A stretch of 64,000 nt of DNA from Nitzschia sp. pyKryTriq1. Taxonomy: Eukaryota; Bacillariophyta; Bacillariophyceae; Bacillariales; Bacillariaceae. Shown here in pieces: positions 1 through 64,000 of this stretch. Under the pieces are notes generated by a model. The model saw only the letters and a list, made by a program, of their open reading frames with translations. It was not told where the DNA came from and ran no database searches. The first letter of the stretch is position 1. Each line of letters opens with the position of its first letter. Position numbers and translations under genes: made by a program. The stretch covers positions 2,404,629 through 2,468,628 of the forward strand of contig OY101119.1 in NCBI GenBank assembly GCA_956465555.1, in the 5' to 3' direction.

Positions 1-6
1 GATATT

Positions 7-1761
7 CTAGCCCTTTAGTGCCGCAAGTGCAATTTCTAAAAGAAGGATCAATCTTTCCTTGACATAGGCAGTCGCTACAGGTGATGCCACAAGGAGGAAG
101 ATACCACCAAGACTTAACAAAAGCTTTCGGGTGTGGAAAACAGGAATATCAGGAAGTGAAAATATAACATTTTCGAGGACGTAGCCTTTCATTCCACCAA
201 ACGGATGACAACGAATCGTTTCCAGTAAAGTCAGCGACCTGAGGGGGCGATGCGCCACGGAATACGTGTGGGTGAAGGTGTCGAAGGAAAATTTGCCATA
301 GTAATTTCCGTGTCCACTTGTCCCGATACCACCAAACGGTAGATGTTGAGAGGCTCCTTGAAGCATCAAATCATTTCGAAAAGCTCCACTCGCAGTGCAT
401 CTTTCCACATACTCCTGGAAGACAGAATTTTTGGATGTGAATATGTACAATTGGAGGGGCTCACCAGCGAGATTCTGTACCAGCTGAATTCCTTCCTCCC
501 GCGTAGAGAAAGGGACAATAGCCATCACTGGACCGAAAACCTCTTCCTGAAGTATTTTCGCCTCTTTCGGAGGATCAAGGATGAAGGTTGGGCCCACGTA
601 CTTTTTATCTGCGTTGCAAATCTTGGAACCACCGCATATGACTTTCCCTCCGGTCTTTTCGGCATCTTCGATCAGACCTACAACGCGCTTGGCACTCGCG
701 ACATTTACCATGCGAGCAAGCTCTCCGGTTTGGGGATTTTTGCCGAATTGCTCTTCGACCTGACGCGCCAGAGCATCGCACAATGTGGTAACGTGACTTC
801 TATGGACAAATGTAATGTCGGGTGCAACACAGGTTTGACCAGCGTTGATGCATTTGCCAAAGACAATACGTCTTGCCACGTTTTCGATGGTTGAGGCGGG
901 AACAGTCTCGTCAACGATGACCGGGCATTTGCCTCCAAGTTCCATGATTGTAGGTGACATCGTTTCGGCCGCCGCTCTTTGGACGATTCTCCCCACGCGC
1001 TCACTGCCTGTAAAGAAAACCTTCCCCCATCGTTTCTCTAACAGAGCTTTGGTTTCGGGTACCCCACCCAACACAACCTGCACAACTCCTGGTTCCGTGT
1101 AGTACTGTTCTAGCAGTTTCTTCAGTAACAAGGCAACAGTCGGAACACATTCACTCGGCTTAACTACTGCTGGATTTCCACCTGCAAGCGATCCTAATAA
1201 TGGCTGCAGCACCAAGCGGACGGGATAGTTAAACGGACCGATGATCAAGACACCCGGTGAATTCAGAGGCCTTCGCTCCAAATGAGAAAGTGCAGGAATC
1301 ATGACCGCTGGAGATGGCACGGCTTGAGGCTCCATCCACTTTTTCAAGTTTTTCATGGTATAGTGAATATCGTTTTCAAGTGGCTTGGTCTCGATACACA
1401 AGGCTTCCGTGCCTTCTCTACCCAAATCCTTCGCGAGTGCAGTTCGTATCTCCTCAGAATTTTCCTGCACTAAACGCAGCAAAAGCTTGAGCTGCTTCAT
1501 GCGCCAGTCGTACGAAAGATTCACACGTGATTCATGAATCAGCCTCATTTTTGCCTGCAAGCTTTCGACGTCCAATGCATCCTCCTCTTTCTGGATGCTC
1601 CCGTAGTCCGGTTGGCTGAAGCTACTTTTTGCCTTCGACATAATATTGTTCGAAAATCGTTTCTGGTTGGAGGGAAGCGCGAAAATATCACCTGCTGTTT
1701 TGCCCTTGGGCTGCTTGGTGGCGATTTTTAGTCGACCGAGGAGATGACACCACTGTCGCAT
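7..1761 (-). CDS. Fatty-aldehyde-dehydrogenase-like protein (ALDH3 class) with C-terminal membrane tail
   Basis: Intronless ORF of 584 aa read from the ATG at 1761. It carries the ALDH signatures ELGGKCPVIVD (catalytic Glu) and NAGQTCVAPD (catalytic Cys), and a substrate-end motif FGGIGTSGHGNYYGK typical of the class 3/fatty aldehyde group. The enzyme should oxidise aldehydes to acids with NAD(P)+. The last ~40 residues include a strongly hydrophobic segment (LLLSLGGIFLLVASPV), which resembles the membrane tail of microsomal fatty aldehyde dehydrogenase, so attachment to ER or another membrane is inferred. The start is uncertain: a second ATG at 1641 (MSKAKSSFS) lies closer to where the family fold begins, and the extra 40 residues are basic and could be a targeting peptide or 5' UTR. 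The gene lies head-to-head with the next gene on the plus strand. Family assignment is firm; substrate is inferred. Confidence 0.9.
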   Translation of the reverse strand: MRQWCHLLGRLKIATKQPKGKTAGDIFALPSNQKRFSNNIMSKAKSSFSQPDYGSIQKEEDALDVESLQAKMRLIHESRVNLSYDWRMKQLKLLLRLVQENSEEIRTALAKDLGREGTEALCIETKPLENDIHYTMKNLKKWMEPQAVPSPAVMIPALSHLERRPLNSPGVLIIGPFNYPVRLVLQPLLGSLAGGNPAVVKPSECVPTVALLLKKLLEQYYTEPGVVQVVLGGVPETKALLEKRWGKVFFTGSERVGRIVQRAAAETMSPTIMELGGKCPVIVDETVPASTIENVARRIVFGKCINAGQTCVAPDITFVHRSHVTTLCDALARQVEEQFGKNPQTGELARMVNVASAKRVVGLIEDAEKTGGKVICGGSKICNADKKYVGPTFILDPPKEAKILQEEVFGPVMAIVPFSTREEGIQLVQNLAGEPLQLYIFTSKNSVFQEYVERCTASGAFRNDLMLQGASQHLPFGGIGTSGHGNYYGKFSFDTFTHTYSVAHRPLRSLTLLETIRCHPFGGMKGYVLENVIFSLPDIPVFHTRKLLLSLGGIFLLVASPVATAYVKERLILLLEIALAALKG

Positions 1762-2476
1762 CAACCTCTTGGTTTGGCAGCAAACAGCAAAAGTGATCTC
1801 ATCGTGCTGGTGCTATGCTGGAGGGTTTTCTCGTGTACCTGTATATTTTGTTCTGTCTTCTGTCTGTTCGTGCTACTACTACTAGTAGACCTACTAGTCT
1901 ACTAGTAGTAGAGGTGTCTTTTGCGATCCTCCGTCCGCGCGCTCTCCCCGTGCGTTTGAGTGATGAGCAACGTCATCGCTCCGCGAAGCTACGCTACAAG
2001 TACTGTCTACATTACCACCGCGCACCTGTAGTAACGGTACGTAGACTACCGGTAGTACCGGTACGGTACAAGTACAGTACCCGAAGATGATTCGATTCAA
2101 GCTTCAGCTTGATTCAATCTTTTTTAAAAAGAGCTTGATTATTCCAGCGCCACATACAGTTTTGTGTCACGGCTCAGTTTTTCTACAGAGATTCTGTACT
2201 GAGTTTGTACGTTCTGCTGTCTGCTCACATTTTTGGGTGCACCTCGACATCTTGGTGCGGCTCAACTGACAATTTTGCTATTATTTTGCGGATCCATGTG
2301 CGCCAAACAAAGACACTCCGAGCTGGTCCCACCGGTAATGCATCAAAAAATCAAATGTCACATCCGTTTCATCGAGCACTTGGGGAAGTTGTTCTATGGT
2401 ATCATTGTGCACGGATCAAATCATTTAATTCTTTTTCTAAACCATCTCGGTTACCACCACCACCACCACCACCACC
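1762..2476. other. Divergent intergenic spacer with GTAC-rich island
   Basis: Spacer between the two divergent starts. It contains TAGTAG palindromic runs near 1870-1910, a GTACCGGTAC-rich stretch at about 2030-2085, and a (CAC)n microsatellite at 2454-2476 that directly abuts the next ATG. No gene is seen. Confidence 0.6.
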
Positions 2477-3769
2477 ATGACATCGATCATTTCATCTTGG
2501 GCCGGGTATCACCAGCATGGGCCACGGGCAGCAGCAGAAGCCGAAGAGTACATCACAGTTCCAAAGACTGTTGCCATGATGCGACAAGAGACATCTCTCT
2601 TTCAAGCCAGGAATGGCAGCAAAAAGACGTCAAAGAAAAAGTCTATATGGCGCCATGGTCACAAACATGGAGGAAGTTCCACATCATCTGCGTCTTCCAC
2701 TGGTTCGGCTTCTTCTTCTTCCTCCAACAAACAAAAGACGAAGAAGAAATTGTCACTTCCCTCTACAATTAAGGAAAACAATAGAGTGAGTAAATTGGAG
2801 CTGCAAGAAGAGATTGACCAGAAACGAAGGCTTTGGAGGGTTTATAGACGAAAGCTGCACCGAGAACAGCAGACGGCCGTCCTGGACGAACGAAGGAGAC
2901 TGACGAAAGCAGATGCGGCCATCCAGGCTGCAGAACAAGAAGAGGAGTTCCGAAGAGTGATCGGTGACGATGCTGAAGCCCTTTTCGTTGTCGACGTCCA
3001 AGAAGAAGAGAGGCCAATGTATGAGTTGGTACTCCCCAGGGTCTTCATGAAGCGCACCTATGAAAACCTGGACGGGGACGATGACTCTGTGACCAAGTCC
3101 GAAAAAGGTGGACACGGTGGATGGAATATGATAGAGGGTGGTTTCTGGGAACTTCTTAACATGATCACAGGAAAGTCCTGCAAAGACGACATGGATGCTG
3201 ACACTGCATCAACAAGCGACGAAACGAGCATGGCTAGCATGGCTAGCGAGCAGACTATGGAATCGGAGGCCTCGTGGCAGTCTTGGAATTCCATTGAAAC
3301 AGAGAAAATGGACAATTGTGGCAGAAATCGAGAACTCATCATGAAACATTTTGGTGGAGAGAACGATAGTCCGTGGTTGGCGGCAAAGAGGGGAGACTTG
3401 AATGCCCTGGAATTCCGCTGGAAGAACCGACATGACTGGACTCTTGAAGACGAATTCGGAAACGTTCCACTCTACTACGCGTGCAAATACGGCAAGAATC
3501 TTCGCGTTGTCCTATTCCTCTTACTACAGTGGCCTTCAACCCAGCACATCCCACCATCCTTGATTTCTCGATGCAAAGACGATGCCGCAAACATCTATGT
3601 ACAAGAGATCCTCACCAATCCTTGCCATGCCGAATGGATTATTTTCGACTATGAAGAGAACTTCCCTCAAGGCGAGAACGATGGAGTAGAGCATGAATTG
3701 CTCGAAGACCATGCCGCTGGCGAAGCACAGCTCTATGACATCTACGAGGGCGAAGAAGACGAAGAATAG
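2477..3769 (+). CDS. Disordered protein with an ankyrin-like C-terminal segment
   Basis: Intronless 430-aa ORF beginning at an ATG immediately after a CAC microsatellite. Residues ~1-100 are Lys/Ser-rich and low complexity. Residues ~105-160 are highly charged and probably helical. Residues ~300-350 contain an ankyrin-like pair (SPWLAAKRGDLNALEF followed by DEFGNVPLYYACKYG), and the C-terminus is acidic (EGEEDEE). There is no signal peptide or membrane segment. Short ankyrin-like proteins of this type are common as expanded families in diatoms. The function is not recognised; a protein-binding role is only inferred from the ankyrin-like helices. Confidence 0.7.
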   Translation: MTSIISSWAGYHQHGPRAAAEAEEYITVPKTVAMMRQETSLFQARNGSKKTSKKKSIWRHGHKHGGSSTSSASSTGSASSSSSNKQKTKKKLSLPSTIKENNRVSKLELQEEIDQKRRLWRVYRRKLHREQQTAVLDERRRLTKADAAIQAAEQEEEFRRVIGDDAEALFVVDVQEEERPMYELVLPRVFMKRTYENLDGDDDSVTKSEKGGHGGWNMIEGGFWELLNMITGKSCKDDMDADTASTSDETSMASMASEQTMESEASWQSWNSIETEKMDNCGRNRELIMKHFGGENDSPWLAAKRGDLNALEFRWKNRHDWTLEDEFGNVPLYYACKYGKNLRVVLFLLLQWPSTQHIPPSLISRCKDDAANIYVQEILTNPCHAEWIIFDYEENFPQGENDGVEHELLEDHAAGEAQLYDIYEGEEDEE

Positions 3770-3900
3770 TACTAAGTTCAAAATCCCTGTATAGCTAGCA
3801 AATGAATAATTGATGAATCGTATAGTAGGAAGTTCTGAAAAGATTACACGTACTAGAGTCAAATTTCAACCCGATCGCAACTATAAAACACCATCTCATA

Positions 3901-3925
3901 GACAGACAGACAGACAGACAGACAG
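3901..3925. repeat. (GACA)n microsatellite
   Basis: Six tandem GACA units plus one base, lying between two convergent genes (ending at 3769 and 4025). Confidence 0.95.
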
Positions 3926-4024
3926 CCTGTACCGTATCTGCGCTCGATAGTATGAGTGCTACAACACATTTGTGTGATGTACGGATAGACTACAACATAC
4001 CAAAGTAGTAAACTGCAGCAAAAA

Positions 4025-5296
4025 TTAAGCAAAGTAGTGCTTGACTTGTTCCCATGTCTTCTTGCTCGCGACGCTTTTCACCAAATCCCGAACCTCTTCT
4101 TCTTGCTTCTTCGTAAAATACCCGTCATAATCCGACCGAGCTGAGAATTCTCTCAGTACTCCAACGTGTTCCAGCTCCAAAAAATCAAGGATCCTTGCGA
4201 CGGTTGAATTGAACTTTTTCGAGTAATCTTCATAGTACACTGTGAGAACAGGAACTTCGTGCAGAGACTCGATCAGTTGTACTCCTTCATGAGCGAGATT
4301 GTGCCACTGCGCCCATTTGTAGAACTCTCCATGACACGGAGCACTGGGAACTTTATCCTTTCCAAAGTATTCTTCATCCTGCTTTCTGTAGGTCATATCC
4401 AGATCCCGACAGTATTTCTGAAGACCCTCCTTGTCGTTAGCATGCCTTTCCAACCAGTTCGTTTCGTTCTTGTAGCCATGATGGCGATGTTCTAAATGAT
4501 AGCGGGCAATTATATTATGAAAGGGGTTTCGAATCAAATGGATCGCCTTGGCCACGCGTTCCGGTGGATAGTCCACATCGACTCGACGTCGATTGGGTGC
4601 GACTCGAGAATGTCCACTCGCACATCGTTTGAGAAAAAACTCTGGCGTTTCCACGTAGTCGTCGGGTCCACAATTCAAACAGCGTGATCCACAATGCGTT
4701 TTGGTCAGCACGAATTTATCTGGCAAGTCACGGGGCGTGGAAATTTTCCCCGATTTGCCTGCCCAAAAGGGGCCCTCTGGTCGGCGCGGGTAAATGCTGA
4801 GAGATTCTTCGTCATCGGGTGCCATCACTTCGTCACAGTAATTGGTAGCAAAGGCTTTGTTACTGGATCTTGCTACCATAGTCATCGTGTAGGAAGTTCC
4901 TGAATTTGGAAAGCTCATTAGCCACACGATCGCGGGTGTAAATTCATGTTTCGGTTTCAGTATGAATTCTCGAGTGGCCGAGGCTTTCAATCGAGCTTCT
5001 GGAATGACATCAGCGCCATCGTCGTCGCTGCTGTTGCCATGGTGTTTGTGGCTTTTGCTGCGGACATCCTTCCTACTACTAATACTACCACCCGACCATG
5101 AACTCGACTGAGCGCCAAAGCTCATGATGGAAGCCTTTTCCTTGACCGTAATGTAATAATACACGCCAGCGAATAAACACAAAAATATCAGCCATTTGAC
5201 AGACTTCCGGGATCCACTTGATCCACCACTGGATTTGCCGTCGTCGTTCTTGTGACCACTTCCATTGTTTTGTGGTCCATTTCTTCGTCTCGTCAT
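4025..5296 (-). CDS. Type II membrane sulfotransferase-like protein
   Basis: Intronless 423-aa ORF. A basic N-terminus is followed by one hydrophobic anchor at residues ~34-50 (WLIFLCLFAGVYYYITV), then a Ser-rich stem and a catalytic domain. The PAPS 5'-phosphosulfate loop is visible as SFPNSGTSYT (~128-137), and the 3'-phosphate site as LIRNPFHNIIARYH (~254-267). A predicted Golgi lumenal enzyme would move sulfate from PAPS onto a glycan or protein acceptor; the acceptor cannot be read from sequence. A second, interrupted sulfotransferase-like gene lies at 22241-23440 and has a different loop sequence. The gene is divergent from the PhoX-like gene at 6094. Confidence 0.85.
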   Translation of the reverse strand: MTRRRNGPQNNGSGHKNDDGKSSGGSSGSRKSVKWLIFLCLFAGVYYYITVKEKASIMSFGAQSSSWSGGSISSRKDVRSKSHKHHGNSSDDDGADVIPEARLKASATREFILKPKHEFTPAIVWLMSFPNSGTSYTMTMVARSSNKAFATNYCDEVMAPDDEESLSIYPRRPEGPFWAGKSGKISTPRDLPDKFVLTKTHCGSRCLNCGPDDYVETPEFFLKRCASGHSRVAPNRRRVDVDYPPERVAKAIHLIRNPFHNIIARYHLEHRHHGYKNETNWLERHANDKEGLQKYCRDLDMTYRKQDEEYFGKDKVPSAPCHGEFYKWAQWHNLAHEGVQLIESLHEVPVLTVYYEDYSKKFNSTVARILDFLELEHVGVLREFSARSDYDGYFTKKQEEEVRDLVKSVASKKTWEQVKHYFA

Positions 5297-6093
5297 GATG
5301 GATGGATGGATGGATTCAAATTACGTCTTCTTTTTTGTTGCTGTTGTCATACTATGTGTTTTGTCGATTTCGTGAAGCAGTCAAACAAAAATCACTCGTT
5401 GTCGTCCACGGTCGTCTACGAGGATGATGTACTGTACGGTACGTACGAAGTACGACTGTTCCGGTAGTTTACTGTCTGTAGTCTACCACAAATAATGGTG
5501 GTGGTGGGAACAAAGCAGGAACAAAGTCGCCAAAAAAGGGGGAGGATGATTTTTAGATTTGTATTTGTGCGAATCTTCGAGGCTACTGTACAGACTTACT
5601 GTAGGTGTACAGTACGTAGCTACGTTATTCCTAAAAATGGCGACACACCCCCGAATTTGGTTTCTTGCGTTGAAATGACGTTATCACAACGGTGGGAGTT
5701 GGGGAGAAAGAAACCCGGAAGCAGGATGGGGATTGGATCCATGTGGGATACCGAGCCAGCCACGTCATGATATTTATATTTTATTGGGGTTTGAATATTT
5801 TATATTTACGTAGGTGGAGGGAAAACCGTTACGACTTGCACTCGATTTGAAAATGTGAAAACATTGGATCACACTAAAAAAGCAAAAGAGGCCTCCAACT
5901 ACTCACAAAGAAATCATCGATCATCGCACGATCCAGAGAAACCACACAACTCCACTCCACTCTCCACTCCCTGCCTGAATCATCATCCTTGGAAAAGGGA
6001 AGAAGAATCAATCATCATCATTGCATCTTTGATCATCGTCAAAGGTCTTGCATCATTGTTATTTCTTCTGCCTTTAACTGAAGCGGTAAAAAG
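5297..6093. other. Divergent spacer upstream of sulfotransferase and PhoX-like genes
   Basis: Holds a short GATG tandem at 5297-5313, GTAC-rich strings near 5435-5470 and 5590-5625, and an AT-rich stretch near 5768-5810. No gene is seen. It presumably includes the promoters of both flanking genes. Confidence 0.5.
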
Positions 6094-7857
6094 ATGTTGC
6101 AGAATCTGAAAGCACTCTTCCCACAGAGTTGGATCGAAAGATTCCAAAAGATGGACGACGATGCCTCCGTATTCGAAAACGAGCCACGTCGTCAAGATTG
6201 GAGTGTGAGCAACAATGACTCGGTTTTCTACGATGAAGGGAAGCCAGATAAGAAATCGGATCTTATGAAATTTTCTGGACGATACCTTGGGCCAGATAAG
6301 CTCATTGTGATCTTTGCCCTTTTGGGTATGGGATCCATTCTCTCCGCCTCCGTTCTGGCTTTTTACAAGTGGGGACCCACGTCTAATGCATCGGCAAACT
6401 CAATCACACCGGGTACGCCTCCTGTGGTCGATACGTCCACTGAGCCACCCCTTCCTTGGAAGACTCTAAGTCCCACAAATCCCCCCATCACCTGGGTAGA
6501 CGTGTCGACACCACTTCCAACTGGTGCAACCACCCGCCCTCCGCGTCCTCCAAGCACAGAACCACCTGCTAGCGAGGAAGCCAGGGCGACTCCAGATCCA
6601 ACTCTTTCAGCCACACTTTCTCCAACTGATCGTCCCACACGGCAGCCCACCAATCCGGCCACGTCCTCACCGACCAAAGCACCAACGGATCGTCCAACAG
6701 CAGAGCCGACAGTGCCACAAGTAACAGCGCCAGGCTACATGCCAGGCAACCTAACTACTCTGAAGCTCGGTTTGCTTCTTTCCGAGGGACTAGACGCACG
6801 CATATTGGCCATTAGAGACCAAAATGTTCCTTATGATCTTGGTGGCTGGTCTCCAGAAACGTTTCACGGCCAGCCAGACGGAGGCGCTACTTTCCCCGAT
6901 CAACGCAGTAATAATCCAGGAGGCTGGATTTATGTGAGCAACTCCGAGATTGAGCTTGGGCAGGGTGGCGTTGGAGCTTTTACATTCGACAAGGACGGTA
7001 ATGTCATTGACTACCGTATGCTTTTGAAGAATACGAGCATGAATTGTGGAGGAGGACGAACACCCTGGAACACCTGGGTCAGTTGCGAAGAAGTCGAATC
7101 TACTGGCTTGATCTACCAAGTAGAACCTACCGGGGAACGAGAGCCAGAGGTCATTACCTTGGGAAGTGATGGAGGTCGCTGGGAATCCTTTGCCTACGAT
7201 ATCCGTGATCGGAAGATTCCTCGCTTCTTTGCCACCGAAGATCATAGCAAAGGAACTGTTCGTCGATTCACACCCACTTCGCCGAACTGGGATGACCCAT
7301 GGAGCATTCTTCACGGTGATGGCGTTACCGATTTTCTTATGATTTTCCCAAACCAAACTGTGAACGGTGGTACTTTCAAATGGACGAACGACAAAGAAGC
7401 GGCGAAAAACAATGCCAAGATGTATTATCCCATGACGGAAGGCATCGACATCTACGAGGGTCAAATGTTCGTTACTTGCAAACTAATCAAACAGCTATTC
7501 GTCTTCGACTTGGATAGCTTCACCTACTACAATCACACCACATCAAATGGACTATTCGACGGAAAGCCTGACCAGATAAAGCGGGTTGTTGGTGACTCGA
7601 AAGATTTGCTATACTTCACAGAAGAAGGCGGTGTCGATGCAGGTGTCCATGCTCGGGATCATCTTGGCCGATTCTTTACCGTCTTTGAAAGCCCCGTGTA
7701 TCCTGACGAAACAACGGGACTCTCTTTTTCTCCAAACGGTCGATTTATGTACACCGCATATCAAGATTCAGGATTTTTGTATGCGATATGGCGCATCGAT
7801 GGACTTCCATTCCATGCTGCACACCTGGACGTGAAGTTTCATCACACGTCATCCTAG
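6094..7857 (+). CDS. Membrane-anchored PhoX-like (DUF839) protein
   Basis: Intronless 587-aa ORF. Order: short cytosolic N-terminus; one membrane helix at ~69-91; a Thr/Pro-rich stalk at ~95-215 with repeated SPT/RPT motifs; then a PhoX/DUF839 beta-propeller-like domain from ~218 to the end. The PhoX metal-site motif NCGGGRTPW...SCEE is intact, with the Cys at about residue 318. Bacterial PhoX enzymes are Ca/Fe-dependent alkaline phosphatases that release phosphate from esters, so extracellular phosphomonoesterase activity is inferred. A secreted paralogue lies at 20494-22098 and shares the long stretch from YQPGNLTTLK/MPGNLTTLK onward. A later ATG at 6151 is possible and would not alter the anchor. 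Its neighbours include phosphate-binding and polyphosphate genes. Confidence 0.85.
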   Translation: MLQNLKALFPQSWIERFQKMDDDASVFENEPRRQDWSVSNNDSVFYDEGKPDKKSDLMKFSGRYLGPDKLIVIFALLGMGSILSASVLAFYKWGPTSNASANSITPGTPPVVDTSTEPPLPWKTLSPTNPPITWVDVSTPLPTGATTRPPRPPSTEPPASEEARATPDPTLSATLSPTDRPTRQPTNPATSSPTKAPTDRPTAEPTVPQVTAPGYMPGNLTTLKLGLLLSEGLDARILAIRDQNVPYDLGGWSPETFHGQPDGGATFPDQRSNNPGGWIYVSNSEIELGQGGVGAFTFDKDGNVIDYRMLLKNTSMNCGGGRTPWNTWVSCEEVESTGLIYQVEPTGEREPEVITLGSDGGRWESFAYDIRDRKIPRFFATEDHSKGTVRRFTPTSPNWDDPWSILHGDGVTDFLMIFPNQTVNGGTFKWTNDKEAAKNNAKMYYPMTEGIDIYEGQMFVTCKLIKQLFVFDLDSFTYYNHTTSNGLFDGKPDQIKRVVGDSKDLLYFTEEGGVDAGVHARDHLGRFFTVFESPVYPDETTGLSFSPNGRFMYTAYQDSGFLYAIWRIDGLPFHAAHLDVKFHHTSS

Positions 7858-9173
7858 CTGCTTTGGAGCGTCGGCGAGACAGCCTTGTATTCAGGCCAGA
7901 ATTTGAATACTGTAAACTTATTTTTATCAGACTCTACTAGTATTGGCGTTTTGTTAAAGCCACCATCTTGTCCACGAAGCCTTGTTGTCTGGCATCGTAT
8001 CCATCCCGTCCTCATCATACCTGTACAGTACAACCCAGCACTATTCAGTCTGGCAGTCTAATACTAGTACTCGTAGAGCAAGAGCCCAATGCCCCTCTGG
8101 CGAATTGGGTTTCATTCTAGGTCTAGTACTCTACTAACATCGTAAAGCAGCGAAAAAGTGCACTATCTAATTTAGTTACTAACGTGGAGAGAGAGAGAGT
8201 AGAGCTACCGTAAGTGATAAGTATTAGCCACCGAAGTGTTTTACATGCATTCCCTTCCCCGGCGATGGTACGCCCAGTAGACTATTGTAGAATTGAGAGC
8301 AGGTCGCCAAACCATGCTTGGGCCTTCTTGCTTCTTCGCCAGTTTATTGCTGCGCAGATGCGAAGACAGCAACAAACGATGATCGTTAGTTGACCATTCT
8401 CATTTCGAGGACCGGTACCGGTACAGTATTGTTAGGTCGTAAGGACGGTACACGTAGTACGAACTACCAATTAGTACTGCATCGTAGCCGCGCTCGCCCC
8501 GGCGAGTCAAGAAGCCCCCGCCCGCAGTATTCGTACCAGGTACCGGTACTTGTACCTGGTATCGGTACGAGTGAGTATTAGCCGCTACTGTCTTCCGTAC
8601 CGGTACGATTACCGGTTACATACCATACGGTACCTGCTACCGGTACCTGTACCGTACTGTAGAGCTGATCGATTGCAGCAATTTGCGGCACAAAATAAAT
8701 GCGAACACACCCAAAACTGTAACATGCATTTACAGATAGACAGTACCAGTACCGTACCAGGTAGTAGTGCGTTGTTGAAGGAGGTACCAGTACCCTGATA
8801 CTGGTGGGGATCGGATCATGTGTGTGGACGAGAACAGTGAACGGTCGGTTTGATTACTGAATGAAGGCGGTTGTAATAGCGCATTCGGGAACGAAGAATA
8901 ATTCTGTCATCCCTAATTGTTCATTCAAGCAACGACACAACACAGTTCAGAATCGCTTATAGAAACGGAGGGAATCATTCCAAAGCAAGCACGCAACCAT
9001 AAAATGTCAATTTATGCGTGATGGATCCAAAGGATGATTGATTCTGGATCCATCCCGCCCATCATGTTTGCGAACGTTCATCGAAAGGCGATGCCGGGCA
9101 ATTTCCAATTCATCTAATACCGAAGCCTCGACATAAAATCGATGAACAAACCAACAAGAATATTATTACAGAC
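7858..9173. other. Intergenic region with dense GTAC-palindrome island
   Basis: No convincing coding frame. The part from about 8405 to 8780 is crowded with GTACCGGTAC/CAGGTACC-type strings. The 400 bases before the next gene are more ordinary and probably hold its promoter. Confidence 0.6.
8405..8780. repeat. GTAC-rich palindromic island
   Basis: Repeated short variants of GTACCGGTAC, CCAGGTACC and GTACTGTA in both orientations. They are not a strict tandem array. The same signature recurs in many intergenic regions of the window. Confidence 0.7.
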
Positions 9174-11553
9174 ATGATGTTGCTCTCTCCTTTGGCATTC
9201 TTTGCCCTGCTGTCCTCTTTGGAACTATGTCTTCTACCAGCCGTTTCTGGGTCAGCGACAGCAGAATCTGTGGTGGATCCTACCCTGGTAACTTGTCCAC
9301 CTGAAGACGTTACCCTTGCTATGGCCGGCACCAGAGCGGGGAATGAGCTTGCAGACGCCTGGCAGAAAGTTTACTCGACAAAGCACTGTCCTGGATTCAA
9401 TGTCACGTTCCAAACGAATTCATGGGACTCTGGAGCAGCAAGGGTGTGTGGAAGTTCCTTGCTCTATAACCCTGTCGACCTGGCGAGTATGTCAGGTACC
9501 TTCTTCCTTCCTCAAGCCACCACTTCCGACGGCTGGAGCTTTGAGTGCAAGCATTCGAAGCTAGAACGAAAAACTATGTTGGTACGTTATGAGTAGAACA
9601 CTTGCTTCGTAATATTTGCTGCTTTGTGTCGTGCAATTCCCCAAAATGGCAAAACTCACAATCTTTCTTTCGATACGATTGATTCCGAAGTTGCATGTCG
9701 CTCAGCGAGGAATCAGCCTAGGAACAAAGAAGCGTGGTACAGCAGCATCTTGCTTGGAGCTGCTTGGTGGTGGACTGACCAAGGACCAGCTTAGGTGGAT
9801 GTACTCTGGATTCGGTACCAAGCAACTCATCGCGTCCGGGTGGGACCCATTATCAGTACCATTTCTGGACGAAGATGATACTACCCACTTGTGGAGCGAG
9901 ATTCACGAGAACTGTACCGCCGAGGAGATCTCGGTATCACTCGAGGACCTTGGACACGGTGACGCGTATGACTATTTCCGTGAACATATCCTTACCAGCC
10001 GAGGCGAGTCAATGAGAGATCACTTTGTTGGTCTCTCCAACCAAGCTATAGACGAGTACTTGGACGCCGATAGTGCAGCAATCTCTTTCTTTCACCTCTA
10101 CGATATGCTCTCCAAGGAATATCAGGAACGAGGTCTATTGGCTGTCGGAATCAAAAACGAACACGGGGATGTCATTATGCCCTCTGCCAAGTTTTTTGAA
10201 AGTGGATCCTATCCATTTATGAAGAAGGTATACCTCGGATTGGTCAACGATCCGGTAGCACTCGAGTCCACTCGCCCATTTTTGGAATTCGGTCTTTCTG
10301 ATGAAGGCACCCAGATCCTTCTCGAAATGGGAGACTGGCCTATCCAGGATTGGGAGAAGCTAGCCATGTACACCCGTTTGGGCTCTGAGCAGGGCCTCGA
10401 AATCGAGACAATTCAAGAAAAGTGTGGTCCTTTGGACGGCGACCTTGAGATCGGAGGCAGTGACACTGTACTCCCAGTCATCAGTGTTTGGTCCGAGCTT
10501 TACTTGCTTGGGTGCCCAATGAATATTGATCTTGAAGGAGGAGGCAGTAGTCTTGGAGCTCGCCGTATCTGCGCCAGCTCTGAGTCTGGTGATTCTGTTG
10601 ATGTGGGCATGATGTCAAGAGATTTCAATTGGGAAGAAGAGGCCATCCCACGAGCCAATAACAAATTCGTCTACGACTGCATTATGGAAGAGGGCGAAGA
10701 GAGTCGATCAGTCATTCAGATCGATGTCGCATTGGATGGTGTCAGTGTATTGTTCCCGATTGGTGGTACGGGAGAAAAATGCGTCCGCCTCCTCGGCGGC
10801 CTGACCATGGATCAGCTTCGCTGGATGTATTCGAGCTATTCTGACACTGACTTGCAGAACTCTGGTTGGGATCCCGAGAGTCTGCCAAATAGCGACTTTG
10901 ACCCAAACACTCACAAGTGGAGCGAGCTCGATTATCGTTGCGCGGACGAAGAAATTCAGTTGAGTGGGGACTACTGGGATGACGGGTCCTTCACCAGTTT
11001 CTCGAAGCAGCTCCTGAAGGACTATCACACAGGTGAACACATCGCGGATAAGCGCAAGAAGCCATACTTGGAAGTATATGGCTTCGATGCTCTAAGGTAC
11101 CTTCTGGAACACGAAGATTCGGTCTCGTACGTTGGCTACCACTACTACTTTGAGCACCAAGATGTGTTTTGGGCCGCTCCGATAGCCATTGATGCCAGTG
11201 CGTCCTTCGTCGCCCCATCCTTGGAAAGCATTTCGGATGGGTCGTACCCACTGACTCGCAGTATCTATGTGAACATCCACAACAACCATGCTGCGCTCCG
11301 AGACGCACTTCCCGTGATCAAGTTTGGGTATTCGAATCCCAGCTTGATACTTTCCAGCGGCTATGTACCGATCGTTGGAGACCACATGGAAGAAATGCTT
11401 GGCCGTTTGGACGGCGGCCCCTATGTGTTGCGTTTTGATATGGAAACGGAAGATTCCAGCAATAGGGTTGGCATCATTCTTGGAAGCATATTTGCAGCGA
11501 TGCTTGTTGTCGCTCTTATCATTGTTGTAGTCTATTTCTATCGCAAATGGTAA
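9174..11553 (+). CDS. Tandem PstS-like phosphate-binding protein with C-terminal membrane anchor
   Basis: Two exons, 9174-9581 and 9691-11553, joined by a 109-bp intron (GTACGT...GAAG) in phase 0; 756 aa. A signal peptide (residues ~1-26) is followed by two successive PstS/PBP-like substrate-binding modules. Each has the typical LGG(G)LTxDQLRWMYS motif, around residue 155 in the first and around 500 in the second. The second module also shows GGSDTVLPV and GGGSSLGARR, matching the phosphate-contact loops of PstS. A membrane helix (~730-752) and YRKW end the protein, so both modules should face outside or into a lumen. The exon join was chosen because it restores the strand ...TMLLHVAQRGISL, which aligns with VIQIDVALDGVSVLF of module two. 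In bacteria PstS feeds an ABC transporter; none is seen here, so a role as phosphate scavenger or sensor is inference. Confidence 0.85.
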
Positions 11554-12303
11554 GAGACTTCAATAAGTCAGGCGTTTGTCGATTTGAAGAAAGTGTACGG
11601 CACTTTTGTTCATGCATGATGATGATTTGCACATTAAGTTTATTCGAAGCCATGCATCTTTACATTAACAACGAGTAGATGATAAAACAATTCCATTTTG
11701 TATGCAAAACAACAATCTTCCTCTACAACATGAGCATTACTCGTACCAGTATCTACTATCTTTTCTTTCCTTCCACCAACTCGCTTTCAAGAAATAATAG
11801 TACCTGGGTACGAGTACTGTACACGTACTGGTACGCACGCCGCCGGTGCCGATGTCTCGACCTCATCGACTCAACACTCGCATCCGGCTCCCCCGTGCTG
11901 GCGAATCTCCAGTGAATCCGAAATGAATCTTTTTTACCGCTCGACCGCGCAGGCCCGCGCAGAGATGCATTTTTGCAGAGAGGATAGGAGTTGTTGACGT
12001 GGTGTACTCGTATGGTGTCGCATCTCCTCTGTTACGAGGTGGTTGTAATTAACACGGGTTTTTTCACGTATGTAGAGTTAGTACTGGTGGGCAATCTCCA
12101 ACCCGACGAGCTTCTCGAGATTCCCGTCGCGTTGGGATTTGCGACGACGGCGGGCGAAGAGCGAAGCACAACCTTCACTACAAGCAGTACCGGTACGGTA
12201 CATACCTGGTACCCTTCTTGTCTATCTTACTACTAGAGTATTCGTATTGACAACAGTTTCGAAAGAAGGTCCAGGTACCATTGCTTAGCACAACTCCTCA
12301 ACA
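11554..12303. other. Intergenic region upstream of VTC gene
   Basis: GTAC-rich strings lie at about 11795-11840 and 12185-12240. No gene is recognised. The bases just before 12304 are probably 5' UTR of the VTC gene. Confidence 0.5.
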
Positions 12304-14609
12304 ATGAAGTATGGAGAACACTTGAAAGCCAACATCGCCCCAGAGTATGGGGCTGCGGCGTACTTGAATTATTCGGAGCTTGATGGGATCATTCAAATGT
12401 TGGCAGAGATTTCTCCCAGTGGGTAGGTGGAAAGTAAATTGACCGCGGTTGTCATATTTTGTCTCATGAGTTTGAGTTGAATCTCATTCGTTGGTATTTT
12501 CTTTTGCTTTCTTTCCTTGCTTAGCGTTGACCTGGAAAATCGCCAAGTTTCGTTGACCACGCCACCTCAAACCAACGCTCGGGGACTTTTGATGGACAAC
12601 ACAACAGCGACGGAGGAGTCGTTCTTGAAGTTGATAGATGCAGAATTGACAAAGGTGGAAAAATTCACTCTAGAGAAGGTCACAGAGCTTCGACAGAAGA
12701 TCGTCGAAGCTGAGGGGATGGACAACAAGGAAAAGATCCGGAAACTAGCGGATACCATTGCTGACGATTTTTTGCGTGTGGAAAAGTATGTCAACCTGAA
12801 CTTTATGGGATTCCACAAGATCTTGAAAAAACATGACAAGAATTTGCCCAACAACCCATGCAAGGCCTTTTATGTAGGTCGGATGCACGGCCAAGCTTGG
12901 GTCCGCGGGGACTATTCCGATCTCGTCGTGCGCCTCTCCCAGATTTATGCTAAACTTCGTGACGATCATGTCGCTGCCGAGAACAAGGATGCCTCGCAGT
13001 CCTTCCTCCGATCGACAACCAAGTACTGGATCAAAACAGAAGATGTGAGCCGAGTCAAGTACTTTGTCTTGCGACATTTGCCGGTTTTTCTGCAAAAGAC
13101 ATCCACTGGTGAGAGCGACTCGCAGTTCACCAACTCCGTATACATTGACAACGACCAACTCGAACTCTACCATGGTCGTTTGGATAAGTCGCCTGGTGCC
13201 ATTGCTCTTCGTCTTCGATGGTATGGACCCGGTGATCCGAAAATGGTTTTTGTCGAGCGAAAGACACACAACGATAAGTGGACGGGGGAAGTTTCCGTAA
13301 AGGAACGCTTTGTGGTAAGTAGTGAAAATCACCTGAACGAACTAAATTGCCCCGTGGAAACGACCTTCTGAACTCACCAGCGTGCTTGCAGATTGACGCA
13401 TCGGAAGTGCAGTCGGTTATGAAGGGAACCTACCCTATCGAAGCAAAGAAGAAAGAAATGAGGGCGAAAGGAAAGTCCGAGCAGGAAGTTGAAGAGTGGG
13501 AGACTCTGGTGCGGGAAATCACTCAAGTGTGTGTCAGTAAACAGCTAGTTCCTACAGTTCGTACCCAGTGTATGCGAACGGCCTTCCAAATTCCTTTTGA
13601 TGCCACCGTTCGTGTGTCATTGGATACGAACTTGTGTATGATTTCTGAGCGTGGCTACGACTTACAAGATATGAAAGTTTGGCATCGCGACCCGTCTTGG
13701 ATTCTCGAACCAACTGACATCACTCGGTTCCCTCACGCCGTTCTCGAAATCAAGCTGGAGCTGAAGGGAGGAAACTTGACTCCACCCAAATGGGTTACTG
13801 ATTTGCAGAACTCGGGCTTGCTCTACGAATGCCACAAGTACTCAAAGTATTGCCATGGTTGTGCAGTGCTGCTTCCTGAGGATGTTCGCAGTGTTCCGTA
13901 CTGGGTTGACGACATTTCACTCCGTGAATCGATCGTTGCGTCTGGAGGTGGCCGTATTCTGGCGGATACCGACGTTGGCGTTGGGCCTGGTGCGAACCAG
14001 GTTTATAGCCACCTTTTGCCCTTTGGCGATGCTGCACACAATCGAAAGGATACGGCTGTGGGCCGAACACATGCCTCGAGTGCTGCGGCAAAAGGTTTCA
14101 TCGGAGAAAAGAGCACTAGCACGACGAACGGTTTCGATTTCTATGACAAGCCGGACGAGATCTATGGCGATGATGAGGAAGGGTGCTGCAGTTGGATGTT
14201 CCCCTTTTGCTCACGATACAACAGCTACGGAGAAGACCTCGTTGCTCCAACATCCATCCAAAAGATTGAGCCCAAGGTGTTCTTTGCAAACGAACGTACC
14301 TATTTGCACTGGTTGCACTACGCTGTCATCCTGTCGTCCATTGCCTCGGGTATTCTTGCATTTTCGGAACAGAATGGAGAAACCTGGGGAGAATTCTATG
14401 CTCTGGCGTTGCTACCTATTTCTCTAGGATTTTGTGTCTATGCGTTGCACACCTTCATGTGGCGGGCTGACCAAATCAGATCGCGTATTCCAGCTCGATG
14501 GGATGATCCCATCGGTCCCCTCGTCTTGGGATCTACTGTTGCACTGGTATTGACAATTAATTTCTTCACCAAGCTCTACGAAATTGCAACCAATGACGGC
14601 GAACTTTAA
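12304..14609 (+). CDS. VTC4-like polyphosphate polymerase (SPX-VTC-DUF202)
   Basis: Three exons, 12304-12422, 12525-13314 and 13392-14609, with introns of 102 and 77 bp; 708 aa, close to yeast Vtc4 (721 aa). Exon 1 supplies the SPX start (MKYGEHLKANIAPEYGAAAY), and KYVNLNFMGFHKILKKHDK completes the inositol-pyrophosphate-binding SPX domain. The tunnel-type VTC catalytic domain follows, with YIDNDQLELYHGR, LRLRWYG, VERKTHNDKWTGE, RTAFQIPFDATVRVSLDT and AVLEIKLEL, so the known basic and acidic catalytic residues appear present. The end is a DUF202 three-helix membrane domain (~590-705). The enzyme should polymerise ATP-derived phosphate into polyphosphate and move it into a vacuole or acidocalcisome, under SPX control by phosphate status. 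The joins restore a continuous family-like reading frame. Confidence 0.95.
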
Positions 14610-14742
14610 ATGTCACAATCGGCGCTCCTCTCTTACGGGAACCCGTGCGGTTTTAGCATGGCTTCTGGGTTTGATTTGCTGTATCTAATCTCATTTAGTT
14701 TCTAGTTAGCAATAGTTGAAGTTGTGAGCAGCTCTATTGTGC

Positions 14743-15229
14743 TCACATATCCCCTCGTTGGATTCCGTCTAGCATCATGTCTCTCATCTTGTCGACCGGT
14801 ACATGATAGGAATCGGTGGGCATGGATACGGTGGCGATGATTTCATTCATTGCTTGATCTAACTCTTCTGGTGTCAACTTGTCGGAAGCACCAATGGCAG
14901 AGAGGAAGGAAGAAAAGTCGTCCTTCTCCAGGAAATCGTCGTGGTTCTTATCGACGCCTCGTACGAACTCTTTTACATAGCGTTTTGGCCACGCGTCATT
15001 GAAACTGTATTGAAGGAAAATTAGACATGTTTAGATTGTTGTTGTTGTTGTTGTGATAGTAGTTGCCAATATCGTGTTAAGTTACTCACTTGGCAAGCCG
15101 GTATTCTTTGAGGACAAACTTGAACTTGTCCAACGCTTCGCTGGCAGTGGGAATGGTGGAAGCAAAGGCTCGGATCGATCCCCGGGAATGCCTTCCGAAA
15201 GTTGCTGATACACGAGCCAACCGAAGCAT
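14743..15229 (-). CDS. Small EF-hand-like protein with mitochondrial-type presequence
   Basis: Read by hand on the minus strand as two exons, 15090-15229 and 14743-15004, with an 85-bp GTGAGT...ACAG intron; 133 aa. The N-terminus (MLRLARVSATFGRHSRGSIR) is rich in Arg and Ser with no acids, typical of a mitochondrial presequence. The mature part has one EF-hand-like loop, DKNHDDFLEKDD (Asp/Asn at positions 1, 3 and 5, Asp at 12), followed by an amphipathic Glu/Asp-rich helix and the end IQRGDM. Both exons are short, which explains why a simple ORF search misses it. It is tail-to-tail with the VTC gene, 133 bp away. The specific function is unknown; calcium binding is inferred and the position-6 Gly of classical loops is replaced by Asp. 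Confidence 0.75.
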
Positions 15230-15985
15230 GCTATTCTTCTTGTCTTTTTTCTAGTAGTTGTTGTCTAAGTATATTGATGTCCTGAGTGATTGTTCTCATC
15301 CGACTCATTATCGTCTACTGTTTTTATGACAAGAGACCGAGGGATTGATTTTACATTCCAAGCAACCAGGCGTCGAACATGTTTTTCCTCGGATCAACAT
15401 CACTGATGATGGATGCTTGTCAGCATTGCGATCATCGGAGTGTCATGAATGGCCTCTTCGATGATGTTCAACGATGCATCGTCGTGTCAAAGACATCAAC
15501 GATGATGCAGATGAAAGCGAACGGACCGACTCCGACGACCCGATCCCTTTTTTATCCACGATCCCCGCCAGTGGTTCTCTGATCCCCGCCCAGCGCGCGG
15601 AGGATGAAAAAAGATTAGTGTTAGAGGTGTGCGTGTTTGGGGCGAACTGGCTCGCTTCCTATTCGTGGCGGGAAATTTTCCCGCGATTGTTGGACGACAT
15701 ACAGACGGTTTCTTCTTCTTCTTGCTCAAGCATCAAGGCAAATCCAGCACCCCCCAGCGCCCAGCGCTTCTTTCACGTCCCTGCGCTCGTCCCACTTGTC
15801 GACGATGATCATTCAATCTGGATGAAATCCTCCCAACTAGAGTATAGCTCCTGCTGTTTGTAGTATATGAGTAGTGGTGTTTGCAAACGGGATGATGATT
15901 ATTATTTGTACCTGCACTTTCGTCCTCTATTCCTCACATCATAATTATTATTGTATGAGCCTGCTGCCAGCATTTGAATTTGTAT
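15230..15985. other. Intergenic region, no gene seen
   Basis: Several open frames exist but all are short, compositionally biased and without homology I can recognise. The region is treated as non-coding. Confidence 0.5.
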
Positions 15986-17125
15986 TTACCATTCTATTCG
16001 CGACAAGTATTGCTTCGCGGTTTCATAGGTCGTCCATGAAATAGCCACTGCCGGCGTGTGCGACAGAATTCGAGGCGTCATGCCCCGGAAAAATCCTACG
16101 GCACCCTCTGTTTCGAAAATGCGAACGGCCGCTTGTCGCCATCCGGTCACTACGGCGTTTCCACTAGCCTTGATAGGGCAATGGTCGGGTGGTGCGGACC
16201 CAACCGAGCAGGCAGGAGTTAACTGTTGAGTCTGCAAGTATGTTTTGATCCGATCCAAAGGAGTGGTGGTCGCTGCCGCCAGCAGGCCTGCCAGAGCACT
16301 GCTGGCCAGGGTGACGCCCAAAGTAAGCTCTCCGTCGGACGTCCACTGCTTTTTACAAAATTCGTTGGTGCCCACCATCACTACACCGTATGGAATGTTG
16401 GTGGCAAGCGTTACTGGAAAACTTCGATACAGACTGACAACGCCTTCACTGGCAATCATCGTCGACAGAGCATCATAGAGGCCTCGGTAGTGCCCGAGCT
16501 GCAATCGTTGCTTTACCGTATCCAAAGGGCCCAGAATAATATCGTGCCCCGTGACCGCCGCTGCTCCCGCCAAGGCACTTCCATAGGTGGTAACATTGCC
16601 TTGCTCATCTAGCGTCGCAGCCTTGACGAGCTCGTAAGAACTAAAGTATAGTGCATGTGCTGGAATGCATCCAATCAAAATGGTTTGCACGCCTCGCCAC
16701 AACCGTGACAAGCCTGCGAGCTGCGCCAACGAAATGGTGCCATTACTGGAGGCCGCCGCCGTCGCAGTGGTAGAACTCGCCACACCTCCTTCCAGGGCCA
16801 GCGGTCCTTGCTGGTTCATCAGCTGCCGGATCGTTTGCCACATCCCCGTCGTTGCCTGAAAGGACGGAGACGCCGCCTTTTGCAGCAAACTGGCCTGCTG
16901 CTTCGCCATTCCCGAAGTGCCGCCAACCTTATTATTCGTGTTGATGTGACAAGCGGCGCAGACTTGAATATGGGTGCGGACCGTGTCCAAGGGGTAAACG
17001 AGTGTGTGTTCCGCGACTCCGGCCATACTACCAGCGGCGCAGTGCACCCAGAAGGGGCTAGAGCCATCCCATTCTTCCCATTCCTCCGGATCGATTGCTG
17101 AATTGGCCGTATCGTTGCTCATCAT
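15986..17125 (-). CDS. Mitochondrial carrier family protein, mitoferrin-like
   Basis: Intronless, 379 aa from the ATG at 17125. Three repeats of the carrier fold are present. The first has SMAGVAEHTLVYPLDTVRTHIQ, where AEHTxxYPLDxVRT resembles the mitoferrin group. The second has GPLDTVKQRLQLG, and the third has TTPLDRIKTYLQT and ends with HTPAVAISWTTYE, again mitoferrin-like. The inferred role is import of ferrous iron into mitochondria for heme and Fe-S assembly. There is a long low-complexity Ala/Thr/Gly insert between helices 1 and 2 (residues ~80-140). The carrier family is certain; iron as substrate is likely but inferred from motif resemblance. Confidence 0.85.
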   Translation of the reverse strand: MMSNDTANSAIDPEEWEEWDGSSPFWVHCAAGSMAGVAEHTLVYPLDTVRTHIQVCAACHINTNNKVGGTSGMAKQQASLLQKAASPSFQATTGMWQTIRQLMNQQGPLALEGGVASSTTATAAASSNGTISLAQLAGLSRLWRGVQTILIGCIPAHALYFSSYELVKAATLDEQGNVTTYGSALAGAAAVTGHDIILGPLDTVKQRLQLGHYRGLYDALSTMIASEGVVSLYRSFPVTLATNIPYGVVMVGTNEFCKKQWTSDGELTLGVTLASSALAGLLAAATTTPLDRIKTYLQTQQLTPACSVGSAPPDHCPIKASGNAVVTGWRQAAVRIFETEGAVGFFRGMTPRILSHTPAVAISWTTYETAKQYLSRIEW

Positions 17126-17603
17126 TTTCAATCAAAAGCTCAGCTGATTTTGGGTCAAGTCGTAATTGTTGTTGCGGTCTTGTAGTGTGTTCGGTTAGCA
17201 AGAAGGAAGAACAAAAGTCTCACGATCCACAGGCCCGAACTCTTTTCAAATAATGTTGTTTTCTGTTGTTGGCAGTTGGCTGCCGCCCTTCGCCCGTCCG
17301 TATAATATACCAGAAGATTGCATGCTAGCTGTTAGCTTGTCGCGACGGGAAGCGGCAGCACACGCACAAAAGCTGTCCGTGGCACGCAAAGGAATGGTGA
17401 GAATCTACGTAAGGTCTGGTACTCGTTCGAGAGGCTCTGTCTGATGGACGGAGCTACTGCTTGGCGGGCGAAAGAAGGCTTTTCGGGCGGAATGGCCTTC
17501 AGCACCGGTACTTGTAGTCTACCAATTCACCGTAGAAAGCTATGTATTGACCAAAGATGCGAACGCCGTTCAACGACACTCCCTCTCCGCGCGGATTTTC
17601 ACC
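17126..17603. other. Spacer upstream of carrier gene
   Basis: Presumed promoter of the minus-strand carrier gene, ending at the left TTAA of the transposon. No gene is recognised. Confidence 0.5.
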
Positions 17604-17607
17604 TTAA

Positions 17608-17619
17608 GGTGGATATGTA
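17608..17619 (+). repeat. Left terminal inverted repeat
   Basis: GGTGGATATGTA directly after TTAA at 17604-17607. It is the exact inverse of 20241-20252. Confidence 0.8.
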
Positions 17620-17847
17620 GCCTCAGTGCCATGGGCTGGAATTTTTGATTCCACGTGGCCAAAAAGGAATCCTCTATGATGGAACTCTCGCAATAGCAAA
17701 CCAAAAGGAAAAAGAATAATCAATAGAGATTCCATGATGAAATTTTTATATGTTATTCATGTACTAAGATAGAATAAAGTAGAAGACATAAATGGTGACC
17801 ATTGGTTGAACTTTCAGCAACGCGGGATTTCATTTCTCGCGACAAAT

Positions 17848-18357
17848 TTAGCGGTCGAAGTGCCCCATGTACTGCTCGTCCGGGTCGGGGTAGACCGAGC
17901 GGACGCCTGCCAAAATGCAGGGCGAAAGCTTCACGCGATTTCCGCGTCCCAGCGGTCCGAAAAGGTGCATCACAAGCTGTCGATAAAGCAGCTTGCGAGC
18001 ATGCGATCGGTCCGCTTTTTCGTCGTCGCGACGCGGCTCTTCGACCACATTGCACACAAAAGGGTAGACCTGGAGCCATTCGCAGACGACTTCACCACAG
18101 TCGTCACAGGCGAATGGCTCATCAGGCTCTGGCTCTTGCTCTGGCTCTGGCATGTCGGCCAAGTCAAATTGATCGAAATGATTATTCGCGAGAGGGGCGG
18201 CGGCGGCGGAAACGACGACGGTAGGTGCGTCTTGAATGCTGTTGTGTTCGACGCTGTTGTTGTTGTGGGCGTTGGCGTTAGCGTTGGCGTTAGCGTTGGC
18301 GTTAGCGTTAGCGTTGGCGTTGGCGTTGGCGCTGTTGTTATTATTCATGTTGCTCAT
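17848..18357 (-). CDS. Accessory ORF of the TTAA transposon, Cys/His-containing, with Asn-Ala repeat
   Basis: 169 aa from the ATG at 18357 (an alternative ATG lies at 18348). An Asn/Ala dipeptide run (about a dozen units) near the N-terminus is encoded by a hexanucleotide microsatellite. The conserved-looking part follows: a CDDCGEVVCEW zinc-ligand-like motif, then RKLLYRQLVMHLFGPLGRGNRV and PCILAGVRSVYPDPDEQYMGH. This C-terminal pattern reminds me of small proteins that accompany DNA transposons in diatom genomes, but I cannot name the family. Its position inside the inverted repeats, divergent from the transposase, implies a role in the element (DNA binding or regulation), which is inference. 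Confidence 0.6.
   Translation of the reverse strand: MSNMNNNNSANANANANANANANANANANAHNNNSVEHNSIQDAPTVVVSAAAAPLANNHFDQFDLADMPEPEQEPEPDEPFACDDCGEVVCEWLQVYPFVCNVVEEPRRDDEKADRSHARKLLYRQLVMHLFGPLGRGNRVKLSPCILAGVRSVYPDPDEQYMGHFDR
18264..18331. repeat. (GCGTTR)n coding microsatellite
   Basis: Tandem GCGTTG/GCGTTA hexamers that encode Asn-Ala on the minus strand. On the plus strand they create an artefactual Leu-Ala run. Confidence 0.85.
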
Positions 18358-18439
18358 GTTGATGTTATCTTTCTGTCTTTCTATCTTTCTTTCTGTCGTT
18401 TTCAGAAATAATAACAAACACACAACAATCAGTTATGTC

Positions 18440-19881
18440 ATGTCCATTTTCAACAATCCTTCATCCAATTGCTATGTGGCAAACATTTGTGCTGATGATG
18501 ATTCCAGTGCACCAGCACTATTGCGACATTCCTACAAAGATCTCCAAGAGCAACGAAACATACCTTGGCCCAGAACAGCAAGTGGTACAAAGAAGAAGGA
18601 CAATGGTCTACTACCACTTGATCATCCTGAAATACAATTCCAAGCTGACCACAATCACCGGTGGAACTGCCTTGCTGGCGACCTTTTCAAACTCTCTAGC
18701 AAGAAACGAAGTGAGACTACTATGCAACGAGGGGATGCTGAACGACTGAAGCACTATGCAAAAGCCTGTGGGCGCCAGCACAGACAAGATGGGGATTGGA
18801 AAGTTTTCAGATCAGGATTGTGCAACTGTTTGGAGCACCATTTTAATGAACATTCAAATTGTGGTGACTGGTGTCCCATCATAGCAAATGCTGAAGCACA
18901 GGATGACGATGAAGCAACAAAGGCAGCAAAGGCAAAACGCCGACAGAAAGGGAAATTAATTTACAGAAGCAAGACACGTGACAAAAAGCTCTATGATCAG
19001 TTGCTGGAGATTTTCAACAAATATGGCACAGAGAAGTGGTTGAAGGGTCTAATGCATGATAATGACTCCAACAAGGTGGAGGCTATGAATTCCAAGATTT
19101 GCCGTCATGTCCCAAAAGACCGCTACTATGCTACTACTATTGCAAGCAAAGGAAGAACACATTTGGCTATTCTTATTGATTCAGTTGGGTACTTGAGGTC
19201 ATCACAAGCTATATATGGATTTTTGGGCTTGACACTTGGTGCAGTTGATTCAGAAGGCATGCGGCGGAAAGATGTTCGAAAATTATTGAGAAAGAAGAAT
19301 TCGGAAAGTGTCAAAGAGAAAAAGGCGCGGGGGAGAAAGAAGCGCGAGAAAAGGAGCAACCAACGCGCAAAACTGGTCAGGGATCAAGAGAAGTCGCTGA
19401 CTCACGAACGAGGCCAAGGATCAACGGTAGCAACTGGAGGCGAGAATTTATGTGAATCTACTACCGGCACGAGTACTAGTACTGGTACTTCTACGAGTAC
19501 TGCGAGCACGGGCGCTGTCATGTGCCCTTTCTGCGGTTTGAGTGGACACAAAACAACACGTTCAAAGAAATGCAAACGAAACAACACAGTAATTATTGGA
19601 GAAGCGTCCTCGTCGCCTGGTGAGTTGCTGTTCGAGTTATTACGGAGTTTCGATTTCCACTGCGCGCTCAACTGCTCATTTGCGATTTTATTTGTGGTAC
19701 TCATACGTCGTTCAATTTGTGTACGAAACACACAGAGGGAATCCTGGACGACGCGCGCGAAGATTCTCCAGATCCACAGGACTCATCCGAATACAATTTT
19801 GGCGACGAGGATTCCGTTGAGATGAATTTGGCGACTGCTATGGAGCTCGACTCAATTCCTCTAGGAGACGAGGATGACTGA
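18440..19881 (+). CDS. Transposase-like protein (Mutator/Kolobok-type domain) with zinc-knuckle
   Basis: Two exons, 18440-19619 and 19736-19881, with a 116-bp GTGAGT...ACAG intron; 441 aa. The core reads HHFNEHSNCGDWCP, then NKVEAMNSKICRHVPKDRYY, the pattern seen in Mutator-like/Kolobok transposases. A very basic stretch (KKNSESVKEKKARGRKKRE) and a CPFCGLSGHKTTRSKKCKR zinc-binding motif follow. The second exon adds an acidic tail ending GDEDD, found by joining at the splice sites. The start is not secure: the CAG at about 18403 could be an acceptor for an upstream exon, and the protein is short for a Kolobok transposase, so the N-terminus may be missing or spliced on. Inferred activity is DDE transposition at TTAA targets. 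Confidence 0.65.
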
Positions 19882-20240
19882 CTCGGCATGTCGCCAAAAT
19901 TTGCAACTAGTTAGAACAGATACACATACAACTTTTCGCAACAAATCTTTGGTATTAGTAGCCGGGCATGCTACTGCTACATAGCTATCTGTGAATTTTG
20001 GTCCAGATTCACCTATTTGGATGGAGAGTGGAATGCCAATCCCATAACTAAAACTTTGGCCTGCGACCATATTTAGCATATGGATACGAATAAAGTTGAA
20101 TATTGAAAGTTTCAGCAATGTTGGATATTCATTGATGTAGAAGGGCATGATCGTCTAGCAAAATAGTTCGGACATTCTACGCGCACATGTACCAGAGTCT
20201 ACGTGTGACGTCAGCTTTTGGGCTATATTAGTACCCAGGG

Positions 20241-20252
20241 TACATATCCACC
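20241..20252 (-). repeat. Right terminal inverted repeat
   Basis: TACATATCCACC directly before TTAA at 20253-20256. It is the inverse of 17608-17619. Confidence 0.8.
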
Positions 20253-20493
20253 TTAACTGTATTTTTTTATTGTGGTGGGATCCAACTAGTCAAAAAGCGT
20301 GCAAAATCTCATTGTGGGCTGTGCGCTGTGCGCTGGAAATTTGTCGCACGATCGATCGTACATTTTCATTATTATTTTTTTCTTTTCGCCATTTCATTCA
20401 TCATTATTTTTTCTCGTCTTATCGGCATCGTGCTCGTCGAAAGATTCATCCTCGGCTCACAGACAGTGTAAAGAAGATCCATCCTTGATCAAG

Positions 20494-22098
20494 ATGGTAT
20501 CTTCACATTGCAGGATTTACGCTACAGTGATGCTTCTACAGGGGATCATCATTCTCTCAATAGTACCTGTACCGGTACTCTCGGTCGCCAATGCGGCCGC
20601 GGCGATGCTTTTGGACGAAGGAGAACGCTCGCTGGGAGCCAGACAGAGTGGTTGGAAACAAACACGATTTTTTTCGTTGACAACAGTTCCTCAAGAATCA
20701 TCACAAGTTCCCTCTGTACCTAGCAATGTTCCGAGTATGGAGCCAACGTTGAGCGCACCGCCAACGGTGAGCGCATCGCCAACTACCAACCCCTCTGTAT
20801 CGGCAATTCCTTCGTCGGAACCCTCCGATTCCTTGGCTCCCTCCTCTGTTCCCTCTAGTGCCCCGACGATGATGCCATTTGTATTATCCACACCGCCACC
20901 AGGACAAATTACCTACCAACCCGGAAACTTGACAACCTTGAAGGATTTGCTGTGGCTGTCGGAGGGGCTAGACAGCAGGTTGGTGGCACGCTCTGGGTTT
21001 CCCGTGGAGTATGGCGATGGCAGTGGTGTGTCCAATGCAACGTTTCATTTTCTTCCCGACGCGGCGGCTTGTTTCCCGGATACTCGACGAGACAATTTGG
21101 GTGGTTGGATATATGTCTCCAACTCAGAAATCCGATCGGAAGGGCAGGGAGGTGTTGGCGCCGTGACGTTTGACAAGGACGGCAAGGTAATTGATTACTA
21201 CATGCTCCTGGAGGGCACAAAATCGAACTGTGGGGGTGGCAAGACACCCTGGGGAACTTGGGTCAGTTGTGAAGAGACCGCAGCTGGAAACATTTATCAG
21301 GTCGATCCCACCGGGGTACGCCCTGCAGAGATGATGACTTTGGGCAGCGATATCGGATGGTGGGAATCCTTCGCGTACGATGTCCGGGACGAACAAGCCC
21401 CCTGCTTTTTTGCCACAGAAGATCAGCCAAATGGGGCATTGGCGCGATTTACACCCGATATGGAGGCATGGGCGAATTATTCCTCTACTACTAATAGTAG
21501 CTGGTCGAATTCCTCCGATGGAGGTGGCTTGCAATGGGAAATACTACACGGGCCAGGTGTGATCGAATATCTGATTCTGGAACCCGATCGAGCAGACGTT
21601 GACAGTGGCACGTTCTCATGGACCACAAATCGAATGTGGGCGAAATTGAATGCACTTATGTACTATCCCAGTACCGAAGGCATTGACGTCAACGACAACG
21701 AGTTGTACTTTGTCTGCAAGGGGATAAGAATGCTATACACTCTGGACTTGGACAGTGGCAACTACACTCGTGCGTCGACTCAGTCGGGTCTTTTCCAAGG
21801 AACTCCCGACCAAATCAAGCGAATCATTCAAGACGAGAACGAACTAATGTACTTTACTGAGGATGATGCAAAAAAGGCTGGGGTACATGCTCGTGACAGC
21901 CTCGGACACTACTTGACCGTGCTAGAAAGTCCAATCCTTCTCGGAGAGACGTCCGGCTTGGCGTTCAGCCCCGATGCGAGAATAATGTACGTGACCTATC
22001 AAACTATGGGTCGCCTTTATGCGATATGGAGGCGCGACGGCCTTCCATTTTATGGTACCCAGTTGGACTTGAAGTATCATGAACAGAATAATTCATAA
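20494..22098 (+). CDS. Secreted PhoX-like (DUF839) protein
   Basis: Intronless, 534 aa from the ATG at 20494. A hydrophobic signal sequence (residues ~10-35, ATVMLLQGIIILSIV) is followed by a Ser/Pro/Thr-rich linker (~75-130), then the PhoX domain starting at YQPGNLTTLKDLLWLSEGLD. The metal-site motif SNCGGGKTPWGTWVSCEE is intact, with the Cys at about residue 246. The protein is a close paralogue of the membrane-anchored copy at 6094-7857, differing mainly in its N-terminus (cleavable signal rather than internal anchor). It probably hydrolyses organic phosphate outside the cell. The transposon right end lies 238 bp upstream of the ATG, so the element sits within or next to the promoter region. 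Confidence 0.85.
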   Translation: MVSSHCRIYATVMLLQGIIILSIVPVPVLSVANAAAAMLLDEGERSLGARQSGWKQTRFFSLTTVPQESSQVPSVPSNVPSMEPTLSAPPTVSASPTTNPSVSAIPSSEPSDSLAPSSVPSSAPTMMPFVLSTPPPGQITYQPGNLTTLKDLLWLSEGLDSRLVARSGFPVEYGDGSGVSNATFHFLPDAAACFPDTRRDNLGGWIYVSNSEIRSEGQGGVGAVTFDKDGKVIDYYMLLEGTKSNCGGGKTPWGTWVSCEETAAGNIYQVDPTGVRPAEMMTLGSDIGWWESFAYDVRDEQAPCFFATEDQPNGALARFTPDMEAWANYSSTTNSSWSNSSDGGGLQWEILHGPGVIEYLILEPDRADVDSGTFSWTTNRMWAKLNALMYYPSTEGIDVNDNELYFVCKGIRMLYTLDLDSGNYTRASTQSGLFQGTPDQIKRIIQDENELMYFTEDDAKKAGVHARDSLGHYLTVLESPILLGETSGLAFSPDARIMYVTYQTMGRLYAIWRRDGLPFYGTQLDLKYHEQNNS

Positions 22099-22240
22099 AT
22101 GCATAGCGTGGAGTAGAATAGAAGAAATTCTTAAAACTATTTAGCGTAGTTAATAGCAATAAATAACAGCTCTGATCCATTACGATTAAGACGGGCACAA
22201 GTATACGCTTGCAAGCATACTGTACCTGTCTGAGCTCCTA

Positions 22241-23440
22241 CTAGGCTCCAGATGCTGGGGATGACGGCTGACTGCTTTCGCACGGATCCGTCATCCATTT
22301 TTCCATTAGACCAACGAAGTGGTCTGGCGATGAAACAAATACATCTGGACTTTTCAAAAAATCGTTTCTAACCCATTTCGACGTTCGACGAGCAATCACC
22401 ATCAGCGCCTCTCGTACCGGTAAGTATTGTTTGTTACAGATTCGGATCTTATGCCGATCTTTGCGGCGTTGTTGTCGTGCGTTGAAATTGCTATTGTCCG
22501 GTTTGGCTCGCGACATGGCCATGTCTAGGGGGGAATCCAATCCTAGCTGTACCTGCAGATCCTTTCGGAATTGATCTGAATAGTGCGCTGTTGTCGAATT
22601 GTGTGTATCTTCAAACTTGAGTTGATTGGTCTCATACAAAAAGATCGGATTCGGAACAACAGTTGTAGAAGAAACGTTCTGAAGATATCTTGGATATTCC
22701 TCCCGCCACTCCGGAGGGAACGGCACCTTACCTAAAGCAGCCAAGTAGACGTGAAACCATCCTTTTGCAGTTCCCACGCAATCTACGCCATCATACCAGT
22801 CCTCGCACTCGTCAATCAGCAAGTTGGGGTCTCCCCATTTCGCCGGATTCACATGCCCGGGTAGGTTTTGGATTTTGAAATTGTATAGAGACTCGAACCA
22901 GTGGACGGGGTGCCGCAGACCAACAATCAAGAGAGTTTTTGGAAAGAGTTCCGCCAAGGTGGTGATGCTAGGTTGCGCACGAATGTCCAATGGATTCTTG
23001 TATCCTCGTACAAACTTTAAAGGGCCATCCGGGGGTAATTCATTATACAATCTGGAAACCAACAGGTAGGGCTTGCGATACATCAGTGGAAAAGGCTCGC
23101 CAGGAAGGAGTTTCACTTGAGGATGCTGAGACAACCAGTCTTGTTAAGCCGTGGTACCGCATTTCGGAAAACCAACTATCGCCACATCCAGCAGGAATTG
23201 AGGGTCACCGAACATTTCTCCTTTGGATGTCATTATGGTGTTCAGTCCAGGCCTCTGTTGCGACTGGTGGCGAACTGCGTGCATATTATAATGACCGGCC
23301 GGTGGTTCCTCCAAGAGGCTGTCCGAATGCAGCTGAAATATCTGGAGTAAGAACAACATCAGTGGGGACAGCATCATGGTCATAATCGTGCATTGCTTCA
23401 GCCTTTTCTTCTTGGCACGCCGCATCGGGACTTGGCTCAT
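22241..23440 (-). pseudogene. Sulfotransferase-like gene interrupted by an in-frame TAA
   Basis: One reading frame on the minus strand from ATG 23440 (MSQVPMRRAKKKRLK) to 22241. A basic N-terminus and one hydrophobic anchor (MMLSPLMLFLLQIFQL) precede AIVGFPKCGTTA, the PAPS 5'-phosphosulfate loop. Right after it comes TAA (23144-23146), and the same frame continues QDWLSQHPQVKL and onward through a normal domain, including LLIVGLRHPVHWFESLYNF (3'-phosphate site). No other damage is visible, so this is either a very recent host pseudogene, an allele, or a sequence error. Intact, it would be a ~400-aa type II membrane sulfotransferase. It is convergent with the secreted PhoX-like gene, 142 bp apart. 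Confidence 0.8.
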
Positions 23441-24133
23441 ACCGATATGGCACTGGTTGGCATCTGAAATCCCTGTACACTGGGAAGGTTTCAATACATG
23501 TCCAAATTCTTCCTCTGTAAAGGTACGTTTCAAATCCAGTTGGCTGATTAGTACCAGTTACTCTTACAGTACTATTATTCTCTCATTCTCATCGTCAGAA
23601 GACGAAAATCACGAACACAACAAGGTGCAAAAGAGGAGAGGAGGAGTCACCACTCGTCGCTCGTCGCGGTCGTCGTCTTCATCGCCGACGGCCCAAAGAA
23701 TTTCAGTTTGTACTATTAGTCCAAGGGGTCGGTGTGGTGGCATTTATTTTTTGCCCCTCGCCTTATTCCGCGCCTTGCGTGCGTTGAATTTCACCAGTTA
23801 TTTTTCTATTTACTGTACCGCACAAGTACGAACCTCGCGACTCCAAGATCTGGGATCCAGCATTATTTTCAATATTATGGCCCTTGGCGATGATAGCTCA
23901 TTTCTCAACGCCAATGCAATAAGTAGCTAACCATAATACAATGCGTCAGTTATCAGATCGAAGCTTCTTTGTTTTTTCTTTTTTTCTTCTTCGATTGAGC
24001 GATGATGCCACCTAGTAGTCAAAGATCTCCATTCTGCATCATTGTTACCAGAGAACCATATCTGATTGTTACTCTTGTTCCTCGAGTACTTCTTACATTT
24101 CTTTCTATCTGAAACAGAAGAGACGACACAAAG
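23441..24133. other. Divergent spacer, no gene seen
   Basis: Between the sulfotransferase-like gene and the first membrane paralogue. Open frames are biased and unrecognised. Confidence 0.5.
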
Positions 24134-24787
24134 ATGGCAGCAGTATTGTGCGGTACAGTGGGAGACCTCTTGAAAGGGTGCTGTGATGGAATTGGAAAAG
24201 TTATTACTTTGCCTTGCCGAGCATGCGGATGTGCTTGCAATACTTTCGGAGAGCTTGTCATGAGCCCTTTCTTTCCCTACCTCGCTCTTACTTTCGGTTT
24301 GAACTTACCTGGTGTATTTTACGCAATCAAGAGTTTACCGCTCGATTGCGCTGGCTTATCCGGTTGGCTCCTTGGGAATGGTATCCTTTGCTTGATACAC
24401 ATGGTGGCGGCCATGTACATTGTCAACAAGATCCGCGAAACTCCACCTTCTCTCAGGGATCCAATCACCAAGACTGAAGATACCGAAGCAGCTTCCACCA
24501 GCTATGGAAACTTTACTATTCCCAAGGAGAACGAGAATGGAGCCGCCAACTCTTTCGCTCGTATCAAGTATGTGCTTTGCTACGACAAAACGATGGCGGT
24601 GTACATCGTCATTTTCATTGGGTGGATCATATATCTTTCGACTGGTATCGCCAAGCGTCTGAATGCTGGTGAAGATGGTGGATGTGGCAATGAAATCCAA
24701 TACATGAATGTTGCCATCAGTTGTGGATATATGTACCTCAGCATGGTCTTTATGGCGTTTGGGTGCTCCCTCTGTTGCCTTCGCTAG
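24134..24787 (+). CDS. Four-helix membrane protein, paralogue A
   Basis: Intronless 217 aa. A Cys-rich N-terminus (CCDGIGKVITLPCRACGCAC) suggests palmitoylation or metal binding. Four hydrophobic segments follow: ~50-70, ~79-100, ~155-173 and ~190-213. A polar loop carries Ser/Glu/Asn between helices 2 and 3, and LCYDKTMAVYIVIFIGW is the most conserved part versus the neighbour at 25189-25842. The family is not one I can name. The pair look like an ancient tandem or inverted duplication: both are exactly 217 aa, share the helix layout and the LCYD...W..WLS/YLS-G motif, but differ widely elsewhere. Confidence 0.75.
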   Translation: MAAVLCGTVGDLLKGCCDGIGKVITLPCRACGCACNTFGELVMSPFFPYLALTFGLNLPGVFYAIKSLPLDCAGLSGWLLGNGILCLIHMVAAMYIVNKIRETPPSLRDPITKTEDTEAASTSYGNFTIPKENENGAANSFARIKYVLCYDKTMAVYIVIFIGWIIYLSTGIAKRLNAGEDGGCGNEIQYMNVAISCGYMYLSMVFMAFGCSLCCLR

Positions 24788-25188
24788 AGACTGGACGGCG
24801 GTTGAATAGCTCTTGCACCTATACCATAGCTGAATGTAATGTGGATTATTATTCGATAAACTTCCATGGGTTCTGTCTATTTACGAAAAGGCTGTTGTCC
24901 TTCTACGATCGGCATTTCATCCCAATGAGATTATGCAGCTTTCGTAGCTATAATCTATTGCGCTACTCAAGCTGTATGGAGCTGCCGCACTCTCGGACGA
25001 CGTTCCAATACTATTCTTTCAGGATATATGGAGTTTCCAAGTACAATTTAACATCTCATAATATGCACAATTTTCTAACAACTATCACATTCAAAGCACT
25101 CCGCGAGGGAAACAAGTAACAAGTCACCATATTGATACCACGCGTCCTCGCATAGCAAGTGTAGACACATCATGGGCCATCTACTAGA
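24788..25188. other. Spacer between tail-to-tail paralogues
   Basis: 401 bp between two convergent genes. No gene is recognised; it presumably contains both 3' UTRs. Confidence 0.5.
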
Positions 25189-25842
25189 CTAGCAAAGCGA
25201 TGCCAATCCAGCAACGACCACAAATCCAACATACACAAAGCCACATACCAGCGACGTTTTCATGTAACGCTCATGATAGACCATGCAACCTTCGAATTGT
25301 TCCTCCTCTTCCACGTCAGCCATCTGCAGCACCCGTTGTGTGCCTTCGGAAAGCCAGAAAACCCAAAAGAGAAATAAAATCGCGTAGGTAGTAATGATTC
25401 CATCATAGCACACCAAATGACGTATTCTATCGCTGGATGTAGTCCGCATATGAATCAGGCGGCTAAAACACCCAGATTTTGCCCGGGCAGCAGGTGGCGG
25501 TGGAGAGGGGTCTGTTATTGTGACTTCGTCCATTCCTCGATGATGATTATTCGAATTCGAATCCGTGTCGGAGTCACCCTTCTCAGCATCTTCTTCTGCC
25601 TCATCAGTCCTACTAGAACTTTGTCTCGGTCTCGCAACCTTACGAATTTTGTACACGCAATAGATCGCCGCAATAATATTCAAGCCGGTCAGAGCGGCAT
25701 TCCCAACCAACCAGTTCGAATAGTAATTGCACCACTCTACGAAACCCAACACTCCAAAGACTAGTGGTGGAAAGTTGAAGCCTCCAGCCGTGATGAGAAA
25801 CAGTGGGTGGCATATGTACTCATATTTCGTCAAAGCCGTCAT
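25189..25842 (-). CDS. Four-helix membrane protein, paralogue B
   Basis: Intronless 217 aa from the ATG at 25842 (MTALTKYEY); the longer upstream frame has no ATG. It shares with paralogue A a membrane segment after the N-terminus, NWLVGNAALTGLNIIAAIYCVYKIRK (cf. GWLLGNGILCLIHMVAAMYIVNKIRE) and the LVCYDGIITTYAILFLFWVFWLSEG block. It lacks the Cys-rich N-terminus of A and has a longer acidic/Asn-rich loop with a Pro-rich patch. No function is known. It is divergent from the propionyl-CoA carboxylase gene. Confidence 0.75.
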   Translation of the reverse strand: MTALTKYEYICHPLFLITAGGFNFPPLVFGVLGFVEWCNYYSNWLVGNAALTGLNIIAAIYCVYKIRKVARPRQSSSRTDEAEEDAEKGDSDTDSNSNNHHRGMDEVTITDPSPPPPAARAKSGCFSRLIHMRTTSSDRIRHLVCYDGIITTYAILFLFWVFWLSEGTQRVLQMADVEEEEQFEGCMVYHERYMKTSLVCGFVYVGFVVVAGLASLC

Positions 25843-26735
25843 GGTCCATTCTCTTCGGCACTTGTGCCCCTGGTTTGTTGAGAGTAATAGGTTGAGGTAG
25901 TAGGTACCGGTACTCGTGGCGGGAGTCTTTTCAACGGCACACACTACCGGTAAACTACTACCGGTAGTATTGTAGACAAAACAAAACACGCAAACGCATC
26001 GCAGTCCGAGTTTTTCTTCTCTCAAATGTTTTCGTGTTTTCTGTCGCGCGGTCTTCCCGGTCTTCCGCCCGCTCGCCGGTCGGTGACTTGCCCGCCAGTA
26101 CCAGTACCAGTACGATACTTGTACCGGTAGCAGTCGTCATTATTATTATTCTCAACACAGAAGGCGGGACACGTCGCCGACTAGCTGGCTCGCTCGCTCA
26201 AAAGGGGAACTAACGAACAATGGCGGACAGAATAAATTCCCGCCGTCTGTGCCAAGCAAGTCTGTGCTGGTCCGTCCCCTTGCCTCGAGAAGCGACCGAC
26301 CGTGAAATGCGAACGCCCTTTCCCATTCCTTCGGCTGCGCGCGAGCATACGAGCACGTATTCAACAGTACTACCGGTACGCTCGTCCCGGTACCGTACTG
26401 TACAGTGTGTGCACAGGCGGGAGAAGAACAACAGCAAAATCCATCCGCAGCGACGCTTCTCAAGCATGACATGTGTTGAGTGTTCGCTTTCCTCTGGTCC
26501 TGTTGTTCCGCCTCCACAACTCATCGCAGCAGCGGAATTGCACCCAGCAGTTTTGCAATAGATTGCTACTCCGAAGCACGCAGCAGCTTCAAACCGAACC
26601 TTCCGACGAAAGTCCAGTCGTCCGAAAGGAAGAATCTTATCATACCAACCCCATAAATCTATTCGACCGCTTTACTAACAACAACATCATCATTTCTTCC
26701 GAGCCCTTCGTTTTTGGAAATTACATCATCGAACC
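25843..26735. other. Divergent spacer with GTAC-rich strings
   Basis: GTACCGGTAC-type clusters lie at about 25900-25975, 26095-26130 and 26370-26405. No coding gene is recognised. It contains the presumed promoters of paralogue B and PCCA. Confidence 0.55.
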
Positions 26736-29064
26736 ATGTTCAGCCGATCTCTTCGTACCATCGCACGCAATGATCTTTACCGGAAGCTCCTGTCCACACT
26801 TGCAGCCGAGCCTCCTTTCAGCAAGGTCTTAATTGCGAATCGAGGTGAAATCTCGCAACGCGTAGTGCGAACATGCAAAGAGCTTGGAATTAAGACCGTC
26901 GCCATTTACTCGACGGCAGACGCCAAGGCCCCCTTCGTCCAGGCAGCCGATGAAGCTATCTGTGTGGGTCCTGCTGACTCTTCTCTCAGTTACCTCAACG
27001 TACCCAAAGTGCTGGAGGTAATTCGCAAGACTGGCGCTCAAGCAGTCCACCCCGGGTATGTAATATGTCTTGTATTGTAGTATTGTCATGCATCCTGCCG
27101 AATCATTTCGCTCATCGCTACCATTCTTTTTTTCTAGGTATGGATTCCTCTCGGAGAATGCCGAATTTTGCCGTTCGATCGAAGGCGAGGGGGTGGCTTG
27201 GCTCGGCCCTGGCATCTCGGCTATACAAGACATGGGAGACAAAATCAGATCCAAGGAAATTGCAGAGCAAGCTGGTGTCAGCATTATTCCGGGTTACGAT
27301 GGAGTCATTGAATCCCTCGAGCATGCTCTCCAAGTCTCCAACGATATTGGATATCCAGTTCTAGTCAAGGCTGCTGCAGGTGGAGGAGGCAAGGGTATGA
27401 GAACCTGCTACGACGACCAAGAAGTCCGAGAAGCATTCGTTATGGCGAAATCGGAAGCGAAAAAATTCTTTGCCGACGATCGGCTGCTTATCGAAAAATA
27501 CATTGAGAATCCTCACCACATCGAATTTCAAGTCCTATGCAGCCCTCCTCCTGGGGGCAAGCTTGAGAAGCCAGAAGACCTGCAAGTTGTCGTCTTCCCA
27601 GAACGAGAATGCTCTATCCAACGCCGTAACCAAAAAATTATCGAGGAATCGCCTTCCTGCTTGCTCACTCAAGAAACCCGCCTCAAAATGGTGGAACAAG
27701 TGAAAATGCTCTGCCAACGTGTTGGGTACGTCAGTGCCGGTACCGTTGAATGGCTTGTAGATGAAAAGCAAAACTTCTACTTTTTGGAAATGAATACACG
27801 TCTTCAGGTGGAACACCCCGTCACTGAAGCAGTCACGGGTGTGGACCTTGTCAAGGGAATGCTCTGGGTCGGTGCTGGACGTGGATTCCCACCAGAGCTT
27901 CAAATTAAAGGCGATCTGATGCCTCATAAAGGTCATGCTGTCGAAGCGCGTATCTACGCAGAAGATCCTCTTCGTGGCTACCTTCCGTCCACAGGACCAT
28001 TGGTTCAATACAAGGAACCAGAAACAGGAACACCAGCCGACGAGTCATATTTACGTATGGATTCCGGTGTGATCGAAGGTCACGTCGTTTCGCCTTACTA
28101 TGATCCCATGCTTTCCAAGATCATTGCCTATGCTCCGACTCGATTAGAGGCAATCAATAAGCTGGCCGATGGTTTGGATCAATATGTCATTGAAGGCGTT
28201 CAGCACAATGCCCGCTTGTGCAATGCGGTATTGCGTCACCCTTCCTTCCAAGCAGGAGACACGCCTACGTCCTTTTTGCCCCGTCATATCCCGGAATTTA
28301 AAGGAGTTCAACTCTCGGATAAGCAGGAAGAAGAGTTGGCAGTCGCCGTGGCCTTGATTGGACTAACACGTGAATCCTACTTGCAACGCCCGCCCATCGT
28401 GCCAGCATTTTCTTCCGTGGTGGTTCGTCTGCGAGGAATGTTTGGAGACGCCTTTGAGGTGTCCCTTGGCAATGAGAAAACAGCCAAGGTGAAAAAGGTC
28501 TCTGGTGAAAAAGCTGGAGTCGAGCGTGAGGTCAAGATTGACTCGCTGAAGTATGATCCAGAGAGATACCAAGCACGTGTATCCATTGATGGCGACGCCC
28601 GCACCATCCAGGTATGTATTTCCTGCTACACACAAAGCTCGAAGATTAAATCCCTTCTCACCTCATTCGCTCTTGTTGCCCATTTCTTCCGACAGGTTCT
28701 CAGGGAATCTCTTGAAGGCGATTTGAGGGTTCAGATGTATGGAGCTGACATGATTTGCTTGGTGCAAAGCCCCAGGGAATATGAACTCAGCAAGTATATG
28801 CATGAACCGAAGATTGTTGATACCAGCGACTTTGTCATGAGCCCCATGCCTGGTACTTTGATCAGCTTTGCTGTTGCTGAAGGTGATCATGTTGAAATCG
28901 GTCAAGAGTTGTGCATTGTTGAAGCAATGAAGATGCAAAATATTGTGCGAGCACCACGTGCCGGGGTGATCGGAAAGCTCAACGTTGCTGTCGGATCCTC
29001 GATGCAAGCAGATGATATCATCATTGAGTACGGCGAAGAGGCCAAAGCAGACGAAGCTGCCTAG
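26736..29064 (+). CDS. PCCA: Propionyl-CoA carboxylase alpha (biotin carboxylase/BCCP) subunit
   Basis: Three exons, 26736-27055, 27138-28611 and 28696-29064, with introns of 82 and 84 bp; 720 aa. The N-terminal ~25 residues (MFSRSLRTIARNDLYRK) look like a mitochondrial presequence. The biotin carboxylase domain starts at FSKVLIANRGEISQR and has the glycine-rich ATP-grasp loop KAAAGGGGKGMR, ERECSIQRRNQK and EMNTRLQVEHPVTE. A BT linker region follows, and the C-terminal biotinyl domain has EAMKMQN with the biotinylated Lys at about residue 677. The order and wording fit PCCA better than methylcrotonyl- or acetyl-CoA carboxylase subunits. It catalyses ATP-dependent carboxylation of biotin for propionyl-CoA to methylmalonyl-CoA; the beta subunit is not in the window. 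Confidence 0.92.
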
Positions 29065-29230
29065 ACTGTGGTGTGGATGACCCCATTCCTAGGTTTTCCA
29101 TATTTTTTCAGGCCAAGAGATGATGACAATCTACAATCTCGGCAATTGATAGTACTGTAAAATAATAATCACAATTACATCATTATCCTTGTCAACTATT
29201 CACTCGCACAGTGCAGTAGGAAGCAATGCA

Positions 29231-30597
29231 TTACGATACTACTGGAATTTTCTGAGGAGGCACCCTATTTGGGCGACGGAGAGACTCTGCAGTCTTTTTC
29301 CTCTCCTGGGCCAAAGTGGGATTTCTGTGCAGGCGCTGGTGTCCTTCAGTTCCGATCATTTTGAGCATGCCGTGACCAAAGGCTCGTCCAATATGAGTGT
29401 AGACATCCGCTCTGCCGGCATAGTGGTAGTCCCCATTGTAGGTATCATTGCCTGGGTAATTCATGAACTGGCCGGTGGGAACATACAGAGTATTGTTTCG
29501 AAATTCATCGTAGAGCGTGACTGCCTTCTCGGCATGTTGCATGGCGGAGTACCGATCTGCACCTCTATTGCAAGTGCAAGAAGGTTTAGAAACAGGACGA
29601 TGAGAGGATCAAAGAGGTCGTTTAACAGAGGATGACCTGTGATGAATTTACTCACCTTCCTGTCGCGTTCACGCCATTCTGACCCATTCCACCAACCAGG
29701 AAGGGCATTCCCGGTGCATCCAAATCATCTCGGACATCGCGAATAAGATTTGCCAAATTGAATTCATACTCGTTTACTTTGTGGTAGGTAGTATCAACCA
29801 TGTCATTCCAACCTTGAAACCAAACAAAACCTTCCAGCTTGTATCCCACCTCTGGTTTATAGCCAGGGACAAGGTTTGCCAAATCGTCGAGTGCAGCTAG
29901 TGTGTCGGAAATCATCTGGCGGTATTCCCTTTCGATACCGGTACGGTTTTGGATTCATAAAGTGTTTGATCAGACAACCTGAAAGAAAAACAAATCGACA
30001 CCTGCATTCACAGCAACCTCTTTAAGCTACTCACCAACCATATTTAACAGGGTGGACACCACTGTAGTTGCCTTTCCCAGAACTTGGAGGCCGAAAGTCG
30101 ATTGCTAGGTCCCTGCCACCCCAGGCAGTCTTGAGAAGAAAAATGGGATTCTCGCAGCCGCAAAGACTGTCTCCGACGACCCAACCAAACCCAAGTTCTG
30201 GTCCAAAGTGTCCACCACCACCTGGTGCGCCAAATCCTACTTTTAACTTTCCAAGGTGATCGTCAAACTTGCAGTACACGTCGTGGCGCTCTGCCCAGTC
30301 CTGTGACGTTTCGTTCCAGTAGGGGAGATACTCGCCACGCGTCTTTGTGTCATTGAGTAGTTTTCTCATGTGTTCAATCGAAGCCATGCCCTGCCGATAA
30401 GACGATGACAAATAGTGAGATAACCAGTAATGGCAATATGAACATCATTTTTATCACGACGAATACACCGTACTCACCACCATGTTCGATTGGCCAGCGA
30501 GCAAAAAGATCTTTGTAGGCCCTTCGTCACACGAACAAGCCCGGGACGGCTGAGCTAGCCACAGAGAAACGCAAAGCAATCCGAACAGAAACGACAT
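29231..30597 (-). CDS. Secreted SGNH-type acetylesterase (sialate O-acetylesterase/CE6-like)
   Basis: Four exons: 30478-30597, 30035-30390, 29656-29928 and 29231-29564, with introns of 87, 106 and 91 bp; 360 aa. A signal peptide (MSFLFGLLCVSLWLAQPSRA) leads into KIFLLAGQSNMVGM, the nucleophile block with Ser at about residue 37. Next come FGPELGFGWVVGD and LKTAWGGRDLAIDFRPP, then EGFVWFQGWND, then near the end GDYHYAGRADVYTHIGRAFG, which carries the Asp/His of the triad. These are the blocks of the SASA/DUF303 family, which removes acetyl groups from sugars. Intron 2 was placed with acceptor CGAAAG because it gives KYGWEYRQM in frame; the better-looking TTTCAG upstream leads into a stop. The sugar substrate is unknown. 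Confidence 0.85.
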
Positions 30598-31259
30598 CCT
30601 AGTTTATAATATTTCGAACGAAGATGCACCAAAGACTTTCAAGTGATATGAGGAGACTATTAGCGGAACGTCGACATCATAACAACAATCAATCCAAACC
30701 CAAACCCAATCGTCGCGTTGTTTGTCGCGAAGAAGAATCATCGCGTCGCAAAAGAAGAAGGATCTTTTTCAGTGAGTCATGAATTCATGACCAGTCATGC
30801 GTAGATGTCCAGTCATTTGAGTCAAAAAATGCACTACGAAGCGAGCAATCATCTCTACCGTACCGGTACAGTCGGCATATCAATACGAAGTACTCTATGA
30901 GCTACTGCTGTAGCTCTCTAGACTACCCAGTGTTAGAGTAATACTCTACTCTCTAGCTAGAGCTAGTAGTAGTGGAGAGAAAGTGATACAGTAATGCAAA
31001 AGGCTCCTTTGACTTATGGCACGCAACGATGTATTGGTAGTAGTGCTTTTGATTTATCATAGTAAAACAATACCGGTAACAGAAATGTATTGTGCCAATC
31101 AATTCGCACTACACTTTTTCAAATCGACAACCCTCCAAAGAATTCATATCCCTTACAATTTGCGGTAGAAATATACGAGTAAACCACCAATCGATCTCCA
31201 ACAATCGGTACAAAACCACTGAACAGGATCAAGTTTGCCCTCGAAAAACCATGCTTGAT
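30598..31259. other. Intergenic region, no gene seen
   Basis: Upstream of the esterase. TAGAGTAG-type short palindromes lie near 30895-30975. Nothing coding is recognised. Confidence 0.45.
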
Positions 31260-31530
31260 CAGCGTCTTTGGATCCGGAGTGCTTCCTCGTCACTTCGTAT
31301 GCTGACGAAAATTCTACGGGTCAGTGCATAGGAGATCACCAACGGTCTCCGAGGATGGAGCAACGAAGGACGCACCGGCATCCATGGCTATCGGAGCGGC
31401 CCAAAACATATCTTGGTGCTCGAAGTAGCACACCCTCTTCTTCCCAATCGAAATCTCTTGATATCATGCCCACATCAACGCATCACCAGATTCGGAGCTC
31501 GCGCACACACGGTAAGCTCCAGCAACACAA
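31260..31530 (-). pseudogene. Remnant of the tandem PstS-like gene
   Basis: On the minus strand, ~31426-31522 matches the coding stretch around 10553-10650 of the intact gene (the GARRICASSESGD...GMMSRDFNWEEEE part). It runs directly into ~31266-31425, which matches around 11140-11310 (YFEHQDMFWAAPIAMDAG...). About 490 bp of the intact gene between these blocks is absent, and the frame is not maintained through the rest. It is therefore a dead, internally deleted copy of second-module sequence. It lies ~20 kb from the intact gene. Confidence 0.8.
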
Positions 31531-31690
31531 TAACATACATTCGATTCAAAGAGAAGCAGGGGACGTGTTTCCGATTGCAAGAACACTAATGTTGCAACAA
31601 GAGTACGTGCAGGGCCCTTTTGAATGCCGAACAGATCGGAACGCTCTCACACAATCGAGCGATGATTATTCTACGATCTGGGAACTCTGG

Positions 31691-33040
31691 TTACGAGGCC
31701 TGCAACTCTTGCGCCATGGATTGCAATAGTTCATAATTGACTTCCAGGACATCATGCACCAGTACCTCACGCTCTTCGTCGGGTATTGGCTTTCGTAGCT
31801 GCACGAGAGGCAACAATAATTCTTCCGGTTGCTTGCCTTCGCCCTCGGTAAGGATGCGACACATTCCCTGGACATGACCGGCACCGACGATGGCGACCAG
31901 TCTCCGAACCTTGGGCATTTGATGCGTTGGATGGGGTGATCGGAGTAGTTGTCGACAGGTTTGATACAGCTTGCAGGCCATGTAAGTGTCTCGCTCTTGG
32001 ATGATCACCTTTTCTAGCGTTGGAAAGTGTTGTGCGAGTTCTGCGATAGATTCGGTCAACAAGTCACCCGTATCGTCTGAAAGTATCTTCTGCATCCATT
32101 CCCGCAACTCATCAGGATTAGGTTTTTGAAACGAGCTGATCACCAGGCTTAAAACCAATTTTGTCTTTCCCCAGAGACCCAAACCCTCCCAGGCACGAGT
32201 GAGCGTCAGGTACAGTGGTCGGTCTCCCAACACCATATGAATTCGCTGGTGCTGCCGCTGCTCGTCCCAGTAATTGTAAGCCACGCGAAATTCTCCTCCC
32301 AGCTCTACCCCTAGACTTTCTGCATAGTCTTGCTGCATATTCGTCAACAGCCCCGCTGCCATTCCGTACATGGACCGACTCCCTTCGGCCGGTGGGGGGC
32401 TTTTCTTCTTCATCTTCGTTTTGCCACCGCTAGGTCGTAGTCGCCCCCACAGTCCCCCTTTTCGCTCTTGTTTTTGTTCTACCGTTTTCTCATCTGCTGC
32501 TGCTGCTGCTGGTGGTGGTGGTGGTGGTGGTGGAGTCAACATCATAGGAATTCGTTGATCGCAAAGTTCCAAGAAGAGTACGCTGGGATTCACTGCCTCC
32601 AATAGCATTCGAACATCTATGGAGGAGTCATTACTAACATGGGCGGTTCCGAGCAAATAAACTTCGATGCAGCATCCATTGGGTCCTGGTACAATGATTC
32701 GCTGTAGCGTTTTCGTCTTGTTCCGTAGTTCCATGGGTAGCTGTCTCCTCCATTCGGGAAGCGCTAGCGGCTGCTGGTCGGCATCCACTGGCAGTGGTGC
32801 TGTGATGAGGGCATTACTAGTATTGCTGCTTCCGGCAGCCAATAAGACATCGTCCTTGATGACACTAGTAGTAGTAGTGCTTCCCGTCGAGGAAGAATCC
32901 ACAGCAGCAGGAAGTGATGATGATGATGATGACGATCCGGAATTGTGAAAGCCTGTCGAGGCCCCCGTCCATAGGGAAGATTCCAACAATAACAGCAGTG
33001 CCAACAACGCAGACACCCGAAAAGAGCGAGAAGCGCTCAT
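31691..33040 (-). CDS. TraB/PrgY-family (TRABD-like) protein with signal peptide
   Basis: Intronless 449 aa. A signal peptide (residues ~1-28, LLALLLLLESSLW) and a low-complexity Ser/Thr segment precede the TraB domain: VYLLGTAHVSNDSS (GTxHV motif) and VLFLELCDQR near the start, ERDTYMACKLYQ later, and VAIVGAGHVQGM (second GxxHxxG motif) close to the end. A poly-Pro/poly-Ala stretch (PPPPPPPPAAAAA) is inserted around residue 175, encoded by a CCA/GCA microsatellite. The TraB family is widespread; members bear conserved His/Glu residues and are suspected metalloproteases or membrane-remodelling proteins, but the role here is unknown. No obvious C-terminal membrane helices are seen. Confidence 0.85.
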   Translation of the reverse strand: MSASRSFRVSALLALLLLLESSLWTGASTGFHNSGSSSSSSSLPAAVDSSSTGSTTTTSVIKDDVLLAAGSSNTSNALITAPLPVDADQQPLALPEWRRQLPMELRNKTKTLQRIIVPGPNGCCIEVYLLGTAHVSNDSSIDVRMLLEAVNPSVLFLELCDQRIPMMLTPPPPPPPPAAAAADEKTVEQKQERKGGLWGRLRPSGGKTKMKKKSPPPAEGSRSMYGMAAGLLTNMQQDYAESLGVELGGEFRVAYNYWDEQRQHQRIHMVLGDRPLYLTLTRAWEGLGLWGKTKLVLSLVISSFQKPNPDELREWMQKILSDDTGDLLTESIAELAQHFPTLEKVIIQERDTYMACKLYQTCRQLLRSPHPTHQMPKVRRLVAIVGAGHVQGMCRILTEGEGKQPEELLLPLVQLRKPIPDEEREVLVHDVLEVNYELLQSMAQELQAS

Positions 33041-33592
33041 CGTATTGTATACTGTCTGTACTGTATGACCACGAAGTATGGTATTTCAACAATCTCAGAC
33101 CCACGCATGCAGCTCAGCAAGAAAAGTATGTCAATAATTACTGTACCAGTAGAATTCTTGGGCTGACAGACCGCTGTACGAAACTGGTTGGGATGAGTAC
33201 AAGTAAGAACAGCTGTATGGACTTTTCCTGTCTCTCGTATTAGCAATGGATGTTAGTTTGTGTTTGTTACAAGTGCTATCATCGGTTTGCTGTGTGGACT
33301 GTCAACAATAACAAGCATCACCGCAGCCATGGTCGGTCGTGATGAAATTCAGAAAATAGCTATGGACGGTGGACAGCGTTGCGCTGTCGGTGCTGTCGGT
33401 GGCTCGACAGCCAGACAGACGGAGACAGAAGGAGTTTCGTCTGGAAGGCGCCCGCCTGAACAGACAGAGCAACGGTGACGTAGAGACTATTTCTGATTGG
33501 ACGAGAAGAAGAGGAAGGAAGTTTGAGTGTGATTGAAGGACCTGCCGACTGAAGAGTGAAGGACTGTTAAAATCCGTGAGTTCTAGGCAGTG
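33041..33592. other. Intergenic region, no gene seen
   Basis: A few short open frames without recognisable content. Confidence 0.45.
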
Positions 33593-33751
33593 GCTAGCGG
33601 CTCAGGGATTCGGGCTAAAGGACTAATTTGACTGTGGGATAACGAAGTGTGTTATCTTAAATTAATGAGCTCTTGCTCTAACTGATGAAATGAACTTTTG
33701 TTCATTCCTACTTTTCTTGAATCGTTGACATGTATTTCGATAGAAGTCTGT
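33593..33751. repeat. 159-bp direct repeat, copy 1
   Basis: Identical by eye to 34110-34268. It contains three short hairpins: GATAAC/GTTATC at 33638-33656, GAGC/GCTC at 33667-33678, and a perfect 7-bp stem AATGAAC-TTTT-GTTCATT at 33689-33706. No terminal TG/CA, no coding frame and no target duplication are seen, so the family is unassigned. Confidence 0.85.
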
Positions 33752-34109
33752 TCTTGCCACATCGTTGGCACTGACTCAGGATGTGCATCTCTTTATTCCT
33801 ACTGGGAACTTGAAGGATGTAGGTCCTAGTACTTGATCTAGTATCTGATCTAGCCACATCAGTAAGTGGGAAGCTAGAACGTGTAATTTCGCTCGGGCGC
33901 TCGTGGCTGGGATTGCTCGAACGTGTGCGTGGCTCCGCGCGTGATTTCCTCGATCAGGACAGAAGGACATACTGATGACGTCATACGCCAGTCGTCATCA
34001 AACCTTGTCGAACATATACGGACGTACACAACATCGTACGTCATTACTATTATACAACATGTAACGGTTGAACAGTACGTACTTCTACTATTCTGTTCTA
34101 ATAGAAAGA
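33752..34109. other. Unique spacer between the 159-bp repeats
   Basis: 358 bp without recognisable genes, including short GTAC strings near 34020-34080. Confidence 0.5.
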
Positions 34110-34268
34110 GCTAGCGGCTCAGGGATTCGGGCTAAAGGACTAATTTGACTGTGGGATAACGAAGTGTGTTATCTTAAATTAATGAGCTCTTGCTCTAACT
34201 GATGAAATGAACTTTTGTTCATTCCTACTTTTCTTGAATCGTTGACATGTATTTCGATAGAAGTCTGT
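34110..34268. repeat. 159-bp direct repeat, copy 2
   Basis: Perfect second copy of 33593-33751 in the same orientation. The flanks of the two copies differ completely. Confidence 0.85.
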
Positions 34269-35041
34269 GGACTTCTTATAGTTTCTTGGAGGATCATAGA
34301 CTGTCTCCGATAGTCTTAGAAAGAATCTCTGAGTCGTGATCCAAACGTGTGTCGAACGTAATCGTGCGTAATCGTGAACGCTGGTCGCGTCCGTCCGTCA
34401 TTCCATGATCGTCCGTTGTAGGTAGATATTCGAACAAAGGACGATGAGAACCGAACAAGATCGAGAAGCGATCGAAATCGGTCGCTCAGTCCTGGCTCAC
34501 AATTCTGCAATTGATCGCATCAACACGCCTCTCAATCGACAGATTAGAAGTAGAGTAAAGCTTTCCCGGCCCACCCACCCTGGGCAAGGCGAGCACTCCC
34601 CGCGCACCATCGGATTCGAGCGAATTTGGGCATTGCTATCACTATATGAACTAATGCTTCCCCGGGCGGTTTTTAATTTGGAGCGCTGTAGCCGCCTCGG
34701 GATGGCTACATGAAAAACGCAAATAATTGGCAAAATGGCGTGCTACAAGACGCAGTATCGCTTAATCGGTCGCCATTTGGCGTCTGGAATATTTAATTCT
34801 ACACGAAAGCAATCCGGATACTACCAATACTCATTGTATGAAGGATATAAAATTGTATTTATAAGTATTAGTATTAGTGTATTCAGTGGAGTGGTCGTTC
34901 CGAAAGAGTCCATCGTTTGGAAGTGAAAACGGCGGGATGCGCGTTTTTTATTATTGTTGCCCAAATCTTCGGTCATCTTATTTTTCAAGTCGTCTGGCAT
35001 GACTAACAATCACAACATGCCATCCCGCTCTACAGAATAGA
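34269..35041. other. Region upstream of DUF7869-like fragment
   Basis: No recognised gene. It may hold degraded 5' sequence of the transposon-derived gene that follows, or an unnamed repeat. Confidence 0.4.
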
Positions 35042-35830
35042 ATGGTACTACGACTTGCTTTATATTTAGTGGAGCGAGGATTCTACAAGAATGTTGAATT
35101 CGTATTTTTGATTGTGGGCCATACCAAGAACCCTTGCGATCGTATGTTCAACCTTTTGAAATCAACGTATCGAAAGGCCAATGTCTACACTATGGCCCAA
35201 ACTATTGCAAAACTGAACGAGCACGAGCAAACAACCGCCACTCTATTCGGAGACTTCAGGAATTGGGATGCGTATCTGGACAAGTTGTATTCTAGATTCG
35301 ATGCTGGAACAATGAAAAAGTACCACAACTTCAGCGTGGACTTTGAGGAGGGAGCCACGTTTATGAAAATTGACGTCTCCCGTCACGGGGAAGACGTCCA
35401 AGGCCGAAGAACGAAGGACTTCCATACCCCTTCAGCTGACAGAGAAAACTTGCTCTCTCAAATGCCAGAGCCTCTACCCAAACCTGGAATTAAGAGGATA
35501 AAGCAAATCGAATTGGGAACGAAGTGGAGGAAACATGTTCCTCCTGAGTTCCAGGATGAAATCTGCCCAGTGCCTTCCAAAGCAATTGTAGATGCACACA
35601 AAAAAGAAAAGAAGAGAACAAAAAAAAATAAGGCAACGGCGGTACAAAACGAAAATGATAGCGACGACGAAGTCGTCGACGAGACACCCGCCGCTTCATC
35701 ATCAAACACTCATCAAGGCGAAGCTTCTCAGACGTTGCAGTGGCAACAGCAGCAGACTTGGCTTGCTTACCAACAAATTTTGCAGCAACAGACACAAAAT
35801 TTCCCTTTCTTTCCTCAATTTAATTATTAA
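35042..35830 (+). CDS. DUF7869-like, transposon-derived protein (probably N-terminally truncated)
   Basis: 262 aa. The first part, YLVERGFYKNVEFVFLIVGHTKNPCDRMFNLLK, matches the C-terminal half of DUF7869-type domains from repetitive genes of oomycetes and algae (GHTKNxCDRxFN is diagnostic). NVYTMAQTIAKLNE and an Lys-rich then Gln-rich tail (QWQQQQTWLAYQQILQQQ) follow. Homologous proteins normally have several hundred residues before this point, so the catalytic-like front half appears absent, though an upstream exon cannot be excluded. Most likely it is a transposon-derived fragment; no termini were found for its element. Confidence 0.6.
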   Translation: MVLRLALYLVERGFYKNVEFVFLIVGHTKNPCDRMFNLLKSTYRKANVYTMAQTIAKLNEHEQTTATLFGDFRNWDAYLDKLYSRFDAGTMKKYHNFSVDFEEGATFMKIDVSRHGEDVQGRRTKDFHTPSADRENLLSQMPEPLPKPGIKRIKQIELGTKWRKHVPPEFQDEICPVPSKAIVDAHKKEKKRTKKNKATAVQNENDSDDEVVDETPAASSSNTHQGEASQTLQWQQQQTWLAYQQILQQQTQNFPFFPQFNY

Positions 35831-36258
35831 AAATGCCAGTAGTAGCAGTGTATTTTATTGCATGTTGTTGTGTTGCGGCGGATGCAATGAGAGGTGGGAG
35901 CGATGAGTTGTTGTTGTTGTTGTTGCGTCACCGCGGTGATGACCGGAGACTCGATGGGAGCTTGAAAAGTCATCGAACGGCGGGGTCCGAAATGTTTTTG
36001 GCTTTTTCTCGAAACCACATTGATTCACGTGTTCAATCATGAGGCTTCATTTTAACTTGGCCAGTCTTATTTGTCGGCGGCGGCGGAAGCGTAGCAGTCG
36101 GAGTAGCGACAGCGCGCAGGCGGGCAAGGGGCGCCAAAATTCCGATGTGGTACAGATGAGATCTCCTAGTGGGGACGATCCATTGAAATGGCACTCGCTC
36201 ATCAAAACTAAAGACTACGAGTTGACTAAAACGGCAATGAACTTTGGTTTTCCAGGCA
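35831..36258. other. Intergenic region, no gene seen
   Basis: Contains (GTT)n near 35910-35926 and a TTTTCCAG just before the next ATG that could be a 5'-UTR splice acceptor. Confidence 0.45.
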
Positions 36259-37182
36259 ATGGGGAAAATGTCATTCATCAATAATGCCAGCATTATGTTT
36301 GCTACTCTGTTTGCCTTGTTGTGGCTTCCAGAGGGATTGGCATGGACGACGACTCCTCTCAGTATGACGATGTCTGGCAATGGCGGCTCGGTCAACACCG
36401 AGGAGGCTCCTCTTATTTCTCGTCGTCGGGCTCTTTCGTCGGTCGTGGGGACTCTAGTCGGGGTAACTACAACCTTGTCAGTCGATCCGTCATTTGTGTG
36501 GGCCTCTTCTTCTCCATCTGTAGCTGGAGACTACGAAAATCGGGATCGTCGGTCTAGCAAGGATTATTCTGTCATTCGTGAAGACTACTACTACATGATG
36601 GGAAAACCGCCTCCACGTCTGTTAAATGGCCCCCTTCGTCTAGATGATCCCCAGTGGAATGCATTTGGGAGCTGTGAGACAGCGGAAGGTGGTTCGTCCT
36701 CGAATTCTTGTACCTATGTGTCGCTGAAACAGCGTATCCCGGCATATTCAAAATATGCATTCAATATTGCGTTGGGAGCCAAACAATATGGGTCTTTGGG
36801 CAAATACTTGCAAGACGCCGCCCGCACCAATTCGGACAAAGACTGGCAGAAAGCAGCCTCCTTTGTGACGACACTGCCACAAACTCCACCTCCACCACCG
36901 GTTGATGCCTTGTTGAAAATGGTCTTGTTTGCCTCGTCGATGCTGACAAGCCCGACTTTTAACGGAATTTCTCGCGAGCTGCTCGTCGCCCGATTTTATG
37001 CCAACGAAGCGAGTTTTGCCACTAAAGAAATCGCAGAAGCCATTGAGTCGAGAGACCCCGAGCGAGCAATGGCGGCCTGGGAGTTCGGAAAAGATTCGTG
37101 GAACTCGTACTTTCAAGTAGTGAATGGAAAGATCTCTCCCAAGGTCGGTGAGAAATTTGACCCTATCTCCTCACTCCAATGA
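36259..37182 (+). CDS. Thylakoid-lumen-targeted protein of unknown function
   Basis: 307 aa from the ATG at 36259. The N-terminus is a two-part diatom plastid address: a signal peptide (residues ~8-30, FATLFALLWLPEGLA) with an A-W cleavage context similar to the ASAFAP motif, then a Ser/Thr-rich transit part. Around residue 55 comes SRRRALSSVVGTLVGVTTTL, a twin-arginine plus hydrophobic core ending at WASS. This indicates Tat-dependent passage into the thylakoid lumen. The mature part (~85-307) is helical-looking, with YYYMMGKPPPRLL near its start and a C-terminal helical region of about 110 residues. The size and helical content would be compatible with a PsbQ-like or other extrinsic photosystem protein, but I see no decisive motif. 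Confidence 0.7.
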   Translation: MGKMSFINNASIMFATLFALLWLPEGLAWTTTPLSMTMSGNGGSVNTEEAPLISRRRALSSVVGTLVGVTTTLSVDPSFVWASSSPSVAGDYENRDRRSSKDYSVIREDYYYMMGKPPPRLLNGPLRLDDPQWNAFGSCETAEGGSSSNSCTYVSLKQRIPAYSKYAFNIALGAKQYGSLGKYLQDAARTNSDKDWQKAASFVTTLPQTPPPPPVDALLKMVLFASSMLTSPTFNGISRELLVARFYANEASFATKEIAEAIESRDPERAMAAWEFGKDSWNSYFQVVNGKISPKVGEKFDPISSLQ

Positions 37183-37225
37183 CATTAGTAGAAAATAATG
37201 GCTATAGAACATTATCTGGAATTCT

Positions 37226-38134
37226 TTAGCTAGTACTCGGTGATTCGGCTGACTGCTCTTTTGGCGAGCAGCAGCATAGGCATGGCTTGGGTTCTTTGGG
37301 GATCCAAGTTAGGCAATTTTCAATAACAACGCAAGCTGCTTCGGGCGCATTTTCCCCGTGTGCGATGATCATTCCTACTGGTTTCCATTCGTCCAAAATG
37401 AAATTCAGTGTTTTTCTTGCATTTGGAAGTTGACCAGTGACCCAAAAGGCAAATCTCCACTCCTTCGGCGTTGATCCCATGGGCCCGACCAGACCATCAG
37501 CTCTCATAAGCCAACCTTTCCATCCTGGCTGATCATCCTCAAAGTGCCGCTGAATCAAGTCGCAGAAAATGACCGTCTTGCTTGCTTTGTGAAAGAAGAC
37601 GACTTCGTCCATTGCCCCGCCCTCAAAAATGGTCTGGTCGATGTCATCCGCATAGTCGGAGGGTGTTTCCCTTGTCAAGGTAGCATAAAAGTCAATGCCT
37701 CGGGCAACCTTTCGACGCGACAAACCAGGAGACGCAAATACTTTTGCTTCTGGGAAGCGATTTTGCCAGTCCTGAAGTGACAGCCAATGAATGAAATTGG
37801 GACTCACGATGTATTTGACAGGGCCCACCAATTTTACAATTTGATAGGCCAACTCCTCCGTCAATGAGATCGGAGACCAGATCCACGCAGAGCCGTCGGA
37901 AAGCTGAATCGCTACCATCCGAGTAGGATAGGGAACTCCATAAAAAGTAACCACCGGGCCTTCAGCCGTCCACACCTTGGGCGCGAAACGTTGGATCAAC
38001 GCGTTGGCTTCCAACAGTAATAGTTCCTCTTCTTCAGAGGGAGATCCGGATGCCTTGAAGCTTGTGTCGGCGCCAGCGTGGGCAAACCCTGGCAGAAATA
38101 AATTTTGCAGTAGACCGCCCTTTCCGAACACCAT
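37226..38134 (-). CDS. DUF4336 protein (metallo-beta-lactamase-like fold)
   Basis: Intronless 302 aa. VVTFYGVPYPTRMVAIQLSDGSAWIWSPI near the start and VKYIVSPNFIHWLSLQDWQNRFP after it are the typical opening of DUF4336. This family is related to metallo-beta-lactamase hydrolases but keeps only part of the metal-binding His set. Later blocks are EVVFFHKASKTVIFCDL and MIIAHGENAPEAA. There is no clear targeting peptide, and the C-terminus is Cys-rich (PCLCCCSP). The substrate is unknown. It is tail-to-tail with the lumen protein, 43 bp apart. Confidence 0.85.
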   Translation of the reverse strand: MVFGKGGLLQNLFLPGFAHAGADTSFKASGSPSEEEELLLLEANALIQRFAPKVWTAEGPVVTFYGVPYPTRMVAIQLSDGSAWIWSPISLTEELAYQIVKLVGPVKYIVSPNFIHWLSLQDWQNRFPEAKVFASPGLSRRKVARGIDFYATLTRETPSDYADDIDQTIFEGGAMDEVVFFHKASKTVIFCDLIQRHFEDDQPGWKGWLMRADGLVGPMGSTPKEWRFAFWVTGQLPNARKTLNFILDEWKPVGMIIAHGENAPEAACVVIENCLTWIPKEPKPCLCCCSPKEQSAESPSTS

Positions 38135-38243
38135 TATGCTTGGTTTGATGATGATGTGTTAGACCTCCTTTTGTTCTGACAGAAGTGCGGTGGAGGATGA
38201 TGTATGATGTAAATAATGCTGCGAGACGTGAGAAGTAGTCTCT

Positions 38244-38454
38244 TGAGATACAACGATCTACAGCTTGAAGAGACGGTTGTATTGATTGAAAAACGTATAC
38301 TATTGATTAGATAGATGATATAAAGATATTGTGCCATTGTCGATGTTTCTGTTGTTTCGGAATTCTGGATACGCTCTTCGCTTCATAATGACCGTATGTA
38401 TGTTTGTATGTATGATTCATATGTAGGAATGGGTAGTGAGAACGCTTCATCTCA
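38244..38454 (-). repeat. 3' LTR of copia fossil
   Basis: 211 bp, bounded by TGAGAT/ATCTCA. It is nearly identical to 38753-38975. Confidence 0.85.
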
Positions 38455-38752
38455 ATAATCCCTCTCGTGCGAAACTACCAACCACATAGTAGCTTCCTTA
38501 TTGCCTCGAATTTGTCGCGTACTAGTCCCTTCGTAAGAATGTCTGCTTTCTGGAACTGTGACTCAATGTGCTCGATACTTGTCCTTGTCTGCGACAATTT
38601 TGAATGAAACCAATGATATTTGACCGCATAATGCTTGCTTCTTGGTGTGTATTGTCCGGGTTTCATTCGTGCTAGTTTTTGTCGAGAAGCCTTTTTGCCT
38701 TTGCTATCTCGAATCTCTGTTGCCCTGCTACAAACTTGGGCTCATAACGTCT

Positions 38753-38975
38753 TGAGATACAACGATCTACAGCTTGAAGAGACGGTTGTATTGATTGAAA
38801 AACGTATACTATTGATTAGATAGATGATATAAAGATATTGTGCCATTGTCGATGTTTCTGTTGTTTCGGAATTCTGGATACGCTTCGCTTCATAATGACC
38901 GTATGTATGTTCGTATGTATGTTCGTATGTATGATTCATATGTAGGAATGGGTAGTGAGAAGACGCTTCATCTCA
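38753..38975 (-). repeat. 5' LTR of copia fossil
   Basis: 223 bp. The length difference from the other LTR is mainly in a GTATGTATGTTC microsatellite. The primer-binding site adjoins it at lower coordinates. Confidence 0.85.
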
Positions 38976-39759
38976 ACATAGTCTAGTAGTGAGAGAACGC
39001 CGCAATAAGATCATGCATGCGTATATCGCTGTCGCTCCATGGCTGTACAAGTACCGCGGTACCAGTGGACGTGTTCTGGCGCGTGGTATTGCACGTACTG
39101 TACCGCGATGTGGTCAGTCACGTCCACGTCGGTAATAATAGTCGTTCTCCATGCGCGACGCTACTAGCCAGGTACGGTAGTCTATATCTCTCGACTGCCG
39201 ACACTCACTACGAATCTAGTACTCTAGAGAGTTTTCCTACCGGTAGTAGTAGCATAGAGCTACTCGTAGAATAGAGAGGTTGATTTGTAGTAGTACAGTA
39301 GCGGGAGTGAAGGTTGAGCTCCTCTGTACTCTACTCGTCCTATGCGGGAGTGAAGGTTGAGCTCCTCTCTACCTCTAGTACTATGCACCTCTCTACTAGT
39401 ACTATGCACCGCTATTCTTGCAAGCAAATGGGATTGTCACTCCAAGTACTCTCTGTCTGCTATGTTTAGCTAGCATCTGAGAGTAGTGCATTGTGAATCG
39501 CTACTAGATTCATTCAACACCCTGTTGCATGATCTATCCTTTCATTTGATTCGCAATCTACCTTTGACAACATCAAACCAACATCATTGCTAGTAGTGAC
39601 GATTGTAGCAGCGATCTTGCCGGGTGGCAATCGATCGCTTCGCCTGATCGTCCTATGGAACGTAGTCTACTACCAGGTACTGAACGTACTGATAGCAAAA
39701 CAATTGTGTATCCATAGTGGCCAGCACTCTGCGCAAGTACCAGTATCAATCTGCCATAT
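38976..39759. other. Intergenic region with short tandem repeats and GTAC strings
   Basis: GTACCGCGGTACC-like palindromes lie at about 39045-39110, with a two-copy 25-bp repeat at 39301-39368. No gene is recognised. Confidence 0.5.
39301..39368. repeat. Two-copy 25-bp tandem repeat (43-bp period)
   Basis: GCGGGAGTGAAGGTTGAGCT plus five more bases at 39301-39325, repeated at 39344-39368. A second pair, CTAGTACTATGCACC, follows. Confidence 0.85.
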
Positions 39760-41133
39760 TCATTCCCCCGTTTCTGCTGGTTGCGAGTCGTCCCTGCCTG
39801 CATCGGTGACGCCACTAGCGCCTTCCTCGCCTTCCCTTTGCTCCTCCGCACATTCTCTAGCTTCGGGATGTGGTGGTGGCGGCGGTGCTTCTTCCACTAC
39901 TGACGACTCGTCAAAGTCGCCATAACTCTTTTCTAGTTGGTCGGAGACAACGACCCAGAGAAACAAGCCGCCGAACATACACAAGGCAAGAACTTCCAAC
40001 CCAATTCCAGTTCTTTTGAGTGATCTGTTGTGTCGTATCAAATACTCATAGCTCTTTTTGCCAATAGCGCTGCAGTCCTCACAGTTCCCATGCATGAACA
40101 ATCGCTGAGACTCGTTCTTGCCGGATGATGGTGCTCGAGCCTGATGTTCCCATGCGGACACAATAGTAGTAGTAGCGGTGGACGTTGGATCCATTACGAT
40201 TCCTCGAAAGTCCTGCTCCTTGATGCCATATTTGTTCGCGACGCATTGCTTTGCGTCGTCTTGAGTTCCCATTTCTAGACAAGCAAATCCTTGTTCTTTC
40301 ATCCGACCCTCGCATCGAACACAATCGGGTTCGTACACCGATGTGGAACACCAAGTCGTTGATGGCAGATCAGGACCATGATCAGCATCCGGGCACCCCC
40401 AGTCCAATCCCCAGTGAACTACAGGCTTGGCGATATGGATGTATGCAGCATGATCTTGATCACTGCTCCTTCTTCGAAGCTGAGAGAAGTGCCCCCTCAT
40501 TTTCAAAGATTCCACTGAAACATCCGTGACGATCATAGGACCGTAGTACGTGTACTCTTCGATGGACGCCATTTGTTTGCAATAGACTGTCAGCATGGTA
40601 AGTCCAGGCAAAACAGAAAGCAAGGTGATCAAAAAGACCCCAAAGAGAATACATATCGTCCGCGTACTGCTCGTCACTCGAATGTACAAGAAATCGGTCA
40701 AAAACGCCAGCGGGACCCACAGAAGCAACGTGCCCACCAAGATCCCAGGGAGTCCAATCATCGGTCCTTCCGTCGTACCAGAACTACCAGTACTACCAGT
40801 ACTACCACCAGTGGTGCTAGTTCCTCGATCGTAGGACGTCGAGTAGACGGAACCGCTCCAGGTCAATAGCGCCACAGAAGCTTCAAAACTGAACATGAGA
40901 AAGGCATTGCAGCAGTGACGAGTCCACTGGTGGCAAGGAGACGAAAGGCGACGCGACGCCCACGTGTCATGGCTTCTGGCGTGGTAGCCCCAGAAAATGG
41001 CAAAGAAGACTGACAAAAGTATCGTGGTACTCAGAAACAAAGCATATCCTGTCGAGTAGGGAACGAAGAAAAAGTCCACCGCCGCCTCGTCATCGTCTTT
41101 GAAGGACGACACACCGGACGACATTGACGTCAT
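39760..41133 (-). CDS. Polytopic membrane protein, unrecognised
   Basis: Intronless 457 aa from the ATG at 41133 (MTSMSSGVSSF); the longer frame upstream starts without ATG. There are about five hydrophobic segments. Four lie in the first ~180 residues: ~25-48, ~72-92, ~125-150 (GLPGILVGTLLLWVPLAF) and ~158-180 (CILFGVFLITLLSVLPGLTML). One lies near residue 385-405 (LALCMFGGLFLWVVV). Between the fourth and fifth is a ~200-residue loop with at least eight Cys (CPDADHG, CVRCEGR, CEDCSAIG), likely an extracytoplasmic disulfide-bonded domain. The C-terminal tail is acidic and Pro-rich. No family is recognised; a receptor- or channel-like surface protein is possible but unproven. Confidence 0.65.
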   Translation of the reverse strand: MTSMSSGVSSFKDDDEAAVDFFFVPYSTGYALFLSTTILLSVFFAIFWGYHARSHDTWASRRLSSPCHQWTRHCCNAFLMFSFEASVALLTWSGSVYSTSYDRGTSTTGGSTGSTGSSGTTEGPMIGLPGILVGTLLLWVPLAFLTDFLYIRVTSSTRTICILFGVFLITLLSVLPGLTMLTVYCKQMASIEEYTYYGPMIVTDVSVESLKMRGHFSQLRRRSSDQDHAAYIHIAKPVVHWGLDWGCPDADHGPDLPSTTWCSTSVYEPDCVRCEGRMKEQGFACLEMGTQDDAKQCVANKYGIKEQDFRGIVMDPTSTATTTIVSAWEHQARAPSSGKNESQRLFMHGNCEDCSAIGKKSYEYLIRHNRSLKRTGIGLEVLALCMFGGLFLWVVVSDQLEKSYGDFDESSVVEEAPPPPPHPEARECAEEQREGEEGASGVTDAGRDDSQPAETGE

Positions 41134-41825
41134 TGTTCGTCTTTTCGCGCGAAGAATCTCGACTTGACAACGACGACGACGACGACGACTTCCAAGCCGC
41201 AACTGGCACTGGTGCAAGACTGAGACTGCTTTTACGATGGTGAAGAGATCGGCATGAATGAATCAACTATACTAGTAGAATCTCGAGGGTTTGTAACAAC
41301 CCTTGTATTTCGATTTGGAGTGACGCGAATCGTCATGGCGGAACCGAATTCCTCGCAAGACAATAGTTTTCTGTTGTTGACGAGCGAGTTCGATTTCCAT
41401 CATCGATCATCGAGATGCTGATGATGATGTTTTTCCCGCCGACCGCCCACCACACGCGTCGCCCAAGACCTCGCATCGACATTGGACCTCGCGCGCGCTC
41501 TTGCTTTCAGTCCGTCCGTATGACTGGTATGAATACAGTACACGTACCGGTATGATACCAAGTACCGGTACGAGTACGGACGGTCGGTGTTCGTGCTTTT
41601 TGCGGGGCGAGACGATGACGATGACCGCGCAAAACGCCGAGCCAGAAAGCTCTCTGCTCTACTACTAGTAAAATGATGTTACAGCAGCAAAAGGGTTTGA
41701 CCTCCTCACTGTTGCTCCCCTCATCGCATAAAGCATAGGCCCTACCGGTATAAATACTGTACCTCCAGATATCCTGCAAGAAGAAGACGCGGAAGAAGAA
41801 CCATTTTAAAATTGCATCTCCAAAA
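41134..41825. other. Divergent spacer
   Basis: A GTACCGGTAC-type cluster lies at about 41525-41580. No gene is recognised. It contains the presumed promoters of both neighbours. Confidence 0.5.
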
Positions 41826-43136
41826 ATGGACGACGAACCAGAAGAAGCATCCTTTCCCTCCAAATTCCATCAGCTGACGAAGCGTGACAAATATGTGGCA
41901 GCGGTGGCGGCTATGATCGGTTTCACTTTGGGTGTTCTTCTTTTTGCCGTCACTTTGGGTCGGCAATATTCTCACTCGTTGGAGGATTGGGAGGTCCGAC
42001 ACAATGCAACTCTGCAAGCTATGCAGGAAAAAGTGGATCTTGTCACACTCGAAAAACGAAAATGTCTGGACGACGTCGATACGCAAGTCTTGGCAGTGGC
42101 AGAACTGCGAGGGAAACTGGCGGCGCGGACCAAGATGGTGGAACAAGCAGAGGAACTGCAAGTAGAATTGGAGGCAAGAGGGCGTCGAGTAAAAGAATTG
42201 GTAGAAGAGACGAGGTTACGAGAACAGGAATACTATGAGCTGAGAGGCATCATCGATCAACAGGCGGCCGAAATGGCAACGAAATCGAAAATGTGTGGCC
42301 AAGTAGAGGAAAGAGCGGCTAGACTTACGGAACAACGGGGTGGGCTCACGCGGCAGCTGAAAGCTTTGGACGGTAGAGTCCATGAGTTGAACACCCAGGT
42401 GGGAGAGCACCAACTGGAAACGAGGCGGTACCGGGATCGAATTCAACAACGCGAATCTTTTCTGTGTAAAGAAGGGTAAGTACTGTATTATACGTATATG
42501 CCGATAAAAGCGTTGAATGTGGTGCCAATACTTCCTTGAGGGTATCATCGATCGTGGAGGAGTCTCATACTCTTCCGTTCGTTACCGCCTTCTTTGTTGT
42601 CACCCAGCTATGGAATGGGTCCATATTACGTTCAAATCACAGCCAAGACGCGAGGAGACACGGACGATGATTCTCCAACGTCATTTTCCTTCGTAGTGGA
42701 ATTGGCGTCACGAAGGGATCTCCCGCACTCGGTGTTCACCTTTTTGTCGCTAGTAAGCTATGAAATGTACTATGGTACAACTTTTGTCGCGCCAGAGGCT
42801 GCTAGTAGTGCAAACAGCATCTTGGGTCTTTCCCTGGACATGGACGCAGAGGTCGCGTTTAACCAAAAACGTCGAGCGGTGGGTATGCAAGAATATATTT
42901 TGATGTTTCCCGAGATTTCAGCACGCTTCCCTTGTGAAGAATATTCTGTGGGATTTCAGGGACTGGGGCCATCGTTGGAATTATATCTATCGCCGTCGGA
43001 CGAGGAAGCCAGCCGGGACGGAAGATCGTGCTTTGGAAAGATTGTCAGAGGAGTCGAGAGTATTGTGGCCATTCAGAAATCTGTTTCCAACGGCCAAGCT
43101 GTAGATATTACTCACATGCAACATCTTTTGCTTTGA
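41826..43136 (+). CDS. Single-pass coiled-coil protein with cyclophilin-like C-terminal domain
   Basis: Two exons, 41826-42475 and 42608-43136, with a 132-bp intron; 392 aa. The N-terminus is cytosolic, a membrane helix sits at ~25-46 (VAAVAAMIGFTLGVLLFAVTL), then a long Glu/Arg/Gln coiled coil at ~50-210, then a domain beginning GYGMGPYYVQITAKT. FVVELASRRDLPHSVFTFLSLVSYEMYYGTTF corresponds to the early strands of cyclophilins, but the classic catalytic Arg/Phe block is not evident, so it may be an inactive fold. The join gives an uninterrupted frame through GG|C. Topology suggests a type II lumenal or extracellular protein; a chaperone-like or tethering role is only inference. Confidence 0.75.
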
Positions 43137-43806
43137 GGCGTTTCGAAAATTAGTAGGAGTCACAATAATAATAATAATAATAATGTCAGCAAACGTAGAC
43201 CCATTCTTCTCTCTCTAGTCTAGAGATAGAGCTCTAGAGAGCTGGAGTATACGAGTACAAAGCTTGTTCGAGTGATGAAAGTTACGAGTAAGTGACCCAA
43301 GAGCAAAAGTAAACGAAGAACATACGGTATATTTGGACGATGGATTGACCGAAGTCATTTGGGTCGTTGGAATCGGAAATCGGATCGTTGCTTCGTTTGG
43401 CCTACTAGTAGAGGCCTCCCATGGGGCGGACAGGCAGAGGATGAAAGATCCTTTTTCCATTTGTCTACCCCCAAGCTCTAGAGATGATTTCTTCGATGTG
43501 TTTTTTTCAACAGAGTGACTCGGGGGTCTGCAACGATATCTTGTTGAGATCTGTAACGCGTTGTACCTGGCAAGTGCCGTAATAGTATGTACAGTACGTT
43601 CTCTTACGGCGATGAATGACGCACGCTATTACACGATGAGGAATGAGGACCGCGACGATGGACGATGATAAGAGAGAGGAGTTATTGCTCTGGTTGTGGT
43701 TGCTGCTGTTGGCGGGAACACAAAAAGTCTCCAGGCGATAAGCTGTTCCTCTCGCTAGCATACTTATCATATCCTCTCGATTGATTGATTCACTCATTCG
43801 TCCACC
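43137..43806. other. Spacer before xylose isomerase
   Basis: (AAT)n microsatellite at 43162-43184 and CTAGAGAG-type short palindromes near 43216-43240. No gene is recognised. Confidence 0.5.
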
Positions 43807-45156
43807 ATGACCGAACCTGCCGTCAAAAAGAACAAGTACGAGTTCTTTCCCTCGGTCCAAAAGATCGAGTACAAGGGTCCCTCCTCGACGGATCCCCTCA
43901 GCTTTCGGCATTACAATGCCGACGAGGTGATTCTGGGAAAGCCCATGAAGGAATGGCTTCGTTTCAGCGTATGCTTCTGGCATACTTTTGTCGGTGGAGG
44001 TGGTAGCGATCCTTTTGGTAGCCAGACTCTCATTCGCGATTGGGAAGGAGACCTCCAAGGAATGGAACTAGCCAAGCGTCGAGCCGATGTAGCCTTTGAG
44101 TTCTTTACCAAGCTAGGCGTTGAGTATTATTGCTTTCATGACTTCGACGTCGCTCCAGAAGGTGAAAGCCTTGAAGAGTCGCTAGGTAATATTGATGCCA
44201 TGGCGGATTACTTGCTCGAAAAGCAAAAGGAAACAGGAGTGAATCTCCTGTGGGCGACTCAGAATCTCTTTTCTCACCCCCGATACATGAATGGCGGTAT
44301 GACGAATCCGGACGTTCACGTCTTTTGCTACGCTGCTGCTCAGATCCAAAAGGTCATGGACATTAACAATAAGTTGGGAGGCCTGAATCATGTTTTTTGG
44401 GGCGGACGAGAAGGCTACCAGAGTCTGTTGAACACGGACATGAAGAAGGAGTGCGATCACATGGCGGCCATGTACAAGATGGCAGTGGCCTACAAGGAAA
44501 AGAAGGGATATACCGCTCAGTTTCTGTTGGAGCCCAAACCCAGAGAGCCCTCCAAGCATCAGTACGATTATGATGCGCAGACAACTCTGGCGTTTCTGCA
44601 CCAGTACGGTCTGACGGACCACTTTAAGCTCAATATTGAGCCCAACCATACCACCTTGGCGGGGCATGAAGCCGTGCATGACATATATGTTTCTTCCATC
44701 TATGGAATGCTAGGAAGTGTTGATTCCAATACTGGTGATACTCTTCTTGGATGGGATACAGACAACTTCCCCATGGATGTGGCGCAGACTACGGCAGTCA
44801 TGTCGATTCTCTTGGAGCAAGGTGGCTTTGAAACTGGGGGGTTGAACTTTGACTGCAAGGTACGACGCGAGTCAGTGGAACCGGTGGATCTCTTCATCGG
44901 GCATATTGGAGCCATGGACACCTATGCTGCCGGGCTTCGAAGAGCTGCCAAGATGAAGGAAGAAGGCACACTACGGTCCATGCTGGACGAGCGCTATCTC
45001 TCGTGGAAGACAGAGGCGATTGGGCAGAAGATTGAAAAGGGTGAAGCTACCTTGGAAGAGTGTGCTGAATACGCCAAGGGCAAAGGGGAACCAAAGAAGA
45101 TTTCCGGCAAGCAAGAGTTGTATGAGATTGTGCGAAATCGGCATGTATACGGTTAA
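43807..45156 (+). CDS. xylA: Xylose isomerase
   Basis: Intronless 449 aa, the usual length of class II xylose isomerases. Signature blocks: FSVCFWHTFVGGGGSDPFG with the catalytic His region, HDFDVAPEG, WGGREGYQSLLNTDMKKE (WGGREG substrate/metal site), FLLEPKPREPSKHQYDYD with metal-binding Glu and the Lys, NIEPNHTTLAGH, and VDSNTGDTLLGWDTD. It converts D-xylose to D-xylulose (and glucose to fructose in vitro), using two divalent metals. No organelle presequence is evident, so it is probably cytosolic. The lack of introns and the strong bacterial look are compatible with an ancient lateral transfer, though composition matches neighbours. Confidence 0.95.
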   Translation: MTEPAVKKNKYEFFPSVQKIEYKGPSSTDPLSFRHYNADEVILGKPMKEWLRFSVCFWHTFVGGGGSDPFGSQTLIRDWEGDLQGMELAKRRADVAFEFFTKLGVEYYCFHDFDVAPEGESLEESLGNIDAMADYLLEKQKETGVNLLWATQNLFSHPRYMNGGMTNPDVHVFCYAAAQIQKVMDINNKLGGLNHVFWGGREGYQSLLNTDMKKECDHMAAMYKMAVAYKEKKGYTAQFLLEPKPREPSKHQYDYDAQTTLAFLHQYGLTDHFKLNIEPNHTTLAGHEAVHDIYVSSIYGMLGSVDSNTGDTLLGWDTDNFPMDVAQTTAVMSILLEQGGFETGGLNFDCKVRRESVEPVDLFIGHIGAMDTYAAGLRRAAKMKEEGTLRSMLDERYLSWKTEAIGQKIEKGEATLEECAEYAKGKGEPKKISGKQELYEIVRNRHVYG

Positions 45157-45255
45157 AACACGTCACTCTAGCTAGAATAATCAGCAACTACAATCAGCTC
45201 AAAAGACCATCGGATATAATTGGTTTTGCTATTTCTTTTTAGTAGAAGGTTGCGT

Positions 45256-48200
45256 CTACGGAAACCCTGTGCAGAGGAACTCTAGTCCGGGGGTGTTTTC
45301 GAATTGGCACACGCAGTTCCCCTCCCTGGTACAGCAGTAGGAGCAACAGGGGCATTCCAAGTCGGAGACGCAGTCGGATGCAAACACTGGGAAAGAATTA
45401 TTAAAAACCGCGCAGACACTGTCTGGGACACTCCCGCTCAACAGGTTGAATTCGACTCGAAGTTTATCTGCACAAAAGCGAGACAAAGCATTAGTGTTGG
45501 CATCTTGGTGCGAAGCAATATGCGAGGTGAAGGCAGACTTACTCAAACTACCCAAGGAACGAAAAGATGTAGGAATCTCGCCAGTGAGTTGGTTGGAATA
45601 CAGCAAAAGCTGCCGCAGGAGCAGCAGGCGGCCAAACTCCAACGGAATAGGCCCAGAGAGTTTGTTATCCGACAGATCAAGATTGTCACGTAGCAAAGCT
45701 AAGTTGCCAAGCACAGTGGGAATGGTTCCCGATAGAAGGTTCCTGCTTAGATTCAATCGTAATAAACTCGAGAGTTTTCCAATCTCGGAAGGTATAGTTC
45801 CTCCCAGCTTGTTGTCTGCAATGCTTAACGAGGATAACGCAGCAAGGTTGCCAATTTCGGTCGGGATTGAAGTGAATGCATTGGAATCGGCTGAAATATT
45901 CGTAACTGATCTGAGACCGCTCAGTTGTCTAGGGATGCTTCCTGAAATCTGGTTGTTTGATAGGAGCAGTGACTCTACCAGGACCAAGTTCCCGATTTCG
46001 GAAGGTAGCGTCCCAACAATCAGGTTTCCCCCCAAATCAATCAAGTTGAGTTTGGTCAGTAGACCAATCTCAGACGGAAGTTGCCCTGCAAACATATTTC
46101 CATTCAGGTTTAGTGCCGTCAATTCAAATAAGTTCCCAATCTCTGTGGGAATGGGCCCTTGCATTCGATTTCCCCGTAAGCTTAAAAGCTCTAGCCTTGA
46201 TAGCAAACCAATCTCACTTGGTATTGTCCCAATGATCGAGGCACCCCCTTCGCCGATTGGAACGAGATCGATGGTGTTCAGGCTGTTGGAAAGAAGTCCC
46301 AACTCGGCCGGGATAGTGCCATTTAGGCCGTTGAAGTTGATCTCGAGGTTCGTGAACAATCCATCTGTGTTGCATTGTAAGCCAGCACGGCCGCTGGTAA
46401 ACCAAAGGCATTCGTCGGTGCTAGACAACCATTGATCGTTGTTCGTCCAATTTTCACCGTCGGTGCTGTAGAAAAATGTAGCAAGCGCAAAACGCTGTTT
46501 TTTGCGCTCCGTAGAATACGACGCCAAAGAGTCGTCTGATGACAACCATTGCAAGGCTCGAACCTGCGGCGACGATTCTCTGCCCGTGAACCCTTTCAGA
46601 ATCGGCCATTCCTCACCCAGTAGTTCAAACAGTTCCTGGTCAACATCTGCAAGTCGAGGAAGTGACTGCCCTGTTGATGAAGGAGAAGGCCCCCCTAATG
46701 GACCCACTGAAGGACTCGCAGTAGAGGGCCTTGACGGGCGGAGGGAAGGCTGAAAGTTAGGAGACCATAATGACGATGGCTGAAGAGTCGAGACCATATC
46801 CAACGAAACCTCGGAAAAGGGAGCGACTGAAGGTACAGGCGTCTCGACTACTGAAGGGATACTCCTTCCACCAGAGGATCCACCTTCCTCGTTTTTATTG
46901 AAATACAGTCCGAAATAAATCCCAAGACCTGTCCCAATCAGAACCAATAGGACAATGCACATTCGCGCATCTCCTTGCCCTTTTGCAGCCGGTATATCGT
47001 ATTCTGTGGACGAGTAGCTAGACGACGAAGCGGCGTCGTCATCCTCCCGTGTTTGGTATGTACCCAACAAGGTGCTGATCTTGGGCATTTCCCCGATCAC
47101 CTCACCCGTGTACACATCGATGTTAACTACCCGCTGTTTGGTGGATTTACTGCGAGACATGGAAGAATCTGCCGACAGATTTGCGGAGGAGTGTTTGTTC
47201 ATTCTTTGACTTGAGGCTGCTTGTGCAAGAGCCTCCAGCTTCCGTTTACGTTGCTCCAATTCATGTCTTCGTTGTGCTCGGACGGTCTCATCTGCTTCTT
47301 TGGGGGCGTTACTGTAGGCACCATTTTCATCTGATACCCGTACACTTGTTGTTCGGATCATGGATGTATTTTCACCTTTTGTCGCTATTCTATCGCTTCT
47401 CTCTGTGTATCGACTCGCCGCTGCTGCCGCCAATGCAGCCGCTTGTCGCTTCCTAATACTCTCCCTTGCACGCTGCGACGAGGCAAGCACATCTTCCTCT
47501 TCTGGTTCATGTTCTTCCCTTTTCGACTCGACTCGTGCTGATCCTCTCTCCCCAATGTTCCGGCTATGCTGTAGTTCTGTCTCTGATAAGACAGGTTCGA
47601 GACCTCTTCTGGTACCCGCCATTCCAGGATTGCTTAAAAGAGTAGTCTGGTCTTTGTCAAAGGATGACGAAGCCCCCGAAGACAATTGACTATCCGCCAC
47701 GGAATAAACATTGCTATCTGCCTCCGAAACATCGTCATCGATTTTTAAATTCGGGGGTTTGGCCATGGCTTGTGCTATCTGGGCACGAATCTGTGCAAAA
47801 GTTGGAGCTGGTTCTTCATCTTCATCTGGGGCCACGTTCTGCTCCAGCGGTGATGATTCAGAATTTCCAAGCTCGGGCGAGAGAGCTGGAGAGTCCATAT
47901 GTTCGTCATCCGAACTGATCGTAGCGATTGTATCATTTTTTGATGGAAAAGATCTTTCCGCTTCCGGCTCCTCATCGTCTTCGCCCCGCGAAGAAATGGG
48001 AGAGGGCTGAGCCTGGTATCGTTTTAGCCGCCCAGATCGGCTCCCCGTGCCCCCTTCGTGTGATCGGAAACTCCGGCCGGACGCATTCAACGAAGAGAAC
48101 GATGAGACTGACGCCGCCCCTTCGTAGCTGTGGTTCAGCGCCGATTCGGGGATGTCAGTGGCGTCGTTGACTTCCTCCCCTTCTTCCGTGTAACGCTTTA

Positions 48201-48414
48201 CTCGCAATTGCCGCCGACGCCTCTTACTTGCGGTGCTCGTCGATGAATGCACAGACGAAAACGATAAGTCGGCATTGCTCCTATTTTCCACCTTCGTCGT
48301 GGATTTGACGAGGTAGTCAAACAAATTTATGCCGATTCCTGAATCGTCTGCCTGCTCCGAGGTGCTCTCCTCCAGTTCTGCCAACAGGTCCTCGGGAGAC
48401 TTTCTGCTGGCCAT
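45256..48414 (-). CDS. Single-pass LRR protein 1 (kinase-less, diatom receptor-like)
   Basis: Two exons, 45543-48414 and 45256-45467. The 75-bp intron (45468-45542, GTAAGT...TGCAG) is a multiple of three and open, so it is easily translated by mistake. Spliced length is 1027 aa. Residues 1-~480 are disordered, Ser/Glu-rich and cytosolic. A membrane helix follows at ~484-507 (MCIVLLVLIGTGLGIYFGL), then a Ser/Pro stalk (~515-585), then the LRR cap RFALATFFYSTDGENWTNND with DECLW and a Cys pair, then about ten plant-type LRRs (LxxLxLxxNxLxGxIPxEIG) and a C-terminal Cys-rich cap (CPCCSYCC, CVCQF). Removal of the intron gives SLGSLNKLRVEFNLLSG, which lines up with LRR protein 2. A ligand-binding surface role is inferred; no kinase domain is present. 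Confidence 0.88.
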   Translation of the reverse strand: MASRKSPEDLLAELEESTSEQADDSGIGINLFDYLVKSTTKVENRSNADLSFSSVHSSTSTASKRRRRQLRVKRYTEEGEEVNDATDIPESALNHSYEGAASVSSFSSLNASGRSFRSHEGGTGSRSGRLKRYQAQPSPISSRGEDDEEPEAERSFPSKNDTIATISSDDEHMDSPALSPELGNSESSPLEQNVAPDEDEEPAPTFAQIRAQIAQAMAKPPNLKIDDDVSEADSNVYSVADSQLSSGASSSFDKDQTTLLSNPGMAGTRRGLEPVLSETELQHSRNIGERGSARVESKREEHEPEEEDVLASSQRARESIRKRQAAALAAAAASRYTERSDRIATKGENTSMIRTTSVRVSDENGAYSNAPKEADETVRAQRRHELEQRKRKLEALAQAASSQRMNKHSSANLSADSSMSRSKSTKQRVVNIDVYTGEVIGEMPKISTLLGTYQTREDDDAASSSSYSSTEYDIPAAKGQGDARMCIVLLVLIGTGLGIYFGLYFNKNEEGGSSGGRSIPSVVETPVPSVAPFSEVSLDMVSTLQPSSLWSPNFQPSLRPSRPSTASPSVGPLGGPSPSSTGQSLPRLADVDQELFELLGEEWPILKGFTGRESSPQVRALQWLSSDDSLASYSTERKKQRFALATFFYSTDGENWTNNDQWLSSTDECLWFTSGRAGLQCNTDGLFTNLEINFNGLNGTIPAELGLLSNSLNTIDLVPIGEGGASIIGTIPSEIGLLSRLELLSLRGNRMQGPIPTEIGNLFELTALNLNGNMFAGQLPSEIGLLTKLNLIDLGGNLIVGTLPSEIGNLVLVESLLLSNNQISGSIPRQLSGLRSVTNISADSNAFTSIPTEIGNLAALSSLSIADNKLGGTIPSEIGKLSSLLRLNLSRNLLSGTIPTVLGNLALLRDNLDLSDNKLSGPIPLEFGRLLLLRQLLLYSNQLTGEIPTSFRSLGSLSKSAFTSHIASHQDANTNALSRFCADKLRVEFNLLSGSVPDSVCAVFNNSFPVFASDCVSDLECPCCSYCCTREGNCVCQFENTPGLEFLCTGFP

Positions 48415-49159
48415 CTCTCGTGCCTCGGATGTGAGGAGAAGAGAATTTTGACAATGACGGCACTCGTAAAATGGAGAGAGGGAGCTTTTGTCTTTTGGTG
48501 TCCTCGGTGATTGACGGCCGTCCTCGCAATATGATACCAGGTATTAATGTACGGTACACGGTACTCTATCGGTACATACTGTAGCATATGATACTGATGA
48601 AGGGCTTTTGCATGTTGCATGCGATGACTTCCGAATTCACACAACAGCAGGCATAAAAAGGCGTGACAAGAAAAACCGCGAAACCAAAAGAGGTGCATAA
48701 AATAGTAATATGTGTGTGACACCCTTCCGACATGTTGAAGTCCTAAGTACCGTCTTCAACGAACTATCAATATCATTAATGTAATCAGCTCTGTGGATAA
48801 TCATACCTCAGAGGTTTGCCACCGCGCACGGGGACCAGGCACGGGTCCGGTACTGGTACCAGTGTTGGTACCGTACAGTACAAGTCTACCAGGTACATGG
48901 TACTGGTACCTTGTACCACTGGTACCGGTCCTACCGGTAGACGAACCAGGTAGGTACAGTATTTATTGATCCCTGTTCACCGGTACTACAGTACCTGGTA
49001 CTTGTACTGTACGTTGTACCAAGTACTGGTATTGAACCGGTAGAGTACTGTACCGGAAGACATGCGACTGCAATATCTACAGCACTACTGGTATTGTACT
49101 CGTACTGCTTACTCTACCGGTAGTAGCTAGAGCACCTCCAAAGTTTTGGAGAAAGATAA
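48415..49159. other. Spacer between LRR genes 1 and 2 with dense GTAC island
   Basis: Both flanking genes are on the minus strand. No gene is recognised. The second half is almost wholly GTAC-palindrome sequence. Confidence 0.6.
48838..49130. repeat. Dense GTAC-palindrome island
   Basis: The densest example in the window: GTACTGGTACC, GGTACCGG, AGTACTGTACC and similar strings occur every few bases in both orientations, placed just after the 3' end of LRR gene 2 (49160). Confidence 0.8.
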
Positions 49160-52100
49160 CTATTTTCTAGTTAAAACAGTGACTCTCTCTGCAAGACCAG
49201 GTGATCGAGAAAAGTCTGAGCACAAAAAGTCCAGGTCGGTATTCGCAAACTGACATGTACAGTCTCCATTGTCTTCGCAGCAAAACATGCAGCAGGCACA
49301 CATGATCTCGGCAGGATTGGCACAGTCGGTAACAAACACTGGGTATGTCTGCTCGAACACCGCACACACCAGATCACTCACAATACCGGTCAAGTTGTTG
49401 GATTCCAGCCGAAGAACGCCAACCCGTCGCAGGGCCGAGAAGGAACTAGGAATGCCCCCGGTTAGCTGGTTGCCGTACAATTCCATGTTCCGCAAAAATA
49501 TCAATCGACCTAGCTCAGGTGCTAGCTGCCCTCTAAACTGATTGCTGGACAGGTTAAGAGTATCGCGAAGCTCGATTAGGTTTCCAAGCTCTCGTGGGAT
49601 TGTCCCCGTCAAACTGTTATTCCCCAGTTGCAAGCTCACTAGCTCGATCAAACCTCCAATCTGGCTGGGCAATGGGCCCTGTAACAGGTTATTGGCAGCT
49701 GAAAAACGTTGGAGCAAACGTAAGTTGCCAATCTCGGTCGGGAGACTCGAGAAGCTGTTTCCATCAAGATCGATACTATTGACTAGAACCAATCTGCCGA
49801 TTTCAGTAGGGATCCCTCCAGAGAGCCGATTGTTCGCGAGATGTAGCTTCTCCAATTTCGTCAACGAACCAAAAGTCGAGGGGAGCAGACCAGTCATGTC
49901 GTTTCTTTCCAGATTCAAATATTTTAACTGGGTCAAAGCTCCCAGCTCAGTAGGGACACCCCCAGAGAAGCGATTCTTACCGAGTTCCAGGGTCTGAAGG
50001 CTGATACAGTTTCCCACGTCCGACGGTATGGATCCGCTCAGATCATTTCCTCGAAGGTTCAGAGACGTGAGGTTTGCCAACAGACCTATCTCTGAAGGTA
50101 TTGTGCTCGATAGCGACGCAGACGAACCAGCCTTCGAGAAATCAATGACAGTCAAGTTTGATAGAAGAGCCAATTCTGCAGGTATTGATCCCGATAGATT
50201 GTTTAGATCAAGGTCAAGGAGAATGTAGGAGCCACTTTCATCGCACGGGGATTCGGCGCTTCCGGAATACCAAAAGCACTCATCCTTGTCTGACAGCCAA
50301 AGACTGCTGTTTCGCCAACCATCACCGGACGTGGTGAAGAAAAGAGTTGCCAATGCGAATCTTTGAACCTTTTGATCTTGAGAGTAGTCATCATAATTAG
50401 CGTTGTTCGCTAGCCAATCTAGAGCAAAATACTGGGGAGTTGTGAAGCCGACGAAATCATCCTCCAGACTTGGCCACACAGAAATGAGAAACTCTCGGAG
50501 TATACTGATTCGACTTCTGGTTGGAGTCAGAGTAGGACTCGGTGTGATTTGTGCCGCAGTTGGCCGAGACGTTGGGACTGGTGCTGACGTTGCGACAGGG
50601 GCAAGTGTAGGCGGCGCAACTGGCGCAACTGACGGCGCAAAGGTTGGTAGTGGAGGGAAAAGATCAAGCGGAGGCGGCAGTTGGCCACCTTCGTCCGAGC
50701 CGTTGAAGAAAAGAATGAAGTAAATTGGCAAGCCAATGGCCGACAAGATAACAAGGGCGACCCAAGCCCTTCCGATGTGCCGCACGTAACCAGTGGAAAA
50801 TATTGGCTTGCGCTGGTACGAAGTCACCCCTATGGGACCCTGGGAGCTCTTCTTGGACGCGGATCTTGATCCATGTGATGATGGAGCTTCAATATCTGCC
50901 AAGCTGCCTGCGTCCAGAGTCTGAAAAGCTTCGTTAAGGTCAATCGATTCCGACGTGCTTTTTCGCTGAGGCTGATACTCTGGCTTGTCGTATTCAGATT
51001 GACTTCTATCCAACAAGTCTTTCGCAGCCGTGAGAGAAAAGTCGCTCATTGATTCGTCGTCTTCGTCTGTTGGGGCAGCTTTTTTCTCTGGTTGCTTGGG
51101 GGTCGCTCGTCCAAAATTTAAAGCATCTAGCGACCCGTCGCTATCATCATCATTGCTTGTTGCCTTACTTGTTGCCTTGCTTGCTGCCATCAACTGTTTC
51201 CGTTTCTCTTGACTTTTTTCTTGGGTGCCAGCGCCCTCCGGCGGAACCTTTCTATTTGACATTATAGGTGTCTCACTGAGCTCCAAAGAAGCGTTCTTCG
51301 AGTCCTGTAAATCTTGCATTGTGTACTGCTCCAAACCCGTCAACTTGTCGAAGTCCAAGCTTCCGTCGCTATCACTCTCCGAAGAATCCTCGTGATTCAT
51401 TTGACCACCATTTTTCGGCAATGCTGGGGCAGGTTGCAACGGTATTTCGCCTCTACTAAAGTCATCAGAACCACCTAGTTGTAGCACCCCCGACGAATTG
51501 GATACTTCTACTGTACTTTCTGAGGAGTCCTTAACCAACTCTTCGATGTATTCAGGTTCTGCTTCCACCCTACCCGATCTTGAAGACTTCAAAGAGCGAG
51601 GGCTTGTCTGTATCTCGTTGGATCGCTCTGTGCTGCTTGCTGAATCGTCATCGCCAATCGGCATAGAACTTCTCCGCGATTCTGAAGCCACACTTTGTTC
51701 CCATAATGCAGAAAAATCGTCTCCATCTGATCTTTCCGACTTCTCTTTGGCATGCCTTCCGCTGTTGATCCGATTATCAAGGAAATTTCCCAAATCTTCC
51801 TCGACCTCGTCCTCCCGAATACTCGTATCTGGCTGGATACCACCAGTTGTGTGTCCTCGTTCACTTTTCCCTATCGAAGAGAGTGAGCTATTGTCTTTCG
51901 ATTCAGGTTCTTTTGGCTGGTTCTTTGATTTGTCTTTGAGGATCGCCTGCAACAGGGTTAAGGGTGGCTTTTTGCCCTTGTCTTCTTTACTACTCGAGTG
52001 TCCTCGTTCACTCTCCCCTATCGATGAGACTAAGCTCTTGTCTTTCGATTTAGGTTCTTTGGCCTGGTTCTTTGATTTGTCTTTGAGGATCGCCTGCAAC

Positions 52101-53422
52101 AGGGTTAAGGGTGGCTTTTTGCCGTTGTCTTCTTTACTACTCGAGTGTCCTCGTTCACTCTCCCCTATCGATGAGACCAAACTCTTGTCTTTCGATTCAG
52201 GTTCTTTGGCCTGGTTGTGCAATAACTTTTCCTTGAGACTCTTCTGCTGTTGCAGCAGTTTCATTTTCTCCTTGAGGGTTAAAGGCGGCTTTTTGGCCTT
52301 GTCTTCTTCAATCACTTCTTCAATCACTTCTTCTATAACCTCTTCGACATAAGATGATTCAGACGAATGTACGGAAACTTCTTCGTAGGCTTCAGATTCT
52401 TCAACCTCCTGTTCGATTTCAAATTCATCATCCCCGGAGCTTTGAGCATCAATAAAAGGAGCTCCATTATCGGAACTTGCGGTAGAAAATATCCCATGAG
52501 AAGCATTTTCAGATTCCGAATCGTCGTCCCCTCCCAGCATGCTTGCCAGGATTCCCAAATCATCCTTGGCGATCTTCTTGGATTTGAGCTCGACCTTCTC
52601 TAGCTTGAGCTTGGTACCCTGCGTTGGCGCTGAAATCTTGGGCTTTTCCTCTTTGGCTGGTTCTTTTAGCCCCGATGAATACCGATAGTTGTAGTCTATG
52701 GAAGGTGGTGCTCCCAGTTTCTTCTGGGGTGGGGCCCACTTGTTTTCCGAGCCCTTGTTTTCATTCAGTCTCTTTCGATACTTGTCGTATGAAGTGTCGT
52801 TCGTATCACCCCCCTCCAGCGTCGATACATGCAAATTGATATTCCTCCCACCCACTTCCTTCTTTTCGACATTATCAGCACCGTCAAGATACTTCTTTCT
52901 GTACCTATCAATGGTCTTTTTCGAGGTGGCAAGTTCCGAATCTTCTGATAAGAAGCTGCCGTCGTCTGATACAGAGTCGTTGGACGACATGGACGTCTGC
53001 CTCCCAATAGAAGAACTCCCTGGTGTTTTGCTATTTTGCCGCCCACTTCTGGAACCGTTTGTACCAGTTTTACTCTTCCCCGATGAGAATGCTTTACTTT
53101 TTTCTTCGTCGGACCCATCTGAATTCGAAACCACTGGCGGAGGCCAAGTCGACTTATTAAGATTTGAAATGTACTGCTGGACTTTGGAGCCACCAGAGGA
53201 AATCGATCGAACGGATGTGGACAGATTTTCTCTCTTCTCTTCCTTGGAGCTTCCTTTTGAACTTCGACGTGAAGGGCTTTCAGATGGTGACGATTTTGCT
53301 TCTTTGTGAGCTGGGCTGGTGGGCAGGGCTTCTCGGCTATCAGAACTCTCTCCGACGTTATTTGTCTTGATTTTCGGCTTTTTCTTTTTCATCGCCGCAC
53401 TGGAAAAGCTATAATCGGCCAT
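49160..53422 (-). CDS. Single-pass LRR protein 2 (kinase-less, diatom receptor-like)
   Basis: Intronless, 1420 aa from the ATG at 53422 (MADYSFSS); the frame extends upstream but without ATG. Residues 1-~885 are cytosolic and highly charged. They include three 49-aa units (with SKDKSLVSSIG and KKPPLTLLQAILKDK) and an EEVI run. A membrane helix lies at ~887-909 (VALVILSAIGLPIYFILFF), a Pro/Thr/Ala stalk follows, then the family LRR cap RFALATLFFTTSGDGWRNSS with DECFW, about eleven LRRs of the GxIPxEIG type, and a Cys-rich end (CACCMFCCEDNGDCTCQF). It is a clear paralogue of LRR protein 1 but without its intron. The cytosolic tail could be a docking platform; this is inference, as there is no catalytic domain. 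Confidence 0.88.
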   Translation of the reverse strand: MADYSFSSAAMKKKKPKIKTNNVGESSDSREALPTSPAHKEAKSSPSESPSRRSSKGSSKEEKRENLSTSVRSISSGGSKVQQYISNLNKSTWPPPVVSNSDGSDEEKSKAFSSGKSKTGTNGSRSGRQNSKTPGSSSIGRQTSMSSNDSVSDDGSFLSEDSELATSKKTIDRYRKKYLDGADNVEKKEVGGRNINLHVSTLEGGDTNDTSYDKYRKRLNENKGSENKWAPPQKKLGAPPSIDYNYRYSSGLKEPAKEEKPKISAPTQGTKLKLEKVELKSKKIAKDDLGILASMLGGDDDSESENASHGIFSTASSDNGAPFIDAQSSGDDEFEIEQEVEESEAYEEVSVHSSESSYVEEVIEEVIEEVIEEDKAKKPPLTLKEKMKLLQQQKSLKEKLLHNQAKEPESKDKSLVSSIGESERGHSSSKEDNGKKPPLTLLQAILKDKSKNQAKEPKSKDKSLVSSIGESERGHSSSKEDKGKKPPLTLLQAILKDKSKNQPKEPESKDNSSLSSIGKSERGHTTGGIQPDTSIREDEVEEDLGNFLDNRINSGRHAKEKSERSDGDDFSALWEQSVASESRRSSMPIGDDDSASSTERSNEIQTSPRSLKSSRSGRVEAEPEYIEELVKDSSESTVEVSNSSGVLQLGGSDDFSRGEIPLQPAPALPKNGGQMNHEDSSESDSDGSLDFDKLTGLEQYTMQDLQDSKNASLELSETPIMSNRKVPPEGAGTQEKSQEKRKQLMAASKATSKATSNDDDSDGSLDALNFGRATPKQPEKKAAPTDEDDESMSDFSLTAAKDLLDRSQSEYDKPEYQPQRKSTSESIDLNEAFQTLDAGSLADIEAPSSHGSRSASKKSSQGPIGVTSYQRKPIFSTGYVRHIGRAWVALVILSAIGLPIYFILFFNGSDEGGQLPPPLDLFPPLPTFAPSVAPVAPPTLAPVATSAPVPTSRPTAAQITPSPTLTPTRSRISILREFLISVWPSLEDDFVGFTTPQYFALDWLANNANYDDYSQDQKVQRFALATLFFTTSGDGWRNSSLWLSDKDECFWYSGSAESPCDESGSYILLDLDLNNLSGSIPAELALLSNLTVIDFSKAGSSASLSSTIPSEIGLLANLTSLNLRGNDLSGSIPSDVGNCISLQTLELGKNRFSGGVPTELGALTQLKYLNLERNDMTGLLPSTFGSLTKLEKLHLANNRLSGGIPTEIGRLVLVNSIDLDGNSFSSLPTEIGNLRLLQRFSAANNLLQGPLPSQIGGLIELVSLQLGNNSLTGTIPRELGNLIELRDTLNLSSNQFRGQLAPELGRLIFLRNMELYGNQLTGGIPSSFSALRRVGVLRLESNNLTGIVSDLVCAVFEQTYPVFVTDCANPAEIMCACCMFCCEDNGDCTCQFANTDLDFLCSDFSRSPGLAERVTVLTRK
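51840..52196 (-). repeat. 147-bp coding tandem repeats in LRR gene 2
   Basis: Two full units of 147 bp (49 aa) and a partial third. Each contains SLVSSIGESERGHSSSKED and KKPPLTLLQAILKDKSKNQ, or close variants. Near-identity at DNA level suggests recent expansion. Confidence 0.85.
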
Positions 53423-55306
53423 GGTAACGATTTCCGGATTCAAACTTTCCGATGAGCAGTACCTATTGTGCAGTGCCCTTTTCTCGGGAGGGAAGTCCAA
53501 TTTTGTTTGCCCCCGCCTGTTCTATCGATCTATTATCTATTTCTGCCACTTCCGCGCCGCCTACCCGTACTCCTTCCAAAATAACGTCCAAGCTTCCCGT
53601 TACCGTTCCTCGACTGTGTGTACAACTTTTATTCTAAGGACTTGTAGACCAACTCGGAAGGTTGCAATAGCACTACTCGTACTTGACACTCTTGTCTCTG
53701 GTTGCCGGTATTCGTGTGTCTCGCGTCGCTGACGGCGGAGAGCTCGTCGTGATCCTCGCTCGTTTTACGGTACAAGGTATTGTACATCATCATGATGATT
53801 GAACGTAATAGAGGACCGATAAATAAAGCTGGCGGTCGATCTTGCCAATTTCGTCCTTGCTTTCGTACAATTGTTGTGCTGTAGTAAACTTTAAGTACGC
53901 AAGCTGGAATTTTTTAAATTATGCCTCGGTTTTGGGCTTATGTCTTGGATTTTTTTTACATGTCGCCGATCAAATTTACATATGGGTTGAAAAATTTCGT
54001 CGCCCAGTTTTCAGCCACAAGATTAAAAAACCGTTACGTGCGCAGTACGGTTAAGCTCTACCCTACTACAGTACTAGCTACGGGTGAAAAGAGTCCATTG
54101 AGTCAATCAATCGGACTGTCTACGTTCCGGCGCAAGAGAGATTCATTGCTCTCGACCGTCAAGGTAGCAGCTAAATTCGAATGAATAATGACGTTTGTCT
54201 GACGTTACTCAGATGATATCGGTAGCACCGGCCCGTGCAATGATGAGTATCATGCTAGTAATACTGGTATAGCTGGCGGGCTCGACCAGCGAGCCTCAGA
54301 TCACTGCATCAGCGATGGTTGGGCGCAAGGCTCAACCATCACGTAAAGCCATAGTTTTGTTTTGTTATCCTTCAACAGTACAATCAATTCAGTTTATTCA
54401 AACCCAAGTCTAACCAGTTGAACTACTACAGTGCACTAGTTACAAATATCACCAGTTTGATGCTTGTGAGTGCTAGTGGAGCCATTTTGCGTTGCGAAGG
54501 GCTGAAGATACAAGCAGGGTGAGACTCGAAATCTCAGGTATTCTGAGCTCTTTCGATCTTGCCATCTTGTTGTTTGGAAAAGACTGTCATAGCCCATGTA
54601 CATGCAGCGTTCGCTTGTTTGGCATCCGATGTAGAAGATGGTGTAGCGAGGCTTACATCGGGCTTCTGGATACGGCTCTTCGGGTCCAACTAGATTTCTT
54701 CACTTGGTTCGGATTGGTAGGTCCTGTCGGCTTCTTGATGTCAGGACTCGCTCGATCGCTTGGACTGACTTGACTCCCTTGTTCCGGTAACCTGTCGATT
54801 GTGGTAAGCGCTGAGCTTCGAAGAGCAAGATAAATAAAATCTTCTTTTCCATTCTTTAGGGCTCTTGGGCCGTCTCATCCAAATCTCATGTTGCCTCATC
54901 CCGTCCATCCAAGTGCGAGTGCACTAGTTCCGAAATCTGGTGGGAAACTTGCATCGTGCTACTCCGCCATTAATATAATATTCTGACCCGAACTCTATGA
55001 ATTATGCCCTGCCATCGGCAAACCGTCGAATCATCATATAATGCCTTCCGTCGGAAAGAACTTTAGAAGCTGTTCTTTCAGTCCCGCCGCCGGTCCCTAA
55101 GTAATAATTGTGTACTTGTATCGGTACGGAATAGTGTTCGCATCTGAGCGGCGTGCTTCGCATTCCTGTCGGTCCTTTTCTTCATCTCTCCGCCGCTCCC
55201 ATCCATCGTCAACAGAAACGCAAGTTACATGCTCATAAATCAAAATCAGAGAAATAATAGAAAGCAATCCAATTGCAATCTTAAAAACAACTACACTACG
55301 AATATC
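53423..55306. other. 1.9-kb intergenic region between LRR gene 2 and ADHE
   Basis: Divergent spacer. Short open frames (for example near 54492-54773) look unlike genes, and I recognise no repeat family. The first ~200 and last ~200 bases presumably hold the promoters. Confidence 0.45.
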
Positions 55307-58173
55307 ATGACCATCATGGACACTCACGCCCTCGATGCATTGGTGGCTCGCGTCAACGAAGCTCAAAAGACCTACTCAACCTTTTCGCAAGAGCAAGTGG
55401 ACAAGATCTTTCGAGAAGCCGCCCTAGCCGCTGCGGACGCTCGCATTCCCTTGGCTCAAATGGCGGCGGAAGAGTCTGGGATGGGAATCGTGGAAGACAA
55501 GGTCATCAAAAATCATTTCGCTTCCGAATACATCTACAACAAGTATAAGGACGATAAGACCTGTGGAATCTTGGAAGAAGACGAAGAATATGGGACTATG
55601 ACCATCGCAGAACCCGTCGGCGTCATTTGTGGTGTGGTGCCCTGCACAAACCCAACTTCGACAACTATCTTCAAAGCATTGATCTCCCTCAAGACCCGAA
55701 ATGGGATCATTTTTTCGCCCCACCCTCGAGCCAAGAAATCTACCTGCTTCGCCGCCAAGATCGTCCTGGACGCGGCCGTCGCTGCTGGTGCACCTGAAGA
55801 CATCATTGGCTTTGTCACGGAACCGACACTGCCCATTTCCAACGCTCTCATGCGCCACCCAGGTATCAATCTTATTCTTGCCACCGGTGGACCCGGTATG
55901 GTCAAATCTGCATATTCATCGGGAAAACCAGCGATCGGTGTCGGGGCGGGCAACACACCTGTGGTCGTAGACGAGACTGCCGACATCAAAAGGTGTGTAA
56001 GCTCTGTGTTAATGTCAAAACAATTTGACTCAGGTACGTTCAAAGGTTCCCTTTATGTTCATTATATGTTAAATTATGAGCTCAACCGCAACTGTAACTA
56101 CTTTGATCACAAGGTATGATATGCGCCAGCGAACAAGTAATTATTGTTGTGGACGAAGTCTATGACGCTGTCAAGGAACGCTTTTCCAAGTACGGAGGAT
56201 ACATCCTCAACGAGGAGGAAGCGGAAAAAGTCCGCCATGTTCTTTTGATCAATGGGGCGTTGAATGCCAATATTGTTGGGCAATCAGCCGTCAAGATTGC
56301 TGACATGGCCGGCATCGTCGTCCCTCCATACACAAAAGTTCTCATTGGCGAGGGTGCAGAAATCAGCGAAGAAGATGAATTCGCCCACGAGAAACTCTCA
56401 CCAACCCTCGGCATGTTCCGCGCTTCGTCTTTCGAAGATGCCGTGGAAAAGGCACGAAAAGTCGTAGCCATGGGTGGTATCGGGCACACATCATGCCTTT
56501 ACACGGATCAGGATGCCAACAGAGATCGAATCAAGTACTTTGGAGAACATATGAAGACGGCACGTATCCTTTTGAATACCCCTACCTCGCACGGTGGCAT
56601 TGGCGACTTGTAAGTTTCTCAAAGAATATTTCAGGCCGATACTCGTACAAAATTGCTCATTTCCCTTTCCTTCTCTGTTCATCTCGTTCCGTTCAGGTAC
56701 AACTTCAAGCTGGCCCCATCGCTGACATTGGGCTGTGGCTCTTGGGGAGGAAATTCCATCTCAGAAAATGTCGGGCCCAAGCACTTAATCAACAAAAAAA
56801 CTGTGGCCAAGAGAGCCGAGAACATGCTTTGGCACCGGCTCCCTTCCAGAATTTTCTTTCGACGAGGCGCTATGGCAACGGCAATGGAGGACTTGGCTGG
56901 AAAGAAGCGAGCATGCATAGTGACTGACGCCTACCTCTTCAACCACACGCCCTATGTCCATGAGCTCACGAGTCTCTTGAAGGAGCGCGGCATGGAGTGC
57001 GAAGTCTTTTATGAAGTGCAAGCCGACCCAACACTATCCACTATCAAAGCTGGCGCCGCAGTCCTGAATTCGTTCAAACCTGATGTCATTATTGCGATTG
57101 GGGGTGGATCGCCCATGGATGCGGCGAAAATGATGTGGGTACTGTACGAGCACCCCGATGTTTGTTTCAAGGAACTATCGCTCCGTTTCATGGATATCCG
57201 CAAGAGAATCTACACATTCCCAAAAATGGGAACCAAAGCCCAGTTTGTAGCAATTCCAACAACCTCAGGTACTGGTTCGGAAGTGACACCCTTTGCTGTC
57301 GTCACGGACGATAAGACGGGACAAAAGTACCCACTTGCTGACTACGAATTGACTCCCAACATGGCCATTGTCGATGCCAACTTAGTGATGAATATGCCAA
57401 AGGGGTTGACTGCAGCTGGTGGTATTGATGCTGTGACTCATGCCATCGAAGCCTACGTATCAGTTCTTGCCAACGAATACACCGATGGGCAAGCCTTGCA
57501 GGCGTTAAAGTTGCTCAAGGCATACTTGCCTCGCGCCTACAAGAACGGCGCCGCGGATCCCATTGCACGTGAGAAGGTTCACAACGCAGCAACCATTGCT
57601 GGAATCGCCTTTGCCAATGCCTTCTTGGGTGTCTGCCACTCTATGGCTCACAAGCTTGGCGCCGAATTCCACATTCCCCACGGGATAGCCAACGCCCTAG
57701 TGCTCACCAACACTATCCGTTTCAACGCCACGAACATGCCGACCAAACAAACTGCCTTTTCACAATACGATAGACCCAATGCCCTGCGCCGATATGGAGA
57801 AATCGCCCTTTTCCTAGGTTTCACTCAAGAACACACGGTGGATCGTGTCCACGCCATGTTGGAGTGGTTGGATCAATTGAAGGCCGACCTTGACATCCCG
57901 CCGTCGATTCAAGCGTATGGTATTGACGAACAATTGTTCTTGAGTAAGGTTGACAATTTGGCGGTGCAAGCCTTTGACGACCAGTGCACGGGTGCCAACC
58001 CCCGCTACCCACTCATCAGTGAGCTTCGTGATATCATGATCGATTCCTACTATGGTCGCCCATACGTTGAGAGTTACGAACGCATCAAGCCGAGTGGTTC
58101 TTCGGCGTCGATGAGGACGGACGATTCATTTTCCTTCTTGCCGGAGCCAGGCGAGGAAAAACTCAGTCCCTAG
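55307..58173 (+). CDS. adhE: Bifunctional aldehyde/alcohol dehydrogenase (ADHE)
   Basis: Three exons, 55307-56033, 56114-56609 and 56697-58173, with introns of 80 and 87 bp; 899 aa. The first half is a CoA-acylating aldehyde dehydrogenase: VGVICGVVPCTNPTST, GVGAGNTPVVVDE, and the catalytic Cys in DSGMICASEQ, restored by the first splice at residue 246 (matching the E. coli AdhE Cys246 position as I recall it). The second half is an iron-dependent alcohol dehydrogenase: IAIGGGSPMDAAK, PTTSGTGSEVTPF and the His-rich block HSMAHKLGAEFHIPHGIANAL. It reduces acetyl-CoA to acetaldehyde and then ethanol, regenerating NAD+ during oxygen limitation. No presequence is evident, so cytosol is likely. Bacterial-like fused architecture with eukaryotic introns suggests an old acquisition. 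Confidence 0.95.
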
Positions 58174-59513
58174 AGTAGTTTTTGTGGGGACTGTTGATTG
58201 ATGTCCATGTGTATATTGCTGAAAGAAAAGCAATCCGGATAGACACACGGTACGGTAGCAGTAGTCTCCAACGAATAGCTCTCTTCGGTTTCTTGCTTGT
58301 ACTATCAAATAGAGAGCTATCTGCAATCTACTAGTAACTACTCCGGGTAGACATGGATTTAGGGGGAGACGAGCATGATGCATGATACAGCAACGTGGGG
58401 TAAAAGTGACTGCATTAATTATTTGACTCATACGACTTAAAGTTCAACGCACGCGCCAGGCGCCTGGGCCCTGCGACGAGCGCGGCCCGCCTACTCTCTA
58501 TTTCATGTTGGACCGTTATTCAACGGCAGGCCCGAGAGGTAGAATGACCTTCATGTTACGTATAAATGGCCCGGGCTTGACAGCTCAACGTCAGCAATTG
58601 GCACGCATAAGAATGGCTTTGCAGGCGCGAAAACCGTTACTTTTCATGTGTGTTCTTCAAAAAGCCGACAGGATAGAACATCAACACGACAGATGGCTAC
58701 TGAGTCGATTGGGTCGATCACGCAGTCACGTGTATTTACCCCACGTTGCAGGTATGGTACCTGGTACCGTACTGTACATAAAGGTACCCGTACGGTGCGT
58801 AGATATATCCATAGTATCTTTTATTAAGAAAAGATACGATGAGACTATGATGTGAGAGAGATGCGTTCGTTGCATCATGTGCCAATTATGGAAACCACGA
58901 GTTCGAGACGTGTTATTTCTTCAACGACCAAGTTTCGTGAAACGTACGAAGAAAGTTCTTTGACCGTTCGTGACATGAACGCATCGAACAAATGCTAAAT
59001 AAGGAGGAATTTCGGCCACACTGCCACCAACACACCGGCCGGGCATATCGGGAAATAAACTCTCCAACAATCGGTTTTTTGTCTGAACAAAACAATAAAA
59101 ACTTCCAAAAAGCGATTTCAGAAGAGTATATTGTGACCCTTTATACAATATACAGATTGTATAACATATCATTAGAGTACATAAGGGCTCCTGGAATTTG
59201 AATCCTGAGTTTGATCTATCAATTTTTGGTGAACGACAGGCAGAATTTTGGCCATGGGCCTCTCATTCTTCATCGATCGGATCTGTCACGCACAACGCAC
59301 AACGCACAACACACAAAAGCCCATCGTGCTTCATCGCTCGTCAATAAAACCCGAGTACTCCTCGCACAGGTAATAGTGCTCTTCTGCCTTGTTTGGTAGA
59401 CCGACAATATTCTCTAGTTTTGGCGCCACAGCAGCATTAGAAAGACGAAAAAGGTCACTGAAATTACGTATAGGTGAAATTTGAATTGAATTCTCCAATA
59501 CTGTATATTCATC
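58174..59513. other. 1.3-kb intergenic region between ADHE and LRR gene 3
   Basis: A GTACCTGGTACCGTAC string lies at about 58755-58800 and a short CGCACAA tandem at 59288-59311. No gene is recognised. Confidence 0.5.
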
Positions 59514-62500
59514 ATGCGACGACGACACATCGACGAAGATGAAACTCCTGCCGTTACCCGCCGTCGAAACAAGGCAGCAGATAGCCGCCATGGCTTTGGG
59601 TCTCCTCTAGGTATGGAATTAACCGACCGTGCAGCAGAAGAAGATCAGGTAGACCGCCAGCAGCAGCAGCAGCCCCAGCAGCGACAATTTGTTCGCAACT
59701 CGCCGCCCCAAGAATATCAGTCGATGCAAGCACTGGCAGATCTGGCTACACCGCATCGACCCATCGATACCATGTCGACCGAATCGGAAACACCAACACC
59801 CCCCGCTTTGACCCAACAAGGAGGAGACAGACCAACGCCACAGGATGTTTTTGATCAACTAGTGAGAGTGAACAACAATCGAGGAACCACCCCTGCTTCC
59901 CCTCCGAGAGACACGCCAGCGGTCGGAGCCATTCGGCCGCCTCCTTACACGGCCCGTAGAAAAAAAGCAGCCGAGCAGCAGCAGCAGCAAGGGGTCACTT
60001 TTCAACCAGGTACTTCGGTACGACATTATGTCGCTTCTCCACCTCGACCGACGAGTGGTTCGTTGTCGACACCTACGTTTCGACCGAATTCCTATGCCAG
60101 CCCCATGGCGTTGCAAGCGCTGCGGTCGCCAGCAGAATTAATCCCACCCAGAACAGGACAATCCTTTGGAAGTATTGATCCTATTCAAATGGGAACTCCT
60201 TCCACAGGGGGGAGTGGATTTCCGAGTCGATTAAGCGATGTGACCATGACTCCCGACAATAGAGGAAGAACAAACAACTACCCCGACCCCAACAACGATT
60301 CGGCCTCGGACAGCGATACCAGTGTGAAGGAACCCTTCTCGGATCAGGTAAAGTCCCTTAATAAGCTGCTACTCAGTACGGATAAGCGACTTGGAACTCT
60401 GGGAATCACCAACTGGTCTCCGGCTAGTAAGGATAATGACGACTTGACCCAGGAGGAGGAGGACTTGGAAGAGATTCGTCGACAATTGCAAGCAGAACTG
60501 TCCATGGTCGATTACAGTGTCTTGAAAGATGATTCTTCACCGGCGACGAGCACGTCTGGAAGTCGTCGCCGCTTTCCCGACGCTTTTCCTGACGATGAGC
60601 TGCAACTAAGTCCTATTATTGCATCGAGATTTTCCACACCGGATCAAAGCAAAGCGGCGACACCGCAAAGGTCGCCAGCACTGAATATTATGGCGGCATC
60701 TACAGTGGAGCGAAGGACCATTGTTTCTCCTCATGATGGATCCTCATCCTTATCAGCTTCCAATACCACTCCTACTAGTGCTACACTCAATGAGAGTAGG
60801 ACTAGCAGTCAAGTGCAGTCATTTTCCTCTATGAGCAAACAATCTTCGGCCGTTAATAAAAGAAGAGTGTCACCGCCTACTGACACCACAAGCCATAGCC
60901 GCAAAAGCCAATCATCGAGCAAAGAAAATGATGGCTCACCGACGCAGCAGCAACAGCAAAAGAAGAAATCGCTGCCTTCCAAAGTGCTCGTACCCACCCA
61001 GCAGGCTCAGCGACAGCAACAACAAAGGGCAGGTGATGGTGATTCTGCGAGAAAAGCAAGTCCTCCACCGACAACCACGCAGAAAGCGAGTCGTCGAAAG
61101 GAAAGCAAACAGAAAATTGCATCGCTGGTGCCAACGGAATCTGCTGTGGCCCACCAAGAAATGGAGAAGGATGCCGCCACGGAAGTTTCTCATGATGTTT
61201 CTCACCAGTCTTCATCATCTGGTTCCTCCGGGCGCTCATCTAAGTCCTTGCTGGAGCGATTTGGACTTCGAAAGTTAGGAGCCTCGCCTGTCAGTAAGCC
61301 AGGAGAAAGTGATCGAGCAGAAAGAGAGCGAACAGGCGGCAACGCGGCAGACACGGGAGGATACGAATCATCGAGCTCGGTACCAAGCACAGGATATGGA
61401 GATGCTGTGTCAACGTCGGCATCTGAAGACAGCTCCTTTTATTTTGAAGACCGTCATGGTACCGAGCCATTGCTATCCCCGAAAGAGACACCCTTATCTA
61501 AAACAATCCGTCGATTCGAGAAACAAATTGACGTCGACGACAACGACGAGGACCCCTCGCCAAAAAGCGAACAGGGAAGGAAATCATCGAAGACGGTCCG
61601 CCGAGAAATCGCACCTGAACCCCCAATGACAGATATCCGATTGGAAGATACAAAACAAGCCCCACCAACCAAAATGGAATCATCTTTTGGTGGAACTTCG
61701 CGTGCGCACGGAGTGTTGAATGCTTTGGACAGCCTTTTCCGTTCAGGGGCCGAGAAGAAAAAATCGACTCCAAGCAACATCAATCTTCTACCGAAGACTG
61801 TCGAGCGCTCCGACACAGCTTCATCCATTGGGGCCAATTCACTTGCCTTTCCAAGCGACGAACGAGAATATCCTCGGAAGAATCTCTCGTCCCAGCAGAA
61901 CGTGGCGCAGCCCAACACACAGTCGTCCCTTTTTGCAGCATCTGTCGCATTTCCTAACGATGACAGAGATAATCTTAGTGGGGGGAGACCGCCAGCAAAA
62001 CCGAAAGCAGTTGGCCGCCTTGGCTCACAGTCTTCGATCGGAAGCAAAACATTTCCGAGCGACGAGAGGGGCCATGGTCGTGAGAATCTTTCGATAAAAA
62101 CTGGTGGACGCCTTGCTTCGCAGTCGTCGGTCATGACCAGTACTGCACAATTCACAAGCGATGAGAGCCGTTCATCGAAAAGGAAAAAGGAAGCGGTGAT
62201 TCTTGAGACCAAACGTCGCCCATCCGATTTTTCGTCTCCTGAGAAAGATCAGCGAGGAGAGCTCGAGATTGCGCTGACGCCTGACAATCAAAACACGTCC
62301 AAAAAGGACAGCAACTGGCTTTTGCAGAACATCGGGTCTATTGGTAGTGCAAGTGGGCGAAGCCTCTCTCCAATTGTTCACGAAGACGACGATAAGGACC
62401 ACTTTACTGAAATTGGGATCTCCTCGTCAGATTCTGCCACAAAAGCCTTATTCTCGTCGTCTGGCGAAGAAGACAGCACGTTTGTTTTTGATCCAAGTCG

Positions 62501-64000
62501 ATTGCCAGGCTCATCTTCGGATGATACTGATCGTCGAAAAAAGAATGAATCTTTCACTGATATACCCAAGAAGAGAGCTCCTTCGACTTGTAGGAGGTTT
62601 TGTTGGTTACTCATCCTTCTGTTTGGAGCTGGATTGTCCATCGGAATTGCGCTGTACTTATCATTGGGTAGGACGGAACAGACTCCTTCTCCAACCGCAT
62701 CGCCCACGATCTCCCCTATGCCGTCTGCGACGCCCTTAAAAGCTCCGTCACCGTCGCCAACAGCAACGTCCGAGCCAGCCATGCCCTTTCCAACAAGGTC
62801 GCCCACTATTGCGCCAAGTGATGGCCCTACAAAATTCATCATCTCCTTCGAAAGTGTGTATGAAATTATAGTTTGGAATGGTGAAATCGACGATGTTCCT
62901 CCAGAAAGCTACGAGAATGATCTGATTAGAAGCATGGATAGACTTCTTGAAAAGATCTCGGAAAAATTTCGTTCTGACCCGAATAAAATGCTTCGAAGGC
63001 GACTTCAAGTTGCTCTCTTGCCATCATCTATCAATGGCATTACACCAACAAAATGTCCAAAGTCAAACGACTCGCTAGATAGATGCGAGAAGGTTTTTGC
63101 ATGGATTACTCTAGAAGATGCCGAAGACTCTTGGACGGATTTCAAGTTGGACCTAGAGTTGGCAATCGCCATTGGCCAGCTTCAGTTTGAGCTCAATCAG
63201 GTGAATCCTGAATCACCGGTCTCCATCCTCGATTTAGTGGAGGAGCCATCTCCTACGTCCTCCCCGATAGAACTTTCATCCCTTGTTCCCACGCAAACCC
63301 CTCCTCCCACTGAGTTTGCCCCTGTTCCCACACAAACCTCTACCCCCATTGAATTTGATTTGTTGGTGTTTTTGATGGAAAAGTCTTTCGACGATGGAGA
63401 AGCTCTAATGAATGAAGATTCCCCACAATACCAAGCGTTCTTGTGGCTTTCAGAAAATGCTAGAGTCGCCGACTACTCAGAGGATCGTTTACTTCAGCGA
63501 TATGCCTTGGCCACATTCTACTTCAGCACTCATGGCGAGAACTGGTTCTTCCAGGAATTGTGGCTTAGCAACGCGAATGAATGTTTGTGGTACAGCAGAA
63601 GTTCTAAGTCGTGCAATGAAGGTGGTCAAATGCAGAATCTTGAGTTGGACTACAATAACGTAAATGGAGTGCTACCACCAGAGCTCGGCCTATTGTCGAA
63701 CTCCTTGGAAAGACTGGTCTTACGTGGAGGGCCCGCATCGTTCTCTGGGGGGATTATTCCATCTGAACTCGGCTTGTTGACTGCGATGACGCATTTCTTT
63801 ATTCGTGGAAACCTTTACACTGGGTCTATTCCAACGGAACTGGGGCGGTGGACCTCATTACAACAATTCGACGTATCAAGAAACAACCTCAGCGGACCAA
63901 TTCCAACAGAATTTGGTGCTCTAGGAGAGTTGAACATCCTGGATACGAGCACTAACAAACTCACTGGGCTCATTCCGACTGAGCTTGGACGTTTGGAGCG
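59514..64000 (+). CDS. Single-pass LRR protein 3, partial at the right edge
   Basis: One open frame from the ATG at 59514 with no stop before 64000, giving at least 1495 aa. Residues 1-~1025 are cytosolic, disordered, Gln- and Ser-rich, with poly-Gln runs, repeated (A)FPSDERE/TFPSDERG-type motifs around 780-860, and SLLERFGLRKLG near 575. A membrane helix sits at ~1029-1051 (WLLILLFGAGLSIGIALYL), then a Pro/Ser/Thr stalk. Next is a ~120-residue domain not seen in LRR proteins 1 and 2 (starts FIISFESVYEIIVWNG, contains two Cys). A second stalk and the family LRR cap RYALATFYFSTHGENWFFQE with NECLW follow, and at least six GxIPxELG repeats run into the edge. It belongs to the same family, on the opposite strand. 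Confidence 0.85.
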   Translation, partial: MRRRHIDEDETPAVTRRRNKAADSRHGFGSPLGMELTDRAAEEDQVDRQQQQQPQQRQFVRNSPPQEYQSMQALADLATPHRPIDTMSTESETPTPPALTQQGGDRPTPQDVFDQLVRVNNNRGTTPASPPRDTPAVGAIRPPPYTARRKKAAEQQQQQGVTFQPGTSVRHYVASPPRPTSGSLSTPTFRPNSYASPMALQALRSPAELIPPRTGQSFGSIDPIQMGTPSTGGSGFPSRLSDVTMTPDNRGRTNNYPDPNNDSASDSDTSVKEPFSDQVKSLNKLLLSTDKRLGTLGITNWSPASKDNDDLTQEEEDLEEIRRQLQAELSMVDYSVLKDDSSPATSTSGSRRRFPDAFPDDELQLSPIIASRFSTPDQSKAATPQRSPALNIMAASTVERRTIVSPHDGSSSLSASNTTPTSATLNESRTSSQVQSFSSMSKQSSAVNKRRVSPPTDTTSHSRKSQSSSKENDGSPTQQQQQKKKSLPSKVLVPTQQAQRQQQQRAGDGDSARKASPPPTTTQKASRRKESKQKIASLVPTESAVAHQEMEKDAATEVSHDVSHQSSSSGSSGRSSKSLLERFGLRKLGASPVSKPGESDRAERERTGGNAADTGGYESSSSVPSTGYGDAVSTSASEDSSFYFEDRHGTEPLLSPKETPLSKTIRRFEKQIDVDDNDEDPSPKSEQGRKSSKTVRREIAPEPPMTDIRLEDTKQAPPTKMESSFGGTSRAHGVLNALDSLFRSGAEKKKSTPSNINLLPKTVERSDTASSIGANSLAFPSDEREYPRKNLSSQQNVAQPNTQSSLFAASVAFPNDDRDNLSGGRPPAKPKAVGRLGSQSSIGSKTFPSDERGHGRENLSIKTGGRLASQSSVMTSTAQFTSDESRSSKRKKEAVILETKRRPSDFSSPEKDQRGELEIALTPDNQNTSKKDSNWLLQNIGSIGSASGRSLSPIVHEDDDKDHFTEIGISSSDSATKALFSSSGEEDSTFVFDPSRLPGSSSDDTDRRKKNESFTDIPKKRAPSTCRRFCWLLILLFGAGLSIGIALYLSLGRTEQTPSPTASPTISPMPSATPLKAPSPSPTATSEPAMPFPTRSPTIAPSDGPTKFIISFESVYEIIVWNGEIDDVPPESYENDLIRSMDRLLEKISEKFRSDPNKMLRRRLQVALLPSSINGITPTKCPKSNDSLDRCEKVFAWITLEDAEDSWTDFKLDLELAIAIGQLQFELNQVNPESPVSILDLVEEPSPTSSPIELSSLVPTQTPPPTEFAPVPTQTSTPIEFDLLVFLMEKSFDDGEALMNEDSPQYQAFLWLSENARVADYSEDRLLQRYALATFYFSTHGENWFFQELWLSNANECLWYSRSSKSCNEGGQMQNLELDYNNVNGVLPPELGLLSNSLERLVLRGGPASFSGGIIPSELGLLTAMTHFFIRGNLYTGSIPTELGRWTSLQQFDVSRNNLSGPIPTEFGALGELNILDTSTNKLTGLIPTELGRLE

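What the first reader, a model, noticed from the sequence alone, without database searches (positions are those of the whole stretch)
6094..22098. Phosphorus-themed gene neighbourhood in a eukaryote
Two PhoX-like phosphatases, a tandem PstS-like binding protein and a VTC polyphosphate polymerase lie within 16 kb. Together they could form a path from extracellular phosphate ester to free phosphate, capture at the surface, and storage as polyphosphate. Functional clustering is unusual in nuclear genomes of algae. The motifs are seen in the sequence, the family roles are established, and joint regulation is inference.
Basis: partly seen in the sequence, partly recalled or inferred. Interest (0 to 1): 0.75.

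Follow-up and report, generated by a model that had tools for sequence, protein, structure and literature searches.

The report
Phosphorus gene neighbourhood in an alga
Three neighbouring genes plus a fourth nearby, all from families that free, bind or store phosphate, sit together in an algal nuclear genome more tightly than chance predicts, but nothing yet shows that they are switched on together or kept together in relatives.

Summary
The four genes are real. PhoX1 (6094-7857), a tandem PstS-like protein (9174-11553) and a VTC4-type polymerase (12304-14609) are head-to-tail neighbours; PhoX2 (20494-22098) lies 5.9 kb further on, behind a mitochondrial carrier and a mobile-element-like ORF. 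I count 7 PhoX, 5 nuclear PBP and 2 VTC loci genome-wide (lower bounds). Random placement puts one of each within 8.5 kb in 6 of 1,000,000 trials, uncorrected for a theme chosen after reading. The PhoX pair is not a simple tandem duplicate: PhoX1 groups with a copy on another contig (97/96; sister pairing p-AU 0.036). PhoX2 models as a PhoX-type propeller and VTC keeps the VTC4 core. Capture is the weak link: no match to the Pst permease family (0 of 1 genome; 14 of 14 controls), and PstS-like domain 1 matches 1 of 8 recalled phosphate positions. Shared regulation gets no support: a P1BS-like site lies upstream of PhoX2 only, and no 8-mer is common to all four. Synteny in other diatoms and expression could not be tested. 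A PstS-kinase-cyclase ORF on another contig is a stronger lead.

The parts
6094..7857 (+). PhoX1: single open frame, 587 aa, N-terminal stretch, one hydrophobic segment (about residues 70-88), Pro/Thr-rich linker, PhoX-type domain from 6733; predicted surface-anchored phosphatase
   Evidence: PF05787 31.2 bits, cut-off 24; hydropathy; grouped with the C1 copy 97/96
9174..11553 (+). Tandem PstS-like protein, exons 9174-9581 and 9691-11553, 756 aa, hydrophobic N-terminus and C-terminal hydrophobic segment at about residue 731
   Evidence: PF12849 38.9 bits; TIGR02136 E 4.4e-28 but under its cut-off; both domains hit in the own genome; hydropathy
12304..14609 (+). VTC4-type polyphosphate polymerase (SPX-VTC-DUF202), exons 12304-12422, 12525-13314, 13392-14609, 708 aa
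   Evidence: Pfam; best PDB matches VTC4 chains 8i6v_E E 3.5e-90 and 7ytj_D E 2.2e-88; spliced
20494..22098 (+). PhoX2: 534 aa from this start (the frame is open from 20299), N-terminal hydrophobic stretch (signal peptide or anchor), Ser/Pro-rich linker, PhoX-type domain from 20911; predicted secreted phosphatase
   Evidence: PF05787 49 bits; model of 20911-22095 pLDDT 86.4, pTM 0.88; best fold match P. fluorescens PhoX 3zwu
15986..17131 (-). Mitochondrial carrier protein lying between VTC and PhoX2; belongs to the anatomy, not to the phosphorus theme
   Evidence: PF00153 E 1e-53
18236..19825 (+). Mobile-element-like ORF between VTC and PhoX2
   Evidence: No Pfam family; 8 matches in the own genome incl. 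itself, 100% over query 332-529 on C6 and 97% over 325-529 on C3
31110..31521 (-). Decayed, partly deleted second copy of the PstS-like gene, including a stretch matching beyond its stop codon
   Evidence: blastn pieces of 87.6%, 73.4% and 76.5% identity against 10554-10642, 11145-11381 and 11530-11597; stops inside

Best explanation
This is a real local grouping of phosphorus-scavenging and storage genes: three adjacent head-to-tail genes (PhoX1, tandem PstS-like, VTC4) and a second PhoX nearby. Most likely PhoX1 works from the cell surface and PhoX2 is secreted, both cleaving phosphate esters as metal-dependent beta-propeller phosphatases. The freed phosphate enters through PHO4 or Na/Pi carriers encoded elsewhere, and VTC4 turns cytosolic phosphate into polyphosphate under control of its SPX domain. 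The PstS-like protein is a membrane-anchored binding protein outside any ABC transporter, acting through its second domain as a binder or sensor of phosphate or a similar anion. Shown: gene content, order, family membership of PhoX and VTC, no match to the PstA/C permease family. Inferred: substrates, topology, direction of flow. Not shown: common regulation, or that selection keeps the genes together.
For: Family matches; few members genome-wide: VTC 2 loci, PhoX 7 loci, nuclear PBP 5 loci (after dropping a LysR-like hit on C20 read by eye); 6 of 1,000,000 random placements at 8.5 kb; PhoX-type fold; VTC4 core; the PhoX pair is not explained by simple tandem duplication; no PF00528 match in the genome, 14 of 14 controls positive; carriers on other contigs.
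Against: The theme was picked after reading, so the small chance figure overstates the case; another themed pair, FabH next to a FabF-type gene, lies 12-16 kb before PhoX1. Regulation proxies negative. A mitochondrial carrier and a mobile-element-like ORF lie between VTC and PhoX2. The other phosphorus loci found (1 PHO4, 4 Na/Pi, 9 further SPX) are elsewhere. In P. tricornutum the VTC subunits were only moderately regulated, if at all, by phosphate limitation, and none of the 8 alkaline phosphatases in the paper's table is given a PhoX domain (PMC7283521, passages).
Confidence: 0.55

Rival explanations
1. Chance neighbourhood: gene shuffling in a compact genome put unrelated phosphorus genes side by side, and the theme was noticed afterwards. 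Each gene works alone.
For: Theme chosen after reading; FabH and a FabF-type gene also adjoin nearby; no common promoter word; a recently mobile element and a decayed local PstS-like copy show that the region rearranges.
Against: 6 of 1,000,000 placements for the three-gene core would need thousands of equally acceptable themes to become unremarkable.
Confidence: 0.3
2. A co-regulated phosphate-starvation cluster held together by selection.
For: Chance figure; same strand for all four genes; T. pseudonana raises two Vtc transcripts under P deficiency (PMC3315573, passage).
Against: P1BS-like site only upstream of PhoX2; no 8-mer common to the four 600-bp upstream stretches (random sets share 0.116 on average, so this is weak either way); VTC weakly regulated in P. 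tricornutum (PMC7283521, passage).
Confidence: 0.2
3. Local duplication explains the pair of PhoX genes (one old tandem duplication whose PhoX1 line later also moved to C1), and only the PstS-VTC adjacency remains to be explained.
For: PhoX1, PhoX2 and the C1 copy group together, though only at 87/75, among 6 of the 7 family members; local duplication of the PstS-like gene is visible.
Against: PhoX1 and PhoX2 are not each other's nearest relatives: PhoX1 with C1 97/96, sister pairing p-AU 0.036.
Confidence: 0.35

Closest known systems
PhoX alkaline phosphatase (PF05787; P. fluorescens PhoX, PDB 3zwu/4a9v)
   Same: Segment N-C-x-x-G-[KR]-T-P-W-[GN]-T-W-x-[ST]-C-E-E in both window copies; predicted fold of PhoX2, best match 3zwu E 7.6e-16, TM 0.72 on the query
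   Different: Shorter core (395 aa modelled against 580), surface or secretory N-termini with Pro/Thr/Ser-rich linkers, best Pfam stretch covers only about 25-33 profile positions, no NCBIfam match
Short bacterial PhoX-type proteins (e.g. gammaproteobacteria, actinobacteria)
   Different: The six aligned algal copies form one group apart from the 16 bacterial rows compared, so no sign of a recent transfer
Psip1 phosphatase
   Same: Described as PhoX-like in structure with Fe and Ca dependence, and present in diatoms (PMC11098088, passages and section 6)
   Different: Described there as having no overall sequence identity to PhoX; the window proteins do match the PhoX model. No direct comparison with Psip1 was made here
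PstS of the Pst ABC transporter (TIGR02136, PF12849)
   Same: Substrate-binding domain family, twice in one chain
   Different: Under TIGR02136's cut-off, two domains in one anchored protein, no match to the PstA/C-type permease family in the genome
VTC4 polyphosphate polymerase (yeast, 8i6v/7ytj)
   Same: SPX-VTC-DUF202 order; keeps the two Arg and one Glu at which the 7ytj chain differs from 8i6v in the printed alignments
   Different: Nothing notable in the sequence; in P. tricornutum the PtVtc4 fusion showed an endomembrane location (PMC7283521, passage)
Eukaryotic functional gene clusters (nitrate assimilation, diatom domoic acid; recalled, no call)
   Same: Neighbouring genes of one theme in a nuclear genome
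   Different: Conservation and co-expression are untested here

Membership tests
PhoX alkaline phosphatase | Score over Pfam's PhoX cut-off | tested here: met
   31.2 and 49 bits against 24
PhoX alkaline phosphatase | PhoX beta-propeller fold | tested here: met
   PhoX2 domain only: model pLDDT 86.4; the top two of 1419 matches are PhoX, the next E 3.6e-9. Psip1 is also reported as PhoX-like in structure, so fold alone does not separate the two
PhoX alkaline phosphatase | Iron/calcium-binding residues | tested here: inconclusive
   The NC..G.TPWGT....EE segment aligns with 3zwu 172-196, which holds Cys179 by count (its role as iron ligand is recalled); N106, C107, E121 and others are invariant in 37 rows; positions 292 and 385 named in PMC11098088 could not be mapped
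PhoX alkaline phosphatase | Phosphatase activity | not testable with these tools
   Needs enzyme assay
Psip1 phosphatase | Sequence match to Psip1 | not tested
   No Psip1 sequence or model was compared
PstS phosphate-binding protein | PBP domain of PstS type | tested here: met
   PF12849 over cut-off; PDB phosphate-binding proteins are the best matches, E 2.5e-5 with domain 2
PstS phosphate-binding protein | Score over the PstS subfamily cut-off | tested here: not met
   TIGR02136 98.3 bits against 206.6
PstS phosphate-binding protein | Phosphate-contacting positions of E. coli PstS (T10, F11, S38, D56, R135, S139, G140, T141; list recalled) | tested here: inconclusive
   Identical at 1 of 8 in domain 1 (G140) and 3 of 8 in domain 2 (S38, S139, G140), against 6 of 8 in own C11 and C9 proteins and 5 of 8 in the C2 protein; the alignment is uncertain for this subfamily
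Pst ABC uptake system | PstA/PstC-type permease (PF00528) | tested here: not met
   0 matches in the own genome, 14 of 14 control genomes positive
VTC4 polyphosphate polymerase | SPX + VTC + DUF202 | tested here: met
   All over cut-off
VTC4 polyphosphate polymerase | Catalytic residues | tested here: met
   Both Arg of RLRWYG, Lys of ERKTH, Arg of RTAFQ and Glu of VLEIKL are kept in the alignment to 8i6v_E; their catalytic role is recalled
Selected eukaryotic gene cluster | Closer than chance | tested here: met
   6 of 1,000,000 at 8.5 kb, uncorrected for theme choice
Selected eukaryotic gene cluster | Order conserved in relatives | not testable with these tools
   The tool states that this genome has no relatives held; three scans of viral contigs gave no relative
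Selected eukaryotic gene cluster | Common regulation | tested here: inconclusive
   Promoter proxies negative; expression not available

The most novel reading that the evidence does not exclude
This alga has turned PstS-type binding proteins, which have no ABC permease to serve here, into surface phosphate-binding and sensing devices, and keeps one of them in a selected scavenge-and-store cluster with PhoX and VTC4. A second, the PstS-transmembrane-kinase-cyclase protein on contig C2, would be a phosphate receptor, an upstream part of algal phosphate signalling.
Probability: 0.2. Interest if true: 0.75.

Novelty: new member of a known kind. Interest (0 to 1): 0.42.

Why it matters
Nutrient gene clusters are unusual in algal nuclear genomes (recalled). 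If this one is conserved it would give a compact locus for studying how an alga couples organic phosphate use to polyphosphate storage. PhoX itself is not new to algae: putative phoX genes are reported in green algae (PMC4548154, passage) and phoX was counted among photosynthetic eukaryotes (PMC11098088, passage), but it is not among the eight P. tricornutum phosphatases tabulated in PMC7283521. With no Pst permease found, the role of the PstS-like proteins is an open and testable question.

Tried and rejected
Viral origin of the cluster: scans of viral contigs with VTC, PstS-like and PhoX gave no relative (3 of 8 scans). Structure of PstS-like domain 2 from its single sequence: pLDDT 31.4, unusable. 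P1BS motif (GNATATNC, recalled) as shared switch: 15 in the window against 10.4 expected, one upstream of the four genes. Shared 8-mers upstream: none. A wider phosphorus cluster: an SPX-CitMHS gene lies about 20 kb from the PstS-receptor ORF on C2, and an SPX gene 29 kb from the PhoX pair on C14. The stretches between them that I fetched hold other ORFs which I listed but did not assign systematically (one, L111:6719-7372, had no Pfam match), so I make no cluster claim there. Rows dropped before counts: a weak PhoX match on C8 (E 6e-4, over the linker) from the PhoX count; a LysR-like hit on C20 from the PBP count, kept and left out; one of the two near-identical C14 tandem PhoX copies from alignments and trees. 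Of the 80 bacterial loci, 42 passed a 75% identity filter, 35 of these were long enough for the structure alignment, and 16 were hand-picked for the tree. Literature: 10 of 10 searches used. One search (diatom, VTC, PhoX, gene cluster) found 0 papers, and the 12 listed of 48 showed none on a diatom phosphorus gene cluster by title and start of abstract. The library is open-access only, so this is weak evidence of absence. Papers were seen as passages (PMC3315573, PMC8233357, PMC7283521, PMC3429862, PMC13187674, PMC4548154, PMC12981677, PMC9051505, PMC5768637, PMC8301168) or passages plus one section (PMC11098088); none was read whole.
Full report
What is there. The window lies in a 40.65 Mb, 20-contig genome at C5:2404629-2468628. 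Pfam confirms two PhoX-type ORFs, one PBP_like_2 ORF and split VTC, SPX and DUF202 matches. Splicing by eye gives a 756-aa tandem PstS-like protein and a 708-aa VTC protein. Hydropathy gives PhoX1 one internal hydrophobic segment near residue 70, PhoX2 an N-terminal one, and the PstS-like protein one at each end.

Is the grouping more than chance? VTC has 2 loci. PhoX has 7: two here, one on C1, three on C14, one on C12 (the Pfam model alone finds 4 places). PBP_like_2 has 6 loci, of which I drop the C20 one because it reads as a LysR-type regulator. The tool calls such counts lower bounds for large families. Counting the C14 tandem pair as one, random placement brings a PhoX, a PBP and a VTC within 16 kb in 22 of 1,000,000 trials and within 8.5 kb in 6 of 1,000,000; an earlier run with the C20 hit included gave 13 of 200,000 at 16 kb. 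Among 29 phosphorus-related loci from seven searches, the 5 cross-family pairs within 16 kb are all in this cluster, against 0.26 pairs expected. These figures ignore that the theme was chosen after reading. FabH next to a FabF-type gene, 12-16 kb before PhoX1 and just outside the window, shows that themed neighbours can be found elsewhere.

PhoX. Best by fold is P. fluorescens PhoX 3zwu, E 7.6e-16, TM 0.72 on the query, from a model of the PhoX2 domain with pLDDT 86.4 built on 37 sequences, two from the window and 35 from bacterial loci. By sequence only the signature segment aligns with PhoX. Most of the signature and several acidic positions are invariant across the 37 rows, but the individual metal ligands could not all be mapped. 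Psip1, another phosphatase reported in diatoms, is described as PhoX-like in structure but without sequence identity to PhoX (PMC11098088, section 6); I did not compare it directly. Six algal copies form one group (100/99) apart from 16 bacterial rows; within it PhoX1 pairs with the C1 copy (97/96), and holding PhoX1 and PhoX2 together is disfavoured (p-AU 0.036). So the two window copies are not a recent tandem pair.

PstS-like. It falls near TIGR02136 (98.3 bits) but under its cut-off of 206.6, and it is the genome's strongest match to that model. Of eight recalled E. coli PstS contact positions, domain 2 is identical at 3 and domain 1 at 1, while the C11 and C9 proteins keep S38, D56, R135, S139, G140 and T141 and the C2 protein keeps these but T141 (domain 2 may bind through subfamily-specific residues, and the alignment there is uncertain). 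No PF00528 permease was found in the genome, with 14 of 14 controls positive. A Pst uptake system is therefore excluded as far as that family search reaches. A decayed copy of the same gene, matching past the stop codon, lies inverted 20 kb away.

VTC. The protein matches VTC4 chains best (E 3.5e-90) and keeps the two Arg and the Glu at which the 7ytj chain differs from 8i6v in the printed alignments. By sequence it is an ordinary VTC4-type polymerase.

Regulation. P1BS-like GNATATNC occurs 15 times in the window, 10.4 expected, with one copy in the 600 bp upstream of the four starts, at PhoX2. No 8-mer is shared by the four stretches; random sets share 0.116 on average, so this test could only have given positive evidence. 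Literature seen as passages: two T. pseudonana Vtc genes rise under P deficiency (PMC3315573); P. tricornutum VTC subunits are only moderately regulated, if at all (PMC7283521); its table of eight alkaline phosphatases lists PhoA, phytase-like, PhoD-type and atypical PhoA, no PhoX.

Mechanism and verdict. The best reading is a grouping of scavenging and storage genes whose biochemical ends are credible and whose middle step is not a Pst transporter. Whether selection holds it together is open. Novelty is modest: a new member of the kind 'eukaryotic nutrient gene neighbourhood', built from known families.

A stronger lead outside the window. One uninterrupted 1142-aa frame on C2 combines a PstS-type domain (TIGR00975 E 2.8e-35, under its cut-off), a hydrophobic segment (by eye), a protein kinase and a class III cyclase (PF00211 E 5.3e-55). 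It is identical to E. coli PstS at 5 of the 8 recalled positions. In two paper searches no listed title or abstract start describes such a protein in diatoms. It would be a natural candidate for a phosphate receptor.

Noticed in passing
Own genome C2:3724341-3727766 (L013:1384-3543 followed by L114:1-1266): One open frame of 1142 aa: PstS-type domain (TIGR00975 E 2.8e-35), hydrophobic segment, protein kinase, class III cyclase (PF00211 E 5.3e-55); candidate phosphate-sensing receptor cyclase.
   Followed up: partly
Own genome C2:3703496-3705829 (L115/L111): SPX domain followed by a CitMHS-type transporter, about 20 kb from the PstS-receptor ORF.
   Followed up: partly
window 31110-31521 (-): Decayed, partly deleted inverted copy of the PstS-like gene including sequence past its stop codon.
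   Followed up: yes
L110:54-3652: FabH-type (ACP_syn_III) exons and a FabF-type ketoacyl synthase lie side by side in opposite directions, 12-16 kb before PhoX1 and just outside the window.
   Followed up: partly
window 18236-19825 (+): Mobile-element-like ORF without a Pfam family, with near-identical partial copies on C6 and C3.
   Followed up: partly
L021 and L022 (within C14:589028-598471): Near-identical tandem PhoX copies carrying repeated Cys-rich modules and a Pro-rich repeat before the PhoX domain; a third PhoX lies at C14:779661 and an SPX gene 29 kb away.
   Followed up: partly
window 33593-33751 and 34110-34268: Identical 159-bp direct repeat; a 92.6% repeat (229 alignment columns) lies at 38241-38455 and 38750-38976.
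   Followed up: no
window 45256-48414 (-), 49160-53500 (-), 59514-64000 (+): Three long related-looking proteins with one hydrophobic segment, Pro/Thr-rich linker and leucine-rich repeats (read by eye).
   Followed up: no
window 24134-24787 (+) and 25189-26025 (-): Two membrane proteins without Pfam match that resemble each other by eye, facing each other tail to tail.
   Followed up: no
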